From assembly GCF_900155385.1 (NCBI RefSeq), contig NZ_LT699746.1, positions 1-64,000 of the forward strand: a stretch of 64,000 nt of DNA, read 5' to 3'. Position numbers and translations under genes: made by a program. This DNA comes from Vreelandella massiliensis (GTDB taxonomy: Bacteria; Pseudomonadota; Gammaproteobacteria; Pseudomonadales; Halomonadaceae). Shown piece after piece: positions 1-64,000 of this stretch. How positions within the stretch are numbered: position 1 is the stretch's first letter; the number at the start of each line of letters is the position of its first letter. The notes beneath the pieces are model-generated. The model ran no database searches and was not told the DNA's origin. It saw nothing but the letters and a program-made list of their open reading frames with translations.

Positions 1-1496
1 GAGAGGCCATTGGCCTTGGCGGTTTCGATCAGGCTGTAGATTGCCGCGCTGGCTTGAGCGCCGCTCGGTGTGTGGCTGAACAGCCAGTTTTTACGCCCCA
101 CCACGAAGGGGCGGATAGCGTTTTCGGCCAGGTTGTTGTCCAGCGGGATTCTGCCGTCCTCAAGGAAGCGGGTCAGGCGCGGCCATTGGCTATCCAGGTA
201 ATGCAACGCCTTACCCAGCGCGCTTTTGGGCAGCACTTGCGCCAGGGACTTATCGAGCCAGGTGCGTAGCTGAGCGACCAGTGGACGGCTCTTCTGTTCG
301 CGTAAAGCCTGACGTGCTTCTGGCGCCAACGCTTTGGCTTGTTTTTCGACACCATAGAGCTTGCTGATCTGGTTCAGTGCCCAGTCAGCCTTGCCGGTTT
401 TACCGGCTGGCTGTACTTTCTGGGCCTCGATGAACTTGCGTCTTGCATGTGCCCAGCAACCGGCGTGGGTGATGCCATTACGTCGCACCACCTCGGCGTA
501 GCCTTCATAGCCATCGGTCACTAGGCAACCGGCATAGTGGCCCAGCAGACGCATGGGCACGCTTCCCGCACGGCTGGGGGCATAGCCGAACAGCACCACC
601 TGCTGGCCAGGCGGCCCACCTCGTTGTACCCACATGTACGATTTGGCACTGGCCTTGCGTTCCTCTTCCTGGTTGACCTGGAGGGTGGTCTCATCCATGT
701 GGATCAGAGGCGCTGTTAACAGGTGTTGGCGCAGTGTCTCAATGAGCGGGGTGAGGCGCTCACCGGCTTGCACCATCCAGCGGGCTAGCGTGTTGCGCGG
801 GATCTCCGCGCCGTGTCGGGCAAAGATCTGACTTTGCCGGTAGAGCGGCAAGGCATCCTGGTACTTGGCGGTGGCCACGTAGGCTAACAAGGTGGCGCTG
901 GCATTACTCTTGGGCAGCAGTTTGGCCGGTGCAGGGGCCGTTTTGACGTTTTCTTCGCAGGTTGGGCAGGCATATTTGCGCCGCACATGGCGGATCACTT
1001 CGACGCGAGCCGGCACCACATGAAGCTCTTCACTGACGTCTTCACCGATGACCTTAAGCTCGGTTCCGTCTTGGGCACAACAACGTTCTGCTTCGTTTAG
1101 CTCATGAACCACCTCGACGCGAGGCAGTTCTGGCGGCAGGGCCACACGCCCACCGCGCGGGCGCTTTTTGACAGGAGCGGTAGCGTTATCGGCCAATGAC
1201 GTTGCGTCGGCGTTCTCCGTCGCTTCATCATCCGCCGCACTGTCCTCTTCATCAACGGCCAGCTCAGCCTCATTGATCAGCAGGTCACCCTGTTGGATGC
1301 CGTACTTTTCCGTGGAGGGACCAAACTGGCGCTCCAATGCCAGGCGGAACTGTTCGTACAGGGATTGCTTGGCCGCTTCCCACTGCGCCTCTTTCTTCTC
1401 CATCAGGCGATGCAGCTGCGCGTTCTCTTCCTCCAGCGCCTGAACCTGGCGTTGCAGTTGAGAGACGTCATGGGCGGAAGCAGTGGCGTTTTTCAT
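1..1496 (-). CDS. tnpC: IS66-family transposase TnpC (C-terminus cut by window edge)
   Basis: This is the DDE transposase of an IS66-type element. Translation from the ATG at 1496 gives an N-terminal coiled-coil region (VSQLQRQVQALEEENAQL), a zinc-binding segment (CPTCEE), then the catalytic core with MDETTLQV, VTDGYEGYAEVV and the C-terminal DNNLAENAIRPFVVGRKNW block containing the catalytic Glu. The reading frame stays open to base 3, so only the last few dozen residues are missing. It lies 45 bp downstream of tnpB in the same orientation, the usual tnpA-tnpB-tnpC order. It looks intact as far as visible. The assignment rests on motif recognition and order and is nearly certain. Confidence 0.95.
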   Translation of the reverse strand, partial: MKNATASAHDVSQLQRQVQALEEENAQLHRLMEKKEAQWEAAKQSLYEQFRLALERQFGPSTEKYGIQQGDLLINEAELAVDEEDSAADDEATENADATSLADNATAPVKKRPRGGRVALPPELPRVEVVHELNEAERCCAQDGTELKVIGEDVSEELHVVPARVEVIRHVRRKYACPTCEENVKTAPAPAKLLPKSNASATLLAYVATAKYQDALPLYRQSQIFARHGAEIPRNTLARWMVQAGERLTPLIETLRQHLLTAPLIHMDETTLQVNQEEERKASAKSYMWVQRGGPPGQQVVLFGYAPSRAGSVPMRLLGHYAGCLVTDGYEGYAEVVRRNGITHAGCWAHARRKFIEAQKVQPAGKTGKADWALNQISKLYGVEKQAKALAPEARQALREQKSRPLVAQLRTWLDKSLAQVLPKSALGKALHYLDSQWPRLTRFLEDGRIPLDNNLAENAIRPFVVGRKNWLFSHTPSGAQASAAIYSLIETAKANGL

Positions 1497-1541
1497 GCCG
1501 CAGAGTATATCAAAAACGCCCGTAAAAAAGGAGCAAGAACA

Positions 1542-1898
1542 TCAGCCAACAGACTGAAAATTCAGTGCTTTATGCGGTTGCATCGCTTTCAGGTCGTAGC
1601 CATCCAGCAGCCAGTTAAGTTCCTGGCCACTCAGTGTCACCGAGTCCCCATCCAGGTGGGTTGGCCATTTAAAACGTTCGCGTTCTAGGCGCTTGTACCA
1701 CACCACAAAACCATTGCGCTCCCAGAACAGCAGTTTCACCTTGTCACGCTGCCGATTACCGAACACAAACAGCGCCTTATCGAACGGATTCAACTCCATG
1801 GCTTCCTGAACCAATAAGGCCAGTCCGTCGATCTGCTTGCGCATATCCACCGGTTCGCGGCACAGATATACGTTCAAGTCGGTACTGGGACGGATCAT
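1542..1898 (-). CDS. tnpB: IS66 accessory protein TnpB (IS66 Orf2)
   Basis: A 118-residue protein with the hallmark IS66 Orf2 sequence: VYLCREPVDMRKQIDGLA, then FVFGNRQRDKVKLLFWERNG and a WPTHLDGDSVTLSGQEL region. The ATG at 1898 is chosen because it overlaps the tnpA stop by four bases (ATGA), a normal IS66 translational coupling; longer readings upstream only re-read tnpA DNA. In this family TnpB is needed together with TnpC for transposition, but its biochemical activity is not settled. It is full length with no frameshift. Confidence 0.94.
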   Translation of the reverse strand: MIRPSTDLNVYLCREPVDMRKQIDGLALLVQEAMELNPFDKALFVFGNRQRDKVKLLFWERNGFVVWYKRLERERFKWPTHLDGDSVTLSGQELNWLLDGYDLKAMQPHKALNFQSVG

Positions 1899-2107
1899 GG
1901 CGCCACCGCCACTTCGACAAATCGCGCGGGACGATAGCGTGGTGGCACGGGCAACGCCTGGACCTTGAGCCGCCCTTCCCAGGCCAGCAGATCGGCTAAC
2001 GTTAATCCCTGATGCGTGGCGTACTGGCTTAGCGGCATCTCCAGTACTGAGGCATGGTAAAGATGACCGAGCCAAAAGGCTTGTGTAGCGTTGAGTTCGC
2101 GACTCAT
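1895..2107 (-). CDS. tnpA: IS66 accessory protein TnpA (IS66 Orf1)
   Basis: A 70-residue protein beginning MSRELNATQAFWLGHLYH. It is the small first gene of an IS66 element, and the FWLGHLYHASVLEMPLSQYATHQGL segment resembles the helix-turn-helix of this family. The ATG at 2107 is preferred over the upstream start because it is preceded by GGGAGAG at good spacing and matches the family length. That ribosome site sits in the 3' arm of a perfect hairpin (separate entry). It overlaps tnpB by four bases. The element ends a short distance upstream, next to the traN stop. Confidence 0.85.
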   Translation of the reverse strand: MSRELNATQAFWLGHLYHASVLEMPLSQYATHQGLTLADLLAWEGRLKVQALPVPPRYRPARFVEVAVAP

Positions 2108-2135
2108 GAGGCTCTCCCAAATAAAAGAGAGCCTC
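2108..2135 (-). promoter_or_regulatory. Hairpin covering the IS66 tnpA ribosome-binding site
   Basis: A perfect 9-bp inverted repeat (GAGGCTCTC / GAGAGCCTC) with a 10-nt loop directly abuts the tnpA ATG. Its 3' arm contains the GGGAGAG Shine-Dalgarno. In RNA it would hide the ribosome site. By analogy with other insertion sequences this may block translation from read-through transcripts such as the tra operon mRNA; that role is inference. Confidence 0.6.
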
Positions 2136-2183
2136 AGTGTGGTTGGCAACATTCAGCCTGAGAAGATGTGTTTAGTGGACCGT

Positions 2184-5100
2184 TTACTGGGCTTGCTCAT
2201 TGATGATGCGCGCCAGCGGAGAGGAATAGCAGCAATAAGATTCCCGCTCGGTAATACAAAGCCCTCCTACTGTCTCCGTGCTGCAATAAGACCCCACGTA
2301 AACACAGGTTTTCATATCGCGTTGGGCAGCCAGTTTGAAATCGTCTTCCGTACATTCCCAAATGATCTGAATGGCCAGCATCGTCATGCTATACAACGTG
2401 TACGCCGTTGTCAGAATGGAGAGTGCTTGCGCACCTGTCGCGCCTAGCATTTGCTCAGAAAAGGTTTGTTTAGCGCCTTCAGCCCCCATACCGGCACCGG
2501 CACCGGCTGACCCACCAGCCGTAGCGGAACCACCTGACGTAAACCCAATATCGCCAGCGAGCTTGCTTACACCATCTTTGACATACGAAATGGCATCGTC
2601 GTAAAACTCAGTTACGGGCTTAGTTACCGGCTCAACAGACCCCGTAATACCTTCCGCTGCGTTTATCACGGGTTTTTTCACCGCTTCAAAGGTATTCATC
2701 ACCGGATCGCGTAGCGATGTGTAGGAGCCTTTGATGGCGCCAGATGCGGCATTAGTGCCTTCCATGCCCATAATGGCGGCATCGAGGCGCGGCATTTGCG
2801 TTACAGCGGTAAGATAATCACCTAAGTTGATGTCGGCGGGTTGTTCACAGCAATCGTGGCCGTGGACACTCGACCCTATGGGGCGCCGGCATTGATACTC
2901 GTCGCCTTTGAATACGTGGCACTCCACGTTATCAACGCCGGTTGGTATTCCGTTTTCGTCAGTCCCCGTACATTCCATGTCGGTTGCCATTTGCTCGACG
3001 GCTTGTAGCATACTCGCCGCTTCCGCAAAGTCGGCTGACGATGACGACTCCTGGTTGATGTCGACGCACTCCTCACCCGCACAGTTCAGCATACCTTCAC
3101 AGTTATAAACTTCTTTCACTGTGGAGTTTTCGACCGTGCCAACATCACCACATTCGTAAATGTGGCTTTCGACATAGCAGAAGTCTTCGTGCCCTTCCGC
3201 GCCACCAACGCAGCGTGTTTCGACAAATTGGCATTGAGGGTCGTTATTGAGATCGTCGCAGGTATCGTACTCTAATTCTGCTGATTCAATATCTTCGTTA
3301 TCATACTGTTGCTCATTGCCGTAAATGTCTTCGTAGCTATCGCTTTCTCCCAGCCACATTTCAGCGTTGCCGTCGGTATCAGCATTGTATTCAGCGTGGC
3401 CATACCAGCATGAACTTCCCTTCTGATCCGACGACGCCACTGTTTCTGTGTGGGGTGATTGGTACGGATCGTCGGGGTACATGTAGTCCAGCTTTTCCAG
3501 GTCGATAGCCGTGATGTTTTTTGGCCCCCACGGGGAGTCAATCGAACGGCTGGCATCGTCCTGGCATTCCCACTGAGTTGACGTGAAATCATCAGACTCA
3601 ATAATGCACTCCGAAATACCGTCATCGGATGGGAAGTGCTCAAATTCCTGAGCCATGTAGAGCCCTTCGTATTCGAGGGTAAAGCTCAACTCCGGTGCGC
3701 TAGCGGTATTGCATGTGCTGTAGGTGCGCGAACAGGTTGTGCCGCTGAGGCTCCAACCGTTCACGACATAGCCACCGTACCCAGGCACGTCGTTGGGAAG
3801 GTGCGAGCAGGTATAGTGCTTTTTCTCAACCTTCGACGCCGTTAGCGTAACGGTATTCCCATCTTCATCTTCTTCAGTTTTCTCGCAGCCGGAGCCACTG
3901 GACGAGTAACCGGATGGGCAATGGAACGTGCTATGAGTGTACTGAGCAGCGGCAGAATCAGGATACGTTTGCCGTGAACCACTGGCTGTAATGGTCGTTG
4001 TCCAATCATTAGCGTCTGATGGGTGGTCAGCGATGGAAACGCTGGCATATTTTTCCTTCTTATTAGTCAGGCTGCTGTAGCCTTCAATCGTGGTGGCAGC
4101 ATTCGGCGCTGTAAACGTATAAGTACGGTTATCAAAGCACCCTTCTGACCAGCTTTGGCTGCCGGTCGCTTCTTTAATTTCAACCTTGCGCTCCAAGTCA
4201 CAAGTGTCTAATGCCTTCACCTCATGGCAAGTACGAACATCGCTGATGGTGTAGTCCATATCACCACCATCGGGTGTATGGCCTTGGCAAACCTCACGGT
4301 CATCGTCGGGGCCGCAAACGACATATTCCGGCTCACAGTCAGCAAATGCTTCCGGCAAGATGTCGGGTAGATCACATTGGAATCCACCTTGCCCACCGCC
4401 GCATTCGTAAGTGTGTCGTTCGACCTCGCAGGCTTCTTCCTCTGACGTAGACCCATCCCCCAGCACGCACTCTGTACTGATTAACGAACATTCGCGGCCT
4501 TCCAACGCTGTATCGCAGGAGGGTGCCCCTGCCGTTTGCGGGGCGCTGCTGGCGCCGGACACTGAAACCGACTCACAAAGCGCGGACACGCCAGGAAATT
4601 GCGCGTCATTATCAAAATGGTGGCCACAAACCTCGACGCTGCCAACAACAGTGCAGCCGTTACCGTTTAATTCCGGCATCCGCGTGCATTCCACTGACAT
4701 ATCAGGGTTTTGGGCTTGCTCCGCACATAGATCGGAAGTCCAACCTTCCGAGTCGATTACCTTAGAGGGATCATAATGAATGCGAATCTTCGCGTAGGCT
4801 TCACCCTTGTCGCCCACGGCGTTCACCATTCGGAAGTTCAGCACGTCTTTCTTCATTTCGCTGGTGACATCCGTATTGGGAGCGATGTCGTGTGACGTGC
4901 TTCGCTCGCATCCGGCACCATGCGCCCAGGCATCGCTCCACCCAAATGGTGACTGCCATACGAGGTTTTCTTCACGCTGATAGTTATCATTGAAAACACC
5001 CGTGGACACCTCGCCTTGCTGAATATCTAGGCTGTCGAGGTAAATCCGCAGGTGATCGTCATACTTCGCATCAACGATGGTGGCGCTGGTAATCGCTTCG

Positions 5101-5909
5101 GGATAGAGCACCCGCAAGGAAATGTCTTCGGTGAAGACGGTGCAGCTACCGCCGCTACGGTAGTTATTCCCGACCGTGCCCAGCCAAATATCCATGCAGC
5201 CCTCGCCACAACTGCTGAGGTTGTGCGCGCCTTCTAGGTGCTCAATTAACCCTGCCGAGTAGGTATGCGACGCTTCGCAGCTATTACCGCGACTCGCGCC
5301 TTGATCGCAGACCACTTCTTGCGTGGATGCGGCACTATCATCTTGGCAAAGGGCGGCGGCTTGATCAGGGTTTTCGATGGCATTGAGCAAATCATCGGCG
5401 CTATTGAAAACCGGATCATCACTCATGTCCGGCGCTTGGCGTTTCGCTTGAGCCTCAGCGGTGACAAACGACGCGGCGTTGGCATCAGGCTGGATGGCGT
5501 CGCAGTTTTCCTCTCCGTTTGCCTCGCACGCTTCTCGCTCTTGGCGGGCTTGGTCAGCATTGGCGCGGTGCTCGGCAGCCAAGTTGCTTCCCATATTGGC
5601 AACGGCGTTTTCCGAATCACTGGCGTTTTCCAGCTCGTCGGGATCAGGAAACGCCCCCTCAAAATTGGCGTTATCGCCTTCGTCGGTAAAAAAATCATCC
5701 GGCGACATTTCTTCGGAGTCGCTTTGAAAATCCTTAGCCCAGCCGCCTAAGTCCTGGCCATATCGGCTACTTTCTTCAAACGACAACGAAGCGTCATCAT
5801 CAATGTCAGGGGCGTCAGGTACGTTTTGTGCGGCAACAGCAAACGGCTGGAACGCCATAACCAGCGAAAGCCCTACCGCGATCACTTTTCTCAGTGGTGG
5901 CTTCATCAC
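2184..5909 (-). CDS. traN: Conjugation mating-pair stabilization protein TraN
   Basis: A 1241-residue cysteine-rich outer-membrane protein of F-type conjugation that stabilises donor-recipient contacts. It has an N-terminal signal peptide (about residues 1-27, hydrophobic core ending FQPFAVAAQ), an acidic linker, a long Cys-rich middle typical of TraN, and a conserved C-terminus (CVYVGSYCSTETVGGLC then YCCYSSPLARIINEQ). It is about twice the length of F TraN (602 aa), as seen in SXT/IncA/C-type TraN. It is the last tra gene in the window, 13 bp after traU. An IS66 element begins immediately downstream, so any traF/H/G genes must lie beyond the left edge or be displaced. Confidence 0.93.
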   Translation of the reverse strand: MMKPPLRKVIAVGLSLVMAFQPFAVAAQNVPDAPDIDDDASLSFEESSRYGQDLGGWAKDFQSDSEEMSPDDFFTDEGDNANFEGAFPDPDELENASDSENAVANMGSNLAAEHRANADQARQEREACEANGEENCDAIQPDANAASFVTAEAQAKRQAPDMSDDPVFNSADDLLNAIENPDQAAALCQDDSAASTQEVVCDQGASRGNSCEASHTYSAGLIEHLEGAHNLSSCGEGCMDIWLGTVGNNYRSGGSCTVFTEDISLRVLYPEAITSATIVDAKYDDHLRIYLDSLDIQQGEVSTGVFNDNYQREENLVWQSPFGWSDAWAHGAGCERSTSHDIAPNTDVTSEMKKDVLNFRMVNAVGDKGEAYAKIRIHYDPSKVIDSEGWTSDLCAEQAQNPDMSVECTRMPELNGNGCTVVGSVEVCGHHFDNDAQFPGVSALCESVSVSGASSAPQTAGAPSCDTALEGRECSLISTECVLGDGSTSEEEACEVERHTYECGGGQGGFQCDLPDILPEAFADCEPEYVVCGPDDDREVCQGHTPDGGDMDYTISDVRTCHEVKALDTCDLERKVEIKEATGSQSWSEGCFDNRTYTFTAPNAATTIEGYSSLTNKKEKYASVSIADHPSDANDWTTTITASGSRQTYPDSAAAQYTHSTFHCPSGYSSSGSGCEKTEEDEDGNTVTLTASKVEKKHYTCSHLPNDVPGYGGYVVNGWSLSGTTCSRTYSTCNTASAPELSFTLEYEGLYMAQEFEHFPSDDGISECIIESDDFTSTQWECQDDASRSIDSPWGPKNITAIDLEKLDYMYPDDPYQSPHTETVASSDQKGSSCWYGHAEYNADTDGNAEMWLGESDSYEDIYGNEQQYDNEDIESAELEYDTCDDLNNDPQCQFVETRCVGGAEGHEDFCYVESHIYECGDVGTVENSTVKEVYNCEGMLNCAGEECVDINQESSSSADFAEAASMLQAVEQMATDMECTGTDENGIPTGVDNVECHVFKGDEYQCRRPIGSSVHGHDCCEQPADINLGDYLTAVTQMPRLDAAIMGMEGTNAASGAIKGSYTSLRDPVMNTFEAVKKPVINAAEGITGSVEPVTKPVTEFYDDAISYVKDGVSKLAGDIGFTSGGSATAGGSAGAGAGMGAEGAKQTFSEQMLGATGAQALSILTTAYTLYSMTMLAIQIIWECTEDDFKLAAQRDMKTCVYVGSYCSTETVGGLCITERESYCCYSSPLARIINEQAQ

Positions 5910-5922
5910 AATGCTCGCTCTT

Positions 5923-6924
5923 TTACAGGTTTCGACAGCAATCTTTCCAACGCCAAATCATGTAGACGGGATCAGGCTTTTGCGGCACAAAGCGCCCTGC
6001 TCCCCATTTGAGCGGAGATTCACCAAAGGCGTGTGATTCAGACGTTTCGGGGTTGTAGTAGAAGGTGTTGAACTTGTATTGGCTTTTCGGAATCATCGGC
6101 TCGGTTTTAGGGCCGCAAACGGCTTCGCTTCCCATTGTTCTCTTGGCCAGCCCACGCCGATGCAGCGTGGCGAGCACACGCGCTTTCTGAAGGCTGGTAT
6201 TCTCGATGGTGTTGCCCGTGGTAGTGCTGCCGCTGAACGGGTACATGCTGCCCCACGACCCTGCGCACCAGAACATCTTGTCGATGGGGTTGCCCGCTGC
6301 CGACGACACGGCATCAGCGCTACACGCCAGCTGTGCGGGTAGATTCGCCACGGCAGCGGATTCGGGATAGGTAAATGAGCCCAACGTGTCATTGTTCCAG
6401 GTTGGATCAAGCTCGCTAACGAACATCAGATCGAAATCGAGATAGTTGTCTGAACACGGCATGACCGAAAAGAGATCGAGCATGGCAAACAGCGGAAAGG
6501 CGAAGTAGTGATAGTGCATGAACTGTTTTTCGACTTCGTTTGTCGACTCTCCATGCGTGCCCTGGAACTTACGGTCAAAAGGCAATCGCGTACCGCCTAA
6601 TGAGCTCATGCAGCCAGGGACGCGCTGTAACTCGACCAGACGAGCCGGTTCCCACATTGAGATCACCACGCCAGGCGTCGGAATCCCTAGCGAACCCTCG
6701 CAAAAACACAGCGGACTTGAAGCCTTGCCGGATGGAGCGCCGGAATTGCTGCCGTTTAATGGTACGCCCGCAACACGGAGCGGGAACATGCACGACCAGC
6801 AGACATTAGAGATCATGTTCGGCCCCAACACACCGGCATCGTTACAGCCAGGGCTGGCCTGTGCGTGTGCTGACAATCCCAGCCAGCAGGCAACAGCGGC
6901 GATGGCTAACTTAACCCAGCGCAT
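5923..6924 (-). CDS. traU: Conjugative DNA transfer / pilus assembly protein TraU
   Basis: A 333-residue secreted periplasmic protein of the F-type system, required for efficient DNA transfer. It has a signal peptide (MRWVKLAIAAVACWLGLSAH, cleavage near AQAS) and conserved TraU blocks: MISNVCWSCMFPLRVAGVPL, CFCEGSLGIPTPGVVISMWEP, the MHYHYFAFPLFAMLDLF segment and a Cys-rich C-terminus ending WRWKDCCRNL. Length matches the family (about 330 aa). Its start overlaps the EAL-domain gene by 14 bp, so the two are translationally linked. Confidence 0.95.
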   Translation of the reverse strand: MRWVKLAIAAVACWLGLSAHAQASPGCNDAGVLGPNMISNVCWSCMFPLRVAGVPLNGSNSGAPSGKASSPLCFCEGSLGIPTPGVVISMWEPARLVELQRVPGCMSSLGGTRLPFDRKFQGTHGESTNEVEKQFMHYHYFAFPLFAMLDLFSVMPCSDNYLDFDLMFVSELDPTWNNDTLGSFTYPESAAVANLPAQLACSADAVSSAAGNPIDKMFWCAGSWGSMYPFSGSTTTGNTIENTSLQKARVLATLHRRGLAKRTMGSEAVCGPKTEPMIPKSQYKFNTFYYNPETSESHAFGESPLKWGAGRFVPQKPDPVYMIWRWKDCCRNL

Positions 6925-7648
6925 TGCTCTCCCCTTCTTCCTGTTTCTTCGTTTCGTGATTGAGTGTCCAGGCGGTGTCTTGCATCAGCGACGGGGGTAA
7001 AACCAGCGGTCGGTGATGCCAATAGCCCTGCTGAGCGTCGAAGCCCTGACGACGGCAATGGAGGGCGTCTTGGCGAGATTCGATGTTTTCCACAATAACC
7101 AGATGATGATTGGCGAGGGCTTCGCTAAAACTTTCTTTGCGTAGCACGTCTGGATGATCCGCTTTACAAATACACCAATCGAAGCGGTTTAGCCGTTCTG
7201 GGGTGGAGCCTGCTTTACCGTAGTCATCAAGGGCGATTGAGGTGACGCTTTGGCTCAACGCTTGCCAGTGGCGCTCTATGTCGTAGTCGCAGGCTGATTC
7301 GGATACCTCGATAGTTAGGCCGCCGCTAAAGCTCTCGTCCAACTGCGTGTATAGGGGCAAAAGTGCCTGCATAGCCGCAGGATCACGTAGGGTTTCAGCG
7401 GCGATATTGATGCTGATAAAGCCGCCAAAATGATCAAAGACGCCGCGTGAATAAAGCTGTTGAACGGTTTTAGCGATGCGCTTATCTATCGCTGGCCATT
7501 GCCCCGTCAGATTCGGCTGACACGGAGCGGTAATTTCGCCGCTTGGCGTGATGATCCGCACAAAGATTTCAATACCGATGGACAGTCCTGAAAAGGTATC
7601 GACGATGTGCTGTGTAGCGATTGTCGTCCGGTACGGCAGACTAGGCAT
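6911..7648 (-). CDS. EAL-domain (cyclic-di-GMP phosphodiesterase-like) protein in the tra operon
   Basis: A 245-residue stand-alone EAL domain with no visible membrane or receiver domain, so probably cytoplasmic. Recognisable blocks in order are IEIFVRI near residue 26 (the EALLR position, with the first Glu kept), SINIAAET (Asn ligand), IEVSES (Glu ligand), ALDDYGKAGS (the DDFG motif), CKAD (the I/VKID Lys), VIVENIES and QGYWHHRP. Most metal-binding and catalytic positions are thus present despite divergence, so activity is possible but not certain. It sits inside the transfer operon between trbC-traW and traU, overlapping traU. The family hydrolyses c-di-GMP; a role in coupling transfer to second-messenger state is inference. 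Confidence 0.85.
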   Translation of the reverse strand: MPSLPYRTTIATQHIVDTFSGLSIGIEIFVRIITPSGEITAPCQPNLTGQWPAIDKRIAKTVQQLYSRGVFDHFGGFISINIAAETLRDPAAMQALLPLYTQLDESFSGGLTIEVSESACDYDIERHWQALSQSVTSIALDDYGKAGSTPERLNRFDWCICKADHPDVLRKESFSEALANHHLVIVENIESRQDALHCRRQGFDAQQGYWHHRPLVLPPSLMQDTAWTLNHETKKQEEGESNALG

Positions 7649-7664
7649 ATCGTGTCCTTATGCT

Positions 7665-9044
7665 TCATGTTTCAGAATTAGCAGTCAGAAAGTCAGGGCT
7701 GGCCTGGGTGGGAGGTACAACTTCTTCCACGATGAAATGCGTATCGTCAGCAGTGACAATCGACGGCACACGCTCAATTTCAAAGCGCTTTTCCACATCT
7801 GGGGTCAGCAGATACACATGGCGATCCAGCGTGTCGGATATGGCTTCGTAGCCATCCCAGCCTTTGAGCGTGTCGAAGTGGGTCATCAAGTACATCACCT
7901 GATGAATCCCCTCTTGCCGTTCCAGCTCACGCCCGCGTTCATAGGCAATTTCAAGCTGGCCTTCGTCATCGCCGTCGAAAACGACGAGCGCGATGTCGAA
8001 CGGCATTTGATCCAGTGGGTTAATTTTCGTACCAGCAGGAGTTAGGACGTTGCCTCGGCCATCCACGATGTCTTGCACGACGGTTACAGAGGGGTCGATA
8101 CGGCGAGTTTCCGCTTCTTTAACGGTGGGTTTCCAAATCAACTGTTCATTTTGACGTGGCCAAAAACGGTCGATGGCCCCTTGCTTTTCCGCATCCCAAT
8201 CAATCGCCAGCGCTTTTTGCTTCATCACCTTGATTAAATGGGGTTCCTCAATGTCTTCCAGTGGCCCTTGAACCCCCATGTCGCCGCGCTCGCCCGCTTC
8301 TAGCTGGCGCTTAATCCACATGGGCTCTGTTAGCCCCTGTACTTTGGCCAGTACATCGCGTGTTTCTGAGCTGCCCAGGGCATCGGCGCCCATCTGGCTT
8401 AGTACATCCGGTACGGCTTCACCTTCATCGAGCAGGGTGTCTAGGCTGGGGATGTCATTTGCGGGTGCTTTTTGCGACGAAGACTCCATGACGACGATGG
8501 CGGGCACCGCCTCGATGCCATGTTCATCGAACATCGTTGGATCGAGCGCCACCGTGGGCATGGGATCGTACTCATAAGCCAGCTTTTGTATGATTTCCAT
8601 GCCTTCATCAATCTTCATGCCTTCCGGCACGCCACGGAATACCACCGCAATGCGAGGGTTCGCGGCAGCGGCTTGCAAAATGTCGTCAAGCCCCTGCCCT
8701 TCTAGTGATAGTGAGGCAAAAATGATGATTTCATGCTCGCGGTAAAACTTCTCCGAGGCTTCTTGTGCTTTTTGACGCTGGTTCTCGACGGTGCCGCGAT
8801 CTTCAAGTTCGGGTACACGGGTGCTTTCCTGGTGGCGGTTGACGTTGGCCTGCGCTTGCTGCTCAAGCGCTTCCAGCTCCATGTCGTCGATTACCTTTTC
8901 AATCCGCTCGTCGGTTTGCTCTAACAGGGCTCGGTCGTCTTCGCTGATACTTTGCCCTTGCGCCATCAGCGCGACGCTCATGGCCACCGCGCCCGCTAGA
9001 AGCGTTTTAGAAAAGGCCGTGGGCTTTGCCGCTGATTTGCTCAT
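7665..9044 (-). CDS. TrbC-TraW fusion, F-type pilus assembly protein
   Basis: A 459-residue periplasmic protein joining two F-pilus assembly proteins that are separate in F. After a signal peptide (TLLAGAVAMSVALMAQGQS) and a coiled-coil-like segment, residues about 100-190 match TrbC (FASLSLEGQGLDDILQAAA, VVFRGVPEGM, DPTMFDEHGIEAVPAIVV). The C-terminal half matches TraW (RFWPRQNEQLIWKP, VLTPAGTKINPLDQMPF, VVFDGDDEGQLEIA). The ATG at 9044 is chosen over an upstream TTG because GGGGAA precedes it at good spacing. It overlaps the S26 peptidase gene by 38 bp. Such fusions occur in SXT/IncA/C-like systems. Confidence 0.88.
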   Translation of the reverse strand: MSKSAAKPTAFSKTLLAGAVAMSVALMAQGQSISEDDRALLEQTDERIEKVIDDMELEALEQQAQANVNRHQESTRVPELEDRGTVENQRQKAQEASEKFYREHEIIIFASLSLEGQGLDDILQAAAANPRIAVVFRGVPEGMKIDEGMEIIQKLAYEYDPMPTVALDPTMFDEHGIEAVPAIVVMESSSQKAPANDIPSLDTLLDEGEAVPDVLSQMGADALGSSETRDVLAKVQGLTEPMWIKRQLEAGERGDMGVQGPLEDIEEPHLIKVMKQKALAIDWDAEKQGAIDRFWPRQNEQLIWKPTVKEAETRRIDPSVTVVQDIVDGRGNVLTPAGTKINPLDQMPFDIALVVFDGDDEGQLEIAYERGRELERQEGIHQVMYLMTHFDTLKGWDGYEAISDTLDRHVYLLTPDVEKRFEIERVPSIVTADDTHFIVEEVVPPTQASPDFLTANSET

Positions 9045-9525
9045 GGGTAATTGTTCCCCAGTATCTTGAATCAAATGAGTGGTCGGTATCGCCCATCACC
9101 CAGAACTCGCCTTCGGGAATTACCATGCGACCGATCAGGTCTTGTGGATCGAGGTTGACGCCATAGGCATAGGAAAGGCCGCTTTCGATGACCTTCCCGT
9201 TGATTACAACGTCATGGTCTTGGGTTATCTCCACGACATCGCCTGGCACGCCGCGAACGTATTTCGCTATTAAGGTGCCATTTTCAAAAATGGGCTCGAT
9301 GCCTTGCGCGTGAAACGCCACCAGGTCATCACGCGCCACGTCATGCTCATGGTGGTCAACCAGGAATGTTCGGTAATCCGCCAAACAGCGGTTTCGCGCG
9401 GTGTCCGCGCCAAAGGTGAAGCGATCAATCAGATAGCTGCCCCCACTGGTCATAACCGCGAGGGCGAGCACCGCTTTTACGAAAAAGGCTTTGCGTGCTT
9501 TTAAGAAAGCGGTCACGCGGTTCAC
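9007..9525 (-). CDS. S26-type signal peptidase-like conjugation protein (TraF/TrhF-like)
   Basis: A 172-residue protein with one N-terminal membrane segment and signal-peptidase boxes: RDDLVAFHAQG (box C), IAKYVRGVPGD (box D with the general-base Lys position) and WVMGDTDHSFDSRYWG (box E). In RP4 TraF the equivalent enzyme matures the pilin. The box B nucleophile Ser is not obvious: the corresponding stretch reads RNRCLADYRTFLVD, with Cys where TraF has Ser. Activity may therefore be altered or lost. It overlaps trbI-like upstream by four bases and trbC-traW downstream by 38 bp, so it belongs to the transfer operon. Confidence 0.82.
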   Translation of the reverse strand: MNRVTAFLKARKAFFVKAVLALAVMTSGGSYLIDRFTFGADTARNRCLADYRTFLVDHHEHDVARDDLVAFHAQGIEPIFENGTLIAKYVRGVPGDVVEITQDHDVVINGKVIESGLSYAYGVNLDPQDLIGRMVIPEGEFWVMGDTDHSFDSRYWGTITHEQISGKAHGLF

Positions 9526-9920
9526 TGATCCTCTCCCTGTGGTTGCTGGCTCTCAGGACGAGGGGGTAAGTCGATGTCACGCTTTAGCTCACCGCTCACC
9601 TCAATACCGGCGCTTTCAAGCAGGCTTTTCGGCGTTACGATGCTGTCGGCGGGTGCTGTCAGCACTTGCTTTTGATCAATCAGGAGGAACCCTGCGGCGG
9701 ATAGTGTGCTTAGCGTGTCTGTGATTTTCTCTTGCCGATCACCTATCGACTCACTTTGCGATAGCGCCGTCAGCGTGCCTAACTCGTCGACATCGACGAC
9801 CGCGACCGTGGGCATCTTTTCGATTTCGGCCTGCAAGCCGGATATTTGCTGATGTTGAAAAATCGTGGCGGCTGATAACGTCGCCATCACCGCCCCGACC
9901 ACAAAAGATAGTGGGCTCAT
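9522..9920 (-). CDS. TrbI-like F-type conjugation protein
   Basis: A 132-residue protein with an N-terminal hydrophobic anchor (FVVGAVMATLSAATIF), a short coiled-coil and a conserved centre VAVVDVDELGTLTALSQS ... FLLIDQKQVLTAPADSIV, then a Pro/Gln-rich tail. The VVDV...L and 'vlv k.av' pattern and the position directly after traC match TrbI of F (128 aa), an inner-membrane protein linked to pilus retraction in F. It overlaps traC and the peptidase gene by four bases each. Identity is based mainly on synteny and size, with moderate sequence resemblance. Confidence 0.62.
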   Translation of the reverse strand: MSPLSFVVGAVMATLSAATIFQHQQISGLQAEIEKMPTVAVVDVDELGTLTALSQSESIGDRQEKITDTLSTLSAAGFLLIDQKQVLTAPADSIVTPKSLLESAGIEVSGELKRDIDLPPRPESQQPQGEDQ

Positions 9921-12358
9921 TCGACCCCCCTATCCGCCATAACGGCACGGATGGCATCGGTCACATTCATGCCACGTTTTTTGTAGGCATTGATGGCGTT
10001 CACATCGGTTGGATCGGTGGAATAAAGCAGCTTTTGGAACTCGCCCACGATCAAGCGCCCGACCCCCATGCCTCGCTTGGCCTTGATAAAGATTTCCGAG
10101 TAGACGCCAGCAATGGTGTTGACGGTACGCAGCACATCGAAACCGCCTTCCGGCAGTGCCAAATAGCCGGATTTTTTGACTGACTCGACCGTTTCAGCGG
10201 TTTGCCCCAAAAGCAACATCGTCGCTGAGTTTTCCGCAATCGCTTGCCCGACGGTGTTTTGGTATAAGTCGTTAATGGACTGCGTACAGATCACCGCGCT
10301 GGCGTTGGCTTTACGGAATTTGCGATAGGCGTGCTCCATGAACGTGGCAATCTCGCCTTCTTTGATCAAATCCCAGGCTTCGTCGATCAAAAGGATTTTT
10401 CGTTTATTACGATCACCCAGGAAAACCGCTTGTTGGATTTGGTAAATCAACTGCAAAAGAATGACTTGACGTAAGTGCCGACGGCCTTGCAGCTCGTCCA
10501 GCTCCAATACGGTAAGGTTGTTTTGAAAATTGATATTGTTGGTGTCGAAATAGCTGCCGTAAGCCCCCTGCATGGTGAAGGGATAAAGCTGAGTGCCAAT
10601 GTCCGTCACGCGGCGATCATCGGATTGCAGGCAACGATCCGCGATCAGATCAACGGTCATTTTGTTGCCGACTTCATCCCAAAGCTCGGCCATCACGCGC
10701 TTCAATGACGCAATTTGGTATTCATCCAAGTTGCCGTCCTGCGACGCCATCGCGGTGACAAGGGATACCAGGGCGTCTTCTTCGTCCTTGTAATCCTGCA
10801 CCAGCTCAAAGGGATTCAATTTGATGTTTGAGCCTTCCGAGAACTCCAAAAAGTCGCCGTCCAACACTTCGCACAAGTTTTTGTAGGACTTGCCTGCGTC
10901 AATAATCCAAACCTGCGCGCCCTCGCTCATGTACGAGATAATCGCGTCGTTGGCGAGGAAAGACTTACCAGAGCCGGATTCAGCGGCAATAACGCAATTT
11001 TTGTTGGTGTCGGAATCGTGAAGCGAAAGCGACATCATCTGTCCGTTGCGTGACAGCAGCGACAGGTGGTGTGTGCCAGTGCCCTTCCACTCACCGAAAA
11101 CAGGCACCAAAACAGCGGCCTGATTGCCGGTCATGGTTTTGTAGCGGTGTAAATCGCTGACCGAGTTGCGATCACAGCAAAAGGGCAAGCTGTTTAGGAA
11201 CATCGGCAAGTGAACGTAGCGATCTTCCATGAGCGAAAAGCGCTGTTCACTGAAAAAGCCCTTGATGGCCGTTGAGGCACGATCCAAACGTTCTAGTGTC
11301 GGCGCGAACATGACGACGCTAAACGACATTTGCAGCGGTGCGGCCCCATTGCCGAGGTCGTTGTAGAGAATGTCGAACGAGTCTTTTTTCTCGGCCAAAA
11401 TTGGCACGAATTTAAGGATTGGGCCTTGGGCTTGGCTGATCGTAAATTTACGCTTAGCTTCCAGCTTGTCCTTCGACTTTTTGGCCGGTGGGTAGTACAC
11501 GGTGGCTACCACCATGTAGTTCTCTTTCACCGAGTCACCGCGACCGGAAATATCCCCGATATAACTAATGGCGTTGCCGAAGTAGAACGCGGGCGGCAGC
11601 TTTTTAGCAGACAACGTGCGAACGTAGTGATCACCGATTTCAAGATGATCTCTTTTGACTTCCACTGCCGCGTCGAAATCAAGAATCTGCTCGCTTAGCA
11701 GGCGTTCTTGCTCCCATTCGTCATAGCCGGTTTTCCAGCTGGCGCTTTGGCCCCAGTTGCAGAGCGTTCCCATGAAACGCTTGTAGCCTTTGGCGTCCAT
11801 CGCGCGCGGCATCAAGCCCACCATGTTCAGCGATGACTTGGCCCGCCCTTGCATCGTCTTGATGTCACTAATTTCACGGTCGCTAGGCAGTGACGACGCA
11901 ATCGGCACCTTGAAGGCGACAACCAGCTTGAGGTCTTGTACCAAGCCGTTATCAAACGTGCCTCGATTGGACTTAATCAAAAGCGGCTCATTGGAATAGC
12001 GTTTGAAGAAGTTGATGCGTTCTTGGATTGCCGGAGTCAGCAATGGGTGGTCATACACATCGCGTATCTGTAAGGCATGGTTTGTATGTGCCGTAATGTC
12101 GGGAGAACGGTACAGCGCTAGCTGAACCATCGTGCCTTCGGGGTAATCGTTGTTGAGAAAGCTCGAAATGCGCTCTTGGACTTTTTCATCGCCGCCAGGC
12201 AGGGGCTCGCAGATGAAGGAAAACCCGATGCTGAAATCCTGCATGTAGAACAGTTCATCATCGGGGCTATACGCCAACGCCGGAAACAGCGTTGAGGCTT
12301 GCTGATCGTCAGGGATCAGCTGATCATCCATTTGTTTGCGGACAGAAACCGTCGCCAT
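9917..12358 (-). CDS. traC: Type IV secretion ATPase TraC (VirB4 family)
   Basis: An 813-residue cytoplasmic/inner-membrane ATPase that powers pilus assembly and the transfer channel. The N-terminal TraC/VirB4 domain (about 25-400) is followed by the ATPase domain, with Walker A AAESGSGKS near residue 459 and Walker B KILLIDEAWDLI near 665, then conserved ASAVICTQSINDLY and AENSATMLLLGQ motifs. The ATG at 12358 is preferred because AGGAGAGG precedes it; the longer alternative would run into dsbC. It overlaps trbI-like by four bases. Length agrees with F and SXT TraC (about 800-875 aa). Confidence 0.95.
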   Translation of the reverse strand: MATVSVRKQMDDQLIPDDQQASTLFPALAYSPDDELFYMQDFSIGFSFICEPLPGGDEKVQERISSFLNNDYPEGTMVQLALYRSPDITAHTNHALQIRDVYDHPLLTPAIQERINFFKRYSNEPLLIKSNRGTFDNGLVQDLKLVVAFKVPIASSLPSDREISDIKTMQGRAKSSLNMVGLMPRAMDAKGYKRFMGTLCNWGQSASWKTGYDEWEQERLLSEQILDFDAAVEVKRDHLEIGDHYVRTLSAKKLPPAFYFGNAISYIGDISGRGDSVKENYMVVATVYYPPAKKSKDKLEAKRKFTISQAQGPILKFVPILAEKKDSFDILYNDLGNGAAPLQMSFSVVMFAPTLERLDRASTAIKGFFSEQRFSLMEDRYVHLPMFLNSLPFCCDRNSVSDLHRYKTMTGNQAAVLVPVFGEWKGTGTHHLSLLSRNGQMMSLSLHDSDTNKNCVIAAESGSGKSFLANDAIISYMSEGAQVWIIDAGKSYKNLCEVLDGDFLEFSEGSNIKLNPFELVQDYKDEEDALVSLVTAMASQDGNLDEYQIASLKRVMAELWDEVGNKMTVDLIADRCLQSDDRRVTDIGTQLYPFTMQGAYGSYFDTNNINFQNNLTVLELDELQGRRHLRQVILLQLIYQIQQAVFLGDRNKRKILLIDEAWDLIKEGEIATFMEHAYRKFRKANASAVICTQSINDLYQNTVGQAIAENSATMLLLGQTAETVESVKKSGYLALPEGGFDVLRTVNTIAGVYSEIFIKAKRGMGVGRLIVGEFQKLLYSTDPTDVNAINAYKKRGMNVTDAIRAVMADRGVE

Positions 12359-12371
12359 GAAAAAACCTCTC

Positions 12372-13154
12372 CTACTCTGCGCGGCTGAGTGCCGTTGAAA
12401 TGTCTTTAGGAATGCCACGAATCACACCGCCGGACGCTGTTGCCGTAAAAGGCACACCGTCGACACGGAGTTGTTCAGCTAAAACGAGGGTTGAGTGATA
12501 GGCCGTCAGGTCGCAGTTATCTTCATCGACTCTCGGCAGTGAAGTGATTTCTTGATCCAGCAGTGCGTCTAGCACCTGTTCATCACTTACATCGTCTTTG
12601 AGGCAGGCAAAGTGCTCGACGGGGGCATACGACGACTCTCCGAGTGCGGGGATCACGACAAACGACACGCTGCCGTAAGTGCTGGGATCGAGTTCAGCGA
12701 CTTGCTCAACATATTCCAGGCAGTGCTCGCACATGGGGTCGATGAAGACGTTATGGACTTGCTCAACGGGAAGATCGGGATCGCCAAGCGTTAATGATGT
12801 CAGGCGGCGAGTATCAATCCCCATATCCGCGATGTTCAGCTTCGTGGCGCTTTTGTTGATGTTCTCCATGCTGTCGAGCGGCATGTTGTACCAAAGGTCG
12901 TGTGCCCGCCCCTGGAAGACGTAGCGCCCGTTATCCGTGATGAACAACACTTCGCCGTCAGACTCCACACCAACAAGCCCTTTCACGGGGAGTTCGGTCA
13001 TGGCATGAGGCTTGAGGCTGCCCAAGTGCGGGATAAGGGGATTCACTTCGTCACGCACGCCCAAGTTAGGTGTATCAGTGGTTTCGGCGTTGGCGGTCAA
13101 TGCCAGAGTGGCGGAAAAAACCGCGACAGCGGCGGTTGTCGTCGCTACACGCAT
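12372..13154 (-). CDS. dsbC: DsbC-family periplasmic disulfide isomerase
   Basis: A 260-residue exported thiol-disulfide protein. It has a signal peptide (residues 1-23, ending ANA), a DsbC-type dimerisation domain (about 52-90, VKGLVGVESDGEVLFITDNG), then a thioredoxin-fold domain with active site CEHC (142-145) and the cis-Pro segment RVDGVPFTA. DsbC/TrbB-type proteins sit in many MPF_F operons and are presumed to fold the Cys-rich TraN, TraU and TraV. It lies between the traA terminator and traC, so it depends on read-through or its own promoter. Further Cys residues (CLKDD, CDL) match the structural pair of DsbC. Confidence 0.92.
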   Translation of the reverse strand: MRVATTTAAVAVFSATLALTANAETTDTPNLGVRDEVNPLIPHLGSLKPHAMTELPVKGLVGVESDGEVLFITDNGRYVFQGRAHDLWYNMPLDSMENINKSATKLNIADMGIDTRRLTSLTLGDPDLPVEQVHNVFIDPMCEHCLEYVEQVAELDPSTYGSVSFVVIPALGESSYAPVEHFACLKDDVSDEQVLDALLDQEITSLPRVDEDNCDLTAYHSTLVLAEQLRVDGVPFTATASGGVIRGIPKDISTALSRAE

Positions 13155-13249
13155 AAATACGTCCTTTTGCGGTGTCTATACCGAAAAGTTTACGAGGTGG
13201 CAGGGGTTGAGCACGGGCGCTGAGCGTTGGATTTTCAGGTGTTTGCGCG

Positions 13250-13280
13250 AAAAAAAAGCCCGCCTGGGAACAGAGCGGGC
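13250..13280 (-). terminator. Rho-independent terminator after traA
   Basis: On the minus strand a GCCCGC/GCGGGC stem with an 11-nt loop is followed by eight T residues. It lies about 50 bp after the traA stop and about 95 bp before dsbC. Partial termination here would give high pilin mRNA relative to downstream assembly genes. Confidence 0.85.
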
Positions 13281-13330
13281 AAAGCATGGTATTTCCATGA
13301 AAAAAGAGGTGATGCAGCGAAACGCAAATG

Positions 13331-13777
13331 TTACTTCAGGCCGTTACCGATCATCTTGACGCCTGTTTCCGCATTGATTGCCATATCTTCAATGCTGGCC
13401 CCCATGATGGTGTCGATGATCGTGGGCGCGTTATAAAGACCAAGGCCCATTGCGACGCCGACAACGAACGTAATCAGGGATTGGCGCACTACGCCCATTG
13501 CAGCACCTACAAGCACCAACGTTAGCGCGATAATCCGGCCAAAGGTGCCTTGCGTCCAGCCTTTCAGTGTTGTCCACACTTCGCCAAATGTATCTTCGTC
13601 TTCGCCCGCTGTCGTGCTGCCCGCAACAGCATCGGAAGCGAGTAGGAAGTAACCCGCCAGCAGCGCTAAAGCAAACAGCACGGTTTTATTACGAGACGCA
13701 TACAAGCGGGCGGATTGCCAGTTGAGAGCCGCGCTTTGCGTGGCATGATGATTGAGGGTTTCCAAAGTGAATGCCAT
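13331..13777 (-). CDS. traA: F-type conjugative pilin precursor TraA
   Basis: A 148-residue propilin. A long leader (about 50 residues) with a hydrophobic stretch ends in SDAVA, followed by mature pilin of roughly 95 residues: GSTTAGEDEDTFGEVW, then two membrane segments (IIALTLVLVGAAMGVV and FVVGVAMGLGLY) joined by a short RQS loop, typical of F-like pilins. The ATG at 13777 is preferred to an upstream TTG because GGAG precedes it. It is the only tra gene with about 180 bp upstream and a strong terminator downstream, suggesting separate high-level expression. Confidence 0.9.
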   Translation of the reverse strand: MAFTLETLNHHATQSAALNWQSARLYASRNKTVLFALALLAGYFLLASDAVAGSTTAGEDEDTFGEVWTTLKGWTQGTFGRIIALTLVLVGAAMGVVRQSLITFVVGVAMGLGLYNAPTIIDTIMGASIEDMAINAETGVKMIGNGLK

Positions 13778-13919
13778 GACAATCTCCAAATAATACGAGA
13801 ATCCTAAAGGTGCTCGGCTAGCATAGAGCAGCCCTTTTTGTCAGCACCGCAGCGGAAGGGCGAATTTTTGAGGAATTAGCAGGCGTGGCGCGTTGTTTTT
13901 CGTGACGCAAGCGTAAAAT
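13778..13919 (-). promoter_or_regulatory. traV-traA intergenic region, probable traA promoter
   Basis: About 140 bp lies between the traV hairpin and the traA start, unlike the overlapping genes elsewhere in the operon. It holds the traA ribosome site (TTTGGAG) and presumably a promoter. No clear -35/-10 pair could be assigned by eye; this is inferred from spacing alone. Confidence 0.35.
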
Positions 13920-13948
13920 CGCCCTGAGCCTTTTGGCGCTCCAGGGCG
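13920..13948 (-). terminator. Hairpin terminator candidate after traV
   Basis: On the minus strand CGCCCTGGAGC pairs with GCTCAGGGCG, with one bulge, just after the traV stop and is followed by ATTTTA. The T tract is weak, so termination is probably partial. It separates traV from the traA promoter region. Confidence 0.55.
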
Positions 13949-13958
13949 AGGTCGTGCG

Positions 13959-14399
13959 TTAATCAAGCGGGTTTTGGGTTCTGTCGTTTTGGCCACCAGG
14001 CTGGGCGCCCAACGTCCAGCGTCGCGGCTCGATTTCGGTGTACACGTAGCCGGTGACGTTCAAATCGCCCTGGTCGCTTTCCCACGGCGCCACCCAAATA
14101 CGCATCACTTCCGCTGGGGTGCGAACCGGCACCGGCTGATCCGGCAATTTAGGCGACACGTAAGTTTCAGCAACATGGCGGGCATTTTCGATGGCCGTTT
14201 GGGTCGGAGCCTGCTGATTGTCATCTTCAAGCACATGGGTATTTTCGTAGGCGTCACGCACGGACATACAGCCGTCTTCCGCATCAGCACCCATTCCTTC
14301 GCATGAATAATTGCTGTTGCCGCCACTCAAGGCGCTACAACCCGACAAGATAGCGAGCATTCCAGCGGCGGTGATGGTTTTCAGTGTCGGTGTCATCAT
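13959..14399 (-). CDS. traV: Conjugation outer-membrane lipoprotein TraV
   Basis: A 146-residue lipoprotein (VirB7-like) of the core secretion complex. The lipobox ILSGC places the lipidated Cys at about residue 21. Two further Cys residues (NYSCEGM and DGCMSV) form the typical TraV N-terminal pattern. The C-terminal half is the conserved VRTPAEVMRIWVAPWESDQGDLNV region that contacts TraK. The start is 8 bp after the traB stop with AAGGGA upstream. Length is close to F and SXT TraV. Confidence 0.92.
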   Translation of the reverse strand: MMTPTLKTITAAGMLAILSGCSALSGGNSNYSCEGMGADAEDGCMSVRDAYENTHVLEDDNQQAPTQTAIENARHVAETYVSPKLPDQPVPVRTPAEVMRIWVAPWESDQGDLNVTGYVYTEIEPRRWTLGAQPGGQNDRTQNPLD

Positions 14400-14407
14400 A
14401 CGATCCC

Positions 14408-15793
14408 TTATTCTTCCTCAACGTTCTTTGTCTGCATGGATAGCCCTTGGGTGAGAATGACATCCACCTCACGGCCAGAGTCGACTTCAACAACAGGGAA
14501 TATGTCTTCGGCCATTTGGATATAAAACTCCGCAATGCGCTCTAGCGCCTGCCCTGCCCCTTGAGCACCCGCGCCTTCCAATAGGTCTGAATCGTAGTTG
14601 GATTGATACCGATCACGGCCATCAACATTCTGCGTGTCGATAACGGGGATTGGGCTGACATCAAAAGCGCCAGCAGCACCGGAGAAGAAGCCAGCGACCA
14701 TCGAACGGGCAATCATCGCGCCCTGCTTGCTCACTAGGCGTCCACGAATACCGGCCTTGCCGTCTTCACCAACGGCGTAGCCACGTAGCTCGGTTTCAAT
14801 CACGTCGCCGTCGTCTGTCATGCACGATATGTTGTTGCCACGCAGATAAGCGCGTTCAGTCGATAAGTCACCGTGGCCACTCACAAGCAAGAAGCACTCT
14901 TTAATGTCAGCGCTAAAATGGTTGGGCAGGATGGCTTCATGCTTTACGCGAACCGTCACGGGGAACGGGTCACGGCGAGCGCCTTGTCCGGTTGGAGCAT
15001 CAATACCGTTCAACAAGACCCCGCTGACAATAGAGCCGGAGGGTAGATAAACCGGCGCTTCTTCCTCGCCGCCTGTGGCTTGTTCGTCAGGGTGGTTTTC
15101 CTGGTAATAGGTGGTGATGCTCAGGCCAGGCGCTTGTTCTTCGCCTTCGCCTTCCCCATCGCCACTTTGCTGCTGCGACTCAGGTGTGACACGGCGTTGG
15201 ACAGGGCGCTCTTGGAAGACGGACTCACTGGTAAGCGGTTCCGATTCGTCGTTGAAAGTCGGCACCGCCTGATCACTTGGCTGTGGCTCATTTGGGGCCG
15301 TCGTATCCGTGTTCAGCTCAAGCTGCGTGTCATCCGGCGAACTAGGTGACTCAGATTCCGTATCCTCGCTGGGTTGCATTTGCGCTACTGCCGTCAAATC
15401 GAGGTTTTCTGTTCGATTACGCAGGTCGCGGTTTTCCTCGCGCAAAAGATCAATTTGGCGGGATAGGCTATCCAGCTCACGAGTGACGCTACTAGGGATA
15501 CCTGACTGACTTTCCGCTGTTACCTCGGCTTGTAAGCGATCAAATCGCTCGCGCAGCTCTTTATTTTCACGCTGCGCGGCGGTTAGCTGTGTCGCTAGAG
15601 AGTCCATTGTGACATCGCGGGAATCCCGATCCGTAAGCACATAGCGAATATCACGGTCGGCTCCGCTGCCTGATGATGTTGCCTCTTGCCCTGTCATGGC
15701 GACGGTGACAATCAGCATGGCCCCGCCAATCGCCCCGCCCACAGCAAGCATTTGCTTTTGCTTGGGTGACAGTCGTTTGAACGTACTGATCAT
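14408..15793 (-). CDS. traB: Conjugation scaffold protein TraB (VirB10 family)
   Basis: A 461-residue inner-membrane-anchored periplasmic scaffold of the core channel. It has a cytoplasmic N-terminus, a membrane segment (MLAVGGAIGGAMLIVTVAM, about 15-33), a long coiled-coil and Pro/Ser/Glu-rich linker (65-235), and a VirB10-like beta-barrel domain (YLPSGSIVSGVLLNGIDAPTG, VKHEAILPNHFSADIKECFLL, VAGFFSGAAGAF). The start overlaps the traK stop by one base. Its partners are TraK and TraV, encoded on either side. Confidence 0.95.
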   Translation of the reverse strand: MISTFKRLSPKQKQMLAVGGAIGGAMLIVTVAMTGQEATSSGSGADRDIRYVLTDRDSRDVTMDSLATQLTAAQRENKELRERFDRLQAEVTAESQSGIPSSVTRELDSLSRQIDLLREENRDLRNRTENLDLTAVAQMQPSEDTESESPSSPDDTQLELNTDTTAPNEPQPSDQAVPTFNDESEPLTSESVFQERPVQRRVTPESQQQSGDGEGEGEEQAPGLSITTYYQENHPDEQATGGEEEAPVYLPSGSIVSGVLLNGIDAPTGQGARRDPFPVTVRVKHEAILPNHFSADIKECFLLVSGHGDLSTERAYLRGNNISCMTDDGDVIETELRGYAVGEDGKAGIRGRLVSKQGAMIARSMVAGFFSGAAGAFDVSPIPVIDTQNVDGRDRYQSNYDSDLLEGAGAQGAGQALERIAEFYIQMAEDIFPVVEVDSGREVDVILTQGLSMQTKNVEEE

Positions 15794-16722
15794 TAGCGAC
15801 CTCCTGTAAGCAGAGAGGGCCGTTCACGCTCCGGCGCAATGTCGGGTTCATCGTGACGCAGCACGACATAGACCTCAGTGGCGTCGTCAGGCGCAATCAC
15901 ATTTTCAGGCCATGCAGCGACCGCCCCAACGTTCCAGTTGCCGCAAGAGGCTTCGTTAAACTCGATGGGCTGGCTGCCAGAGGTGTTTTCCGCGACGCCA
16001 ATGGCCACGGTAAAGTTGTTGCCATGCAGCATTTGGCCATTGGCAAAATCAAAGCTAAGCCCTGCCTGCTGGCATGACGGGAGCATATCGGGCGTGGGAT
16101 CGTTGAGTGTGTAACCTGATGGGGTATCGCCTAACGCAACGTTGCGAAGCAGATCACGCAGAGTTTCAACATACGGCTGGCTCGTTTCCCACTTCTCCGC
16201 ACGGCGGTTGGTGCCAATTCCCAGTGAAGCTCGCGTTGTCGTATCCAGATTGACGAACATTTCGCGGGGTGCGATACGGCGCGGCACCAATGTTAAGGAA
16301 ATGGCCTGACTTTCAGAGTCTTTTTGCGTCACAAATAGCGTTACAGGCGCTTCCGTTTCCGTGCCGACATAGACGACGTTTTCTCGTATTTGCGTCGTCG
16401 CTGCCGAGGTGGTCGTCACTTGGGGATGTGAGAACGGCGTAACGATTCGGTTTAGATGATCAATAGCGACAGGCACCAGCGTATTTTCACCAGGCTTCAC
16501 CGTGATGTGGCTGTCTCGATTTAAGCCGTTGCTGCTGTTGGTACGGTTCTGCTGCGCGCTTGAGTCAGAACTGCCAGGTTCAATCGGCGTTGGCGCATCC
16601 GCTAACACTTTGCTTGGCACTACCGGCACGTCCTCGGCACCTGCAACCGCTGGCTGGCTTAAAATGGCAGCGCCCACCGCGAGGGCGAGGGAGCAACGCA
16701 TTAGTTGGCGTGGTGTCTCCAT
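15793..16722 (-). CDS. traK: Conjugation secretin-like protein TraK (VirB9 family)
   Basis: A 309-residue exported protein that with TraB and TraV forms the outer-membrane core complex. It has a signal peptide (MRCSLALAVGAAILSQPAVAGA), a linker, then the TraK domain: ITVKPGENTLVPVAIDHLNRIVTPF, VTLFVTQKDSESQAISLTLVPRRI and a C-terminal Cys-containing region. Length is slightly larger than F TraK (242 aa) and like SXT TraK. It follows traE by 16 bp. Confidence 0.94.
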   Translation of the reverse strand: METPRQLMRCSLALAVGAAILSQPAVAGAEDVPVVPSKVLADAPTPIEPGSSDSSAQQNRTNSSNGLNRDSHITVKPGENTLVPVAIDHLNRIVTPFSHPQVTTTSAATTQIRENVVYVGTETEAPVTLFVTQKDSESQAISLTLVPRRIAPREMFVNLDTTTRASLGIGTNRRAEKWETSQPYVETLRDLLRNVALGDTPSGYTLNDPTPDMLPSCQQAGLSFDFANGQMLHGNNFTVAIGVAENTSGSQPIEFNEASCGNWNVGAVAAWPENVIAPDDATEVYVVLRHDEPDIAPERERPSLLTGGR

Positions 16723-16738
16723 TCTGATGTTCTCCTGA

Positions 16739-17305
16739 TTAGTCGAGGCGTGGTCGTCCGGTATAGGTATTGATGTAGCTCACCACGGGGGCGTAATTGC
16801 GAATATCAATGACGTACTCATAGGTACGACGATCCCGTATCGACTCGCCATTTGGACTGATCATGTAGCTATCGCCCGTCACCAGCACAGTGTTGGAATC
16901 TTCGCTGTAAATGACTTCACGCGGCTCAAAGCGCATGGAAATACGGTCATTGCGAATGTAATTTGCCTGTAGCTCTAAGGCTTCCATTGCGTCTTGATAG
17001 ACATCGGGCGAGAGAAGCGGCTGAATCCGCTCGCGGACGAAATCGAGTGTCGATGGCGTCACGTTGCCGGTCATGGTGGCCAGCATGAGCCCCCACGCCT
17101 CTTTATAGGATTGCGAGGCATTGGCCTGAGTGATCCACGCTTCTTCGGTGAGGGTGTATGGTTGGATGGTGACGACCGCATCTTTGTTGAACGATGCCAC
17201 TGCTGTTACGACTAATGCCGCGCTAAGACCCAGGATAGCGATGCGAGAAAAGCGATTCTCCGACATCGCTCCGTGGAACGTATCGAGATACTTACTTAAC
17301 TTCAT
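16739..17305 (-). CDS. traE: Conjugation protein TraE (VirB5/TraE family)
   Basis: A 188-residue single-pass inner-membrane protein required for pilus assembly. It has an N-terminal membrane anchor (IAILGLSAALVVTAVASF, about 22-39) and a periplasmic domain with conserved VVTIQPYTLTEEAWI, ASQSYKEAWGLMLATMTGNVTP and YEYVIDIRNYAPVVSYINTY. Length equals F TraE (188 aa). It overlaps traL by four bases. Confidence 0.95.
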   Translation of the reverse strand: MKLSKYLDTFHGAMSENRFSRIAILGLSAALVVTAVASFNKDAVVTIQPYTLTEEAWITQANASQSYKEAWGLMLATMTGNVTPSTLDFVRERIQPLLSPDVYQDAMEALELQANYIRNDRISMRFEPREVIYSEDSNTVLVTGDSYMISPNGESIRDRRTYEYVIDIRNYAPVVSYINTYTGRPRLD

Positions 17306-17583
17306 GGCAGGAGTGTCCGAATATAGGGGTTAATCATCAGGCGAGCTTTCTTACGGGTAACGCCGTACCAGTACACGATATGCAGCATGAAGCCGTCGGG
17401 ATGCAGATCGAGGTACTTTTTGAAGAAGTGCGTGATGATGGCGCCAATGGCCATGCAGAGCATGACTTGGCCAATCAGTAGCCCGAAGCACATGCCCACG
17501 AAAACCGGCAACATTTCGTCGAGTCGCCAGAACATGATGTGAACAGGCTCGTCACAGCGCGTTGGTATATTGACAGGCTCCAT
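17302..17583 (-). CDS. traL: Conjugation pilus assembly protein TraL
   Basis: A 93-residue small membrane protein (VirB3-like). The N-terminal IPTRCDEPVHIMFWRLDE is the TraL signature; two hydrophobic segments (MLPVFVGMCFGLLIGQVML and the following AIGAIITHF) precede a basic C-terminus. It is the first gene of the traLEKBV block and now follows an IS605-type insertion. Its ribosome site (AAGGAGG) lies in the 3' arm of a 13-bp perfect hairpin, described separately. Confidence 0.94.
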   Translation of the reverse strand: MEPVNIPTRCDEPVHIMFWRLDEMLPVFVGMCFGLLIGQVMLCMAIGAIITHFFKKYLDLHPDGFMLHIVYWYGVTRKKARLMINPYIRTLLP

Positions 17584-17589
17584 AGGGCC

Positions 17590-17631
17590 CTCCTTTTTCT
17601 CGGTGTGTTGGCTATTGTCGAGAAAAAGGAG
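17590..17631 (-). promoter_or_regulatory. Inverted repeat overlapping the traL Shine-Dalgarno
   Basis: A perfect 13-bp inverted repeat (CTCCTTTTTCTCG / CGAGAAAAAGGAG, 16-nt loop) ends 6 bp before the traL ATG. Its downstream arm carries the AAGGAG ribosome site. In RNA it would occlude traL translation; as DNA it could bind a dimeric regulator. No T tract follows on the minus strand, so it is not an ordinary terminator. Confidence 0.6.
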
Positions 17632-17721
17632 AACCAGCGGCGCCGCTGAAGGCGGGATTTTTAGGGAGTCGCGTTGAGCAATAAGCCGCGCATCCTACGC
17701 ATCGACGCGTAGCGTGATGCG

Positions 17722-18165
17722 CTAGTCGAGCGGCTGCCCGAGCTTGCGAGGGTCGTCCTGGTTTTCGATATAGCGCAGCAGTGTCTCGATATTGGCCCGC
17801 CCGCCCACGCTAATCAGCGCGTAAGCGCGGTTCCAGAAGTACGGCTTCCAGTAATAAGGCGCCAACTCGTTGGCAAACTCTTTACGCATTCGCCGGGCGG
17901 TGACCGATTTTAGGTTTTTGACCAGATCAGATGGTTTGACCGTGGGCGGTGTCTCAAATAGTAAATGCACATGATCCGCCTCGCCGCCAAATTCAACTAG
18001 CTCGCAGTCCCACTGATGCAGCAAGTCGCGCAAGATCATTTCGATGCGGTCGAGCATGGGACCCGTCAAGCATTGATGCCGATACTTCATTGATAACACC
18101 AAATGATAATACAGCCTGTAAGCACTATGACTACGGGTTCTCAGGCTTGAAGTTTCCATTTTCAT
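17722..18165 (-). CDS. tnpA: IS200/IS605 Y1 transposase TnpA
   Basis: A 147-residue single-strand DNA transposase. The HUH metal-binding motif is DHVHLLFE (about residues 64-71) and the catalytic tyrosine is in LLRYIENQ (about 132). The N-terminus YRLYYHLVLSMKYRHQCL and the VKNLKSVTARRMRKEF and NRAYALISVGG blocks are canonical. Length is normal for the family and all key residues are present, so it is probably active and could mobilise TnpA-less relatives on the same plasmid. The ATG at 18165 is chosen after GTG context inspection. Confidence 0.95.
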   Translation of the reverse strand: MKMETSSLRTRSHSAYRLYYHLVLSMKYRHQCLTGPMLDRIEMILRDLLHQWDCELVEFGGEADHVHLLFETPPTVKPSDLVKNLKSVTARRMRKEFANELAPYYWKPYFWNRAYALISVGGRANIETLLRYIENQDDPRKLGQPLD

Positions 18166-18181
18166 CACCTACGATTTGATT

Positions 18182-19519
18182 ATGAAAACCAAGATGATAC
18201 GCACCGACAAGTGGCCGCTGCAAGCCACCCCACACCAGCAACAGTTGATGCGGAATACACGGGAGGAATACCGTGCGTTTTGTCGGGCGTTATCGGTCGT
18301 GGTGTTAAATAACTGGCCTACCTTGCAACAAGCACCCAGCTTTGCGGCAGCGGTCGAGCGGTTGATTCATCCCACCCAAAAGAACCCATCCCCTCGCCAT
18401 CACTATTTTGCTCAACGGTTCTACAAGTTCCCGTCATATCTACGCCGCGCGGCTATCGAGTTTGTGAAAGGGCAAGTGTCCAGTTATCTCACTCGCTACC
18501 GCGAATGGCAGAGCGGACAGCGAAAGCGCCGGGATGCTAATCCACCGCGTTTTAATCCGGTTGCTGGCTGCTATCCGGTGATGTATCGCGGGCAACTGGT
18601 CAAGTTTGATGCGAACTTCACCACGGCCAGCCTGAAGTTGTGGGACGGCAAGGAGTGGCTGTGGCACAACGTCTCCATCAAGGCGGTGCGCAAGCGTCAC
18701 CTTCTAGGCGCTGTGAAATCGCCCACATTGGTACTCAATCGGCACTGCCATTTGGCGGTGCCGGTGGAAATAACACCTGAACGGCTCCCCGATCAACGGC
18801 GCGTGTGCGCCGTGGATGTCGGGATCAATACGCTGGCCACGGCCAGCATCGTTTCATCCAACGGCACTGTCGCCGCGAGGCGGTTCTTCCACCCCGCAGC
18901 GGACATAGACCGTCGTGATAAACGCGCCGCGATCATTCGTGGCAAAGCGCGCAAGTCCGGCAAGCTATCAAAAGGCTTTGGTCGCCAGTGGTACCGGAAG
19001 GTGCAGCGTATTAACGACAACATGGCGCAGCAGGTATCACGCCAACTGGTAGATTTTGCCTTGGCCGCTGGCGCTGATGTCATCGTGCTGGAAGACCTGA
19101 AAGGCTGGCGCCCGAAGGCCGGTAAGAAACGTTCAGGTTTGCGCCAGCGCTTCCACCAATGGCTGCATCGGCGCCTCGCCACACTGGTCGAGCAGAAGAT
19201 GCGCGAGGCCGGTGGCAGGGTTGTTTACGTCTATGCGCGCGGCACATCATCCTGGGCGTTTGATGGCTCTGGGCGCGTAACGCGCGATAAGAAACAGTAT
19301 GAACGTGCGACGTTTCCCAACGGCAAACACTATAACGCCGATCTTAACGCCAGCTACAACATTGGTGCCCGTTACTGGGCATGGAAACACAAACTGACCC
19401 GCCGAAAGGACGGGCAGGTGTCAGGTGGCAAACGCTCCCCTGGCTCACCGAGGACGCCGGTTATTACGCTCTCCACGTTGTGGCGGAGCGATGAAGCCCC
19501 GAATCAATGCGCCGCATGA
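18182..19519 (+). CDS. tnpB: TnpB (IS605 OrfB) RNA-guided nuclease homologue lacking a zinc ribbon
   Basis: A 445-residue TnpB/OrfB. The RuvC-like acidic positions are seen in CAVDVGINTLATAS, VIVLEDLKGWRPKAG and NADLNASYNIGARY. The region where most TnpB proteins carry two CxxC pairs instead reads VYARGTSSWAFDGSGRVTRD ... FPNGKHYNADLN, without cysteine. It is about 40% longer at its N-terminal half than minimal TnpB and resembles the copy at 31333-32664. TnpB family members cut DNA guided by an RNA from the element's right end; function without the ribbon is inferred. Confidence 0.9.
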   Translation: MKTKMIRTDKWPLQATPHQQQLMRNTREEYRAFCRALSVVVLNNWPTLQQAPSFAAAVERLIHPTQKNPSPRHHYFAQRFYKFPSYLRRAAIEFVKGQVSSYLTRYREWQSGQRKRRDANPPRFNPVAGCYPVMYRGQLVKFDANFTTASLKLWDGKEWLWHNVSIKAVRKRHLLGAVKSPTLVLNRHCHLAVPVEITPERLPDQRRVCAVDVGINTLATASIVSSNGTVAARRFFHPAADIDRRDKRAAIIRGKARKSGKLSKGFGRQWYRKVQRINDNMAQQVSRQLVDFALAAGADVIVLEDLKGWRPKAGKKRSGLRQRFHQWLHRRLATLVEQKMREAGGRVVYVYARGTSSWAFDGSGRVTRDKKQYERATFPNGKHYNADLNASYNIGARYWAWKHKLTRRKDGQVSGGKRSPGSPRTPVITLSTLWRSDEAPNQCAA

Positions 19520-19558
19520 TTCGTGGGTGCGTTCACGAAAGGCTGGATACGCCAAGAG

Positions 19559-19819
19559 TTAAGATCGTTCATCACGCCACTTACCCACGGCTAGGCTGAT
19601 AGCGGCATACAGGACGGCAGAGCCAATGCCTAATGGGATGATGCCTAATAATCGGGCTAGGCCGGTCGCTTGGTGGTAGCTGTTTGTGCCATTCGCACTT
19701 CCTATCGGCAAACCCAACAACACCATGATGCCAAAAGAGATCAAGAGGCCGACAAAGACAAGCAATGCCAGCCAGCCCTTTACGCGATTCCACCGGCTTT
19801 TATAGCTTTTCACTGGCAC
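19559..19819 (-). CDS. Small two-span membrane protein of the tra region
   Basis: An 86-residue basic protein with two predicted membrane segments (GWLALLVFVGLLISFGIMVL and ARLLGIIPLGIGSAVLYAAISL) separated by a short Gly/Asn/Ser loop. No family is recognised. It lies 2 bp after the DUF4400 gene and is the last gene before the IS605 insertion, so it is part of the traI-traD transcription unit. It may be an accessory protein for TraD or entry exclusion; this is a guess from position only. Confidence 0.7.
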   Translation of the reverse strand: MPVKSYKSRWNRVKGWLALLVFVGLLISFGIMVLLGLPIGSANGTNSYHQATGLARLLGIIPLGIGSAVLYAAISLAVGKWRDERS

Positions 19820-19821
19820 TC

Positions 19822-20451
19822 CTATAGACGCTTTTGGTAGTTCGCAATCGTCAGCCCCAGCATGACAGACGACAACATCATGCCTAGCGGAATCAACAAG
19901 GGATTGAGCGCAAGAGGCAATAGAAAGGCGATCAGCGTAATCTGTCCAATCAGAAATACCCCCCGAACCCCATAGCGGCTAACCACAGGTGAAGCATAAT
20001 CGAAGTTCGTCTGTTTGATCTTCCAGCGCATGACACCATCGAAAATCGCCGGAACCAACAAAATCAACAGGTAAGGCGCCCATAAAAGTGCCATCGCCAC
20101 GCGGGCATACACCTGATAGATCACCCGCATCATCGCGGCCAAGCGGTCTTCGGCCCACGCAAATATCGAGGTGCCCAAGTCTTCCATGCCACGGCTTTCT
20201 GTCCTTTGTTCTAGCGAGGGGATAACGTGGCTGTGCATCGCCTCATAAGCACCGGACTCGATCATCGACGTGTCATACCAGCGCTGAGCGGTATCGTGAA
20301 TCCACTGCTGCGTTTCAGTGCCTAACACCCGCTGCACTTTCACGGCTTCTTTTTCGATTACTTGTTCTGTCCATTCACCAGGCACCAGCGTCAGAATCAG
20401 TAGCAGCTGCACGGCAAAGATGATCAAAATAGTGCCAAACGATAACTTCAT
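19822..20451 (-). CDS. DUF4400 integral membrane protein downstream of traD
   Basis: A 209-residue membrane protein with an N-terminal hydrophobic anchor (TILIIFAVQLLLILTLV), a soluble central stretch containing a WYDTSMIESGAYEAM block, and two or three C-terminal membrane spans (VAMALLWAPYLLILLVPAIFD, GVFLIGQITLIAFLLPLAL, LIPLGMMLSSVMLGLTI). Proteins of this kind directly follow traD in SXT/R391 and IncA/C-like elements; their exact role is not established. It starts 15 bp after traD with a GGAGAG site. Confidence 0.78.
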   Translation of the reverse strand: MKLSFGTILIIFAVQLLLILTLVPGEWTEQVIEKEAVKVQRVLGTETQQWIHDTAQRWYDTSMIESGAYEAMHSHVIPSLEQRTESRGMEDLGTSIFAWAEDRLAAMMRVIYQVYARVAMALLWAPYLLILLVPAIFDGVMRWKIKQTNFDYASPVVSRYGVRGVFLIGQITLIAFLLPLALNPLLIPLGMMLSSVMLGLTIANYQKRL

Positions 20452-20465
20452 GGCGGCCTCTCCTT

Positions 20466-23261
20466 TTAATGGTCATCCGAAATCAAAATCGGGAGGCGGC
20501 CTTTGATCAGCTTGCCGCCGCTGATATTACCGATGAACTCCAAGTTGGGGAGCATTCCCAATAGCTGCGGTGGGAAAAGCTCGCTTTCTTCTTCCATGAG
20601 GCGTTCACCCTGGTTGCCACCATGAAGTACCGGCTCGTCACCGTGGGTATTTTGGCCCTGAGTACGCATGACGTATTGCACCCGCGTTGTGGGGAAGCCT
20701 TTGACGATATATTCCTGCGTATCGGCGTCTTTAACGCGCAGCGCCAGCGTGTTGTTGATGTTGCCAAGCACCTGAAGCGCTTTGTCCTGACTTCCCATGC
20801 GAGCGGCAAAATCAGCAAACGTCTGCGTTGCCACAAAGAGGCGGAACTTCGATCCGCGCCCCTTGTTCAGTAGCGTAATAAGAGAATCCGAAATCACTTC
20901 GGCGGCTTCATCGACAAACAGATTGACCGGCTTGTTATTGACCCCGTAGTTGTAGCGATCCCCTGCTACGGCGGTCAGATCAGCCAAGAACATCGAGCCG
21001 ATGGCGCTGGCCACGACATTATCCGTTAGAGAGTCCAGTCCAATGTACGCCACCATTGCTTCGTTGATGATCTTGCCGGTGTCCAGAATCTGACGGGTAT
21101 CGTCGATGTCTTCATAGTCAGGCGACAGCATCTTGCCCAGCTCGCCACTGGTGAGCATGTTCATAATCGGCAGGAGGTTGGCGACCATCTTGCTGAAGTG
21201 GGTGCCATCGTGCTCAAACATGGATAACAGCCCTTCCAGCTCGGTGCTGGGTTTTTCGGGCTGCACTTCTTCATAGTAAAACCGCGTCAGCATGAGAGCG
21301 CGTTGCTCAACCGTGCCTTTTTTGGCTTTATCGAGATAGGCTTTCGCCGTGGATTCCCAGCCGTCCATATTCGCGTCACAGTGCGCCGTGATGGCTTTAA
21401 TGACCAGACCAGCCGCCCCACCTTCCAGAAAGCGGCGTAGACGCACTAACGTTGGACGCTCATAGGCAATCATTAACCCTTGAGCAATGTTGTTTAGCGC
21501 TTGCCAGCCAAACGCGGTGAATGGGTCAGCGCCCGACTCCGATGGTATGAGCGCGGCGATCCGCGAGGCGATTTCCGTCACTCGCGTAAAATTGCGTAGA
21601 GGATCAATACGCACGGAGTCTTCAGGGAAGCCAGGGTGGAATGTCACCATCCTATCCGGCTGCCCTAATGCTTCACACGCCCGACGTGCATTGTCACGCA
21701 GTTCACGATCCCCTTTAGGGTCGATGATGATAACGGACTCGCCACGCAGAACCGCTTGACTGATCAATACATCGAACATCCGCGTGTTGTGCGTTGTGAT
21801 GTAGTTATCCGTGACGTAAAGATGGTCAGGATGATCAATATAAAGGCATTGAGTCTGCGTTTTGCGCGCAAACGTAATGGCTTTGACTTTGATTCGCGGC
21901 GAAAAAATGGGCGCATCCAGCAGCGGCAACGCATTAAGGGCATTCCGTAATCGAGAGGTGCTGACAAACTGGTGCAAGCGAGGATGCTGGATTGATAAAA
22001 CAGGCTGTTTCTCGTTTTCGCTGGTTGATAACCAGGCGGCACCGCCCAACGACCAAACAAGGGTTTGTGCCAGGGTGGCGACATCATCATTCTGGCAAGG
22101 CAGCCTCAACTCGCCGTTTTTGACCTGCCCTGCCGTATCGAGGATACCTGACAGCATCGCAGTGCGTTGGGCAATACTGCCTTTTAGGACGATTTCAGCA
22201 TCATCCAGCGGCCAGGGGGTGTCTTCGGGGCAACATGCCGGAAGCGGCACGCAAATTTCGGTGGTAGTGCTATCGGGTTGGTGCTCTAGGTCTGTGTGGC
22301 GCGACAACGTTTGAATGAGCTCATTATCATCGCAGTCGACCGTCAGTTGTGACCCACATTGGCTTAGGCTCGTATTCAGCATCATCAAGCTACCCACCAG
22401 ATACGGCTCCATGAGCGTATCCACGGGCATTTGTTCGACCGCCTCGGTTAGCGGAAGAAAGCATCGAGCACCGGCCACCATCCGTTTGCGCAAACAGTGG
22501 GTACTGATAATTTCTGCGTCGCCCTCGCTATCTCCATAAACAGGCCACAAGTGTTCGGCACAGGCTTGGGTGGTGCGACCATCGGCCAGGGTAATATCAA
22601 AAACAGACTTCCACCCTTGCGGATAAATCCCCGCCACGGTAGCGGTTCCCCCGCTTGGCACCGTAACGCTGTCGCCCTCTTTTACCTCCCCCATACGGCG
22701 CCAGCCTTGGAGCGTATGAACCTTGGCATCAAGCGGTTGGCATTTTCCGCTGCCGGTGGTGCCCACGATCAACGTGTGCCCTTCGGCATGTTTCAGGGGT
22801 TGATAGAGTTTTTCTTCTTTGGGTTCAACGCCATGAATCCAGGTCTGCCCAATGGGGGCTTCCGTATTTTTGGAGACGCGACGACGATCAAACTGCTCCG
22901 TAATCGACCAATCACGTTTGAGGATTTCAAAAGCCCGCTGACAATGGCGCTGCTCCCAATGAAAGCCATAACCTAGCCACATTTCATTTGTGCGCTTGGC
23001 AATGAGCTTTTGGAGTTCTGGCAGTTTGAGGAATGCAAGATCACGCCCGCCTAAGTGCTTCTGAAGACGCGAGAGCTTTACGGCTTTAGGGATATGGCGC
23101 ATTGCCATCACGCCGCAAATACCCATCATCCAGTAAAACGGCTGGGGCGGCATCGCACTCAGCATATTAACGCCATACGACACACCAGCCGCCCCCGCCC
23201 AAGACGTGCTGATGTAAAGTTCGTAGTTAGGCCGCCAGGGCATTTCGTAATTAACATCCAT
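20466..23261 (-). CDS. traD: Coupling protein TraD containing an in-frame intein
   Basis: A 931-residue precursor of the type IV coupling ATPase that hands the relaxase-DNA complex to the channel. The extein has N-terminal membrane anchoring, Walker A GTTGSGK-T (residues 167-173 plus 493), Walker B NLFVDEAAEVISD and KFRLFVATQTFADFA. Residues 174-492 are an intein inserted between the Walker A Lys and Thr; removal leaves 612 residues, the normal SXT-type TraD length. Without splicing the P-loop would be broken, so DNA transfer should depend on splicing. The start overlaps the traI stop by one base. Confidence 0.95.
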   Translation of the reverse strand: MDVNYEMPWRPNYELYISTSWAGAAGVSYGVNMLSAMPPQPFYWMMGICGVMAMRHIPKAVKLSRLQKHLGGRDLAFLKLPELQKLIAKRTNEMWLGYGFHWEQRHCQRAFEILKRDWSITEQFDRRRVSKNTEAPIGQTWIHGVEPKEEKLYQPLKHAEGHTLIVGTTGSGKCQPLDAKVHTLQGWRRMGEVKEGDSVTVPSGGTATVAGIYPQGWKSVFDITLADGRTTQACAEHLWPVYGDSEGDAEIISTHCLRKRMVAGARCFLPLTEAVEQMPVDTLMEPYLVGSLMMLNTSLSQCGSQLTVDCDDNELIQTLSRHTDLEHQPDSTTTEICVPLPACCPEDTPWPLDDAEIVLKGSIAQRTAMLSGILDTAGQVKNGELRLPCQNDDVATLAQTLVWSLGGAAWLSTSENEKQPVLSIQHPRLHQFVSTSRLRNALNALPLLDAPIFSPRIKVKAITFARKTQTQCLYIDHPDHLYVTDNYITTHNTRMFDVLISQAVLRGESVIIIDPKGDRELRDNARRACEALGQPDRMVTFHPGFPEDSVRIDPLRNFTRVTEIASRIAALIPSESGADPFTAFGWQALNNIAQGLMIAYERPTLVRLRRFLEGGAAGLVIKAITAHCDANMDGWESTAKAYLDKAKKGTVEQRALMLTRFYYEEVQPEKPSTELEGLLSMFEHDGTHFSKMVANLLPIMNMLTSGELGKMLSPDYEDIDDTRQILDTGKIINEAMVAYIGLDSLTDNVVASAIGSMFLADLTAVAGDRYNYGVNNKPVNLFVDEAAEVISDSLITLLNKGRGSKFRLFVATQTFADFAARMGSQDKALQVLGNINNTLALRVKDADTQEYIVKGFPTTRVQYVMRTQGQNTHGDEPVLHGGNQGERLMEEESELFPPQLLGMLPNLEFIGNISGGKLIKGRLPILISDDH
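21786..22742 (-). other. Intein in TraD Walker A, with degenerate LAGLIDADG endonuclease
   Basis: A 319-residue protein intron. Splicing residues are intact: Cys1 (CQPLDAKVHTL, block A), a block B with TQACAEHLWPV (His), block F HPDHLYVTDN and block G YITTHN with terminal His-Asn, followed by Thr as the +1 residue. The centre (about residues 111-260) has the spacing of a DOD homing endonuclease. However, the two LAGLIDADG helices read LVGSLMMLN and LSGILDTAG, and the catalytic acidic position is Leu in one and Ala in the other. The endonuclease is therefore probably inactive while splicing is probably retained. Confidence 0.92.
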
Positions 23262-26200
23262 TACTGATCTCCTGCTTTTTCATCGCTTGATTCGTCGATT
23301 GGCTTCACGAAGATTTGTCGATTGCGCCGCTCAATACCGTTTGCCTGTCCACTTCGCCGCATTTCTCGCTTGATAGCGGCGGGCGTCAGCGCGGGGTTTT
23401 CCTCACGAATATTCCCCAGCACGACATCGCTGATACGGCGCATATCGCCTTCGTGATGCAGCGTGGCGGTCAGCCAGCGGCCTCGCCCTCGACGCATCTG
23501 GTTGGCCAGCTCTTTCACCGCGTCTTCAGTGGTTTGAATACTGCTTGTTGGTAGGTCGTCGTCCTGCTCGTCGGTGACGGTTTCGGTTTGTTGTGCAGGC
23601 TTTGCGGTATCGGCTTTGCCAGGTGTCTGCGTGACCGCTTCATCCCGCCACCAAGACGCTTGACTGTCTTCACCAGCGGTAGCTTCATGGGAGGCTGGGG
23701 GTGTTTTAGCGCCCTTTGGCGCGGAGCTAGGCTTACTGGCCGCTTTACTCGCAGTCTTCACGGGCGCTTGGTGGTGACTGCTCTTAGACTGAGTTGCCTG
23801 ATAAGCCGCCGTTTTGCGCAGCGTTTTGATTAAACGCCTGACGGGCTTGCCATCGAGTGTTAGCCAATCAGAGGTAGTGGGTTCTGAAGACAGGAAATCC
23901 GTTTTCTGTAGCGCCAGCACAGCATTGTCATGGCTTAACCCCAGCGCTCTCGCTACGTTCGGCACGTTCACGCACACAGCGTCGTCAGTGGTGACATCCA
24001 CCCGTTCCCCCAGCGAACGTTTTTGATTGTCCAGCCCATCAAGCATCGCCTCGATCAATTCGGGATGCTGAGGCAGGCGTGGCTTGGTCTTTTTCTTAGG
24101 GGAGTTGAGGGAGCGCTTTTTAGGCGTCTGCTGCGCATGGGGTTTCTTTGCCTTGCTCGCCCGCGTCGGCATCAAGGCGTCACGGCGAGGCAGCGAGGTT
24201 TCCGTTTTCGCCGCCTCAGTCGCATCACTGCTATGCAGGTCGCGTGATTGTGTCAATGGCGAGCTACCCACCCCAGCCGCCCGTTCAGCGCTATCTTGCT
24301 TGCCAAGACGAGTCGCCAATGACGAAGAACGCCGGTTGGGCACATTGGCTTGCTTGCGTGATTTAGCGGGTTTGTTGTCCGGTTTGGCTGCCGCTGTACG
24401 CGGTGTCTTGTGGTTGCTTTCGTCACCTTCCGCACGTTTCGCCGTCGTCGCCGAGGCTTGGTCATTGTCGGCTTGGCGGGTTGATTTTGACGTTGCCTTG
24501 TCCTGGTCGCGGTCTTTGCCTGTGCTTTCGTGGCTGTGTTTCGTTGATGGCGATGGGGTATCCGCTTGCTGAGAGGCCCGTGTTGTTTCACTGGCTGCTG
24601 GATCAGCGGGCTCGTCGAATGGCTCGGACGTTTCATCGTTGTCATGCGACGGCGAAGTGGCGCGAGATAAATTTGCCATCAGCCCGCCAAGCGCGGGGGT
24701 GCTTTCGGTCGCGGGCGCTGGTGGGGCTTCCTCGTCTTCCTCGACTAATGCCGCGTATTCGTCCACGTCAGCGTCGTCTTCCATATCGAGTTCGATGCTG
24801 TCTGGTGCATCACTCTCGACTTCCGGCAGCTCCACCGCTGTCGATTCCGGTTCGTCGGAGGGTGACGTTGCCGCCGTGGGTGTAGCGGTATCCGCCTGTG
24901 GCGTTGTTGGAGTGGTATCACCTGCGTCCGATTGGGTTGGCGAATCTGAAGTCACCGCTGGGGTATTTTCAGCGTTGCCGTCACGGTGCTTCGCGGCACC
25001 TGCCTTCTTCGCCGCCTTGGTTTGGCGCTTCCGGCGGTTGGGAGTGTCATCAAGGGGTTTACCCAAAGGCCGTTTAAGCAGTTGTTGCCGTCCTGCACCC
25101 AGGGGTGAAGCCGTGGCGCTATCCGCGTCCTCTCGGCTCTCACTATCACGGGCGCTGGCATCATGCTTGTCGACTGATTCACTTTCCGTTTCGTCAGTCG
25201 ACGCTGTTGTTGCGGGTGTTTCGCTGCCCGTCTCCGGCTCTTGCGCGTCCGGCTCGCCGGACTGCTCTACTTCAGTGTCCGTGGCGTCTTGCTCACTATC
25301 GGCGGGGCGGTGAGCTTCGGTATGGCCGTTGGTTTCTTCGTCGGGCGCTTGGGCATCTTCTGTTGCCGCGCTTTCCGCATGATCATCTGACTCGGCAGTG
25401 TCCGTTTCGCCCTCGCAGGCTTGTCTGCCCTCGTCTTGGTCAGCATTTTCATCATCGGGATGCACAATCTCGATGCCATCCCAGCTAGGCGGCGGCGCCA
25501 CGCTGCTGTAAAGCAAATCGACCGGCACTTTAAGGGCGAGGAAGTCGATCTTTCCGATGCCGTTGCCTATGTTGATACCGTCAATTTTGACATGCCAATA
25601 CGGCAGCAAATCGACGCTATCGTTATCACTCACCACCCGCTGCCCCTCTGCAAGCTCCCGCTCCAACAGGATTTCGGCCAGGGATTCCGGCGATTGTGGG
25701 ATGCCTGGTATTTTGTCTTTAGCCAAGCGCTGGGTAATTTGCTTCACGGCGGGACGCCAGTTGATATAAACCCCGTCTTCCCCGATCCACAGCACGGCCC
25801 CAGCGGTATTCGCCTTCCATTCACCATCCGCTACCAGTGAGCGCATGGCACTGATGATGTAGCGCTCAGCGGCCACCCCAACGGCATGTTGATCAACGTG
25901 TCCAATATGTTGCTCTCGCAAGTCTTTTTCGACGCTGTTGCTGTCGGCCTGAATAATCAGCTTGCTTAGCGGTGTAGTGACGGAGAGCCCCGTTAGCGCG
26001 TCCATCAACGCTTCCGGCACCTCTTTCCCCGCCTCTTGCATGTACCCTTTCATATCAACGGTCATTAGCTGATACAGCGCATGAGGCGTATGACGTTCAT
26101 GCCGACCGTGACGATTGGCTGTCCAGCGCAGGTGATAGCGCTCGATCCCTAGCCGTGTCGCCCACTCGTAGATCGTGGGGTCGGTAAAGGTATTCCACTC

Positions 26201-26692
26201 ATGCTTTCCGTCTGGTGTGACAACGGTGACATCCGAGATCGGCTTACCCGCATCGTGGAACAACCCGCCCAAAAACGACGCCATACGCCAGCGCGGTTCC
26301 AGTGCTTTTGTCGCGCTTGGATATGATTGCCGCGTGAACACCACCGCTTCCGATGCCCGTGCAGCGTAAAAGCCCACTTCTAAACTGTGCCGAAACAAGC
26401 CTCCGGCACCGCGATGGTGATGGTTTTCCGACGCGGGCAGTAAGTGGACATATTCAGCAAAGCGGCTGATCACGGGCAAAACCAGCGTGTCGAACTCGTC
26501 GCCCAGCGCCAGCCCCTTGCGAATATCCGCAATCAGTGCGGATTGCGTTTCCATGATCTTGTCCGCACTCGCCACCGGCAGCCCCCGTGCAAACGGGGGA
26601 TAGCGTGGTATGTCGCTCTCGAAATCATCAATGGGGTGCGCTTTCGCCGCCGATGGCGCAAAACGCTTTAAGAGTTTGGTGACAAAGCCCAT
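23261..26692 (-). CDS. traI: MobH-family relaxase TraI
   Basis: An 1143-residue relaxase that nicks the transfer origin. The N-terminal MobH/TraI_2 domain (about 25-390) contains the His cluster ENHHHRGAGGLFRHSLEVGF (His 91-93 and 102) and the HD motif LGGLFHDAGKPISD (146-147). Residues about 420-1040 are very acidic, Ser/Thr/Pro/Ala/Gln-rich and probably disordered, broken by a winged-helix-like block near 900-960 (PRLPQHPELIEAMLDGL). A conserved C-terminal block (WLTATLHHEGDMRRISDVVL ... FVKPID) follows. It is several hundred residues longer than typical SXT TraI (716 aa) because of the disordered part. It leads the traI-traD unit. Confidence 0.9.
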   Translation of the reverse strand: MGFVTKLLKRFAPSAAKAHPIDDFESDIPRYPPFARGLPVASADKIMETQSALIADIRKGLALGDEFDTLVLPVISRFAEYVHLLPASENHHHRGAGGLFRHSLEVGFYAARASEAVVFTRQSYPSATKALEPRWRMASFLGGLFHDAGKPISDVTVVTPDGKHEWNTFTDPTIYEWATRLGIERYHLRWTANRHGRHERHTPHALYQLMTVDMKGYMQEAGKEVPEALMDALTGLSVTTPLSKLIIQADSNSVEKDLREQHIGHVDQHAVGVAAERYIISAMRSLVADGEWKANTAGAVLWIGEDGVYINWRPAVKQITQRLAKDKIPGIPQSPESLAEILLERELAEGQRVVSDNDSVDLLPYWHVKIDGINIGNGIGKIDFLALKVPVDLLYSSVAPPPSWDGIEIVHPDDENADQDEGRQACEGETDTAESDDHAESAATEDAQAPDEETNGHTEAHRPADSEQDATDTEVEQSGEPDAQEPETGSETPATTASTDETESESVDKHDASARDSESREDADSATASPLGAGRQQLLKRPLGKPLDDTPNRRKRQTKAAKKAGAAKHRDGNAENTPAVTSDSPTQSDAGDTTPTTPQADTATPTAATSPSDEPESTAVELPEVESDAPDSIELDMEDDADVDEYAALVEEDEEAPPAPATESTPALGGLMANLSRATSPSHDNDETSEPFDEPADPAASETTRASQQADTPSPSTKHSHESTGKDRDQDKATSKSTRQADNDQASATTAKRAEGDESNHKTPRTAAAKPDNKPAKSRKQANVPNRRSSSLATRLGKQDSAERAAGVGSSPLTQSRDLHSSDATEAAKTETSLPRRDALMPTRASKAKKPHAQQTPKKRSLNSPKKKTKPRLPQHPELIEAMLDGLDNQKRSLGERVDVTTDDAVCVNVPNVARALGLSHDNAVLALQKTDFLSSEPTTSDWLTLDGKPVRRLIKTLRKTAAYQATQSKSSHHQAPVKTASKAASKPSSAPKGAKTPPASHEATAGEDSQASWWRDEAVTQTPGKADTAKPAQQTETVTDEQDDDLPTSSIQTTEDAVKELANQMRRGRGRWLTATLHHEGDMRRISDVVLGNIREENPALTPAAIKREMRRSGQANGIERRNRQIFVKPIDESSDEKAGDQ

Positions 26693-26837
26693 ATCGCCTC
26701 CTTTCCCCCTAGTTTTTCACGACTTTTCCTCGCTCCTTGTAGCTAAAGGCTTAATTTTTGGCTGTTCAGCAGCCCTCGATGTTGGGTGATGCCTCATAAA
26801 CTGGCGAGAACGAGGTGTCTGCGCTGTCGCGCAGCCC
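26693..26837. promoter_or_regulatory. Divergent intergenic region between traI and a plus-strand operon
   Basis: About 145 bp separates the traI start (minus) from the first gene of the plus-strand operon and must hold promoters for one or both. A small hairpin GGCTG/CAGCC is visible near 26761-26775. No convincing promoter hexamers or origin-of-transfer nick motif could be identified by eye. Confidence 0.35.
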
Positions 26838-27230
26838 ATGTTCGTCAATGCAACAGGAGGAAAGCGTCGCCGCTTTGTGACTATGAAGATCAACATGATT
26901 GATGATCAGCGCGTCTTGATTGAGCTGGAATCTCCACAGGAAACAGCAGCACTTTGGGCCATTTCAGGACGGATTGGCGGGAACAACACAACGCTGCGAG
27001 GGCTGTTTTCGTCTCACCCAAGCGCGCCAGAAAGAACGGTTGGCTTTTATGAAGCCTTAACCCCAATCATCGCGTCGCAAATTGCCCAACGCGAAAGCCG
27101 TGATTTTCGACGCTACCCCATGACGATTAGGCATCTCCTGGAAGGGATGTATCAGACCAAGTTAAACGGACGAATCGAGCTCAACCACTCGGAAGGCAAT
27201 CAAATGATGGGAGGATGTTATGGCTGTTAG
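26838..27230 (+). CDS. Hypothetical protein, first gene of a plus-strand operon
   Basis: A 130-residue protein with no recognised family. It begins with a short basic segment and continues MIDDQRVLIELESPQETAALWAISGRIGG and RRYPMTIRHLLEGMYQ, which looks like a compact alpha/beta fold. The start is uncertain: the ATG at 26838, a GTG at 26877 and an ATG at 26883 are all in frame, and the AGGAGG at 26855 is not ideally spaced to any. It overlaps the following lipoprotein gene by 11 bp, so the two are co-transcribed. Confidence 0.65.
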   Translation: MFVNATGGKRRRFVTMKINMIDDQRVLIELESPQETAALWAISGRIGGNNTTLRGLFSSHPSAPERTVGFYEALTPIIASQIAQRESRDFRRYPMTIRHLLEGMYQTKLNGRIELNHSEGNQMMGGCYGC

Positions 27231-28011
27231 AAAACTGCTTGGCATGACGGCAATCAGTCTGGCGGTAGCGGGTTGTTCAACCATGAGCACGGAAAATCGA
27301 CTCTCTGATGTGCCGGAGCGGCCTTCAAGCGATTGGTTGCAAGAAAACTATCCGCTCTACAAGACTGCCGCCGTGGAGTACCCCACCACGTTAAATGTGA
27401 GTCGCTACCACCAACTCAAAGCACACATGGAAAAGCTCGCGCCCGCCGTGGAGCGCGGGCACCGCATTACACGCGGTTTGACGCTCTCGTTTAGCAACGC
27501 CAGCCAAGGCGGCGCTGCGATGCGACAGCCAGGCTACGTCCATGTCGTCAATTCGGACTTCAATACCTTGCGTAAGCGGATGCAGGATTTAAGCGACGAA
27601 GCAATGGCCCGCCACCTTGTCGATACTGCCGGACTGTCCGAAGTCGAGGCGGAAGACGCGATCCAAGCGCTCAAGTCGATGGAACCCAGCCGAAACCGTC
27701 ACGCCCGCGACTGGCTTACGTCCGATCCGCAAGGGTATTCCATGTATGAGATTTCGCGCTGGACACGCTTTTGCGATGGGGGAAGCGGCATGGATGAAGC
27801 CGATTGGCGCTTTGTGACCGACGAAGGCCGCAGCAATGCGCCTGACCTCATTACCTACTGCGATATGCCAAGCCATGATTACTACGACTACCTACGTGCC
27901 TGGGAGCGCTTCTGTGAAATGGACGGCGCCACGCAGCGGGATTTAAGCATTGTGCGCGATTCGGTCAGACCGAAAAGCACCGTAAGCGACTGCAAAGCCT
28001 TGAACCTTTAA
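27220..28011 (+). CDS. Predicted lipoprotein of unknown function
   Basis: A 263-residue exported protein. The signal sequence MAVRKLLGMTAISLAVAGC ends in a lipobox with the lipidated Cys at about 19, followed by Ser-Thr, favouring outer-membrane sorting. The mature part has an N-terminal PERPSSDWLQENYPLY segment, a helical middle and four Cys residues in the C-terminal third. No domain is recognised. GGGAGGATGTT precedes the ATG. It sits ahead of a TolA/TonB-like protein, so an envelope-spanning complex is possible. Confidence 0.8.
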   Translation: MAVRKLLGMTAISLAVAGCSTMSTENRLSDVPERPSSDWLQENYPLYKTAAVEYPTTLNVSRYHQLKAHMEKLAPAVERGHRITRGLTLSFSNASQGGAAMRQPGYVHVVNSDFNTLRKRMQDLSDEAMARHLVDTAGLSEVEAEDAIQALKSMEPSRNRHARDWLTSDPQGYSMYEISRWTRFCDGGSGMDEADWRFVTDEGRSNAPDLITYCDMPSHDYYDYLRAWERFCEMDGATQRDLSIVRDSVRPKSTVSDCKALNL

Positions 28012-28047
28012 TCAGGGAGCGCCCTCGGCAACGGGGGCGTTGTTCGG

Positions 28048-29412
28048 ATGAATAAGCACTTATCGGGTCTTAAAGCACGCTTATCACACGCTGGCGCTCG
28101 CCCATCCCACAAAACGAGTGAGCAACACAGCCACGGTCGAGCGGCAAAATGGCGCCTCACGCCGCTCAATATCGCCATCGTGGGGTCGGCGGGTGCATTG
28201 GCCGCATTTATCGGATTGGACATGCTTCAGTCCGAACGCCAAATGACTGATACCGGCGTTGCGGTGCCACAGGCAGAACTTGGGCTAGAGCCCGAAGAAA
28301 AAGCCGACTTTGAGAAACTTCTTGTTGAAGCCCAGGATAACGCTGACCGCTATTACGAACAGGGTGTTGCAAGTGAGCTTTCGTTTTTCTCCCCTGAGAG
28401 TTTAGAGACAAATAAGCGCAACCTGTCAGTCGGTGAACTGACTGAAGATGTCAGTCGAGAAATTGCCTTTGGTGAGATTGGATCGGCGCCCATCGTCTAT
28501 GTGCAGGAAGAAAAAAGCGACGAATCCCAGAGTCTTTCCGAGCAAATAGACACCCTATACAAGCGTGTGTCGCGCCTGTTAGGCAGTCACCAGCAAGGCG
28601 CCATTCGTCCGGTTGCAATGGAAGCCTCGATGGAAATGGCTTCATGGCAGCTACGAGCCGGTGTGGGGGAAGCTCCCCTTTCCTCAACAGAAATGGAGCG
28701 CCAGCAGATTGCGTTTCTATCCAGCGGTCGCCTGAAAGAATTGGCGATTACGCTTGGCGACCGCGTACATGATGTTTGGCAGCCGCCAGAGAACCGCTTT
28801 GTGCCCGATGGCGCATTGCTATCCGTGGTGGTTGGTGACGATAAGCGGATTGAATCACTGGCGGTTGAGCACTCCACAGGTCGTACCGCTTATGACCAGA
28901 GCGTTATCGAAGCACTGCACCAAGCGGCACCCTTTTACGAAATCAACGAACTTCAGCCTTGGCTGCAAGATACCGTAGAAACCCTGCTTTTCAGTTTCGG
29001 GCGTCCACCGGCAAGTCCTGAAGACTTCCGCCGGAGCCAGCAAGTCGGCGAGCATGTTTTTCCCTTTGAGGGCACACAAGACGATAACCGCACAACGGTC
29101 GATTACCTTAACGCCGACTATTTCGAGGAAATGTTTGACGACATCGAGCGCGAACTGACGGTGCTCAATGCGTCACGTTGGAATGGCCAGCTCGAAAACG
29201 ACGCGGAAATCTTAGTCGAAGTGAGCCTGCCCCTCGGCGTTGTCGTGGACGTGCAAGTACAACGTGGTAGTGGTGACTTATCCTTTGATCGGCTAGTGAT
29301 GCAAGCCGTCGATAATGCGTCGCCCTTCCGTGGTATCCGCCACTTACCAGAGTTTGAACAGCAAAATTTCGATCAATTCATCATTCATGCCCACCCCGAC
29401 GGCCTGCGTTAA
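28048..29412 (+). CDS. Inner-membrane protein with two TolA/TonB-like C-terminal domains
   Basis: A 454-residue protein with a basic cytoplasmic N-terminus, one membrane segment (about 38-60, LNIAIVGSAGALAAFIGLDM), a long acidic helical periplasmic linker, then two similar modules. One covers about 230-310 (WQPPENRFVPDGALLSVVV ... DQSVIEALHQAAPFYEI). The other covers about 355-440 (WNGQLENDAEILVEVSLPLG ... FDRLVMQAVDNASPF). Each has the 'W......g...V.v....G.v..v.v..SSG...fD..v..A...a.PF' pattern of TolA/TonB C-terminal domains. TonB/TolA proteins normally have one. A role in transmitting inner-membrane energy to an outer-membrane partner is inferred. Confidence 0.72.
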   Translation: MNKHLSGLKARLSHAGARPSHKTSEQHSHGRAAKWRLTPLNIAIVGSAGALAAFIGLDMLQSERQMTDTGVAVPQAELGLEPEEKADFEKLLVEAQDNADRYYEQGVASELSFFSPESLETNKRNLSVGELTEDVSREIAFGEIGSAPIVYVQEEKSDESQSLSEQIDTLYKRVSRLLGSHQQGAIRPVAMEASMEMASWQLRAGVGEAPLSSTEMERQQIAFLSSGRLKELAITLGDRVHDVWQPPENRFVPDGALLSVVVGDDKRIESLAVEHSTGRTAYDQSVIEALHQAAPFYEINELQPWLQDTVETLLFSFGRPPASPEDFRRSQQVGEHVFPFEGTQDDNRTTVDYLNADYFEEMFDDIERELTVLNASRWNGQLENDAEILVEVSLPLGVVVDVQVQRGSGDLSFDRLVMQAVDNASPFRGIRHLPEFEQQNFDQFIIHAHPDGLR

Positions 29413-29425
29413 AGGAGAGCAACCG

Positions 29426-29660
29426 ATGTGGAAACGCAAGAAGCCACCTCAGCGTTCGACCGCTGAGGTGCTGGAAGACCTACCGCACGATGCGGAAGCT
29501 CTAAGAGAATTGCAGCGTGTTATTCAGCTAGAAAAGGTCGATCAATGGATGGGACAAATGCAGCAGGAACAGCGACGCACAAGGCGAGTGAGTAACTTCT
29601 TTCGCTTTGGCCTGCTAACGCTGTTTGCAGCCGGTGTCGCCAACACGTCTTACCTGATCT
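29426..29660 (+). pseudogene. 5' part of an interrupted S49 (SppA-like) protease gene
   Basis: Starting at an ATG with a strong AAAGGAGAGC site, 14 bp after the TolA/TonB-like gene, the reading frame encodes a cytoplasmic helix (AEVLEDLPHDAEALRELQRV), a coiled-coil and the beginning of a membrane segment (FFRFGLLTLFAAGVANTSYL). This is the usual N-terminus of membrane S49 proteases. Near 29660 it runs into foreign sequence and stops at 29713. The catalytic part resumes at about 32770, so the gene was split by about 3.1 kb of insertions. The exact breakpoint is inferred. Confidence 0.72.
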
Positions 29661-29837
29661 GTGCCCAAAAAATTACGCTCAAATATCGTCTTATCACGTA
29701 TCGGGATTTCTAAAAGACACGATATAGCGATAAACACTCGTAAGGGTTGGTTATCTTTACGTGACTCCCCGGACTTTGAGGCTAGTCCATAGGCAGGTAT
29801 CATCAGCTAGCCAGTGGACAAAGCCGAGAGCTAGAGG

Positions 29838-30371
29838 ATGAACAAGAAGGAAACCACCCGCGCGCGTATTCGTGAAGCTGCCTGGGCACTGTTCGCTGAG
29901 CACTCCTTTGCCTCCACCACCACTCGCGAGATCGCCCGTCGCGCTAACGTCGCCGATGGTACGGTGTTCAGTCACTATCCTAATAAGATCGATATCCTGC
30001 GAGAAGGCATGGAAGAGCAGCTTAGCCGCATTGCCGATACGTTCCTCGCCAACTGGTCAGGCGGCAGCGAGCGTGAGGCATTAATCGAGCTGGCTTCCTC
30101 TTTCTATGGCTATTACTTCGAACATGTCGCCTTGAGCCGCAGCCTTCTGAAAGAAGTGCTTTGGGATCTTGATCATTTCCGGAACTTCGACGACTCCCTG
30201 CTGCTACGCATCTTGAGTGCGACAACGGCGAATGACGCTATCCGCACGCGCCTCATCGAAGATAGCTACTTCATGACGCTTGTCCGTCACCTTAGCCACG
30301 AGGAGCCGTGCCAAGAGGCCGCCATCAACGACTTCCGAGCCAGGCTCACACTTTTACTACCCACCAGCTGA
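29838..30371 (+). CDS. TetR-family transcriptional regulator
   Basis: A 177-residue repressor. The N-terminal helix-turn-helix is clear (RARIREAAWALFAEHSFAST, then TTREIARRANVADGTVFSHYPNKIDIL, about residues 8-50). The C-terminal ligand domain is helical and not assignable. It is followed 115 bp later by a small membrane-protein gene whose promoter is covered by a near-perfect 35-bp palindrome, the likely operator. It lies inside DNA inserted into the protease gene, so it was acquired separately. Confidence 0.92.
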   Translation: MNKKETTRARIREAAWALFAEHSFASTTTREIARRANVADGTVFSHYPNKIDILREGMEEQLSRIADTFLANWSGGSEREALIELASSFYGYYFEHVALSRSLLKEVLWDLDHFRNFDDSLLLRILSATTANDAIRTRLIEDSYFMTLVRHLSHEEPCQEAAINDFRARLTLLLPTS

Positions 30372-30427
30372 CCCCACTGCCAGCAGCTTGCTAGGCCTCG
30401 CTTTGGAGGACACCAGAGAGTAGCTCC

Positions 30428-30470
30428 TTGAATTTATGAGCGCGCTCAATTTATAATTGAGCACGCTCAT
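30428..30470 (+). promoter_or_regulatory. Promoter with overlapping palindromic operator (probable TetR site)
   Basis: A -35 TTGAAT (30428-30433) and -10 TATAAT (30452-30457) are spaced by 18 bp. The -10 sits at the centre of a near-perfect 35-bp palindrome (30436-30470) with arms ATGAGCGCGCTCAATT / AATTGAGCACGCTCAT, one mismatch per arm. Binding would directly block the polymerase. It precedes the small membrane protein by 17 bp and follows the tetR gene. Confidence 0.82.
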
Positions 30471-30486
30471 AAATGGAGGGGCTCTC

Positions 30487-30726
30487 ATGCGCAAGATCCT
30501 TACGAAAACCATCGGCTACCTGATTGGCCTGCCCTTCATCGTGTTATTCTGCTACGTCATCGGCCCCATCGTCGGTCTAGCACTGGGGTTCAGCGGATTG
30601 TTTATGCTGACCCTGCTCGCAGGGCGACAGGGTATACAGGCCTTCTATCGGGGCATGATATTGGGAAGGGGTCCTGGCGACCTTCCGGCGGCTGAAAAAC
30701 AAGTTCAAGGCCACCAGGTGAAGTGA
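30487..30726 (+). CDS. Small membrane protein under TetR-type control
   Basis: A 79-residue protein starting MRKILTKTIGYLIGLPF, with GGAGG upstream of the ATG at 30487. One long or two short membrane spans are predicted (IGYLIGLPFIVLFCYVIGPIVGLALGFSGLFMLTLLA), followed by a basic then polar tail. No family is recognised. Its promoter carries the palindromic operator, so it is probably the target of the adjacent TetR regulator. It may act in membrane stress or efflux, but there is no direct evidence. Confidence 0.72.
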   Translation: MRKILTKTIGYLIGLPFIVLFCYVIGPIVGLALGFSGLFMLTLLAGRQGIQAFYRGMILGRGPGDLPAAEKQVQGHQVK

Positions 30727-30849
30727 TCCCCCTGGCACTACACTGGAGGCAGGCGACGTGCCTGCAGGAGAGGGAGAGGCCCTGATCAACCTAACAGGGC
30801 CAGCCCTTTTCCACCTTGATATGGCAATTCAGGACGAGAAAGAAGCGAC

Positions 30850-30987
30850 TGCCTGACAGCGAAATCAGGAGTCGGTTGCACGGTGGGCTTCCGTCCTCCT
30901 TGGCGGCGCCCGCCTTGCGGAGCGCATCCATCTCAAGGCGGTGCCCTGCTCCGCCGTCGAGACCCGCGCATAGCCGATCAGTGCCAT
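30850..30987 (-). pseudogene. Frameshifted fragment of a Tn3-family serine resolvase (tnpR)
   Basis: Reading leftward from an ATG at 30987 gives MALIGYARVSTAEQGTAL, the conserved resolvase N-terminus with the catalytic Ser. A one-base loss then shifts the frame, and the continuation EMDALRKAGAAKEDGS follows in the next frame. The rest of the gene is gone. It is a relic of a Tn3-family transposon that probably carried the neighbouring tetR cassette. Confidence 0.75.
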
Positions 30988-30989
30988 GG

Positions 30990-31070
30990 ATCGCCTTTTT
31001 GTCCGTTAATCTATTGTCCGGCAACCCGTCAAACAAGACTGTTCTCGGACATTGTCCGGCCTCAGCCTGG
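30990..31070. other. res-like recombination site beside the tnpR relic
   Basis: Directly upstream of the tnpR fragment are several TGTCCG/CGGACA elements (around 31000-31020 and 31045-31062) in the spacing expected for resolvase-binding subsites. This fits a Tn3-family res site. Which subsites remain intact cannot be decided by eye. Confidence 0.5.
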
Positions 31071-31118
31071 CGATAACTTTACGATCTGGCTGTAAGTAAA
31101 TCAGCGAATAACCCAAGA

Positions 31119-31142
31119 GCCTGCGGCATAGCGGGCTTTTTT
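31119..31142 (+). terminator. Rho-independent terminator
   Basis: A GCCTGC/GCGGGC stem (one G-T pair) with a 6-nt loop is followed by six T residues on the plus strand. It would end transcripts from the small membrane-protein gene or from read-through of the insertion. Confidence 0.7.
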
Positions 31143-31332
31143 GTATCTGTGGAGAAAACCCCACCAGTACTGATGTGCCAGCAACATCTTGATGTGTTTA
31201 TTAAGGTATACCTTTAACGCTGGCGCCAATGATCCGCTGACAGACGCGCACGTAGGCATGATCAACGTCGACAGCCAGATTGAACCCTCCGACGATTCAT
31301 TCAACGAATATAATCGCGGATTCTTATCACTC

Positions 31333-32664
31333 TCACGCGCGCTGTTGCCAGAGCGTAGAGAGCGAGACCGGGGTTCGCGGTGTATGAGTCGACATCTGCG
31401 ATCTCATACGGGCGGTAGCCTTGCGGCCACGCCCCTGAAAAAACACATGGCCTCGGGCAGCGATGTTATAAGCAGCGTTAAGATCGGCGTGATAGCGCTT
31501 GCCAGAGCTAAACGTGCACTGGCTGTAGTTGCCCTTATCGCGCTTTACCGGCCCTGATCCGTCAAACGCTTGGCGGGACGTGCCACGGGCATAGACCGCG
31601 ACACAACGCAGCCCTATCTCGACGGCCTTGCTATGGATTCGCGCTACTAGCTGACGATGAAACCAGCGGTGAAACCGCGCCTTCATCGGTGTCCGTTTTT
31701 TACCCGCTTTAGGCCGCCAGCCCTTCAGGTTTTCTACCGCGATCGCCTGGCAACCATGGTTGAGCGCCATGTTCACCAGTTGTCGACTGATCTGGTGAGC
31801 CTGGTTATCGGCGAGACGGGTCAGCCGCTGGTGGTCGCGGCGGCAAAAGCCAGGGGGTAAGCGGCTACCGTGGCGCGTGTGCTTTTTAGCGGCCTGGCGA
31901 ATGCGGGCCATTAGTCGATACTCCCGGTCTTTATCCGTGCGCGAGATAAAGCCTCGCGCATGGACAGTGCCTTGAGCATCAACCACCGCCCAGGTGGCCG
32001 CTGTATTAATGCCTACATCCACTGCTAGCACACGATCAGGGGGAGTGGTTGATCGCTTCGGTGGCTCGAATTGCTCAGGCAACGATAGTTGCCACTGTCG
32101 TCCGTTATTGGTCAGCAGTGGCGACTTGGCCTTGCCTTTGCCTCGAAACCGGCAAGTGCCTTTCAGCCTAAACCCCATCCAAAGCCAGTCGTTGCGCTGA
32201 CGCACCTTGATAAAGGCATAGGTGGCATCGGCGTTGAGCTTGGCGCACTGCCCGCCGTAAAGGCTGGGAAAGGTCTTCGTGCTAGCTGTTAAGCGCGGAG
32301 GTTTCGCGTGCGGGTGCTTGCGCCGGCCACATCGCCACTGGTCAAATCGCGTGACGAAAGAGCGGACTTGGCCCACTGCATCCATGATTGCTACGCGGCG
32401 AAGATAGGAAGGAAATTTGTAGTAGCGGTTGGCAAAGTATGTATAGCGTACATGCGGGCGCTTGGCGGTTGAATGAATCAGCGCCTCAATTATCTTTACT
32501 GCTTCGTTTCCCTGCGAGGCCCCCACCGTCGGCCAGTGGGTATAAGCCACCGTCATCAGATCGCGCACCAGCCGCCGATACAGCGCCAGCGTATTCAGCA
32601 GTGCCTGTTGTTGTTCGGCACTGGTGACCTGAAGGGTGAGGATGTCAGAGCGGATAATCGGCAT
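31333..32664 (-). CDS. tnpB: TnpB (IS605 OrfB) homologue lacking a zinc ribbon, TnpA-less element
   Basis: A 443-residue TnpB from the ATG at 32664 (MPIIRSDILTLQVTSAEQQ). RuvC acidic positions are in VLAVDVGINTAATWA, AIAVENLKGWRPKAG and HADLNAAYNIAARG. The normal CxxC pairs are absent; the segment reads VYARGTSRQAFDGSGPVKRD. It is clearly a relative of the copy at 18182-19519 but diverged, and no tnpA accompanies it. A CAAGGC/GCCTTG hairpin at 32701-32716 marks the left end upstream. It lies at the right side of the DNA that interrupts the S49 protease gene. Confidence 0.9.
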   Translation of the reverse strand: MPIIRSDILTLQVTSAEQQQALLNTLALYRRLVRDLMTVAYTHWPTVGASQGNEAVKIIEALIHSTAKRPHVRYTYFANRYYKFPSYLRRVAIMDAVGQVRSFVTRFDQWRCGRRKHPHAKPPRLTASTKTFPSLYGGQCAKLNADATYAFIKVRQRNDWLWMGFRLKGTCRFRGKGKAKSPLLTNNGRQWQLSLPEQFEPPKRSTTPPDRVLAVDVGINTAATWAVVDAQGTVHARGFISRTDKDREYRLMARIRQAAKKHTRHGSRLPPGFCRRDHQRLTRLADNQAHQISRQLVNMALNHGCQAIAVENLKGWRPKAGKKRTPMKARFHRWFHRQLVARIHSKAVEIGLRCVAVYARGTSRQAFDGSGPVKRDKGNYSQCTFSSGKRYHADLNAAYNIAARGHVFFQGRGRKATARMRSQMSTHTPRTPVSLSTLWQQRA

Positions 32665-32769
32665 ACGGAAACTATATATCCAACCAGCAGCATAAACAAG
32701 CAAGGCTAACGCCTTGCCCCGCCTTGACTGACGATCCATTCAAAGAATCGAGTCGCAGAATGCGGCAGT

Positions 32770-33527
32770 TTTTTGCTCAATCAAATGGTGGTGTCAGCGC
32801 TACGCAGATCATTTCCGGCGTTCGTCGTGCGCTCGATAATGACACCACCCAGGCAGTTGTGCTCAATATCAACTCACCTGGCGGCAGCCAGACGGAATCG
32901 CAGCGAGTCTTCCATGCCCTGCAAGATTTTCGGGATCGCCATGACGTGCCGATTGTGAGCTATATCGGCGACATGGGAGCGTCAGGGGCTTACTACATTG
33001 CAGCGGGCACCGATACCATCTATGCCTCACCGTCCAGCATTGTCGGCTCTATTGGCGTCATCAGTGCCAGCTTTGGCTTTACGGAGGCCATGAAAGACCT
33101 CGGCATCGAGCGCCGTGTTTATTCGGCAGGCGAAAATAAAGCCATGCTCGATCCGTTTTTACCCGAAGACGAGCAAACCACCGAGCGATTTTCTGCGTTG
33201 ATCAGCAATGTGCATGATCAGTTTATTGGGGATGTGCTGGAAGGTCGGGGTGAGGCATTGGCAGGCACGCCTTACGACGACGTAGTGTTTTCCGGTGCGG
33301 TATGGAGCGGCGAACAAGCCGTGGGTATGGGGCTTGTCGACGAAACCCTAATGCTGGAAAGCCTGTTTGATCGGCTATTGCCCACAGACAACGGTTTTCC
33401 CAAGGTGCGGAACTATAGCGTGAAAGGCAATGCCTTTGAGCGCTTTATGCGTCGGCTACCAAGCGCGATCATGGGCGCACTATCCACTTCTGGACAGAGT
33501 GGCGAGTCAATTGTGATGCGCTACTGA
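32770..33527 (+). pseudogene. 3' part of interrupted S49 (SppA-like) signal peptide peptidase gene
   Basis: About 250 codons encode the catalytic domain of an S49 membrane protease: VVLNINSPGGSQTES, GDMGASGAYYIAAGTDTIYA (nucleophile Ser), SSIVGSIGVISASFGF and YSAGENKAMLDPFLP (catalytic Lys). The reading frame is intact to the stop, but its N-terminal anchor was left at 29426-29660 by an insertion. A TTG at 32724 could start a leaderless cytoplasmic form, but no good ribosome site is seen. Stomatin and NfeD, the usual partners of S49 proteases, are encoded nearby on the other strand. Confidence 0.85.
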
Positions 33528-33585
33528 GTCAGCGCCCGCCTAGCGGCCTTGTCTGGCACAGGCGGGCAAATGCTGTTTAGCTCGC

Positions 33586-33819
33586 TTAATCAGGTAGCTG
33601 GGGCCACTTACCGCCCCACTCCATGATGCGCTTTATCGTGGCTTCTGGCGCGTCGTGTGAGAACTCCCCCCAATAGCGGGCCGTGTATCGGGCCGTTCCG
33701 TCCATCCCTGTATCAATGCACTGAATGAATGCAAAGAGCTTTCCTTGCGACTGCGATAGCACGCACTTGCATAGGTCGTCGGCTTCGTCATAAATCATCT
33801 GATTCACTTGTACGCGCAT
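33586..33819 (-). CDS. Small hypothetical protein
   Basis: A 77-residue protein starting MRVQVNQMIYDEADDLCKC; AAAGGAG precedes the ATG at 33819 at good spacing. The sequence looks like a small beta-rich fold (LFAFIQCIDTGMDGTARYTARYWGEF) with a helical end. No family is recognised. It is convergent with the protease fragment and has its own upstream region. Confidence 0.65.
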   Translation of the reverse strand: MRVQVNQMIYDEADDLCKCVLSQSQGKLFAFIQCIDTGMDGTARYTARYWGEFSHDAPEATIKRIMEWGGKWPQLPD

Positions 33820-33839
33820 TTCTTCTCCTTTGGCATCCA

Positions 33840-34081
33840 TTCAGAGGGTAATGTGTGGTGAAAATATACCAGAATCACCGCCCTGCTTCTCCTTAACGGC
33901 TAAAAAACGTAGTAAGGGAACAGCATTATTCCCAGCGAAAAGCCAATTAAGGTCAGTCTTAAACGGGCAGCATGGTGCGCCGTGTCATATCGTGTTATAG
34001 CACCCTCTTATGGGGCGCTTCCGACGATACGGTGTTGTTACGTTGTCAGAACACGCGAGATTACACTCACAACTCCTTTCC
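33840..34081. other. Intergenic region with no recognised feature
   Basis: About 240 bp between the small hypothetical gene and the stomatin stop. It is somewhat AT-richer than its neighbours and contains no convincing reading frame, terminator or repeat by eye. A promoter for the 33819 gene is expected here. Confidence 0.4.
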
Positions 34082-35107
34082 TTAGCCTTGCGCGCCAGCG
34101 CCACCCATGAGTCCGCCTTTTAGTGCGTTAGAGGCCATTTGGTCACTTGGGTTACCCGCCATTTCACGGAACATCCCCATAGAGCCTAGAAGTGCGCTCG
34201 ATTCGTAGGGCACAAACACACGCTCGCCCTCTTTGGCCATGTCGGGGAGCGTCTTGATGTAGGTTTGTCCGAGCAGGTAGCCCACCACGGTCTCTTTATT
34301 CTTCTCGGAATCCCCGAGTGCTTCCAGCACCAATTTGATGGACTCCTGCTCGCCTTGGGCGCGGAGAATGGCCGACTCTTTATCACCCTCCGCGTTCAAG
34401 ATGGCGGACTCGCGCTGCCCTTGTGCTTGAGCAATGGCCGCAGCCTTGTCACCCTCAGCCTCGGTCACGGTCGCACGACGCTTGCGCTCAGCAGCCATTT
34501 GCAAGCGCATGGCATTTTCGACTTCCTCCGGCATTTGAATATCCTGTAGCTCCACGCGGTTAATCTTGATCCCCCACTTAGAGGCGGGCTCTTCCATTGC
34601 CTGTTGAATATCCGCATTGACTTCGGAACGGCTGGCAAAGAGTTTATCGAGCTCCATTTGCCCCACCACGCTACGCAGCGATGTTTTTGCCAGGGTTTCA
34701 ACCGCCTGGGACATATTCTCCACCTGGTAGACGGCGTTTTCCGGCTTAACGATGGTGTAGTAGAGTGCGCCATCAATTTGGACAGTTACGTTGTCAATGG
34801 TCACGACCGGCTGGCCCGGAAAATCCATCACTGTCTCCCTCCGATCAATGCGCGTCTCTTCCTTGGTCTGAGGGATGAACTCCCCTTCCACGCGCTTGTA
34901 GCGTGTCATCGTGATGGGGCGGGGTTTGTCGATGAACGGGATGATGATATTCACCCCGCTTTCAAGCACCCGATTGAAGGAGCCCAGGCGCTCGATCACC
35001 ACGGATTCGGATTGCTGGACGATGACCAATCCCTTTACGATGATAAGAATGGCTATAATCGCGACGATGCCGCTCAATATTAGGCCGGCGCCGATCGTTT
35101 GTTCCAT
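34082..35107 (-). CDS. Stomatin/prohibitin-like (SPFH, slipin) membrane protein
   Basis: A 341-residue SPFH protein. It has an N-terminal membrane segment (GLILSGIVAIIAILIIVKGL), then the band-7 domain (VVIERLGSFNRVLESGVNIIIPFID, TIDNVTVQIDGALYYTIV, LRSVVGQMELDKLFASR, MAAERKRRATVTEAEG), a coiled-coil of repeated EGDK/AQGQ units and a flexible C-terminus. The family scaffolds membrane microdomains and pairs with NfeD and S49 proteases. It is 28 bp downstream of nfeD. The ATG at 35107 is chosen because longer readings overlap nfeD. Confidence 0.93.
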   Translation of the reverse strand: MEQTIGAGLILSGIVAIIAILIIVKGLVIVQQSESVVIERLGSFNRVLESGVNIIIPFIDKPRPITMTRYKRVEGEFIPQTKEETRIDRRETVMDFPGQPVVTIDNVTVQIDGALYYTIVKPENAVYQVENMSQAVETLAKTSLRSVVGQMELDKLFASRSEVNADIQQAMEEPASKWGIKINRVELQDIQMPEEVENAMRLQMAAERKRRATVTEAEGDKAAAIAQAQGQRESAILNAEGDKESAILRAQGEQESIKLVLEALGDSEKNKETVVGYLLGQTYIKTLPDMAKEGERVFVPYESSALLGSMGMFREMAGNPSDQMASNALKGGLMGGAGAQG

Positions 35108-35135
35108 GTCGTACTCCTTTCCGTTAGTTAGTCTC

Positions 35136-35585
35136 TTAGTTTTGAGGGCGTACCTTCGCGGTCGTACCGTCGAAGTGATCGAAAATAACGCGATCACCGG
35201 CTTGCAAGTTGTCATCAGTGGAGAGTGCATCAACCCGTTCGGCACGAAAGAAATCGCCGTGGATTTTGATGCCAAGGGCATGGTCAAAATCACGCTCGAC
35301 AATCTCAAAGAGCTTGCCGTTTTCCGCGCCAGCGCCCACCGACCCATAATCAATCCCAGCGGGTGAAAAGTGCGGGCGTATCACCTTGATGGTGACAGGC
35401 ACGAAGATAGCGCCACTGACGCCTAACGCGACCAACTGCCCGACAAGGCCGATATTAAAGTAGGCAACACCGGCGGTTAAAAAGGCCGCCAGCGCCAGCG
35501 CGAGCAGTAACACGGTGCCTGTCATCAGTTCGGCCAGTACCAAGCACAAGCCAATCAATATCCACCAAAAATGCGCTTCCAGCAT
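35136..35585 (-). CDS. NfeD-family membrane protein (short form)
   Basis: A 149-residue NfeD protein lacking the N-terminal ClpP-like protease domain. It has three membrane segments (FWWILIGLCLVLAELMTG, VLLLALALAAFLTAGVAYF, LVALGVSGAIFVPVTIKV) and a C-terminal OB-fold domain (VGAGAENGKLFEIVERDFDHALGIKI ... LQAGDRVIFDHFDGTTAKV). GGAGCGACAGG precedes the ATG at 35585. It forms an operon with the stomatin gene, the classical NfeD-slipin pair. Confidence 0.92.
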   Translation of the reverse strand: MLEAHFWWILIGLCLVLAELMTGTVLLLALALAAFLTAGVAYFNIGLVGQLVALGVSGAIFVPVTIKVIRPHFSPAGIDYGSVGAGAENGKLFEIVERDFDHALGIKIHGDFFRAERVDALSTDDNLQAGDRVIFDHFDGTTAKVRPQN

Positions 35586-35643
35586 CCTGTCGCTCCTTAT
35601 TTGAGCCTGGGGCGACCACCATCGGCAACCGCCCCAACGCGCG

Positions 35644-36177
35644 CTATAGCTGAGAGCTTTCCCGCTGTGCTTTTTCTTGCCGCTGTTGCTCCATCCCAAG
35701 CTGATACTGACGCGAGAAATCCTCGCTGTGATAGCTCAGTGTCATGGTAAAACTCATGTGCGGAGCGTTTGCTTCAATCGTGACCCCATCCTCACGGAAC
35801 GTCGCTACCTTGTTGCCCACGAACGGGGCTTGCTCGCCGACCATCGGGTATTGATTTGCGAGCATTTGGCGTAGGTCGTTGTAGCGATTCTTATGCAGCG
35901 AGAGAACAACACTAGTAAGCGTGTTGTCCTGATCGAAAATGAACAGCGCTTCTTGAAGCCCGTCCAGCCCCAATCCTGTGCCCGCGCTAGCGATCATCGG
36001 ACCATTCGACCATTTATTGATGCCCTTACTCTGCAGGGACGTTTTACCCGATAGCTCGGTTCGTGCTTCTTCCAGGGTGGTCTCCCCCACGGATAGGCCA
36101 AACGGCCCTGGCCCAGCCTGGGCCATCATCGGCACCAATGCGAGTGCCACACACAGCCAACGTCGTGTTTTACCCAT
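35644..36177 (-). CDS. Exported protein of unknown function
   Basis: A 177-residue periplasmic protein. The signal peptide MGKTRRWLCVALALVPMMAQAG is followed by GPFGLSVGETTLEEARTEL, a pattern seen in several small periplasmic proteins with an alpha/beta repeat. The C-terminus is a Gln/Arg/Glu-rich helix. GGAGAAAAGAAG precedes the ATG. It may be co-transcribed with nfeD 58 bp downstream. Function not recognised. Confidence 0.75.
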   Translation of the reverse strand: MGKTRRWLCVALALVPMMAQAGPGPFGLSVGETTLEEARTELSGKTSLQSKGINKWSNGPMIASAGTGLGLDGLQEALFIFDQDNTLTSVVLSLHKNRYNDLRQMLANQYPMVGEQAPFVGNKVATFREDGVTIEANAPHMSFTMTLSYHSEDFSRQYQLGMEQQRQEKAQRESSQL

Positions 36178-36268
36178 CTTCTTTTCTCCTTTTGGGTGGG
36201 TACAGCCAGGCGGACCCCATGCCCGCCATGTTCAGCCAGCGCCGCTGGCGCCAGCAAAAAATCAGTAT

Positions 36269-36724
36269 TTAATCGGTCGATGCAGAGCGCTCGTCGCCAA
36301 GCCATTTTACCGCTTGGCACCAGCCACCACAGGGCTTCCCCCGCTGACCCTCGGCGTGGCAGGTGAACCGCGCACGGTGTTTAACGGCATAGGCAAAGTT
36401 GCGCTGCGTATACAAGCTCACAGACGCCTCACTGCCCTTCTGCGCCGCGCAGCCGGTACACACAGGGACACCCTGCGCTAAAGCGTCGTGAATCTCTTGA
36501 GAGGATAGTGATGGGCGCTCGATGGGCGCATAGCTTAAACAGGTAACGCCCGCACCTGGATCTGTTACCCATCCGCCTTCCGGCCAAGGCTTGCCGTCTT
36601 TGGTTTCGTTCATCCCCTCCACCACTTGGAAGGTCGATAGGTGACGGCAGAACTCGCAGAGCAGCCCAAATAGTTCGCACCATTCGCCGGGATCGGGGTA
36701 ATACGGTAGGCGAGCGGTATCCAT
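36269..36724 (-). CDS. Cysteine-rich hypothetical protein
   Basis: A 151-residue cytoplasmic-looking protein with clustered Cys residues (WCELFGLLCEFCRH, CTGCAAQKG, FTCHAEGQRGKPCGGWCQAV), suggesting metal or Fe-S binding. AGGAG precedes the ATG at 36724 by a suitable distance. No family is recognised. It lies between the exported-protein gene and the ssb unit. Confidence 0.65.
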   Translation of the reverse strand: MDTARLPYYPDPGEWCELFGLLCEFCRHLSTFQVVEGMNETKDGKPWPEGGWVTDPGAGVTCLSYAPIERPSLSSQEIHDALAQGVPVCTGCAAQKGSEASVSLYTQRNFAYAVKHRARFTCHAEGQRGKPCGGWCQAVKWLGDERSASTD

Positions 36725-36814
36725 CGCAATCTCCAACTCCTAGAAAGCCTTGAGCAGACGGTTATCCGCGACGGCCTGACGCGCAAAGCGCCCAAAGGAG
36801 CGCTGATGCCGCGA

Positions 36815-37235
36815 TCAGAAAGCGGTTAACGCACGACGCTCTTGCATCTTCCCCTCGACCGTCTCGGCGCGGCCTCTTTGCATCGGGTTTATCTCAATTA
36901 TGTCGAAATCTTCGGCATCGACGGGCCTATCTTCATCCCAGTGCGCCAACAGTACATTAGGGGCGAAGCTGGCGCGGGGAACACATGCGACGAGCTTAAC
37001 CCGCGTTTCCTGCAAAGCCCAGCGCTCCCCCGTCGCTTCTACGTCACCCACCCCATAAGGCATGTCCAGTTCCGTATCGGGGTGCGCTTGGTACACCCAA
37101 AACCACGGTGAAATCAGTATGGTAAACCCCAGGGCGGCAAAACAGTGTGCTGGTGTCGGTGCAAGGCATAGGCGCGGCAGGTCGGGCAGCGCCGTGTCAG
37201 TTGAGTGCGGCGAGCACGGTGAAAGCGTTATCCAG

Positions 37236-37264
<29 letters not shown>
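36815..37264 (-). CDS. Hypothetical protein overlapping the end of ssb
   Basis: A 149-residue frame starting [16 protein letters not shown] inside the last 29 bp of ssb. It has Pro-rich and hydrophobic stretches ([19 protein letters not shown]) and an acidic C-terminal part ([22 protein letters not shown]). No family is known and no strong ribosome site is seen, but coupling to ssb is possible. The longer same-frame reading upstream is only a shadow of the ssb Asn-Gln repeat. Confidence 0.5.
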
Positions 37265-37874
<610 letters not shown>

Positions 37875-37910
37875 AATGAAGCCCTCCTTTTGGAGTCATT
37901 GGTTTATGGT

Positions 37911-38426
37911 TCAGAAAATGAAGCGATAGCCAACCTGCGAAAACCCAAGATCAGGGTTATCGTCAATCGCGTACTGCTGGGTGTAGTTAAGGAACAGAAC
38001 GCCACTGGACAGCCCTTTAGGCGCTACCATGAAACCCGCCATGACGCTTGCGTAGTTACCGTCTAAGCGATCCACTTCATCGTGATAGCTGCGCCCTGCC
38101 CCTATGCCGCCATTAAGCAATAGCCGGTCTTGAGGGGTGAGGCTCAAGTACCCTTGAAGGTCGAGGCCATACGAGGTGTTGTGGCTTTCTTGGCGGTGGT
38201 GAACCCCAATGCTAAATTGCTGGCGCTCGCCAAAATGCACACCACTCGACACCATGCCCACCCCTTTTTCGTCGTCACCGTTATAGCCGCCGCTTACGGC
38301 AAAATAGCGAAAATTAGGTTCAGGCATTGCATCCGCGTCTGACAGGGTATCCCCCGATGCCAGCGCCACCGCTGGGGCGACCAATGCCGCGAGCATCGTG
38401 ATGCGTAAATGGCCTGCGAGCTGCAT
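37911..38426 (-). CDS. Outer-membrane beta-barrel-like protein
   Basis: A 171-residue exported protein. The signal peptide ITMLAALVAPAVALA is followed by alternating amphipathic strands (FRYFAVSGGYNG, FSIGVHHRQES, LLLNGGIGAGRSY, VLFLNYTQQYA) and a C-terminal strand ending in Phe (VGYRFIF), the outer-membrane insertion signal. Probably a small eight-strand barrel; no specific family. GAAGGAG precedes the ATG. A copy of the plasmid-wide GCTTGGTCGAT element lies 75 bp upstream. Confidence 0.75.
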   Translation of the reverse strand: MQLAGHLRITMLAALVAPAVALASGDTLSDADAMPEPNFRYFAVSGGYNGDDEKGVGMVSSGVHFGERQQFSIGVHHRQESHNTSYGLDLQGYLSLTPQDRLLLNGGIGAGRSYHDEVDRLDGNYASVMAGFMVAPKGLSSGVLFLNYTQQYAIDDNPDLGFSQVGYRFIF

Positions 38427-38456
38427 GAAGTGTCTCCTTCGTTAGAGGCTGCGTTC

Positions 38457-38501
38457 CGTTAATTTATGATCAAGCTATCACGGCTTCTGAATCGACCAAG
38501 C
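38457..38501 (-). promoter_or_regulatory. Conserved upstream element, copy A
   Basis: On the minus strand this begins GCTTGGTCGAT, then has AAGCCGTGATAGCTTGAT. It matches four other copies in the window (49412, 53063, 56595, 61299) and lies upstream of the beta-barrel gene. It is probably a promoter or operator shared across the plasmid. Confidence 0.7.
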
Positions 38502-38529
38502 GCGTCAGATATGCTTTTCAAAGCGTGTT

Positions 38530-39039
38530 CTATGAGTCGTAGGGGTGAACCCAAAAGGTGACGGCCATGCTGCTTGTACTGCTTGGCTCACTGGAAGATT
38601 TAGCACCACAACTGTCATTCACGACATAGCTGGAACCGAATAGATCAATGAGGTTGGAAGCGGCTTTGGCAGGCTCCGTTGAAAAGTCGCCGTGCATACA
38701 GAAGTAGGTGCCACCATCTTGCGTACTGAAATCCCAAGACGTCCCGGTTGGCATATACGGTGGTTTCACAAAATGCTCAATCGGCGCGGTAGGGCTAAAG
38801 ACTTCGTTGTACCAAAACCCGATCAAATCGCCGTCAGCGTTGTAATCGTTTTGCCTGACCATCGTGGTGCCCGCTCGACGGTAGGCTTTGTACCCTTCAT
38901 CCAAATGCAAAAACGTCGTTTCTAGTCGCTCTTGCCACTCCGCGACACGAACCGCTGAAGGATTGAGGTATGTCACAGAGGCCGTGGCCACCATCGCCAT
39001 GAGCGCGATGGACATGACCGTGAGTATCAGGTGGAACAT
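38530..39039 (-). CDS. Pilin-like protein without leader peptide (minor pilin candidate)
   Basis: A 169-residue protein whose hydrophobic helix starts at residue 1 (MFHLILTVMSIALMAMVATASV) and continues into a soluble domain with a C-terminal Cys pair (YFCMHG ... NDSCGAKS), as in type IVb pilins. It shares the N-terminal pattern MF-x-LI-x-T-V/I-M/I-SIAL with the two pilin-like proteins at 42318 and 42806. It has no prepilin leader, no peptidase Gly and no Glu5. AGGAGGGC precedes the ATG. It is the downstream member of the pilus gene cluster. Confidence 0.7.
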   Translation of the reverse strand: MFHLILTVMSIALMAMVATASVTYLNPSAVRVAEWQERLETTFLHLDEGYKAYRRAGTTMVRQNDYNADGDLIGFWYNEVFSPTAPIEHFVKPPYMPTGTSWDFSTQDGGTYFCMHGDFSTEPAKAASNLIDLFGSSYVVNDSCGAKSSSEPSSTSSMAVTFWVHPYDS

Positions 39040-39048
39040 GCCGCCCTC

Positions 39049-39270
39049 CTACCGCGTCTTGAGTCGATCAGACCGGCTAAGGCGGCGCATCATCCTGCCA
39101 GCAGGATCAAAAAAGTAGCTCAGGACTGAAAAGGCAGCCGCCGACCACCACAGGATCAACGTCGCGTGGCTATTATCGGTCAGCAGCGTCATGTAGAGCG
39201 CTATTAGCACCGATAACGCAGCGGCTATGGCGTCAAGATGGCGACGCCATTGGAAAAAGCGTTTGAGCAT
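39049..39270 (-). CDS. Small membrane protein in the pilus cluster
   Basis: A 73-residue basic protein with two hydrophobic segments (LDAIAAALSVLIALYMTLL and LILWWSAAAFSVLSYFF) and a strongly basic tail. Two adjacent ATGs (39276 and 39270) are possible; 39270 has the better spacing to AAAGGGGG. It precedes the minor pilin-like gene by 9 bp. No family recognised; phage-holin-like topology was considered but there is no phage context. Confidence 0.6.
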   Translation of the reverse strand: MLKRFFQWRRHLDAIAAALSVLIALYMTLLTDNSHATLILWWSAAAFSVLSYFFDPAGRMMRRLSRSDRLKTR

Positions 39271-39391
39271 CGTCATAACCCCCTTTTGTAGCAACGTGCC
39301 GAAATCTTACGGCGCGGTGCGCCAGCGCTATGCAGCTGAGAGGGCTTTTTTTATGCGGTTGCCGCGTATTTCAGCGGCGGAAGGAGGGGGT

Positions 39392-39415
39392 AGCCGCTTG
39401 TCGGCGCAAGCGGCT
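39392..39415. other. Perfect hairpin downstream of pilR
   Basis: AGCCGCTTG pairs with CAAGCGGCT across a 6-nt loop. It lies about 25 bp after the pilR stop. On the minus strand it has no T tract, so it is not a standard terminator for pilR, but it may stabilise the mRNA 3' end. Confidence 0.4.
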
Positions 39416-39438
39416 TTATGGTCGGCGAGACGTGGCTG

Positions 39439-40677
39439 CTAAAGCACTTGTGTCGTCATTTGCAGCATGGGGAGGATCGTGAGCGCGAACATAAGCAAGC
39501 CGGATGCTAGCAGGAATAGCGCACTGATCCCTTGCAATATCGGCACCAGCGACGCCATGCGTGCCGCGTATAAATCACGATATTGAGTGGAAATAGCCGC
39601 CATTGCATCGCTGACCTGTGAGCGGTCGAGTGAAGCGCCAAGCGAAGCGCGATCCGTTGCTTCCAGCGAAGTAAATTGCTCGTACCAAGGCTGGCCACGT
39701 TTAACGGCCTTGTTGGCGTCGACAAAGTTTTTTCTCAGTGCCCCGCGCTCGGTATTGTCCGCCATGAGCTCAAGCGCCCTCTCCATTGAGACGCCATTTT
39801 GAACCAACAGCGACAGCGCGTAGAAAGCGATGAAGTTTTGCCGCGCCAGCACCATTTCTTTGTAGTAAGGGATTTTCAGAATTAGGTTGTCGACGAGCAC
39901 GGGCGCGACTTTGCGGCCCACGGTGCCCATCAACACGAACACCATAAAAATGGTGAACAATACGGCCATGACATAGCCCACGCCATAGCTAAAGGTCACG
40001 GTGGTTTGCATCGTTTCATCCTGCTCTTGGCCCGCCATGCTCATTAGCGGCGAATCCAAGATATAGGGCAGAAAGCCAAAAATAGTCGCCAGGATAAAGA
40101 GCAGCGCCACGACGAAGGCCCCTGCCGCTTGCCAGATACCCCGCCCCGACTCTTTACGGACGGTGTGCATGGTGCGCTCAAAATCCATCGCATTGCGGAT
40201 GGCTTCATGGCTGGCGCCCGTATATGACCCCGCTTGGATCATCGCCACGGTGGCGGGTGGCACCACCTTGCGGCCAAGGTGCTGAAACGCATCGGTCATG
40301 TTATCGCCCAGCTCCATGCGATCCAGCAAACGTCCTGCTACCGCGCTTGGTGCGCCGGAAAACGTGGCTTTCAGCAGCCCTAGCGCCTTTCCCGCACTCA
40401 CGCCGGACGCCAGCATCGCCGCTAGGCGGGATAGAAATGCTTGGCGGTCGCCATAGGACATTCCACGCCTAAACGGTTTACTTTCCCCTTTATTAGTCAG
40501 CGAAATAATGCGGCCTAGCCGGTTTGCCCGCTTACGCGCTATTACGTCATTCGGGGCTTCGATTTGGGTTTTGCTTACCTGTTGCTTCTTGGTGGACGCG
40601 GGCTGATAACGCACCAGATATACATAGTTGGTTCTATTCCGCCCAAATGTCGTGCTGGCGGGTTGCTGTCTTTTCAT
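39439..40677 (-). CDS. pilR: Type IVb pilus inner-membrane platform protein PilR (T2SF/GspF family)
   Basis: A 412-residue protein of the GspF/PilC family that anchors pilus assembly in the inner membrane. Two GspF domains are visible: FLSRLAAMLASGVSAGKALGLL with a following membrane span (GAFVVALLFILATIFGFLPYIL), and FIAFYALSLLVQNGVSMERALELM with C-terminal ILQGISALFLLASGLLMFALTI. A third hydrophobic region is VGYVMAVLFTIFMVFVLMG. The ATG at 40677 follows GGAGGG. It is one base from overlapping the ATPase gene, with which it works. Confidence 0.88.
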   Translation of the reverse strand: MKRQQPASTTFGRNRTNYVYLVRYQPASTKKQQVSKTQIEAPNDVIARKRANRLGRIISLTNKGESKPFRRGMSYGDRQAFLSRLAAMLASGVSAGKALGLLKATFSGAPSAVAGRLLDRMELGDNMTDAFQHLGRKVVPPATVAMIQAGSYTGASHEAIRNAMDFERTMHTVRKESGRGIWQAAGAFVVALLFILATIFGFLPYILDSPLMSMAGQEQDETMQTTVTFSYGVGYVMAVLFTIFMVFVLMGTVGRKVAPVLVDNLILKIPYYKEMVLARQNFIAFYALSLLVQNGVSMERALELMADNTERGALRKNFVDANKAVKRGQPWYEQFTSLEATDRASLGASLDRSQVSDAMAAISTQYRDLYAARMASLVPILQGISALFLLASGLLMFALTILPMLQMTTQVL

Positions 40678-40678
40678 T

Positions 40679-42265
40679 TCACCCTCCATGCCCAACTTTG
40701 ACTGCTTTGAGAGAGCGCCTGTGATGCTTAACGCTCACTCGCTCGTCTTGTTGGAATTGCGCCTCGACAGCAAAACCGGCTTCGCGCAACGCTTCTTCGC
40801 CTTCTGGCCCGAAAACGCGGATAATTTCAGCCGGTGAGGTAACGCCCGCTCTCACTTTCTCGACGCCATCCTCAACCATCAGTGGCCACCAGCGCTCGCC
40901 GTTCAGAACGCGGTCAATATCGTCTTCATCGGCAAAATAGGCGCATTCCGAAACAATCGTGCGCCCACTGTATCCACTGTGCTGACAGTTGACGCAGCCG
41001 TGGCCCTCGCAGACAACGCAGTAGGTACGCACGAGGCGCTGAACCAGTATCGTGCGGAGGATATAGCGTAATTCGTGACCGGCAACGCCAAGGTCGCGCA
41101 GGCGGTTAATCGTGCCGAAAATGCTGGATGTGTGAAGCGTGGCAATCATAACGTGGCCGGTTTCCGCGCCTTTCACTGAAATCCGTGCCGTTTCTTCATC
41201 CCGCACCTCACCCGCCACGATGATGTCGGGGTCTTGGCGCATGAAGGCTTTAAGGCCACGGTTAAAGTCCAGGCTGACGGCCTCATTGACGTTCACTTGG
41301 CCGGTAAAGGGCGTTTTGTATTCCACGGGGTCTTCAATGGTGAAAACCGCACGTTCGATCCGGTCAATCTCCCTGACCGACGAGTTCAACGTTGTGGTTT
41401 TACCGGAACCCGTGGGGCCACAGATCAGGCATAGCCCACTTGAGCGGTGAACCCCTTTACGCCATTCGTTGACGTTAGTAATCCCCAAGCTACCGAGTTT
41501 GGGTTGAATCGCATCGGGATCGAGCAAGCGCACCACCACGTACTCGCCCATCGTGGCAGGTGAGGTGGCCACACGGAGGTCGATAGTTCGTTTGTGATGC
41601 TCAATAAAGAAAGAGCCGTCCTGGGGCTTTCGCCGCTCGGATAAATCCATGTTGGCGCGGTCTTTGATACGCGCAATCAAGACGTGGTATTCGTCCAGAT
41701 CGCCTTCGTGTAACCACTCCCTCACACCGTCTCGGCGCTGCAAGATGGTGTAACTCTTTTCACGCGGAATAATGTGTAAATCCGAAGCGTTATGGCTGAT
41801 GGCCTCTTTGAGAAGGGAGTCCACCAGTGTTGAGTCGGTGGTATCCGCCACCGCTGCCACGTCAGCAAGATAATCATCCAGCAGTTCAATAGAGAGCGGC
41901 ATGAACACCAGCTTGCGACTGTCGTAATACGCAAACTGCTCACGCACCAGATATTCTTCGCTGAGCGTGCCGACATAGAGGTTTTTTTCGGTTTCCGCCA
42001 TGATCACGGTTTGCGTGTCGAGAAGCAGCTGAGCCGGAATCCCAGGCACCGTGATATGCACGTCGTACAGCAATTCCTCATTGGTTTTCAAGATAATGTC
42101 GGTGAGTTCACGCTGACGAATGAAGCCGTTGCGCACTAATATGTGGGAAAAGTCTTCGTGCGTGACTTCGTGCTCTTTCAGCGCGATGTCGATAAAGCGG
42201 GTGTCGATAGCGCCCGAATTGGCCAACATCTTGACCAGGGGCGTTTCACGGGTCAGCAAGTTCAT
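40679..42265 (-). CDS. pilQ: Type IVb pilus assembly ATPase PilQ (GspE/PilB family)
   Basis: A 528-residue secretion ATPase. An N-terminal GspE-like domain (1-140) is followed by the motor: SDLHIIPREKSYTILQRRDG, Walker A GPTGSGKT (283-290), the Asp box TIEDPVEYKT, Walker B DPDIIVAGEVRDEETA and the His box ATLHTSS. A tetracysteine motif C-V-V-C and C-V-N-C (416, 419, 424, 427) binds zinc as in GspE. Length fits the R64 PilQ class (about 510 aa). AAGGAG precedes the start. Confidence 0.92.
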   Translation of the reverse strand: MNLLTRETPLVKMLANSGAIDTRFIDIALKEHEVTHEDFSHILVRNGFIRQRELTDIILKTNEELLYDVHITVPGIPAQLLLDTQTVIMAETEKNLYVGTLSEEYLVREQFAYYDSRKLVFMPLSIELLDDYLADVAAVADTTDSTLVDSLLKEAISHNASDLHIIPREKSYTILQRRDGVREWLHEGDLDEYHVLIARIKDRANMDLSERRKPQDGSFFIEHHKRTIDLRVATSPATMGEYVVVRLLDPDAIQPKLGSLGITNVNEWRKGVHRSSGLCLICGPTGSGKTTTLNSSVREIDRIERAVFTIEDPVEYKTPFTGQVNVNEAVSLDFNRGLKAFMRQDPDIIVAGEVRDEETARISVKGAETGHVMIATLHTSSIFGTINRLRDLGVAGHELRYILRTILVQRLVRTYCVVCEGHGCVNCQHSGYSGRTIVSECAYFADEDDIDRVLNGERWWPLMVEDGVEKVRAGVTSPAEIIRVFGPEGEEALREAGFAVEAQFQQDERVSVKHHRRSLKAVKVGHGG

Positions 42266-42317
42266 AATCGAGACTCCTTGGGGAAAGGCGTGATGGCGTC
42301 GTCGTGATAGCTAGTGG

Positions 42318-42728
42318 TTAAGGTGTCGCGGGGGTGCAGCACACCATTCGGGAATCCCCAGGATCGACATCGGAGCACGACGGAATAGTGCGGCTTCCCG
42401 TCGCCTTTTCGTTCATATCGTGACAAACCTTCGTGTCGCCTTCGTCGGCCAGCATTTCAATATAGCCGTCACCAACGCCCCAGCCGCCTTCAGGCCAATC
42501 CGTCAAAAATCCCGTATCCACCAGATTGTCGATGGATGTCACCGGCTCTAAATGGGTGGTGCGGTATAGGGATGCCGCCCCTGCTAGTTGTTCGGCTTCA
42601 TTATTGACTTGATTGATGCGTGCTTGGTGGGCGGAATCGGTATAGGCATCGCCGCCATAGTAGAAAGAGGCCACAGCGAGCAGCGTTACCAATGAAATCG
42701 ACATGACCGTGATAATGAGTGAAAACAT
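42318..42728 (-). CDS. Pilin-like protein without leader peptide
   Basis: A 136-residue protein with the hydrophobic helix at the extreme N-terminus (MFSLIITVMSISLVTLLAVASFYYGGDAY) and a small globular part carrying C-terminal Cys residues (KVCHDMN, IPSCSD, MVCCTPATP), a typical pilin disulfide position. An in-frame stop lies seven codons upstream and AGGAG precedes the ATG, so no leader can be missing. The helix resembles that of a mature type IV pilin except that position 5 is Ile, not Glu. It may be a pilus subunit that bypasses leader cleavage. Confidence 0.72.
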   Translation of the reverse strand: MFSLIITVMSISLVTLLAVASFYYGGDAYTDSAHQARINQVNNEAEQLAGAASLYRTTHLEPVTSIDNLVDTGFLTDWPEGGWGVGDGYIEMLADEGDTKVCHDMNEKATGSRTIPSCSDVDPGDSRMVCCTPATP

Positions 42729-42753
42729 GCCATTAGCTCCTGACAGTCAGTGA

Positions 42754-42783
42754 CAAAAACGGGGCTCAAAAGCCCCGTTTTTG
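42754..42783. terminator. Strong bidirectional terminator between two pilin-like genes
   Basis: A perfect 13-bp stem (CAAAAACGGGGCT / AGCCCCGTTTTTG) with a 4-nt loop gives T-rich tails on both strands. It follows the 42806-43231 gene on the minus strand. Termination here would give that pilin gene higher mRNA than the downstream assembly genes. Confidence 0.88.
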
Positions 42784-42805
42784 TGTTCCTTAAATCAGCC
42801 AATTA

Positions 42806-43231
42806 TTAGGTGCCACTGCCTTTTAACTGGAATTTGGAGTCAGTGCTATTGCATTCAAAGCTCGGATACGGGGCCTCACTATCACTATCATCAGGATCAC
42901 CGTCGTTGATGTAAGTACAAAGGTCTGTTTCGATGCCAGAAAGGGAAATATCACCGCTACTAATTTCCCAGTCACCCGATGCGTATTCAGAAGGATCAGG
43001 CTGAGTTTCTAGGTACTCAGTGGTTAAATCGCTTATGTCCGTTGGTGCTGACATGTTCTCAATGTGGTAAAGGTCAGCAGCACCCTTAATCTGCTGGTAT
43101 TGATTTACAAGAGCTGTTACTGATGCTTTTCCTGTGCCCTGACTAAAGGCATCACCACCGTAGTAAATCGAGGCCACGGCCAGCGCCCCCACCAGGGCAA
43201 TCGAGATAATCGTAATAATCAGTGAAAACAT
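42806..43231 (-). CDS. Pilin-like protein without leader, probable major subunit
   Basis: A 141-residue acidic protein with the N-terminal helix MFSLIITIISIALVGALAVASIYYGGDAF, then a small domain with two Cys residues (TDLCTYIN and SFECNST). It is paralogous to the 42318 protein over the first 28 residues. GAGGAA precedes the ATG and no longer reading exists. A strong terminator follows directly, suggesting it is the most abundant subunit. Confidence 0.72.
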   Translation of the reverse strand: MFSLIITIISIALVGALAVASIYYGGDAFSQGTGKASVTALVNQYQQIKGAADLYHIENMSAPTDISDLTTEYLETQPDPSEYASGDWEISSGDISLSGIETDLCTYINDGDPDDSDSEAPYPSFECNSTDSKFQLKGSGT

Positions 43232-43309
43232 ACGTGTGCTTCCTCTTTTCAGTGTTGACGGTAAATTTCATCGCTGATGGGCGATAAGTGCGCGCTGAAG
43301 TCTCTTACG

Positions 43310-43717
43310 TCATTCGCTTCCCTCCTTCCCAGCCGACTCAAGACGCATTTCCAGCCCGCCTTCGCAATCGGCCCCCATACAAAAATGCGTTAACTCGTAA
43401 CCGCTACAGGCGGCAGCGGCAGCACTGGCCAGCTCAACGGGCATTTCGGTGTCTGCGATGCCTTCCGGCGCCACCTCGACGCTATGCCTGCCATCCATAG
43501 CGGCGCTAAAACCCATGATGTCCAACTGCTTCACGCAACTATCTGCTGGGGTTTGCGGTAGCTGGGCTAATTCCTCACTCGACATGCGATTGTCGAAGTA
43601 GGCAGCGATGGTCTTCATATTTCCAGCCAGTAGAACCCCGCTGCTGATTAACATGATGCCACCAAGTACCCCCATCACTAGGCCAGCGGAGAGCTTGAAA
43701 ATTGGGTGTTTACTCAT
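43310..43717 (-). CDS. Pilus accessory membrane protein (PilP-like position)
   Basis: A 135-residue protein with one N-terminal membrane segment (LSAGLVMGVLGGIMLISSGVLLAG, about 9-32) and a periplasmic part with four Cys residues (DSCVKQL, AACSGYEL, HFCMGADCEGG). The ATG at 43717 follows GGAG and overlaps the upstream gene by 8 bp. Position after the PilO-like gene suggests a PilP analogue, but sequence similarity to PilP is not evident. Confidence 0.5.
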   Translation of the reverse strand: MSKHPIFKLSAGLVMGVLGGIMLISSGVLLAGNMKTIAAYFDNRMSSEELAQLPQTPADSCVKQLDIMGFSAAMDGRHSVEVAPEGIADTEMPVELASAAAAACSGYELTHFCMGADCEGGLEMRLESAGKEGSE

Positions 43718-44468
43718 GGATAACTGTCTCCGGCGCTTCGCAACGATCTCCCTGACAGCCAATCACGGTTGTCCACTTTAGACCGTCATAAGTCAGGGCG
43801 CGGATATACTCATACAGCCCAGGCTCACGGCGGACTTCATCGTTTTCGATGTACTGGCCTGGAATCTCGGTGTATTGCCTGCTCTGCGCCAAAGCAGCCT
43901 TTTGGTGCATATCCTCGATGGCCAAGGATTGTTCCATCGTGTCGGCATTGATCACCAAGGCTAATGTCAGCGCGAAGGTGGATGCCCCAATTAAGAAGGA
44001 GAAGCCACCGGCTATCAGCACGTTGTTAAACGAGGGGTAGAGCGAGGATGCCTTTTTACTCGGCGGCAGTTCGGTGTAATTCTGGTGTTCATCTTCGGGC
44101 AAGAGGCGATAGACAACGCGCCCGCTATTGGCCACGGATAGCTCCCCAAACCGATGCCCTGCGGGTAATACCAGTCGATCTTCGGTTGTGGCGCTTTCAA
44201 GGAAAGATAAAATGCCATCCAGGCGGCTACGGCCATCCCCGCCCAGGCAAAGCTCATAAAGCCACCCGTTTTGATAGCGTTTGAGCGCCACAAAAGCGTG
44301 TTCATTGATGTGCTCAGGGAAGTGGCGTTCGATATGGCCTTTCAAGTACGAAAACACGTCACGGCGCGACATATTTTCCAGGTGCCCAACCAATCGCAGG
44401 ATGGGCCACACGCCTTCTTTCACGCCGATAAAGTGCTTCCACTTTTTTAGGATCGTGCTGTCACTCAT
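43710..44468 (-). CDS. PilO-like inner-membrane pilus protein
   Basis: A 252-residue bitopic protein. Residues 1-145 form a cytoplasmic domain (LKRYQNGWLYELCLGGDGRSRL, RLVLPAGHRFGELSVANSGRVVYRLLP), followed by a membrane segment (NVLIAGGFSFLIGASTFALTLALVI) and a periplasmic domain with a Cys pair near the end (GCQGDRCE). Order secretin, this gene, ATPase matches PilN-PilO-PilQ of type IVb pili. The start overlaps pilN by 8 bp. Confidence 0.58.
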   Translation of the reverse strand: MSDSTILKKWKHFIGVKEGVWPILRLVGHLENMSRRDVFSYLKGHIERHFPEHINEHAFVALKRYQNGWLYELCLGGDGRSRLDGILSFLESATTEDRLVLPAGHRFGELSVANSGRVVYRLLPEDEHQNYTELPPSKKASSLYPSFNNVLIAGGFSFLIGASTFALTLALVINADTMEQSLAIEDMHQKAALAQSRQYTEIPGQYIENDEVRREPGLYEYIRALTYDGLKWTTVIGCQGDRCEAPETVIHE

Positions 44469-46128
44469 AAATCGTCACCGTCGGGCGTAGCACAACGAAC
44501 AAGGAGTTCTGCTGGCGGGAATACTGTTCATCGTCAAGATCGAGGCTTTCCAGCGGCGTCAGCGTATTGCCGTCGGCGGTGATCTGATCATAAGAAATAC
44601 CGCCAAGGATGACGGTTTCACCGGCCATCAGGCGTGCCGCGTTGCTAAAGGATTGCTCTTGAATATCCGGCTGAGTGAGCTGACCTACTTGGTCGCCTGC
44701 GGACAGGTTGATAAATGAAATAATCGACGACATATCGAGGTCGACATTCATTGTTACCAGCCCCGTCTTGTCGTTGTAGTAGGGTGTGATTTCGAGCGTC
44801 AGCCCTGTTTCCGCCACATCGGTTTCCGTGCCACCTGTGAGCGTGTCACCTGTGCTGGATACGTCGATTTCACTGACATACGGCGTTGACTGACCACTGC
44901 GAATCTTGACGCTATTCGCCGATAAGGTGCGAAGCACAAGGTTCTGTTTGGTTTCAGTCGTCCCATAACGCGAGAGCATGTTAATCAGCCCACGCAGTTC
45001 AAAATCACCGCCCAAGTACGCCAGTGATAAATTGCTGCTGTTGACCACACCCGAAATGCGATTGGCCGCCGACGATACAAGGCCGGTTGTGGGGGATGAA
45101 TTGTCGCCCTCACCCGCCGCAAGCCTGCTACCATCGGCATCGCCACTCTCTCCGCCGCCATCAGGCACACCGCCATTGGGCACACCGTTATTTCCGTTGG
45201 ATAAGCTGGCGTTGCCGATAGTGGCTTGTAGTGCCGACCAATCCACGCCGGTATTGCGGTCGCGGTCATGGGATACCGATACCACGGCCACTTGAAGGCC
45301 GATCATTGCGTTGTTGCGTTCTAGGCGTTCCATATAGTCACGCAAGACATGATCACGCGATGCACCGGAGTTAAACGTGACGGAACCTGCGTCGATAGAA
45401 GTCACCACATTGTTCGCGCCCAGTGCTTCTAAATCGCCAGCGACACGCTTTACCAGTTCTTCATCCTGGGGGAGATCAACGTAATACTCGATGCCTTGTC
45501 GTGCGAGGATGTAATTTCCCCGTCCCTTGAAAGAGATGTCTGTCATCATGGAGATAACATCGAGAAGTTCGCGCACAGTGCCGTTAAAGCGAGGAAGCCG
45601 AAACGTCTGACTGCCCACATCAGCAACATTGCTACGCCTTGCGCCAGCAGTTGCCATTTCAGCAGCGCCCTGAATGGCCGTGACAAGCTGATCGTCTGGC
45701 GTGCTCTCACCATCCATAGAAGCAGCAACGGGGTTAGTAGCTCCCTGTTGTGGGGCAGGTGACGCAGAAGCGTTACTCACGGGGATCACATTCACGCCTT
45801 CAAGCGCCAGGGCTTCAACCAGGTCATTGATCGACGTTTGGCCGTGAAACTCCAATGCGACATGCTTTTCACCAATGGCATCGGGCACATCCACGGGGCC
45901 ATGAATGGAAATGCCCTCGCCATCCAAATGATCGAGCATTTGAATCCCTGGCGACGCATTCCAGCTAGACGTGACGCTATCTATGACGGTATTGGTTGTG
46001 GTGTCGATGTCTTTATTGCCTTCTTCTACCAGCCCACCCCCTATTTTGCTGGCACAGCCGGTCATCGAAAGCGTGGCCGCTGCGATGGCACCGGCAATAA
46101 GCGTTTTTGAGCGTGGTTTAACATTCAT
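44461..46128 (-). CDS. pilN: Type IVb pilus secretin lipoprotein PilN
   Basis: A 555-residue outer-membrane secretin. The lipobox LSMTGC places the lipidated Cys at about 25. An N-terminal domain and N0/STN-like region (LEFHGQTSINDLVEALALEGVNVIPV) precede the secretin domain: IGLQVAVVSVSHDRDRNTGVDW, then VKIRSGQSTPYVSEIDV, GLTLEITPYYNDKTGLVTMNVDLDMSSI, and SFSNAARLMAGETVILGGISYDQ near the end. Length agrees with R64/BfpB-type PilN (about 560). It forms the pore through which the pilus exits. Confidence 0.92.
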   Translation of the reverse strand: MNVKPRSKTLIAGAIAAATLSMTGCASKIGGGLVEEGNKDIDTTTNTVIDSVTSSWNASPGIQMLDHLDGEGISIHGPVDVPDAIGEKHVALEFHGQTSINDLVEALALEGVNVIPVSNASASPAPQQGATNPVAASMDGESTPDDQLVTAIQGAAEMATAGARRSNVADVGSQTFRLPRFNGTVRELLDVISMMTDISFKGRGNYILARQGIEYYVDLPQDEELVKRVAGDLEALGANNVVTSIDAGSVTFNSGASRDHVLRDYMERLERNNAMIGLQVAVVSVSHDRDRNTGVDWSALQATIGNASLSNGNNGVPNGGVPDGGGESGDADGSRLAAGEGDNSSPTTGLVSSAANRISGVVNSSNLSLAYLGGDFELRGLINMLSRYGTTETKQNLVLRTLSANSVKIRSGQSTPYVSEIDVSSTGDTLTGGTETDVAETGLTLEITPYYNDKTGLVTMNVDLDMSSIISFINLSAGDQVGQLTQPDIQEQSFSNAARLMAGETVILGGISYDQITADGNTLTPLESLDLDDEQYSRQQNSLFVVLRPTVTIYE

Positions 46129-46756
46129 TACTTGGAACACGGCGGAATCCTTCTCTCATGGCTTCGGTGGCGTTCTCAAAAGACACGATGCTGGCACCGC
46201 TATTACGACGGTCGTGCATATCGTTGTAAGCACGTTCGCATTGCATATCTGCGAAGCGGTCGTTTGCTGGGTCGGCTAATATGGCGGGGGCATCACGCTC
46301 TATCGCGGAGGTGTTTTCGGCTTTATTCCTGGCGCGTGGGCGCTCCAAGACGGGATACTCAACACTGCCATCTTGGTGGATATACCAGCGGTCTTTAATG
46401 CGCTGCCAACAGAGGTTGTCGACAAGTTCATAGGTGTCCACTTGCTCCAAGTAACAATCCACGGTGGGCTCATAGAGCAAACGACGACCGTTGCCATGTC
46501 TCGAAACGATGCTGGAACGCCGAATGATGGCGTCGGTGATTTCGTCTTTATAAATGCGTTCAAGCAAGTGCTGTGGGTAGTGGACGTTTGGGGCGGATGA
46601 AGACTCGTTTTCTGAGGGTGATGCGATAGCCCTTTCCTCATTGCTCCCAGGTGGCGCAAACGGGTTGGCGGTTGCAGCGGTACTAAAGGCAACGCTTGCC
46701 CCTAATGCCGCCACCAGCGCCACGCCCTGCGTCCTTTTCGGCCAAAAGTGTTTCAT
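46118..46756 (-). CDS. Exported protein at the head of the pilus operon
   Basis: A 212-residue protein with a signal peptide (MKHFWPKRTQGVALVAALGASVAFSTAATAN) and a mature part with conserved-looking VDCYLEQVDTYELVDNLCWQRIKDRWYIHQDGS and a C-terminal Cys pair. No family recognised. Starts at 46756, 46768 and a GTG at 46777 are possible. It overlaps pilN by 11 bp, so it is co-expressed and may act like PilL/PilM-type accessory proteins. Confidence 0.65.
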   Translation of the reverse strand: MKHFWPKRTQGVALVAALGASVAFSTAATANPFAPPGSNEERAIASPSENESSSAPNVHYPQHLLERIYKDEITDAIIRRSSIVSRHGNGRRLLYEPTVDCYLEQVDTYELVDNLCWQRIKDRWYIHQDGSVEYPVLERPRARNKAENTSAIERDAPAILADPANDRFADMQCERAYNDMHDRRNSGASIVSFENATEAMREGFRRVPSNEC

Positions 46757-46940
46757 GGATAAAACCATCCAGTTCACGTTAGATAAGGACGATTTTACCC
46801 AGCAGGGTTATTTGGCCTTGTCGCTGAGGGGGTGATTTTTACGGTTTCACTCGCGTCAAAAATGGTTTTGCCGACGCGATTCTAACGCCCGAAGGGCGGC
46901 GTCTTCCCAGCTATCCCCAGGCACCGCATACTGGTGACTG
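46757..46940 (-). promoter_or_regulatory. Region upstream of the pilus operon
   Basis: About 185 bp separates the first pilus gene from the right end of a TnpB element. It should contain the operon promoter. No clear hexamers, repeat or copy of the plasmid-wide element is seen. Confidence 0.3.
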
Positions 46941-46975
46941 CTCCCCGCCCGCCGCGCTACGCGCTTTGGGCGAGG
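46941..46975 (-). ncRNA. Right-end RNA scaffold candidate of element 3
   Basis: About 40 bp after the tnpB stop, minus-strand sequence folds as CTCGCCC ... GGGCGGGGAG enclosing a GCGC/GCGC hairpin. The copy near 61238-61273 is nearly identical although flanks differ. TnpB proteins use an RNA from this end, with the guide being the flanking DNA just beyond it (from 46940 downward). Confidence 0.6.
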
Positions 46976-47014
46976 CTTCCCACTTCTCAGGCCGCTGCCG
47001 GCGCGTGACCGGGC

Positions 47015-48160
47015 TTACGCAGGCCTCCATTGGGCAGAGACCGACAGTCCTTCGGCCTTTAATTTCAAAATACCTTGCTGGCGGATATTGAGCGCGGCGT
47101 TGATGTCGCGGTCGATGCCTTGCGTGCCGCAGCCGGAGCAATCCCAAGTGCGAACCTTCAGCGGCATGTCTGCGACCTTGTGGCCACAGCCAGCGCAGGT
47201 TTTGGAACTGGCGAACCATTGGTCGATTTTGACCAGATGCTTGCCTTGGGCGTCTGCCTTGTACGCCAGCTTTTGGATCAGGCTATACCAACTGGCATCG
47301 GCAATATGTTTCGCCAGCTTGCGGTTTTTCAGCATGTTCTTGACTTTCAGGGTCTCGACCACCACCGCTTGGTTGTCGTCAATGAGTTGTCGAGACAGCT
47401 TATGCTGGAAATCAGCACGGGCGTTGGCCAGGCGCTCGTGCGCCTTGGCCAGCTTCAGCCGTGCTTTCGCACGGCCCTTGCTGCCTTTCTGGCAGCGGGA
47501 GAGCGCTTTCTGCTTGCGACGTAGGTTGGTACGCGCGCGCTTGAGAAAGCGGGGGTTAGTGGTCTTGTTACCTTCGGAGTCGATGGCGAGGTGTGTCAGC
47601 CCCATGTCCACACCCAGCACGGTGTCCACCGTTTGCAGCGGCTTAGGTGCTTCCTCGCCGTCATCAACCAGCACCGAGGCGTAATAATGGCCGGTGGTGG
47701 TGCGGGTTAAGGTGATACTTTTCAGTGTGCCGGTTATTTCACGGTGAAGGCGCGCTTTGATCGGCCCGAGCTTGGGTATCTTGATCTCGCCCTCACCGAC
47801 CTTGATGCCGGTACAGTGATAGCTCGATTGCTTGCCGTGCTTGCGCTTGAACCTGGGGTAGCGGGCTGGCAGCTTGGGGTCAAAGAAGTTCTGGAAAGCC
47901 CGATCCAGGTTAATGCAGGCTTGCTGCAAGGCCATCGAGTCGAAGCCTTTAAGCCAATGGTATTGACGCGACTTTTTTGCCACCGCCAGCAACGGCTTGA
48001 GGTCTTTTTTCGCGCGGAGTTTGGTGCCATGCCGCTTGTACTGTGATCGGATGATATGCAGCGCCTTGTTGTACACAAACCGCACCGCGCCGAACTGGGC
48101 GTTCAAAAACGCTGCCTGCTCAGGGGTTGGATAAATGCGAACTTTGGTGGCTTTCAACAT
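47015..48160 (-). CDS. tnpB: TnpB RNA-guided nuclease homologue with zinc ribbon
   Basis: A 381-residue TnpB from MLKATKVRIYPTPEQ. N-terminal helix-rich domain, then RuvC acidic residues in VLGVDMGLTHLAID, AVVVETLKVKNML and GIDRDINAALNIR. The zinc ribbon is complete (KTCAGCGH ... WDCSGCGTQG). Length and motifs fit an active minimal TnpB (about 380-400 aa). No tnpA is nearby; the Y1 transposase at 17722 could act in trans. It lies between the pilus operon and an array of 22-bp repeats. Confidence 0.95.
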   Translation of the reverse strand: MLKATKVRIYPTPEQAAFLNAQFGAVRFVYNKALHIIRSQYKRHGTKLRAKKDLKPLLAVAKKSRQYHWLKGFDSMALQQACINLDRAFQNFFDPKLPARYPRFKRKHGKQSSYHCTGIKVGEGEIKIPKLGPIKARLHREITGTLKSITLTRTTTGHYYASVLVDDGEEAPKPLQTVDTVLGVDMGLTHLAIDSEGNKTTNPRFLKRARTNLRRKQKALSRCQKGSKGRAKARLKLAKAHERLANARADFQHKLSRQLIDDNQAVVVETLKVKNMLKNRKLAKHIADASWYSLIQKLAYKADAQGKHLVKIDQWFASSKTCAGCGHKVADMPLKVRTWDCSGCGTQGIDRDINAALNIRQQGILKLKAEGLSVSAQWRPA

Positions 48161-48292
48161 GGCATCGGGCTTGTTAAGCTGTATGTATATCCATAATATT
48201 CGATAAAGGGCGAAGATCAACCCCAGCAGCGCTTACGCGCTGCCCGCTTTCCTCCCCGCCCGATTGGGCGAGGGTTCTCGCGGATTTTTGCT

Positions 48293-48358
48293 GAAACCCT
48301 AAATCCGTCTCCTTCACGCCCTAAATATGTCCCCTTGAAACCCTAAATCCGTCCCCTT
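48293..48358. repeat. Three tandem 22-bp direct repeats (iteron-like)
   Basis: Three head-to-tail 22-bp units at 48293-48314, 48315-48336 and 48337-48358 share GCCCTAAAT/ACCCTAAATCC and GTCCCCTT cores; the first and third differ at one base. They are followed by an A/T-rich stretch (48360-48400). The layout resembles a small iteron set or a repressor array and differs in sequence from the rep iterons at 59365-59882. Confidence 0.8.
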
Positions 48359-48405
48359 AAATTCCAAAAAAAATTTCTATTTCAATTACTTAAAACCGCC
48401 GAAAA

Positions 48406-48427
48406 GGAAAAAGGAAAAAGGAAAAAG
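48406..48427. repeat. Short purine tandem repeat
   Basis: Three to four copies of GGAAAAA lie between the 22-bp repeats and the unknown minus-strand gene. All-purine tracts can bend DNA. No function is assigned. Confidence 0.7.
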
Positions 48428-48508
48428 TGTTGCTGTTTAGCCAGCTGCTTTTGGCGCTTGGGCGTAGCCGTCGGATCAAGTGCTTCACTTGGCGGTTCGG
48501 TTTTACGT

Positions 48509-49390
48509 TCACGCAACAGCTTCTCGTAGGGCAGCAAACTGTTCGCACTCAGACGCTACCTGGTGATGCTGAAGAAACTGGGAGAACGACCAAGCCCGTG
48601 ACATCCACGAAAGGCGGTATTCGATATAGAAGACCAGCATCGACCGGCTTTCACTGCCGAGCAGATAGAAATCGCGCTCTAACTGGGTGTGCTTTGGTGG
48701 CGCCGCGTGCTGGCGCAGACGATGGGCAATGGCATCGCATATATCGTCGTCACCGAGGAAAACCATTTCGGCACCAGGACGCTTGGCAACCCGCATGGCC
48801 CCGTGGGAAGTACGGAAGTGTGCAATCCAGGCGTCGTTATCCCCTTGGAAAGCATCGACATCGAGGGTTAATCCAAAAAGCTGATCCAGGTGAACGGCAT
48901 CGTCGTATTCGTCGACAGGTGCTAACAGATACTTCGCTACCCGATGACTCAGTGTGATCGTGGTCTGATTGAACATCAGTGGATGCCACAAGCGAAACGT
49001 CACCGCGCTACCGGCGACATGTTCGCAGAGCAAATGATGATCACGGGGTACGTTGGTGTTGGCGTCGAGCCTGAAGCACTCTTTTGCCGTCACGATCTCG
49101 CCTACCTGGTAAGGCCGGTCAACCAAGGGCTTTTTGCCCGACTTTTCGATTGAGAAGCGATGGCGAATTTCGGCGATCTGAGGATGATCAGAAGGTACGC
49201 TGTTAAGCGTGCGTACTTGCTTGGTGGATAGCTTGATTGCCTCGTCGACCTGAAGGCGGTTGTCGATGACCAGCGGATTCGTACCGCCGAGCACTTTCAC
49301 GCACAGCAAGTAGGTGTTGGCAGGGATGGTCTGCTGCTTGGTTTCCAGCGCGACAGAGGTGATAAAGCCGTCGTATTTGCGGATAGGCAT
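48509..49390 (-). CDS. Unknown 293-residue protein between TnpB elements
   Basis: An intact soluble protein starting MPIRKYDGFITSVALETKQQTIP, with CCAGGAGATCACG before the ATG. The N-terminal 150 residues look beta-rich (NTYLLCVKVLGGTNPLVIDNRLQVD, GSAVTFRLWHPLMFNQTTITLS); the C-terminal part is helical (CDAIAHRLRQHAA, FYIEYRLSWMSRAWSFSQFLQHH). No family is recognised. A copy of the plasmid-wide element lies 66 bp upstream, and three 22-bp tandem repeats lie downstream, so a replication or maintenance role is conceivable but unproven. Confidence 0.8.
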   Translation of the reverse strand: MPIRKYDGFITSVALETKQQTIPANTYLLCVKVLGGTNPLVIDNRLQVDEAIKLSTKQVRTLNSVPSDHPQIAEIRHRFSIEKSGKKPLVDRPYQVGEIVTAKECFRLDANTNVPRDHHLLCEHVAGSAVTFRLWHPLMFNQTTITLSHRVAKYLLAPVDEYDDAVHLDQLFGLTLDVDAFQGDNDAWIAHFRTSHGAMRVAKRPGAEMVFLGDDDICDAIAHRLRQHAAPPKHTQLERDFYLLGSESRSMLVFYIEYRLSWMSRAWSFSQFLQHHQVASECEQFAALREAVA

Positions 49391-49411
49391 CGTGATCTCC
49401 TGGTAGGGATT

Positions 49412-49456
49412 GCGTTAGTTGCTACCAAGTTATCACTGGGTTTAGATCGACCAAGC
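49412..49456 (-). promoter_or_regulatory. Conserved upstream element, copy B
   Basis: On the minus strand GCTTGGTCGAT is followed by CCCAGTGATAACTTGGTAG. It is most similar to copy C at 53063 and lies just upstream of the 293-residue unknown gene. Confidence 0.7.
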
Positions 49457-49602
49457 GAGCGCAAGTCGGGATTTTTGGGGTAATGTTAGACCTGAGTGAC
49501 CATTTTAATGTTTGTTGAACGAAATGTTTGCGGCTGATCCGCAAGTAAGTAGGCGGTATGCTCCCTTCAGGAGCATTGCGGTTTCATCATTTTTGACCTC
49601 CT

Positions 49603-49653
49603 CCCCTTCCTCAGCTTCTTAGGAAGCTGCCGCCTGCGGCGGAAAGGAAGGGG
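49603..49653 (-). ncRNA. Three-way-junction RNA candidate at the right end of element 4
   Basis: An outer stem CCCCTTCC/GGAAGGGG encloses two perfect hairpins, CCGCC-GCA-GGCGG and CAGCTTC-CTAA-GAAGCTG. This lies 88 bp after the tnpB stop on the same strand. The compact fold at this position fits an omegaRNA scaffold, with guide sequence expected at and below 49602. Confidence 0.65.
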
Positions 49654-49741
49654 ATTCCCTGGTTGTCGCCTTCCAGGTTCCTGCTTCGTAGCCCGTTGCC
49701 CTTGGTGGTAACACCTCGGGTCTTACACAAGCTCCACAGGC

Positions 49742-50902
49742 TTAACCTCCCGTGAGCCCCACGGTAGTCGTCTTTTCATGCTGCCGGAGCTTGTCAGCAC
49801 CGACCAGAATGGCTTTGCCCGATTGCAGAATGTTGCGGGCGGCGTTCACGTCGCGGTCGATGCCTTGGGTGCCACAGCGTGGGCAATCCCAGGTACGGAC
49901 GTTGAGCGGCATCTTCTCAGTGATGTGGCCACATTGAAAACAGCGTTTCGAGCTGGGATACCACTTGTCGATCTGGACGAAATCGCGCTCGTACCGTTCG
50001 GCCTTGTACGCCAGTTGTTGGGTAAGCTGATGCCAACCCACGTCGCTGATGGCTTTGGCCAGTGAGCGGTTTTTGACCATATTCTTAATTTGCAAACTCT
50101 CGGCAGCAATGACTTGGTTCTCGTGAATAAGCTGCGTGGAGAGTTTATGGGTGGCGTCGCGGCGCTGATCGGCCAGCTTGGCATGTACCCTGGCCACCCG
50201 ATGCCGCGCTTTGGCGCGGTTCTGCGAGCCTTTCTGTTTGCGCGACAGGTTCCGTTGTGCCCGCGCCAGCTTGCGCTCGGTACGACGGAGAAAGCGCGGG
50301 TTGGGGATTTTGTCGCCGTGACTGGTGATGACGCGGTGCGTCAGCCCCAGGTCGATACCGACCATCTTCGGTGTCACGGGCAGCGGTGTGGCCGCTTCTT
50401 CCACCAAAAAGCTGACGTGGTAACGGCCAGCGGTGTCACAGCTTACTGTGATGCTGCTCGGTGTGCCGGAAAAATACCGACTCCAGCGGATATCGAGTGG
50501 GGCTTTTTGCTTGGCGAGCCACAGCTTGCCGTCGCGCCAGCGAAAGCCGTTGGCCATGTAGGTGGCCGACTGTTTGCGCTGTTTTTTCTTGAAGGTGGGG
50601 TATCGCGCCTGGCCTTTGAAGAAGTTGGAGAAGGCGCGGTCGAGATGCCGGAGCGACTGTTGCAAGCAGACGTTGGACACCTCGGCCAGAAAGGCGGTGT
50701 CAGGCTGTTTTTTGAGGGCGGTGAGCGCTTTGGCGGTGGCGCTGTACCCCATGCGCTCCTGTCGCTCAAACCACGCATCGGTGCGCTGACGCAGGAAATG
50801 ATTGTAAACGTACCGCACACAGCCAAACGTCCGGGCAAGCTGGTCAGCTTGCTCGGGCGTGGGATAGAACCGATAACGGTAGGCACGGTGTACGGTCGTC
50901 AT
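49742..50902 (-). CDS. tnpB: TnpB RNA-guided nuclease homologue with zinc ribbon
   Basis: A 386-residue TnpB (MTTVHRAYRYRFYPTPEQADQL). RuvC residues are in VGIDLGLTHRVIT, VIAAESLQIKNMV and GIDRDVNAARNIL. The zinc ribbon is complete (KRCFQCGH ... WDCPRCGTQG). It is diverged from the 47015 copy and has a different right end. All catalytic positions are present, so it is potentially active. Confidence 0.95.
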   Translation of the reverse strand: MTTVHRAYRYRFYPTPEQADQLARTFGCVRYVYNHFLRQRTDAWFERQERMGYSATAKALTALKKQPDTAFLAEVSNVCLQQSLRHLDRAFSNFFKGQARYPTFKKKQRKQSATYMANGFRWRDGKLWLAKQKAPLDIRWSRYFSGTPSSITVSCDTAGRYHVSFLVEEAATPLPVTPKMVGIDLGLTHRVITSHGDKIPNPRFLRRTERKLARAQRNLSRKQKGSQNRAKARHRVARVHAKLADQRRDATHKLSTQLIHENQVIAAESLQIKNMVKNRSLAKAISDVGWHQLTQQLAYKAERYERDFVQIDKWYPSSKRCFQCGHITEKMPLNVRTWDCPRCGTQGIDRDVNAARNILQSGKAILVGADKLRQHEKTTTVGLTGG

Positions 50903-51027
50903 GGTTAAAATTTAACGTGGTAAATTTAGTATGTCAACTAAGAGGCGCTGCGCGCCTCGCACTATCCTGCCTCGGCCTAAAAGGCCGAGGTTTGACGCGC
51001 ATTTTGATCAAGCTAGGGAGAGCCCTG

Positions 51028-51342
51028 ATGGCAAAATTACTTGATCACGAAGCACCGTTCGTTGAGGCGGCGAAAGAGCAGCTGAAAGCGGAGCGGCCCC
51101 ATATCAGCAATCCCGTCTTTATCGCCTTTGTCGTCTGGCTTCCAGACTCCGACGAGTTTCTAAACACCTACCACAAAAACAGTGATGCAACGGCTTACCA
51201 GTGGGCAAAGGGTGTCCCTGGCATGGCGCGTCGGTTTTCTCGTCTAAAGAAAGCTCAGTCGATAGTGGATGAAAAGGAACAAGCCGTCGTGGCTGTTTTA
51301 TTGGAGACTGCAAAGCAATACGCAGTGGTTCCTATTGAGTAG
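51028..51342 (+). CDS. Small hypothetical protein
   Basis: A 104-residue protein starting MAKLLDHEAPFVEAAKEQL, with AGGGAG upstream. It appears helical with a central FIAFVVWLPDSDEFLNTYHKNSDATAYQWAKG segment. No family recognised. It lies just outside the left end of element 4 and converges on a minus-strand hypothetical gene. Confidence 0.7.
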   Translation: MAKLLDHEAPFVEAAKEQLKAERPHISNPVFIAFVVWLPDSDEFLNTYHKNSDATAYQWAKGVPGMARRFSRLKKAQSIVDEKEQAVVAVLLETAKQYAVVPIE

Positions 51343-51386
51343 ATCGACCCTCACCGTCAGGTGAGAGCCCACCGTCGTCAAGCCTT

Positions 51387-51734
51387 TTAGCTCGCGGCCT
51401 GAATGGCACCAAAGAGCGTTTTATCGTGTTGTTTCTCGATGTCGATATGGCCCCTAAACACCCACTCTTGGGCAATTTTGGCCCAATGCGGCTGACTTAA
51501 CCCAATTGGGTGTCGTCTTGTCGCCTCGTCGGCAATGCCTTCCACGACCTTGGCGGGTAACTTCACGCTCAAACCGCCCTGCTCCGCCCATACCGAAGCA
51601 TGGTCTTCTCCCACAAAGAGCCTCATACGCTTGCCTCGTTGGCTAGTGTGGATCGCCAACGTCGCTGCGTCCTGTGATCCATCAAAGCGGATTGCAGGCA
51701 TTGTGTCGGTTAGGCGGAATTGGCATATACGCAT
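51387..51734 (-). CDS. Hypothetical protein
   Basis: A 115-residue protein, MRICQFRLTDTMPAIRFDGSQDAATLAIHTSQ, then RGKRMRLFVGEDHASVWAEQGGLSVKLPAKVVEGIADEA. A TAGGAG site precedes the ATG. The pattern suggests a compact DNA- or ligand-binding alpha/beta protein, but no family is recognised. It is convergent with the 51028 gene and 78 bp downstream of the exonuclease gene. Confidence 0.68.
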   Translation of the reverse strand: MRICQFRLTDTMPAIRFDGSQDAATLAIHTSQRGKRMRLFVGEDHASVWAEQGGLSVKLPAKVVEGIADEATRRHPIGLSQPHWAKIAQEWVFRGHIDIEKQHDKTLFGAIQAAS

Positions 51735-51811
51735 TAGCAGCTGACTCCTACAAAGCTAAGATATGGTTTTATTTTGCGCTGGTCATACCATGCCAGAACA
51801 TCCATTTTTAC

Positions 51812-52978
51812 CTAGTCCGTGCGAAAAGATGCTCTCCTAGAAATTTCCTCTCGGTCGTAGATCGGATACCAGAAATGGTGGGTCATATTGTAGCGCTCAG
51901 CAGCAGGCGGGAGAGAGTCGATTACGCCGTCTGCATACCCTTCCTCGCGGAGCATCGTGCGAGTACAACACCACTCCGGCGCAGGTGCGAAGCGAAGCCA
52001 ATACTCTTGCTTGATCTCGTCAAGCTGACTTTTAGCAAACAACGCGCGAGCCGAACGCGGCCCCACAAACGCCGCTACGGGCGTTAGCAGGCGACGAATC
52101 CACTTCTCATTGGGAAACCAGTTCATCGTCGCCAGGTGATCGGGAATGTCTCGGTTCCGGTGATAGATGGCCTGAATCTCAACGCCAGCCGCATAGCATT
52201 CGGGAGGTAGGTTGTCGGGCAGCCCCAGAAACACCGCCGCTAACTTCGCCTGTGCCTGGTCGGAAGGCAACTGAGACAACCAGTGGCGGGAAGCCGTTTG
52301 GCGAAGGAAGAAACGCTGTATTAGCCGCTTGGAGTGCTTTTGGGCAGACCACCAGCGCGTTGCCCGCGCCTCACTGATACGTCGCTCATACTGTTCCAGA
52401 GCGCGATTGGCAGCATATAGCGCGTCGGCCCGACGATCCGCCGCCAGACGGCACGCATCGACCTCGGCGCGGTAGGACGCGGAGCCGGTGAGATAGTGCC
52501 AAACGGCGCGGCACGCCAGAGCATCGCTGAGGGCTCGATGGGCGGTGCCTTGCCAATCATGGCCGACATAACGCGCTGCCATGTCGAGCGGCTGCCAACG
52601 GTAATTGCCGTGATAGTCGCTGTATTCGCCATATTCCACGGCAAAGGCCACCATGCAGCACTCCACCTGGGCAATAGCGTTGGCTGCAACATCGGGCAGA
52701 AACCCCATATCGAAAACGGCGTTGTAAATCACGAGGCGGGCACCGGAGATAGCCGCCACTACATCCGGTAATACGTCTTCCAGCGTCGGGGCGCCCCGCA
52801 CATCACTGGGCTCTATGCCATGTATCCGCTGCGCCTTCTGCCACTGCTTACGGCGCTGAGGGCGAATCAAGGTATTAACCAGTGCATTGCCTTGGTCATC
52901 TACGATGGCGATTTCCAGCAACTCGTCACGGCCAGGGTCAAGGCCGGTGGTTTCGGTATCCAAGTAGACAGTCTTCAC
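51812..52978 (-). CDS. DEDDh-type 3'-5' exonuclease (DnaQ-like)
   Basis: A 388-residue protein starting at a GTG after GGAGGTGCTAA. Residues 1-175 form a DnaQ/ExoX-type domain: YLDTETTGLDP (Asp7, Glu9), LVIYNAVFDMGFLPD (second Asp) and the HRALSDALA block with His and the last Asp. The C-terminal 200 residues are helical and basic with WWSAQKHSKRLIQRFFLRQ and no named domain. It probably degrades or proofreads single-stranded DNA on the plasmid or processes transferred strands; the specific role is unknown. Confidence 0.88.
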   Translation of the reverse strand: MKTVYLDTETTGLDPGRDELLEIAIVDDQGNALVNTLIRPQRRKQWQKAQRIHGIEPSDVRGAPTLEDVLPDVVAAISGARLVIYNAVFDMGFLPDVAANAIAQVECCMVAFAVEYGEYSDYHGNYRWQPLDMAARYVGHDWQGTAHRALSDALACRAVWHYLTGSASYRAEVDACRLAADRRADALYAANRALEQYERRISEARATRWWSAQKHSKRLIQRFFLRQTASRHWLSQLPSDQAQAKLAAVFLGLPDNLPPECYAAGVEIQAIYHRNRDIPDHLATMNWFPNEKWIRRLLTPVAAFVGPRSARALFAKSQLDEIKQEYWLRFAPAPEWCCTRTMLREEGYADGVIDSLPPAAERYNMTHHFWYPIYDREEISRRASFRTD

Positions 52979-53062
52979 TTAGCACCTCCGAAATGGGGCC
53001 GGTTTCAAGCATTTAATCCGAAGCCGTAAACACCAAAAAGCCTTTAAAAAATATCGCGGATC

Positions 53063-53107
53063 GCTTGGTCGATAAAAAACCCATGATAGCTTGGTAGTAA
53101 ATGAAGC
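53063..53107 (+). promoter_or_regulatory. Conserved upstream element, copy C
   Basis: GCTTGGTCGAT followed by ACCCATGATAGCTTGGTAG. It lies 179 bp upstream of the Cys-His-Asp protein gene; a 25-codon frame beginning at 53101 lies between and could be a leader peptide. Confidence 0.7.
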
Positions 53108-53162
53108 CAAAAATCCCTTTTATGGCATATAAAACAGATACTTATACCGATAATACAGGTTT

Positions 53163-53191
53163 TCGACATGCCGGTTGATCGACATGCCGGT
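53163..53191. repeat. 13-bp direct repeat upstream of the 53242 gene
   Basis: Two identical copies of TCGACATGCCGGT are spaced by one and a half helical turns (16 bp start to start). They lie between the conserved element and the ribosome site and may bind a regulator. Confidence 0.75.
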
Positions 53192-53241
53192 AAAGGATGC
53201 TTTCGGTCGGATTCAGCGATGTTTCACTAGGAGATAGCACT

Positions 53242-53649
53242 ATGGCAGAAGTTCAACAAGCACAGGAGCAAGAGGCTGTTTTGCCCAATGGAGGTGACTG
53301 TTTCATCGCGGCTGCCAATTTGGTCACAGCAGGCGGGATTAGCCAAAACAGCGCCTTAAACGGTGTGGCGGATGTAACGCTAGTGCATGGCGTGGTAACA
53401 GGCCAAGGCCCAGTTGAGGGTATCCAGTTCAGCCATGCCTGGATTGAGGGCGTAAAAGACGGCCAGCCAGTCGTGATCGACACTTCTAACGGTGGCTGCT
53501 TCATTGGCCCGCCGGAGCTCTATTACTTGTTGGGTAATATCGACGCTGAGCAGCTATGCCGATATACGCCGCAAGCGGCACGCGAAAAGCTCCTTGATCA
53601 CAAGCATTTTGGCCCTTGGGAGGGGGCTGCCGAGCAGATCGGCCTTTAA
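53242..53649 (+). CDS. Small protein with a possible Cys-His-Asp (papain/NlpC-like) core
   Basis: A 135-residue protein from MAEVQQAQEQE, with TAGGAGAT upstream. It contains NGGDCFIAAANLV (Cys near a helix start), then GIQFSHAWIEGVKDGQ (His), then PVVIDTSNGG (Asp). This order and spacing resemble the catalytic triad of papain-like, NlpC/P60 or transglutaminase-like folds. No family name can be assigned. It has its own promoter region with the plasmid-wide element and a direct repeat. Confidence 0.72.
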   Translation: MAEVQQAQEQEAVLPNGGDCFIAAANLVTAGGISQNSALNGVADVTLVHGVVTGQGPVEGIQFSHAWIEGVKDGQPVVIDTSNGGCFIGPPELYYLLGNIDAEQLCRYTPQAAREKLLDHKHFGPWEGAAEQIGL

Positions 53650-53763
53650 TGGCCTTGCCAGAGAAAGAAGGAGGTGTTTCAGCACTTATTCGCAAACACG
53701 AAAAAGCCCGCACTGTGGGAGCAGAACGGGCATACCGCAACGTATGAATACGTGGAGGATACG

Positions 53764-53931
53764 ATGCAGTCAACGAAGCATATCACGATTCCCGCTATGT
53801 CGGGAGCCGACTTTACAGGCTTTCTTAACGTCTTACGCGCTTTGACAAGTCAGGGTTGGTCACTGGAATCCGTCGAGTCACACAACGCTTTCTCAATGGC
53901 GCTAAGGGCCGGTAAGACCACGCCTGCGTGA
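53764..53931 (+). CDS. Very small hypothetical protein
   Basis: A 55-residue protein starting MQSTKHITIPAMSGADFTGF, with GGAGG five bases before the ATG. The sequence looks like a short alpha/beta unit (FLNVLRALTSQGWSLESVESHNAFSMALRAG). No family recognised. It lies between the 53242 gene and the replication loader gene. Confidence 0.6.
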   Translation: MQSTKHITIPAMSGADFTGFLNVLRALTSQGWSLESVESHNAFSMALRAGKTTPA

Positions 53932-54030
53932 CTCAGTAGAAAATCAGACTTCACAAGCACGAAGGCGCGTTCATCGCTGATAGCGTTGGCCGCGCCCTTT
54001 TCTGCCTTTCTGCCATTTGGAGTGCCAGAT

Positions 54031-55101
54031 ATGCCTATCTCACGCGCCTCGGCAACGAAGCTCAAGCGCGATCACCTGCCCTATACCACCGTGCCTAACG
54101 CGACAATTGACCGTATCGGCAACCCTGACGCCTTGGCTATATGGGTGCATCTTCAAACCAAGCCGACCGGCTGGACAGTACGACCCACCGAGCTGCGCAA
54201 ACGCTTCAGCCTGGGTCGCAATCGTTTCTCTAATGCGATGAATGAGCTTAAAGCGCTAGGGCTGATTACCCAGGAGCCCTTGCGCGGTGAATCCGGTCAA
54301 CTTGCAGGCACGGTTTTGCATGTGCATTACAAGGTCGACGACGAACTAGACGACGACTATCCGTTAGCATCGGAGGATGAAACAGTCCCCAGGATGCCCG
54401 CTGATGATGCCAAGGCCCAAAACCCTGCCTCAGCCCAGACGGATCACGCCGCCCACCAGGAAGAAGATTTGCTAGGTGTGGTGCCGACCGAGAATCAGCG
54501 CTTAGAGGAAGCATTTGAGGTCTTTTATAACGCAGGACTGCCCAAGAAAAAGCGCAAGTACGCACAAAAAGCCTTTGAGCGTGCCGCGAAGCGCCAGCCC
54601 GACCCGATGCCGTTTGCGGAAATGCTCGCCGCCAATATCCAGACGCGACTTCTTGCCGGTGAAGTGGGCTTTGCCCAACTCCACCCCAGCACTTACTTAA
54701 ATCAAGAGCGCTGGCTTGATGAAATCAACGAAGATGGGGCGCTTTCGAGCCTGCATGGCTGTCCTGACAAGGCGCTATACGACCTTTTCGGCGAGGTGAT
54801 GCGAGAACAAAACCTGCCCCAGAAAGCCCCCACCCAAGGCTTCGACATTTTCCGTGGTAGTCGTGCCCATCAAGACATGCTGGCGCGTTGGGACAAGCTC
54901 TTTAATACCCGAAACCCCAAAGGCCGCGTGCGTTACGACGATACGGAAAGCGGCCTGCGTTTTTGGCGCTATGCGTTTGAAGTGGTGGCGAAAAAGCAAA
55001 ACTTTCGCCAAAGCGACGTGACGATCAGCAACTTCTTCCACCCCGATGTGTTTCATCGGGCGATTGAGGGCACCTTACGGCAACACGGAGCAGCACGATA
55101 A
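54031..55101 (+). CDS. Winged-helix replication protein, probable DnaB loader
   Basis: A 356-residue protein from MPISRASATKLKRDH, with GGAG at good spacing. Residues about 15-110 form a winged helix typical of plasmid and phage replication proteins (AIWVHLQTKPTGWTVRPTELRKRFSLGRNRFSNAMNELKALGLI). A linker follows, then a helical C-terminal domain (YNAGLPKKKRKYAQKAFERAAKR). It overlaps the dnaB start by one base, so the two are coupled. A helicase-loader (DnaT/phage O-like) role is inferred from this. Confidence 0.72.
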   Translation: MPISRASATKLKRDHLPYTTVPNATIDRIGNPDALAIWVHLQTKPTGWTVRPTELRKRFSLGRNRFSNAMNELKALGLITQEPLRGESGQLAGTVLHVHYKVDDELDDDYPLASEDETVPRMPADDAKAQNPASAQTDHAAHQEEDLLGVVPTENQRLEEAFEVFYNAGLPKKKRKYAQKAFERAAKRQPDPMPFAEMLAANIQTRLLAGEVGFAQLHPSTYLNQERWLDEINEDGALSSLHGCPDKALYDLFGEVMREQNLPQKAPTQGFDIFRGSRAHQDMLARWDKLFNTRNPKGRVRYDDTESGLRFWRYAFEVVAKKQNFRQSDVTISNFFHPDVFHRAIEGTLRQHGAAR

Positions 55102-56549
55102 TGGATTCCATGCCCACCACCACGCACATGCCCGATGATACGAACGAGGTCATCACACACGAACTGATCTACCTGGAAACGCAGGTGATTGGTGCCTGCC
55201 TGCTGAATAACGGACACATAGCGCAGGCTCATTTGGAACCCCAGCACTTCACTCAGGCGCAGTGCAGTCTCGCTTGGTCGGCGATTTTGAGTTTGTTTCA
55301 CGAAGGCAAAGTGGCCGACCTTGTGGCGGTGACGGCAGCAGCCCCACACCTTGAAGTGGCGATGCTGGCCGAAGCGCAGCGAAACTCGATCCAGCCAAAT
55401 AGCGAGCAAATCAAAGGCTGGGGCGACGCCATGCGCCAGCAACACTACGTCCGGCAGACACGCCAGCAGGTACAGCGACTAGCGGTTCAAGCAGGGTCGA
55501 TGAAAAGTGCGGAAGCGCTGCAAGACGCGATCCAAGACCTAGCGATGAACTCGCTACAGCAAGACAAGAGTGCTGAGCGCCCCACGATGGAAGATCACTT
55601 CAAGGGGATCGTCGATCATCTCGATGACCTGATGAACGGCAACGCCCACCCCATCGGCCTCTCTTGTGGTGTCACCGACTTCGATAAACTCACCGACGGT
55701 TTGCATCCGACAGAACTTATTATCGTCGCTGGGCGCCCAGGTATGGGCAAGTCAGCTTTTGCTAGCCAGATCAGCCAGCTCGCCGCGCTCGATGGGAAGC
55801 GATCTGCCTTTTTCACGTTGGAAATGAGCGCGGAAGAAGTGTCCAAGCGCCAACTCGTCAATCAGGCGCGAGTGCATAACAACGTCCTCAAGTACCCTGC
55901 TGACCACACGCATGAGTTGAACTTGCTTGGCCCTGCCATCAACGCACTCAAAGGCATGGATCAGGTCGTGATCGACGACGTTTTCGACATCGAGGATGTG
56001 ATTCAAGAGTGCTATCGGCTGCACGCACAGCGCCCTCTTGATCTTGTCGTCGTGGACTACCTACAGCTGCTCGGCAGTCGTGATCCCAAGATTGCGAGCC
56101 AAAGCAAACATCACGAAGTGGCCTATTACAGCCGTGCGCTCAAGCGCCTGGCGATGACGCTGCGCATCCCTGTCGTGGCGCTATCGCAACTTAACCGTGG
56201 CGTCGAACAGCGCCCCGACAAGCGCCCGCTCATGTCCGATCTCAAAGAGTCGGGCAATATCGAGCAAGATGCCAATAAAATCATCATGCTGTATCGAGAC
56301 GAGGTGTATGACGAGCACTCGGAAGCGCGGGGCATGTGCGAGTTAATCTTGCGTAAGAAACGCGACGGGGAGTTAGGCACGGTGCTGGCCTCATGCCTGA
56401 TGCAGCACTACCTGTTTGCCGACCTGGATCACCAGGCTATGCAGCAGTATTACGCTAGCGGGTCGAGTGCGAAAGCGGGTAACTATGGCAGCACCGTTGG
56501 CGGATCAGGAGCCGTATATTCGGCGGACGCCGCAGACGGCGTGCTTTAG
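55101..56549 (+). CDS. dnaB: Replicative DNA helicase DnaB (plasmid copy)
   Basis: A 482-residue hexameric helicase. The N-terminal DnaB domain (about 20-120, LETQVIGACLLNNGHIAQAHL) is followed by the RecA-like ATPase: Walker A GRPGMGKS (211-218), FTLEMSAEEVSKRQL, Walker B LVVVDYLQLLG, AMTLRIPVVALSQLNRGVEQR, LKESGNIEQDANKIIMLYRDE. Length matches chromosomal DnaB (about 470). Carrying its own helicase would make plasmid replication less host-dependent. Confidence 0.95.
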   Translation: MDSMPTTTHMPDDTNEVITHELIYLETQVIGACLLNNGHIAQAHLEPQHFTQAQCSLAWSAILSLFHEGKVADLVAVTAAAPHLEVAMLAEAQRNSIQPNSEQIKGWGDAMRQQHYVRQTRQQVQRLAVQAGSMKSAEALQDAIQDLAMNSLQQDKSAERPTMEDHFKGIVDHLDDLMNGNAHPIGLSCGVTDFDKLTDGLHPTELIIVAGRPGMGKSAFASQISQLAALDGKRSAFFTLEMSAEEVSKRQLVNQARVHNNVLKYPADHTHELNLLGPAINALKGMDQVVIDDVFDIEDVIQECYRLHAQRPLDLVVVDYLQLLGSRDPKIASQSKHHEVAYYSRALKRLAMTLRIPVVALSQLNRGVEQRPDKRPLMSDLKESGNIEQDANKIIMLYRDEVYDEHSEARGMCELILRKKRDGELGTVLASCLMQHYLFADLDHQAMQQYYASGSSAKAGNYGSTVGGSGAVYSADAADGVL

Positions 56550-56594
56550 GGGGGGCACGGCTGCATGACAACGCTGAAAAAAGGCGCTTTTAGG

Positions 56595-56639
56595 GCTTGG
56601 TCGCTTGAAAAGCCGTGAGACAGTAAAGATATCCATACA
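56595..56639 (+). promoter_or_regulatory. Conserved upstream element, copy D
   Basis: GCTTGGTCG followed by AAAAGCCGTGAGACAGT. It is closest to copy E and lies 62 bp before the next gene, the same distance as copy E from its gene. Confidence 0.72.
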
Positions 56640-56656
56640 CGACACAGGAGAGAGAC

Positions 56657-57043
56657 ATGGCAGCTTGCACCCACGCGCACAAAACCTACACCACCGCTTT
56701 CGAGATTGTTGATATGGACACTTGGGATGGCCATTCACCGGATCATATCGCCATCGAGGTATCACGCGCAGACGTGGAAAACTGGCTATTTCTGGCAGGT
56801 TTTGCCAAGCAACAAAACCTTGCTTCTATGGAGCGCTTCGATTTTCGGTGTGAGTTTCTGTTTGACGCAGGCGACGACGCCGACGCCCCCTTCCGCGCCG
56901 ACATGCAGCGCCTTGTCATCGACGACACAGACGCCTTCTTTGCTGGCGAGCAGAAGCACAATCCGTCCGGCCTCTGGCAAAGCGGCAGGCTGTCGCTGAA
57001 ACAACTGGCCAGCGACTTCGGCTTTGCCGCCGATCACCTTTAA
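56657..57043 (+). CDS. Hypothetical acidic protein
   Basis: A 128-residue protein, MAACTHAHKTYTTAFEIVDMDTWDGHSPDHI, with CAGGAGAG upstream. It is acidic and contains FDFRCEFLFDAGDDADAPFRADMQRLVIDD. No family recognised. It is the first of three small plus-strand genes and is preceded by the plasmid-wide element. Confidence 0.72.
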   Translation: MAACTHAHKTYTTAFEIVDMDTWDGHSPDHIAIEVSRADVENWLFLAGFAKQQNLASMERFDFRCEFLFDAGDDADAPFRADMQRLVIDDTDAFFAGEQKHNPSGLWQSGRLSLKQLASDFGFAADHL

Positions 57044-57121
57044 CGCCAAAGCACACTGCTTACTGGCTCGCCAGTATTGCGCTGACGAGTCAACCCCGAA
57101 AAAAACCAGCGAGGAACGATC

Positions 57122-57373
57122 ATGGATTTTCTCGCCAATCCCCTTCCAGCCGCGATGACGCACGATGCAGAGCTGTTCGCCGAATACGCCCAGAAAGTCG
57201 TGGAGGGCTTGGACATCGAGGATTTGATGGATGCCGTTAAGGAAAGCATCGAGCTGCGTCTGGCCGACCTGCCTGTATCCGAGGCGCTGGAAGAAATCGA
57301 CGAGTCCGAATACAGCGCGACGTTGGCCGAACCGATAGCAGCAGCGTACACGCGAAACGACCTCACGTTGTGA
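57122..57373 (+). CDS. Small acidic hypothetical protein
   Basis: An 83-residue, very acidic helical protein (HDAELFAEYAQKVVEGLDIEDLMDAVKESIELRLADL). GAGGAACG precedes the ATG. DNA-mimic or partner-binding roles are possible for such acidic proteins, but nothing specific is seen. It lies in a run of small co-oriented genes. Confidence 0.65.
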   Translation: MDFLANPLPAAMTHDAELFAEYAQKVVEGLDIEDLMDAVKESIELRLADLPVSEALEEIDESEYSATLAEPIAAAYTRNDLTL

Positions 57374-57420
57374 CCACCACTTAACGCCCACTTTGCCACT
57401 GACAGACCAGGGATAACCCC

Positions 57421-57666
57421 ATGTCTATGTTTCTGATTCGCGCCTTCGCAACACAAGTCTCTTGCCAGAGCCTCGCCGAACTCGGCGGGGTATTGCACCG
57501 CGATTTTGTAGGCCAATCGGTCACTGTGCAGTTTGATCGTCCTAGCGGGCTGCGTCATGTCGCGTTTGTCGATGTCAACGAGAGCGGACTGGTCAGTAGT
57601 TACGGCGCACCGCTGCCCGCCGAGCTGGCACCCTTGGCTGCCACCAAGCGCACTTATGTTGGCTGA
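57421..57666 (+). CDS. Small hypothetical protein
   Basis: An 81-residue protein, MSMFLIRAFATQVSCQSLAELGGVLHRDFVGQSVTVQFDRP, with AGGGATAACCCC before the ATG. Predicted beta-rich. No family recognised. It is the last gene of the run and converges on the MvaT-like gene. Confidence 0.62.
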   Translation: MSMFLIRAFATQVSCQSLAELGGVLHRDFVGQSVTVQFDRPSGLRHVAFVDVNESGLVSSYGAPLPAELAPLAATKRTYVG

Positions 57667-57716
57667 GAAAGCAACATCCACGGGAAGCTGCGTTTAACGA
57701 ATATCGAAATCGAGCG

Positions 57717-58079
57717 TCACTCGACAAATTCAGCCCAGCGCTCCACTTCATCGCTGCCATGCTCGTCTTTCCAGGCGCGGATCGTCTTATGATTACCCCC
57801 TCTGGTTTCGACTACATGGTTGGTATGCGGATTAGTGTAACGCTTTAAGCGACGTTTTTTTCGACCGTCTTCTTTTTGCGGGGCGGCCTTATTATAATTG
57901 GGATCAAGCAACTGAATTACCTCTTTGGGCTTCTTGTCGTATTTCTCCATTAGGGAGAGCAAGTCGTCCTTAAAGGCTAGCTCTGTTTGAAGTCGGTCAT
58001 CTTGTTTAAGGGAGTCCAGTTCCTTTTGAAGCTGGTCGAGTTGTTGCTGCTTGGTCAAATATTTGGATAAGACTGACAT
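57717..58079 (-). CDS. MvaT-family H-NS-like xenogeneic silencer
   Basis: A 120-residue nucleoid-associated protein. An N-terminal coiled-coil (KQQQLDQLQKELDSLKQD) for oligomerisation is joined by a basic linker (GRKKRRLKRY) to the MvaT DNA-binding domain NPHTNHVVETRGGNHKTIRAWKDEHG, with the GGN loop that inserts into the AT minor groove. The ATG at 58079 follows GAGG. Plasmid-borne MvaT/H-NS proteins reduce the fitness cost of incoming DNA. It lies 100 bp downstream of rep. Confidence 0.9.
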   Translation of the reverse strand: MSVLSKYLTKQQQLDQLQKELDSLKQDDRLQTELAFKDDLLSLMEKYDKKPKEVIQLLDPNYNKAAPQKEDGRKKRRLKRYTNPHTNHVVETRGGNHKTIRAWKDEHGSDEVERWAEFVE

Positions 58080-58183
58080 ACTAGCGACCTCATATTTATT
58101 GAATATCCCTAGCATGTTAATGAAGTTGTCAGCATAAATAAAGGCACTTATGAATTGAGTTTTAATACCGACGGGATAACCCG

Positions 58184-59308
58184 TTAAGGCTCTCCTAGTG
58201 CTAGGTTAATCTGTCTCTCTTTTCGCGTTCGTGGCGACAATTTCAACTCTTGTTCGGCTTTCATTTGCCGGACATTGGCAGCCTTGATTTCAGATACCAG
58301 TTTATCGCTTGGATATAAAACAAATTCCGCATCCACAATGGCCGGTCGTCCGCCTTTCGGGGGTTTTTTCTTAATTAAATGCTTTTCATAGCCCGCTAGT
58401 GTGCCATCCGCCTTTAAGCGCTTAATCTCTTTTTCCAAATACGCCACACCATCGGAAGTGCGTGCGAAGTTAAGCCCGCTCGTTGTTTCCCTTAGATGGC
58501 TAAACAGAACTTTCAGCGGTGCCGTGGGAGATAGGTTGGATGTAAAAATGAGTCGCTTTACAAGCGTAATCCCGTAGCTACGCCGAGAATGTAGCCGCGA
58601 CAAGTCGTACTGCCGATATTGGGCGGATTCGATGGCCTTGGCCACAACACTATGAAAAAACACACGCCATCGTGCTTCGGGCGCGTGGCGTGCATTGCCT
58701 GTCACGGACGCGGCCTGGTATTCGGAGATGATGCGGCTACGGGCAACTGCCTTGCCATTTTCGGATTCCAGCAAAAACTCGGACGAGGTGAGAATGTCGA
58801 TAGCCGACACTATCTGATAGTGATTATAGCTGTGGCCCATCGCTTCCAGTTCGCGCTTGAGTTGCCGTATGGAAAACACCACGCCATAGCGCCGTTCGCC
58901 CTGTTGTCGATCACACACGCCGTTTCGGTCTGAAGCCAGCTTCATTAGGGCTAGCTCTACCGCTTCTTCTTTAACCCCAGGATAGCGCCGAACCCACACC
59001 TCTTGCTTTACGGTATAGTCTCGACAGGTGCCTGGAAACTGTGTGAAGTCGAACCGTTGCCCCATATAAGAGAATTGAGACTTAATGGCCGTTGGCAACT
59101 CGTCCTGGTCATTGGCGCTCTCATTCACGTATTTGGGCAGCCAATCCCAGAATACGACGGCATTTGAAATCGACTGTCGATCTGCACTTTGATTGTAGAG
59201 AAACGACTGAAAGACGGTGAGCGGCAAGCGCTCCGCATCCACGGCAGCTGTGGGTAGCGGTATCTCGTCTGGGCCATACAGCGTGCCCGTCTGTTTGCTG
59301 GTATCCAT
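58184..59308 (-). CDS. Plasmid replication initiator (Rep)
   Basis: A 374-residue protein with winged-helix-like segments (EEAVELALMKLASDRNGVCDRQQGERRYGVVFSIRQLKRELEAMGHSYNHYQIVSAIDILTSSEFLLES and RRSYGITLVKRLIFTSNLSPTAPLKVLFSHLRETT), and a basic C-terminal part (HLIKKKPPKGGRPAIVD). The exact family is not recognised, but it starts 57 bp from an array of about ten iterons, which strongly indicates an iteron-binding initiator. Iterons probably also autoregulate its promoter. Confidence 0.85.
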   Translation of the reverse strand: MDTSKQTGTLYGPDEIPLPTAAVDAERLPLTVFQSFLYNQSADRQSISNAVVFWDWLPKYVNESANDQDELPTAIKSQFSYMGQRFDFTQFPGTCRDYTVKQEVWVRRYPGVKEEAVELALMKLASDRNGVCDRQQGERRYGVVFSIRQLKRELEAMGHSYNHYQIVSAIDILTSSEFLLESENGKAVARSRIISEYQAASVTGNARHAPEARWRVFFHSVVAKAIESAQYRQYDLSRLHSRRSYGITLVKRLIFTSNLSPTAPLKVLFSHLRETTSGLNFARTSDGVAYLEKEIKRLKADGTLAGYEKHLIKKKPPKGGRPAIVDAEFVLYPSDKLVSEIKAANVRQMKAEQELKLSPRTRKERQINLALGEP

Positions 59309-59364
59309 ACGTTTTATTGCCCTGCTTTATTGTGGTGGCAGCGTATCGGATTTTGACCGCGAAG

Positions 59365-59882
59365 GGTGGTTGCTGCGACTCGCAAAACTCAGTGCTTTTC
59401 ACGCTTAAATGGCGCCTGTGCCTCACCTAAGACACCGCAAGACCTTAAAAACGCTTGAAGGTGGTTGCTGTAGCTCGCAAAACTCCCCTCTTTTTCTACC
59501 TGCCGCGTACAAAGCACCGCTGGGTGAGTGGTTGCTGTGGCTCGCAGAACTTGGCAAGTCACCTCAACGCTAGCTTTAGCCACTACACTTCACCAATACC
59601 CTTTCAAGGGTGGTTGCTGTGACTCGCAAAAGGTGGTTGCTGTGGCTCGCAGAACTCAAAAATCAGCCTCAAGTGGAAAGATAGAAAGGAGTTATCCACA
59701 AAAACCCGACATAGAGGTGGTTGCTGGGGCTCGCAATACCCGATCTGGGTGGTTGCTGTGGCTCGCAAAACACCCCACAAGACACTTTCCCTCCCTGCAA
59801 AGGTGGTTGCTATGGCTCGCAATACTCAACGGTACTGATTGCTGCGACTCGCAAAAGGCGGTTGCTGTGACTCGCAAAACTC
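59365..59882. repeat. Iteron array of the replication origin (oriV)
   Basis: About ten direct repeats with consensus GGTGGTTGCTGTGGCTCGCA (then AAACTC) start at 59365, 59460, 59527, 59609, 59632, 59716, 59748, 59802, 59831 and 59857. All have the same orientation. Spacing is irregular, with pairs in near-direct contact (59609/59632 and 59831/59857). The rep gene starts immediately to the left. Confidence 0.95.
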
Positions 59883-59960
59883 CCCTTCTTCTCCCATATT
59901 TTCAGATACTTAACCATTCGCTTCTTTTTATCCCTTCTCCTTATATTCCCTTACCAAATA
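59883..59960. other. AT-rich, pyrimidine-biased region next to the iterons
   Basis: About 75 bp of strongly T/C-biased sequence (TTTTCAGATACTTAACC, CTTCTTTTTATCCC) follows the last iteron. This is the usual place of a DNA unwinding element in iteron origins. No DnaA box was confirmed by eye. Confidence 0.55.
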
Positions 59961-60057
59961 GCGCGTAAAGCATCGCCCAATCGGGCGGTGATACAAGCGC
60001 GCACCGCGCAGCGGTGCCTGTATTGATGTTGCCACCAACCCCTGATATTTTCTCAGT

Positions 60058-61182
60058 ATGACAAAACGTGCCTACAAAGAGCGGTTCTATCCTACTTCCG
60101 AACAGGCTGAGCTATTAGCGCAGTCGTTTGGGTGTGCCCGTTTTGTCTGGAACAATACCTTGGCTTATCGCACCGAGGCGTATAAGCAGCGCGGCGAGTC
60201 GGTATCGCATTCAGCAGCGGAAAAGCGGCTGGTGGGCTTGAAGGCAGAGTTTCCGTGGCTCAAGGACGTATCGAGCGTGATCCTGCAGCAAACGCTCCGA
60301 GATCAGAAAGCCGCCTTCGACAATTTCTTCAATCCCAAGCTCAAGGCGCGGTATCCGCGCTTCAAGCGCAAGGATGGCCGGCAGTCGATCCGGTTGACCA
60401 AAGCGGCCTTTCGCTATCGGGATGGCGAGATCACCATCGCCAAGACCCGGACGCCGCTACCCATCCGGTGGAGTCGGCCACTGCCCTCTGCACCCTCTAC
60501 CATCACGCTTTCATGCGATCGGGCAGGCCGCTACTTCATCAGCTGCCTGTGCGAGTTCACACCGCAAGCGCTACCGATCACGCCCAAGACCGTGGGGATT
60601 GATCTTGGGCTGACTGACCTGTTCATCACCAGCGACGGCGTAAAATCCGGCAATCCGCGCCATTTGAAGCGTTATGAGGCTAAGCTCGCCTTTCTGCAAC
60701 GCCGGCTGGCGAAGAAGCAAAAAGGCTCAAAAAACCGCGCCAAAGCCAAGCAGAAAGTGGCGCGGCTACATGCCAAAATCGCGGATTGCCGCCGTGATGC
60801 CGCCCACAAAGCGACCCGAACCTTGATTAACGAAAACCAAGTGCTGTGTATCGAGTCGCTGAACATCGCGGGCATGGTCAAGAACCGTCATTTGGCAAAA
60901 GCCATCAGCGATGCAGGGTGGGGTGAGTTCGTCCGCCAGTTGGACTATAAGGCCACCTGGGCGGGGCGGCAGGTGGTAAAAGTCAGTCAGTGGTTCCCCA
61001 GCAGCAAACGGTGCCATGGCTGCGGCCACAAGGTCGAGAAGCTGCCGCTGTCGCAACGTCATTGGCACTGTCAAGGCTGTGGCGAACCCATCGACCGCGA
61101 CATCAACGCGGCCAACAATATCAAAACCGCCGGGCTGGCGGGGTTCGCCTGTGGAGCGACCGGAGCGGGGGCAGCGGCCTAG
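60058..61182 (+). CDS. tnpB: TnpB RNA-guided nuclease homologue with zinc ribbon
   Basis: A 374-residue TnpB (MTKRAYKERFYPTSEQAELL). RuvC residues are in VGIDLGLTDLFIT, VLCIESLNIAGMV and PIDRDINAANNIK; the zinc ribbon is KRCHGCGH ... WHCQGCGEP. It is nearer to the 49742 protein in sequence, yet its element ends match those of element 3. All catalytic positions are present. Confidence 0.95.
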   Translation: MTKRAYKERFYPTSEQAELLAQSFGCARFVWNNTLAYRTEAYKQRGESVSHSAAEKRLVGLKAEFPWLKDVSSVILQQTLRDQKAAFDNFFNPKLKARYPRFKRKDGRQSIRLTKAAFRYRDGEITIAKTRTPLPIRWSRPLPSAPSTITLSCDRAGRYFISCLCEFTPQALPITPKTVGIDLGLTDLFITSDGVKSGNPRHLKRYEAKLAFLQRRLAKKQKGSKNRAKAKQKVARLHAKIADCRRDAAHKATRTLINENQVLCIESLNIAGMVKNRHLAKAISDAGWGEFVRQLDYKATWAGRQVVKVSQWFPSSKRCHGCGHKVEKLPLSQRHWHCQGCGEPIDRDINAANNIKTAGLAGFACGATGAGAAA

Positions 61183-61237
61183 CCGCTGCCTAGTGAAGGC
61201 GTGTGGAAGCAGGAAGGTTTTTGGGGCGACTCAAGAA

Positions 61238-61273
61238 CCCTCGCCCAAAGCGCGAAGCGCGGCGGGCGGGGAG
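61238..61273 (+). ncRNA. Right-end RNA scaffold candidate of element 5
   Basis: CTCGCCC and GGGCGGGGAG enclose a GCGCGAAGCGCG-type hairpin. It is almost identical to the right end of element 3, while the sequence beyond 61273 differs, as expected if that flank is the guide segment. Confidence 0.6.
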
Positions 61274-61298
61274 TGTCAGAAAACAGAATGGCCTTACC

Positions 61299-61343
61299 GC
61301 TTGGTCGATCAGAAAACCGTGAGACATTGAGTGTGAGTTCGAT
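61299..61343 (+). promoter_or_regulatory. Conserved upstream element, copy E
   Basis: GCTTGGTCGAT followed by AAAACCGTGAGACATTGAG. It is 62 bp before the 61361 start and most like copy D. It begins 26 bp after the right end of element 5, so that element landed just upstream of it. Confidence 0.72.
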
Positions 61344-61360
61344 ATTCACGGAGACAATCT

Positions 61361-61789
61361 ATGGCCGTTTTTAATCACCTGTTTTCTATCGCATTTAGCC
61401 TTAACAGCTACGCAGAAGATGGCAACGATATTACGCCCGCACAAATACGACGCGCTTTGCTGGAACGCCTTGCTAGCGTGGATGACTCCGAGTTATTGGA
61501 AGCTATCGGAGCGCCAGAGGACACCTACGAAGAAGATAAGCTGTTCTGCGTCACTATTACCAAAACCATTGGTGAGCATCAGGTGGACGTTAAGGCAGCC
61601 GTAGCTGCTGATAACGAAGATGATGCAATTGAGCGTGCTATCGAGGACTGCGCTCAAGCTGACGAGCTAGAACCTGCCGGTCTGAACCGTTGGTGGGATT
61701 GTGGCGGCGACATCCTGTTAAAAGCCAAAACAGTCATTCCGATTTCCACTGAAGCGTACCGGCTGCTTCAGTACAACGAGAGCCTTTAA
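61361..61789 (+). CDS. Hypothetical acidic protein
   Basis: A 142-residue acidic protein, MAVFNHLFSIAFSLNSYAEDGNDITPAQIRRALLERLAS, with CGGAGAC upstream. The centre (FCVTITKTIGEHQVDVKAAVAADNEDDAIERAIEDC) looks like a beta-alpha unit. No family recognised. It heads a three-gene operon preceded by the plasmid-wide element. Confidence 0.72.
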   Translation: MAVFNHLFSIAFSLNSYAEDGNDITPAQIRRALLERLASVDDSELLEAIGAPEDTYEEDKLFCVTITKTIGEHQVDVKAAVAADNEDDAIERAIEDCAQADELEPAGLNRWWDCGGDILLKAKTVIPISTEAYRLLQYNESL

Positions 61790-61821
61790 GAGAAACCCAT
61801 TCGCTGGCCAGGAGTAATACC

Positions 61822-62181
61822 ATGTCACTCAAACCGCTTTTCCGTGTCGATGTTGATGCAATCCAATACGATGCTGACGAGAAAGCGCCCAAGCTGCCCG
61901 ACACGCTACAATTTGTATTTGACGAGGCACTTGATCCAGAGGCGCTTGAAGAAGCCGTCAGCGACCGTATCAGCGAGGTATCGGGCTATTGCCATAAAGG
62001 GTTTTCGATGACACTTGCTGACTGCGTAGCGCGGGATGTGTTTGTCGAGTTCGCCGAGGATCACTACAAGCACTTTGGTTGCTACCCTGGCGACGTTGCG
62101 CTGGAAGATCAGCATGGGGTTGAAGCGATCTACGGCTTCGATAGCTATATGGCGCTGGCACGTATCGGAGGTGGTGCATGA
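61822..62181 (+). CDS. Hypothetical acidic protein
   Basis: A 119-residue protein, MSLKPLFRVDVDAIQYDADEKAPKLPDTLQFVFDEALDPEAL, with CAGGAG upstream. Acidic, no recognised family. It overlaps the next gene by four bases (ATGA), so they are translationally coupled. Confidence 0.7.
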   Translation: MSLKPLFRVDVDAIQYDADEKAPKLPDTLQFVFDEALDPEALEEAVSDRISEVSGYCHKGFSMTLADCVARDVFVEFAEDHYKHFGCYPGDVALEDQHGVEAIYGFDSYMALARIGGGA

Positions 62182-62402
62182 AGTTCACTATCGACATGCA
62201 ATGGAACGGCACGGCCAGCGTCGATAATCACGATCACTTGGAGCAGCTTAAAGAAACGGGTATTGAGCGAGTGGCGCAACTGGTCAACGAAGGTTACATA
62301 GCGGGTGAGCTGTCTGCTGAGATTGCCGATCTTGAAACCGATGAAACGACACCCTATCGAGGATGGTGGAGCATTCGGGTAGACAACACAGATAGTAACT
62401 AG
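62178..62402 (+). CDS. Small hypothetical protein
   Basis: A 74-residue acidic protein, MKFTIDMQWNGTASVDNHDHLEQLKETGIERVAQLVNEGY, with GGAGGTGC inside the previous gene as ribosome site. No family recognised. It is the last of a small operon. Confidence 0.68.
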   Translation: MKFTIDMQWNGTASVDNHDHLEQLKETGIERVAQLVNEGYIAGELSAEIADLETDETTPYRGWWSIRVDNTDSN

Positions 62403-62551
62403 GCATTTCGACGAAGATAATTGATCACGCGCAAGGTAATTGACCTCATATCCTCAAAAGAGGCTCTACTCATTCTCGCTCGCTTGCCCAAATTAAAACC
62501 TGTGGTATTCCTATTCATAATCAATAAACGAAGGAATAGGAAGCCACCGTT

Positions 62552-64000
62552 ATGCCGTTTTTCTCGCCTCGATGCTCCCTGTTGGCGCTCACATTGGCTC
62601 TTGCCGGTTGCGCCTCGACACCAACGCCGCCCACCGAGACACCGGACGCCGATAGCGGCGAAGTTGAGCAACGCCCTACCCCTGAACGCGACCAGATCAC
62701 ACATACTGGGCTGTACCAAGAGGGGCAGTACGATGGGGAAACATCGCGCTTGTCTGGCCATTTTGAAAAAGAAGCCGGTGACGGGCGTTACGCCGTTCAA
62801 GATGCGTACTTGCTAGGGGATCGTGACACCCTACAAACCGCTCGACGGGTACTGACCGAGCGCTTGAAAAAACAGGCGCTTGAGCAAGCAGGGGTTTATC
62901 GTGCTTTTGAAGAACGGCTGACCGAAGATCAACAGCTATCCGCAACATCCGTGCTGGTATCCGGCAGCATCGTGAAAATGCACGGCGTTGAAGAAGAAAT
63001 GCGTGCCGTCGGCAATGATCGTGTCGAAATGGTCATGCAAGCCGTGGCCAGCGTCGATAGTTCAGGCTTGCAACAACATTTGGATGCGCTGTACGACAAT
63101 AACGCCCTGGCAGCCGCCAATGAACACTTGCAGCGTGAAAACCTGCGGCTGCGGTCAGGTGTGACCGCAAAGGCATCGCCCGACGGCAACGGCCAAAATC
63201 GTGTGTCTGTCTCGGCAGCCCAAGTCGCTGCTCCCGACGCGCCTGCGACAATGGCTTTTGGTGCCTACAAATACGCTGCCGACTTAGCGCCGTGGCTCAA
63301 GAAAGACACCCTGGCGCCGTGGCTCCACGATTATAATATGTCGCAAATGTACGCCCTCGGTACTTATCCCTATCGCTACGATTGGGTCGAGGCATTTGAG
63401 GTTCACGATCCATCCCATTACAACATGAGCTACCGTTCGGTCTATAAGCCCGAAGGGGTCGAAGCCATCCCGCAACAATATGACGCATTGGATTCGCTTC
63501 GCCGAAAGCTCTCCGATGATATGTCATCACTCATTGACGACTACAACGCCGCGCTCGATGTTCGTGTGCTTTCCCGTTCGCCAAGCCCTAACGGGAAAGG
63601 CACTCGATACAAAGTGGCCATCAGCGGGTTCAGTGGCTTTGTCGAAAGCCTATTGGACGCCACGGGCTTACCCTTCGCACATGGCCAGCTAACACCAGAG
63701 CAGATCGAGGCGCTTGATCCGTGGAGTGCCCTCAACTACTGGGTGCTAGCGGATAAAATGGCGCTGAAACCGCTTATGTTGACACTGAGAGTCAATGCCA
63801 ACATGGATGCGCCTGGTCGGGAGAGTGAAGCGGCAGCTTTCCACCAGGCCGTGCTATCCCCCGTGGTGTTCAATGGAAATCGGCGTGACGCCTCACTTTT
63901 GGCATTCTCACCACTAGAGCACTATCTATGGTATCTCGGTGGACGGCACCTACCCAATATGGGCTTAAAAGCCCCACAGTCAGCCTATGAAATTGACGGG
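62552..64000 (+). CDS. Large lipoprotein (runs off the window)
   Basis: An open frame of at least 483 codons from the ATG at 62552, with AGGAAG upstream. The signal sequence MPFFSPRCSLLALTLALAGC ends in a lipobox (Cys at 20). After a Pro/Thr-rich linker, residues about 85-185 (LGDRDTLQTARRVLTERLKKQALEQAG ... LTEDQQLSATSVLVSGSIVK) recall the LPP20/FlgT-type domain. The remainder has no recognised domain. Function unknown; an envelope role related to transfer or pili is possible. Confidence 0.82.
   Translation, partial: MPFFSPRCSLLALTLALAGCASTPTPPTETPDADSGEVEQRPTPERDQITHTGLYQEGQYDGETSRLSGHFEKEAGDGRYAVQDAYLLGDRDTLQTARRVLTERLKKQALEQAGVYRAFEERLTEDQQLSATSVLVSGSIVKMHGVEEEMRAVGNDRVEMVMQAVASVDSSGLQQHLDALYDNNALAAANEHLQRENLRLRSGVTAKASPDGNGQNRVSVSAAQVAAPDAPATMAFGAYKYAADLAPWLKKDTLAPWLHDYNMSQMYALGTYPYRYDWVEAFEVHDPSHYNMSYRSVYKPEGVEAIPQQYDALDSLRRKLSDDMSSLIDDYNAALDVRVLSRSPSPNGKGTRYKVAISGFSGFVESLLDATGLPFAHGQLTPEQIEALDPWSALNYWVLADKMALKPLMLTLRVNANMDAPGRESEAAAFHQAVLSPVVFNGNRRDASLLAFSPLEHYLWYLGGRHLPNMGLKAPQSAYEIDG

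Follow-up and report, generated by a model that had tools for sequence, protein, structure and literature searches.

A putative class 3 intein with a degenerate homing endonuclease in the Walker A loop of the conjugative coupling protein TraD of Vreelandella massiliensis

The traD gene of Vreelandella massiliensis (20466..23261, minus strand; TIGR03743) very probably encodes a precursor of 931 residues, its Walker A loop interrupted by a class 3 splicing intein that has lost homing and is retained by the need for its precise removal. The product is a conjugative coupling protein of the SXT/IncC type. Positions are those of the window, the whole 64,000-nucleotide stretch of contig NZ_LT699746.1 that was analysed, and all traD features given below are on the minus strand.

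Results

The traD open reading frame scores 684.9 bits against TIGR03743, the profile of SXT/IncC-type TraD (cut-off 366), in two stretches, the best of which covers residues 492-926. It is adjoined, upstream in the direction of transcription, by a MobH relaxase gene (23261..26692, minus strand; NF041494, 359 bits, cut-off 200). A TIGR03743 score above the cut-off and an adjoining MobH relaxase were taken together as the marks of an SXT/IncC-type TraD, and both are present, in agreement with an earlier sequence-only reading that had called the host protein a conjugative coupling protein. The relaxase has 1143 residues and contains a long Asp/Glu/Ser/Thr-rich stretch beyond the recognized domain. 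Genes for TraL, TraE, TraK, TraB, TraC, TraU, TraN and an F-type TrbC follow downstream of traD in the window; TraW was not found among the window open reading frames scanned. The rest of the contig encodes a TraF-like protein above the cut-off, TraH- and TraG-like proteins well below theirs, topoisomerase III and a ParM/PRTRC-D-like protein. Of the 164,040 bp of the contig, the last 127 repeat the first 127, pointing to a plasmid that is circular and 163,913 bp in size. The traD contig is probably a circular plasmid of about 164 kb with F-type transfer genes.

Several other genes were observed in the window. An IS200-like transposase gene (minus strand) and a TnpB-like gene (plus strand) lie at 17722-19519, between TraL and an 86-residue open reading frame of the transfer region, and further TnpB-like genes are located at 31336-32739, 47018-48220 and 49745-50902. 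An EAL-domain protein (E 6e-13) is encoded within the transfer operon at 6914-7648, with TraU on one side and the F-type TrbC on the other. A type II secretion/type IV pilus-like set (T2SSF, T2SSE and secretin) occupies 39442-46140 and perhaps serves a thin mating pilus.

The insert in TraD comprises 319 residues (TraD residues 174-492; 21786..22742) placed exactly between Lys173 (22743-22745) and Thr493 of the Walker A loop, GTTGSGK|T. The N-extein (residues 1-173; 22743..23261) ends with GTTGSGK, and the C-extein (20466..21785) begins with Thr493, which is both the +1 nucleophile and the Walker A Thr. The sequence-only reading had placed an intein of this length between these two residues, and its coordinates proved exact. 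Removal of the insert leaves a computed protein of 612 residues. Pfam and NCBIfam profiles did not name the insert as an intein even at an E value of 10, each giving one weak, non-significant match; its identification rests on structures, relatives and a structure model. In the predicted structure, built from an alignment of the window intein and 53 other rows, the insert retains a complete intein-plus-endonuclease fold (pLDDT 91). A Hint fold was found in this model, although its fit to class 1 inteins is almost as good.

Class 3 inteins are characterized by Trp at position 12 of block B (B:12), Cys at F:4 and Thr at G:5 (PMC3196547). The TraD intein contains this triplet as Trp66 (22545..22547), Cys299 (21846..21848) and Thr317, with His64 at B:10 (22551-22553). 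Thr317 opens the block G sequence Thr317-His318-Asn319 (21786..21794), and this terminal Thr-His-Asn is intact together with the +1 Thr, as had been read for His-Asn and Thr from the sequence alone. To examine conservation, 112 inteins were collected, of which 102 remained, the window intein included, after rows that were exactly equal had been merged. Since the rows were chosen by similarity to an alignment, A1, that itself includes the window intein, the conservation describes one family and not inteins in general. Within this family Trp, Cys and Thr are each kept in 101 of the 102 distinct inteins, with L156_51 lacking all three, while the block B His and the terminal His-Asn are kept in all 102. 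The residue before the intein is Lys in 94. Residue 1 is Ala in 61 and Cys in only two, the window intein and one at a viral locus (L095), with the first residues of three rows (L132, L150 and L161) being unreliable as no GK precedes them. The nearest relative of the window intein, a sister from Halomonas colorata, has Ala1 with an identical Trp-Cys-Thr triplet.

Given the triplet in 101 of these inteins, Cys1 in two and Ala1 in the sister, Cys299 is likely the first nucleophile of the TraD intein, a prediction from conservation. Most class 3 inteins have no Ser, Thr or Cys as residue 1. They can splice without a nucleophile there, whereas Cys at F:4 is essential and its loss blocks splicing (PMC5222942). 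Cys1 (codon TGC, 22740..22742) is read as derived; it is probably a later, dispensable substitution in this lineage. Mixed class 3 inteins bearing a residue-1 nucleophile are reportedly known from work by Tori and Perler in 2011. The sequence-only reading had counted Cys1 among the splice residues and asked whether a change of Cys1 to Ala abolishes transfer. A required role of Cys1 is not supported, in view of the triplet and the sister: the change would probably not abolish splicing, and Cys299 appears to be the residue that matters. The only other Cys1 intein, at L095 (3001-4119), has intact nuclease motifs. Two class 3 inteins of the same family were seen in one viral protein (L112, 3001-4035 and 5074-6171), and L139 and L167 also have two each.

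The chromosome of the same genome encodes a DnaB with two inteins of 507 and 416 residues (contig C1; L198, 498-4661). These are class 1-like; both begin with Cys, carry Asp at F:4 and lack Thr at G:5, the alignment of the first being out of register at its N terminus and in block B. One of the two interrupts the P-loop where the TraD intein does, between Lys and Thr.

The endonuclease region (intein residues 100-272, 21927..22445, limits approximate) is degenerate. An active LAGLIDADG nuclease has a catalytic acid at the end of each motif; here the acid is gone from both the first, LVGSLMMLN (22374..22400), and the second, LSGILDTAG (22128..22154), which has Ala at this position. Among the 86 family inteins of at least 300 residues, Asp is found at the first acid position in 79 and at the second in 79, so that the nuclease can be regarded as dead, as previously claimed. 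Acids are absent from both positions in five of the 86, namely the window intein, its sister and viral L132, L150 and L164. The window intein, at 319 residues, is short compared to the 330-376 residues of 73 of the 77 family inteins with both acids. The sister motifs, LVGNLLGIAG and LSGWLDTAA, have also lost the acids, which fits a single loss before the two inteins split; the letters differ, so two losses are also possible.

The sister TraD comes from a second genome of this genus, G582 (locus L048); its intein is identical in sequence to that of H. colorata FME66 (L091). Window and sister are 91-92% identical in the exteins and 47% in the intein (41% in its middle). Saturation of synonymous differences all along the gene (pS 0.70-0.95) leaves most dN/dS estimates for this pair undefined. 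The exteins, with pN 0.055-0.065 against pS 0.70-0.79, look constrained; the intein has pN 0.36 and pS 0.76. An open frame and intact splice residues across saturated divergence indicate that the intein has stayed in frame over a long time, and by all signs in these sequences it has persisted without a working nuclease.

Inteins at the same joint are patchily distributed among coupling proteins. A tblastn search with the TraD precursor found 3,548 TraD-like plasmid records; in six of these, one place covers 80% or more of the precursor and so includes an insert. When the 1107-base pKAZ5 intein was used as the query of a near DNA search, the same six plasmids came up, each at 100.0% identity; the match is full-length in five and covers 66% in the best place of the sixth, an Escherichia coli record. 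The three records that were inspected are all typed IncC by PLSDB. A near DNA search of the window traD against plasmids gave no match. In the genome contigs the pattern GTTGxGK-x-QP matched 16 stretches, ten of them real; the other six (L078, L082, L084, L085, L086 and L090) were chance matches. By this pattern, the TraD of Shewanella profunda contains the same intein protein as IncC, H. colorata TraD has an intein at the same joint, and the TraD of a metagenomic proteobacterium has a 160-residue mini-intein there. TrbC/DotL-like proteins of five Pseudomonas have Pro1 mini-inteins at this joint, those of Massilia and Salipiger also harbor inteins, and further cases, in Methylorubrum, Xanthomonas and P. 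syringae, came from plasmid records. Six such hosts were compared with NCBIfam; the metagenomic protein matched SXT_TraD above the cut-off of that profile, and five matched TrbC_conju below its own. In a phage collection 468 of 50,697 records matched the insert at E ≤0.01, with helicases and terminases among the 30 matches listed.

Within the taxonomic family of the window, 52 of 275 genomes have a TraD-like match, which runs through the insert only in the window genome and G582. A search of the same genomes with an intein alignment matched 46, 43 partially and three over the whole model; the third full-length intein sits in a DnaB. Across the order, 57 of 390 genomes have a TraD-like match and only the window matches the full precursor, in a survey that inspected part of the weak matches; one weak match, in G226, covers residues 105-319. 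Overall, an intein was found in two of the 14 motif-fitting TraD loci, out of 58 examined.

Phylogenetic trees split the TraD inteins: the IncC intein lies next to one or two TrbC inteins and away from the window pair, which has the Salipiger TrbC intein as a neighbor in just one of the trees. The first tree left out the L132, L150 and L161 rows, and the second used 39 of the 102. An AU test did not reject a single clade of TraD inteins, with p 0.39 for three rows and 0.20 for four. Since the trees split the inteins but the test permits one clade, neither a single nor a repeated origin is claimed. Among the literature matches listed, with subscription journals mostly outside the scope, no report of a TraD intein was found, nor any of recurrent class 3 inteins in the ATP loops of plasmid-transfer motors. 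Mentions of inteins in PMC4605294 and PMC12024412 were unrelated.

Occupied and empty alleles could be compared among IncC plasmids, where exact empty alleles of traD exist. The pKAZ5 traD C-extein is matched by 970 plasmid records, 966 of them over at least 80% of its length. The traD genes of pKAZ5 and pTMSNI47-1 differ at 19 positions, none of which is in the intein. These two occupied genes were compared with two empty ones, from pAM04528 and pSCEC2. Beyond the joint, pTMSNI47-1 and pSCEC2 have 14 differences in the first 600 bases and one in the next 711, and pTMSNI47-1 and pAM04528 have 21 and then seven. Between pKAZ5 and pSCEC2 the counts are 14 and then 19, and a drop is missing because a separate cluster of differences lies further on in pKAZ5. 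On the N side of the joint no tract was seen in the four occupied-empty comparisons. Given two occupied and two empty genes, and one plasmid that does not conform, these data are no more than suggestive of a stretch carried in with the IncC intein. In the E. coli IncC plasmid p1902-010-1 an IS3-family transposase gene lies inside the traD intein (L006, 1964-3177).

Discussion

The TraD intein is probably active in splicing, as judged from its sequence. Before splicing, the precursor would have no normal P-loop and no normal ATP binding. Cys299 would attack the Lys173-Cys174 bond to form a branched intermediate at block F, and the N-extein would then be handed to Thr493, the same Thr that completes Walker A. 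Cyclization of Asn492 and joining of the exteins would yield the 612-residue TraD with an intact GTTGSGKT loop. Since the precursor would be unable to bind ATP normally, transfer should depend on splicing. The intein would no longer home, and it may be retained because its loss requires an exact in-frame deletion within an essential loop of a transfer gene. It is most likely a splicing-competent, homing-dead relic.

It is possible, but rather unlikely, that splicing acts as a switch on conjugation, with TraD remaining unspliced until redox, metal or DNA cues are received, as reported for the DnaB P-loop intein of Mycobacterium smegmatis. That intein, DnaBi1, is of the same class and at the same kind of site; its splicing is inhibited by H2O2, with a disulfide trap inside the intein (PMC6195587), and by zinc (PMC7360933). 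Cys1, Cys61 and Cys299 of the TraD intein could likewise form a disulfide, and restraint of a conjugative relaxase by a group II intron provides a precedent (PMC6003770). However, no feature of the sequence demands a switch, Cys1 is absent from the sister, occurrence is patchy, and inteins that no longer home can survive with no function at all. Of the two, decay is the simpler explanation, although sequence cannot decide between them. An unlikely extension is that class 3 inteins in the Walker A loops of conjugative coupling proteins form a recurrent phage-to-plasmid system in which the Halomonas intein, freed from homing, acts as a post-translational gate on transfer, a pair of Cys299 with Cys1 or Cys61 at the splice site holding TraD unspliced under oxidation and the uncut LAGLIDADG fold sensing DNA.

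That the intein instead belongs to class 1, with Cys1 forming the first thioester and the Trp-Cys-Thr triplet a relic, seems improbable. Cys1 is indeed present, and it may have been selected, since any Ala and Cys codons, here GCA in the sister and TGC in the window, are at least two base changes apart. Class 1 combines a residue-1 nucleophile with block B TxxH and the absence of the triplet, whereas the TraD intein has CxxH and the triplet; three residues ahead of the block B His it has Cys61, where class 1 inteins have Thr (PMC6195587). Moreover, the sister has Ala1, and 100 of the 102 family inteins lack Cys1 while 101 keep the triplet.

The decayed endonuclease and short insert could also point to an insert that no longer splices and a TraD that is an inactive pseudogene. 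This is very unlikely given that all splice residues are kept, the frame is open across saturated synonymous divergence with constrained exteins, and the surrounding transfer genes are retained. That the insert stays in TraD for good as an additional domain is barely credible, despite the high confidence with which the dead endonuclease fold is still predicted, as it would part the Walker A Lys from its Thr, the residues for removal are kept and exact empty alleles exist.

The TraD intein can be placed among known systems. PI-SceI, the intein of the yeast V-ATPase, has an active endonuclease. The IncC TraD intein (pKAZ5, pTMSNI47-1 and four further records) is in the same gene, at the same Lys|Thr joint and has the Trp-Cys-Thr triplet, but unlike the window intein it is 369 residues long, has Ala1 and retains both acids in intact LAGLIDADG motifs. 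The two inteins are 30% identical, compared to 64% for the N-exteins and 75% for the C-exteins. DnaBi1 (structure 6bs8) resembles the window intein in class and kind of site but is a 139-residue mini-intein in a replicative helicase, with Ala1, +1 Ser and block B DxxH instead of CxxH. The TerL1-a inteins of mycobacteriophages also lie between the invariant Lys and Thr of a P-loop, called a "classic site" in PMC5050341, although their host is a phage terminase rather than TraD.

Coupling proteins must hydrolyse ATP for transfer, so an intein at this site ties plasmid spread to protein splicing. At one codon joint in one conjugation gene family, the nuclease motifs may be intact, the nuclease dead or deleted, or the site empty, such that homing, decay and possible intein take-over can be compared within one host protein. 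The IncC cases place inteins on clinically important plasmids, and the prediction of Cys299 shifts attention from Cys1 to the cysteine more likely to matter for splicing. The wider pattern, class 3 inteins found repeatedly, at all stages of decay, in the ATP loops of transfer motors of several unrelated plasmids, is of more interest than the single case. The window intein is less singular than first held and belongs to a known phage-linked class.

IcmO is presumably a DotL-type coupling protein. Its intein in Burkholderia vietnamiensis is likewise class 3 and plasmid-borne, with splicing shown, but it is a 142-residue mini-intein with Cys+1 at the site ARSLGF|CITFA and not in Walker A; the function of IcmO is called not established (PMC5222942). 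The sequence-only reading had regarded an intein in a coupling protein as unusual, which stands only in part, as at least two coupling-protein families bear class 3 inteins at the same joint and the IcmO intein is in print (PMC5222942). The IcmO insertion motif also occurs downstream in the TrbC/DotL-like protein of L046 (AQARSLGF).
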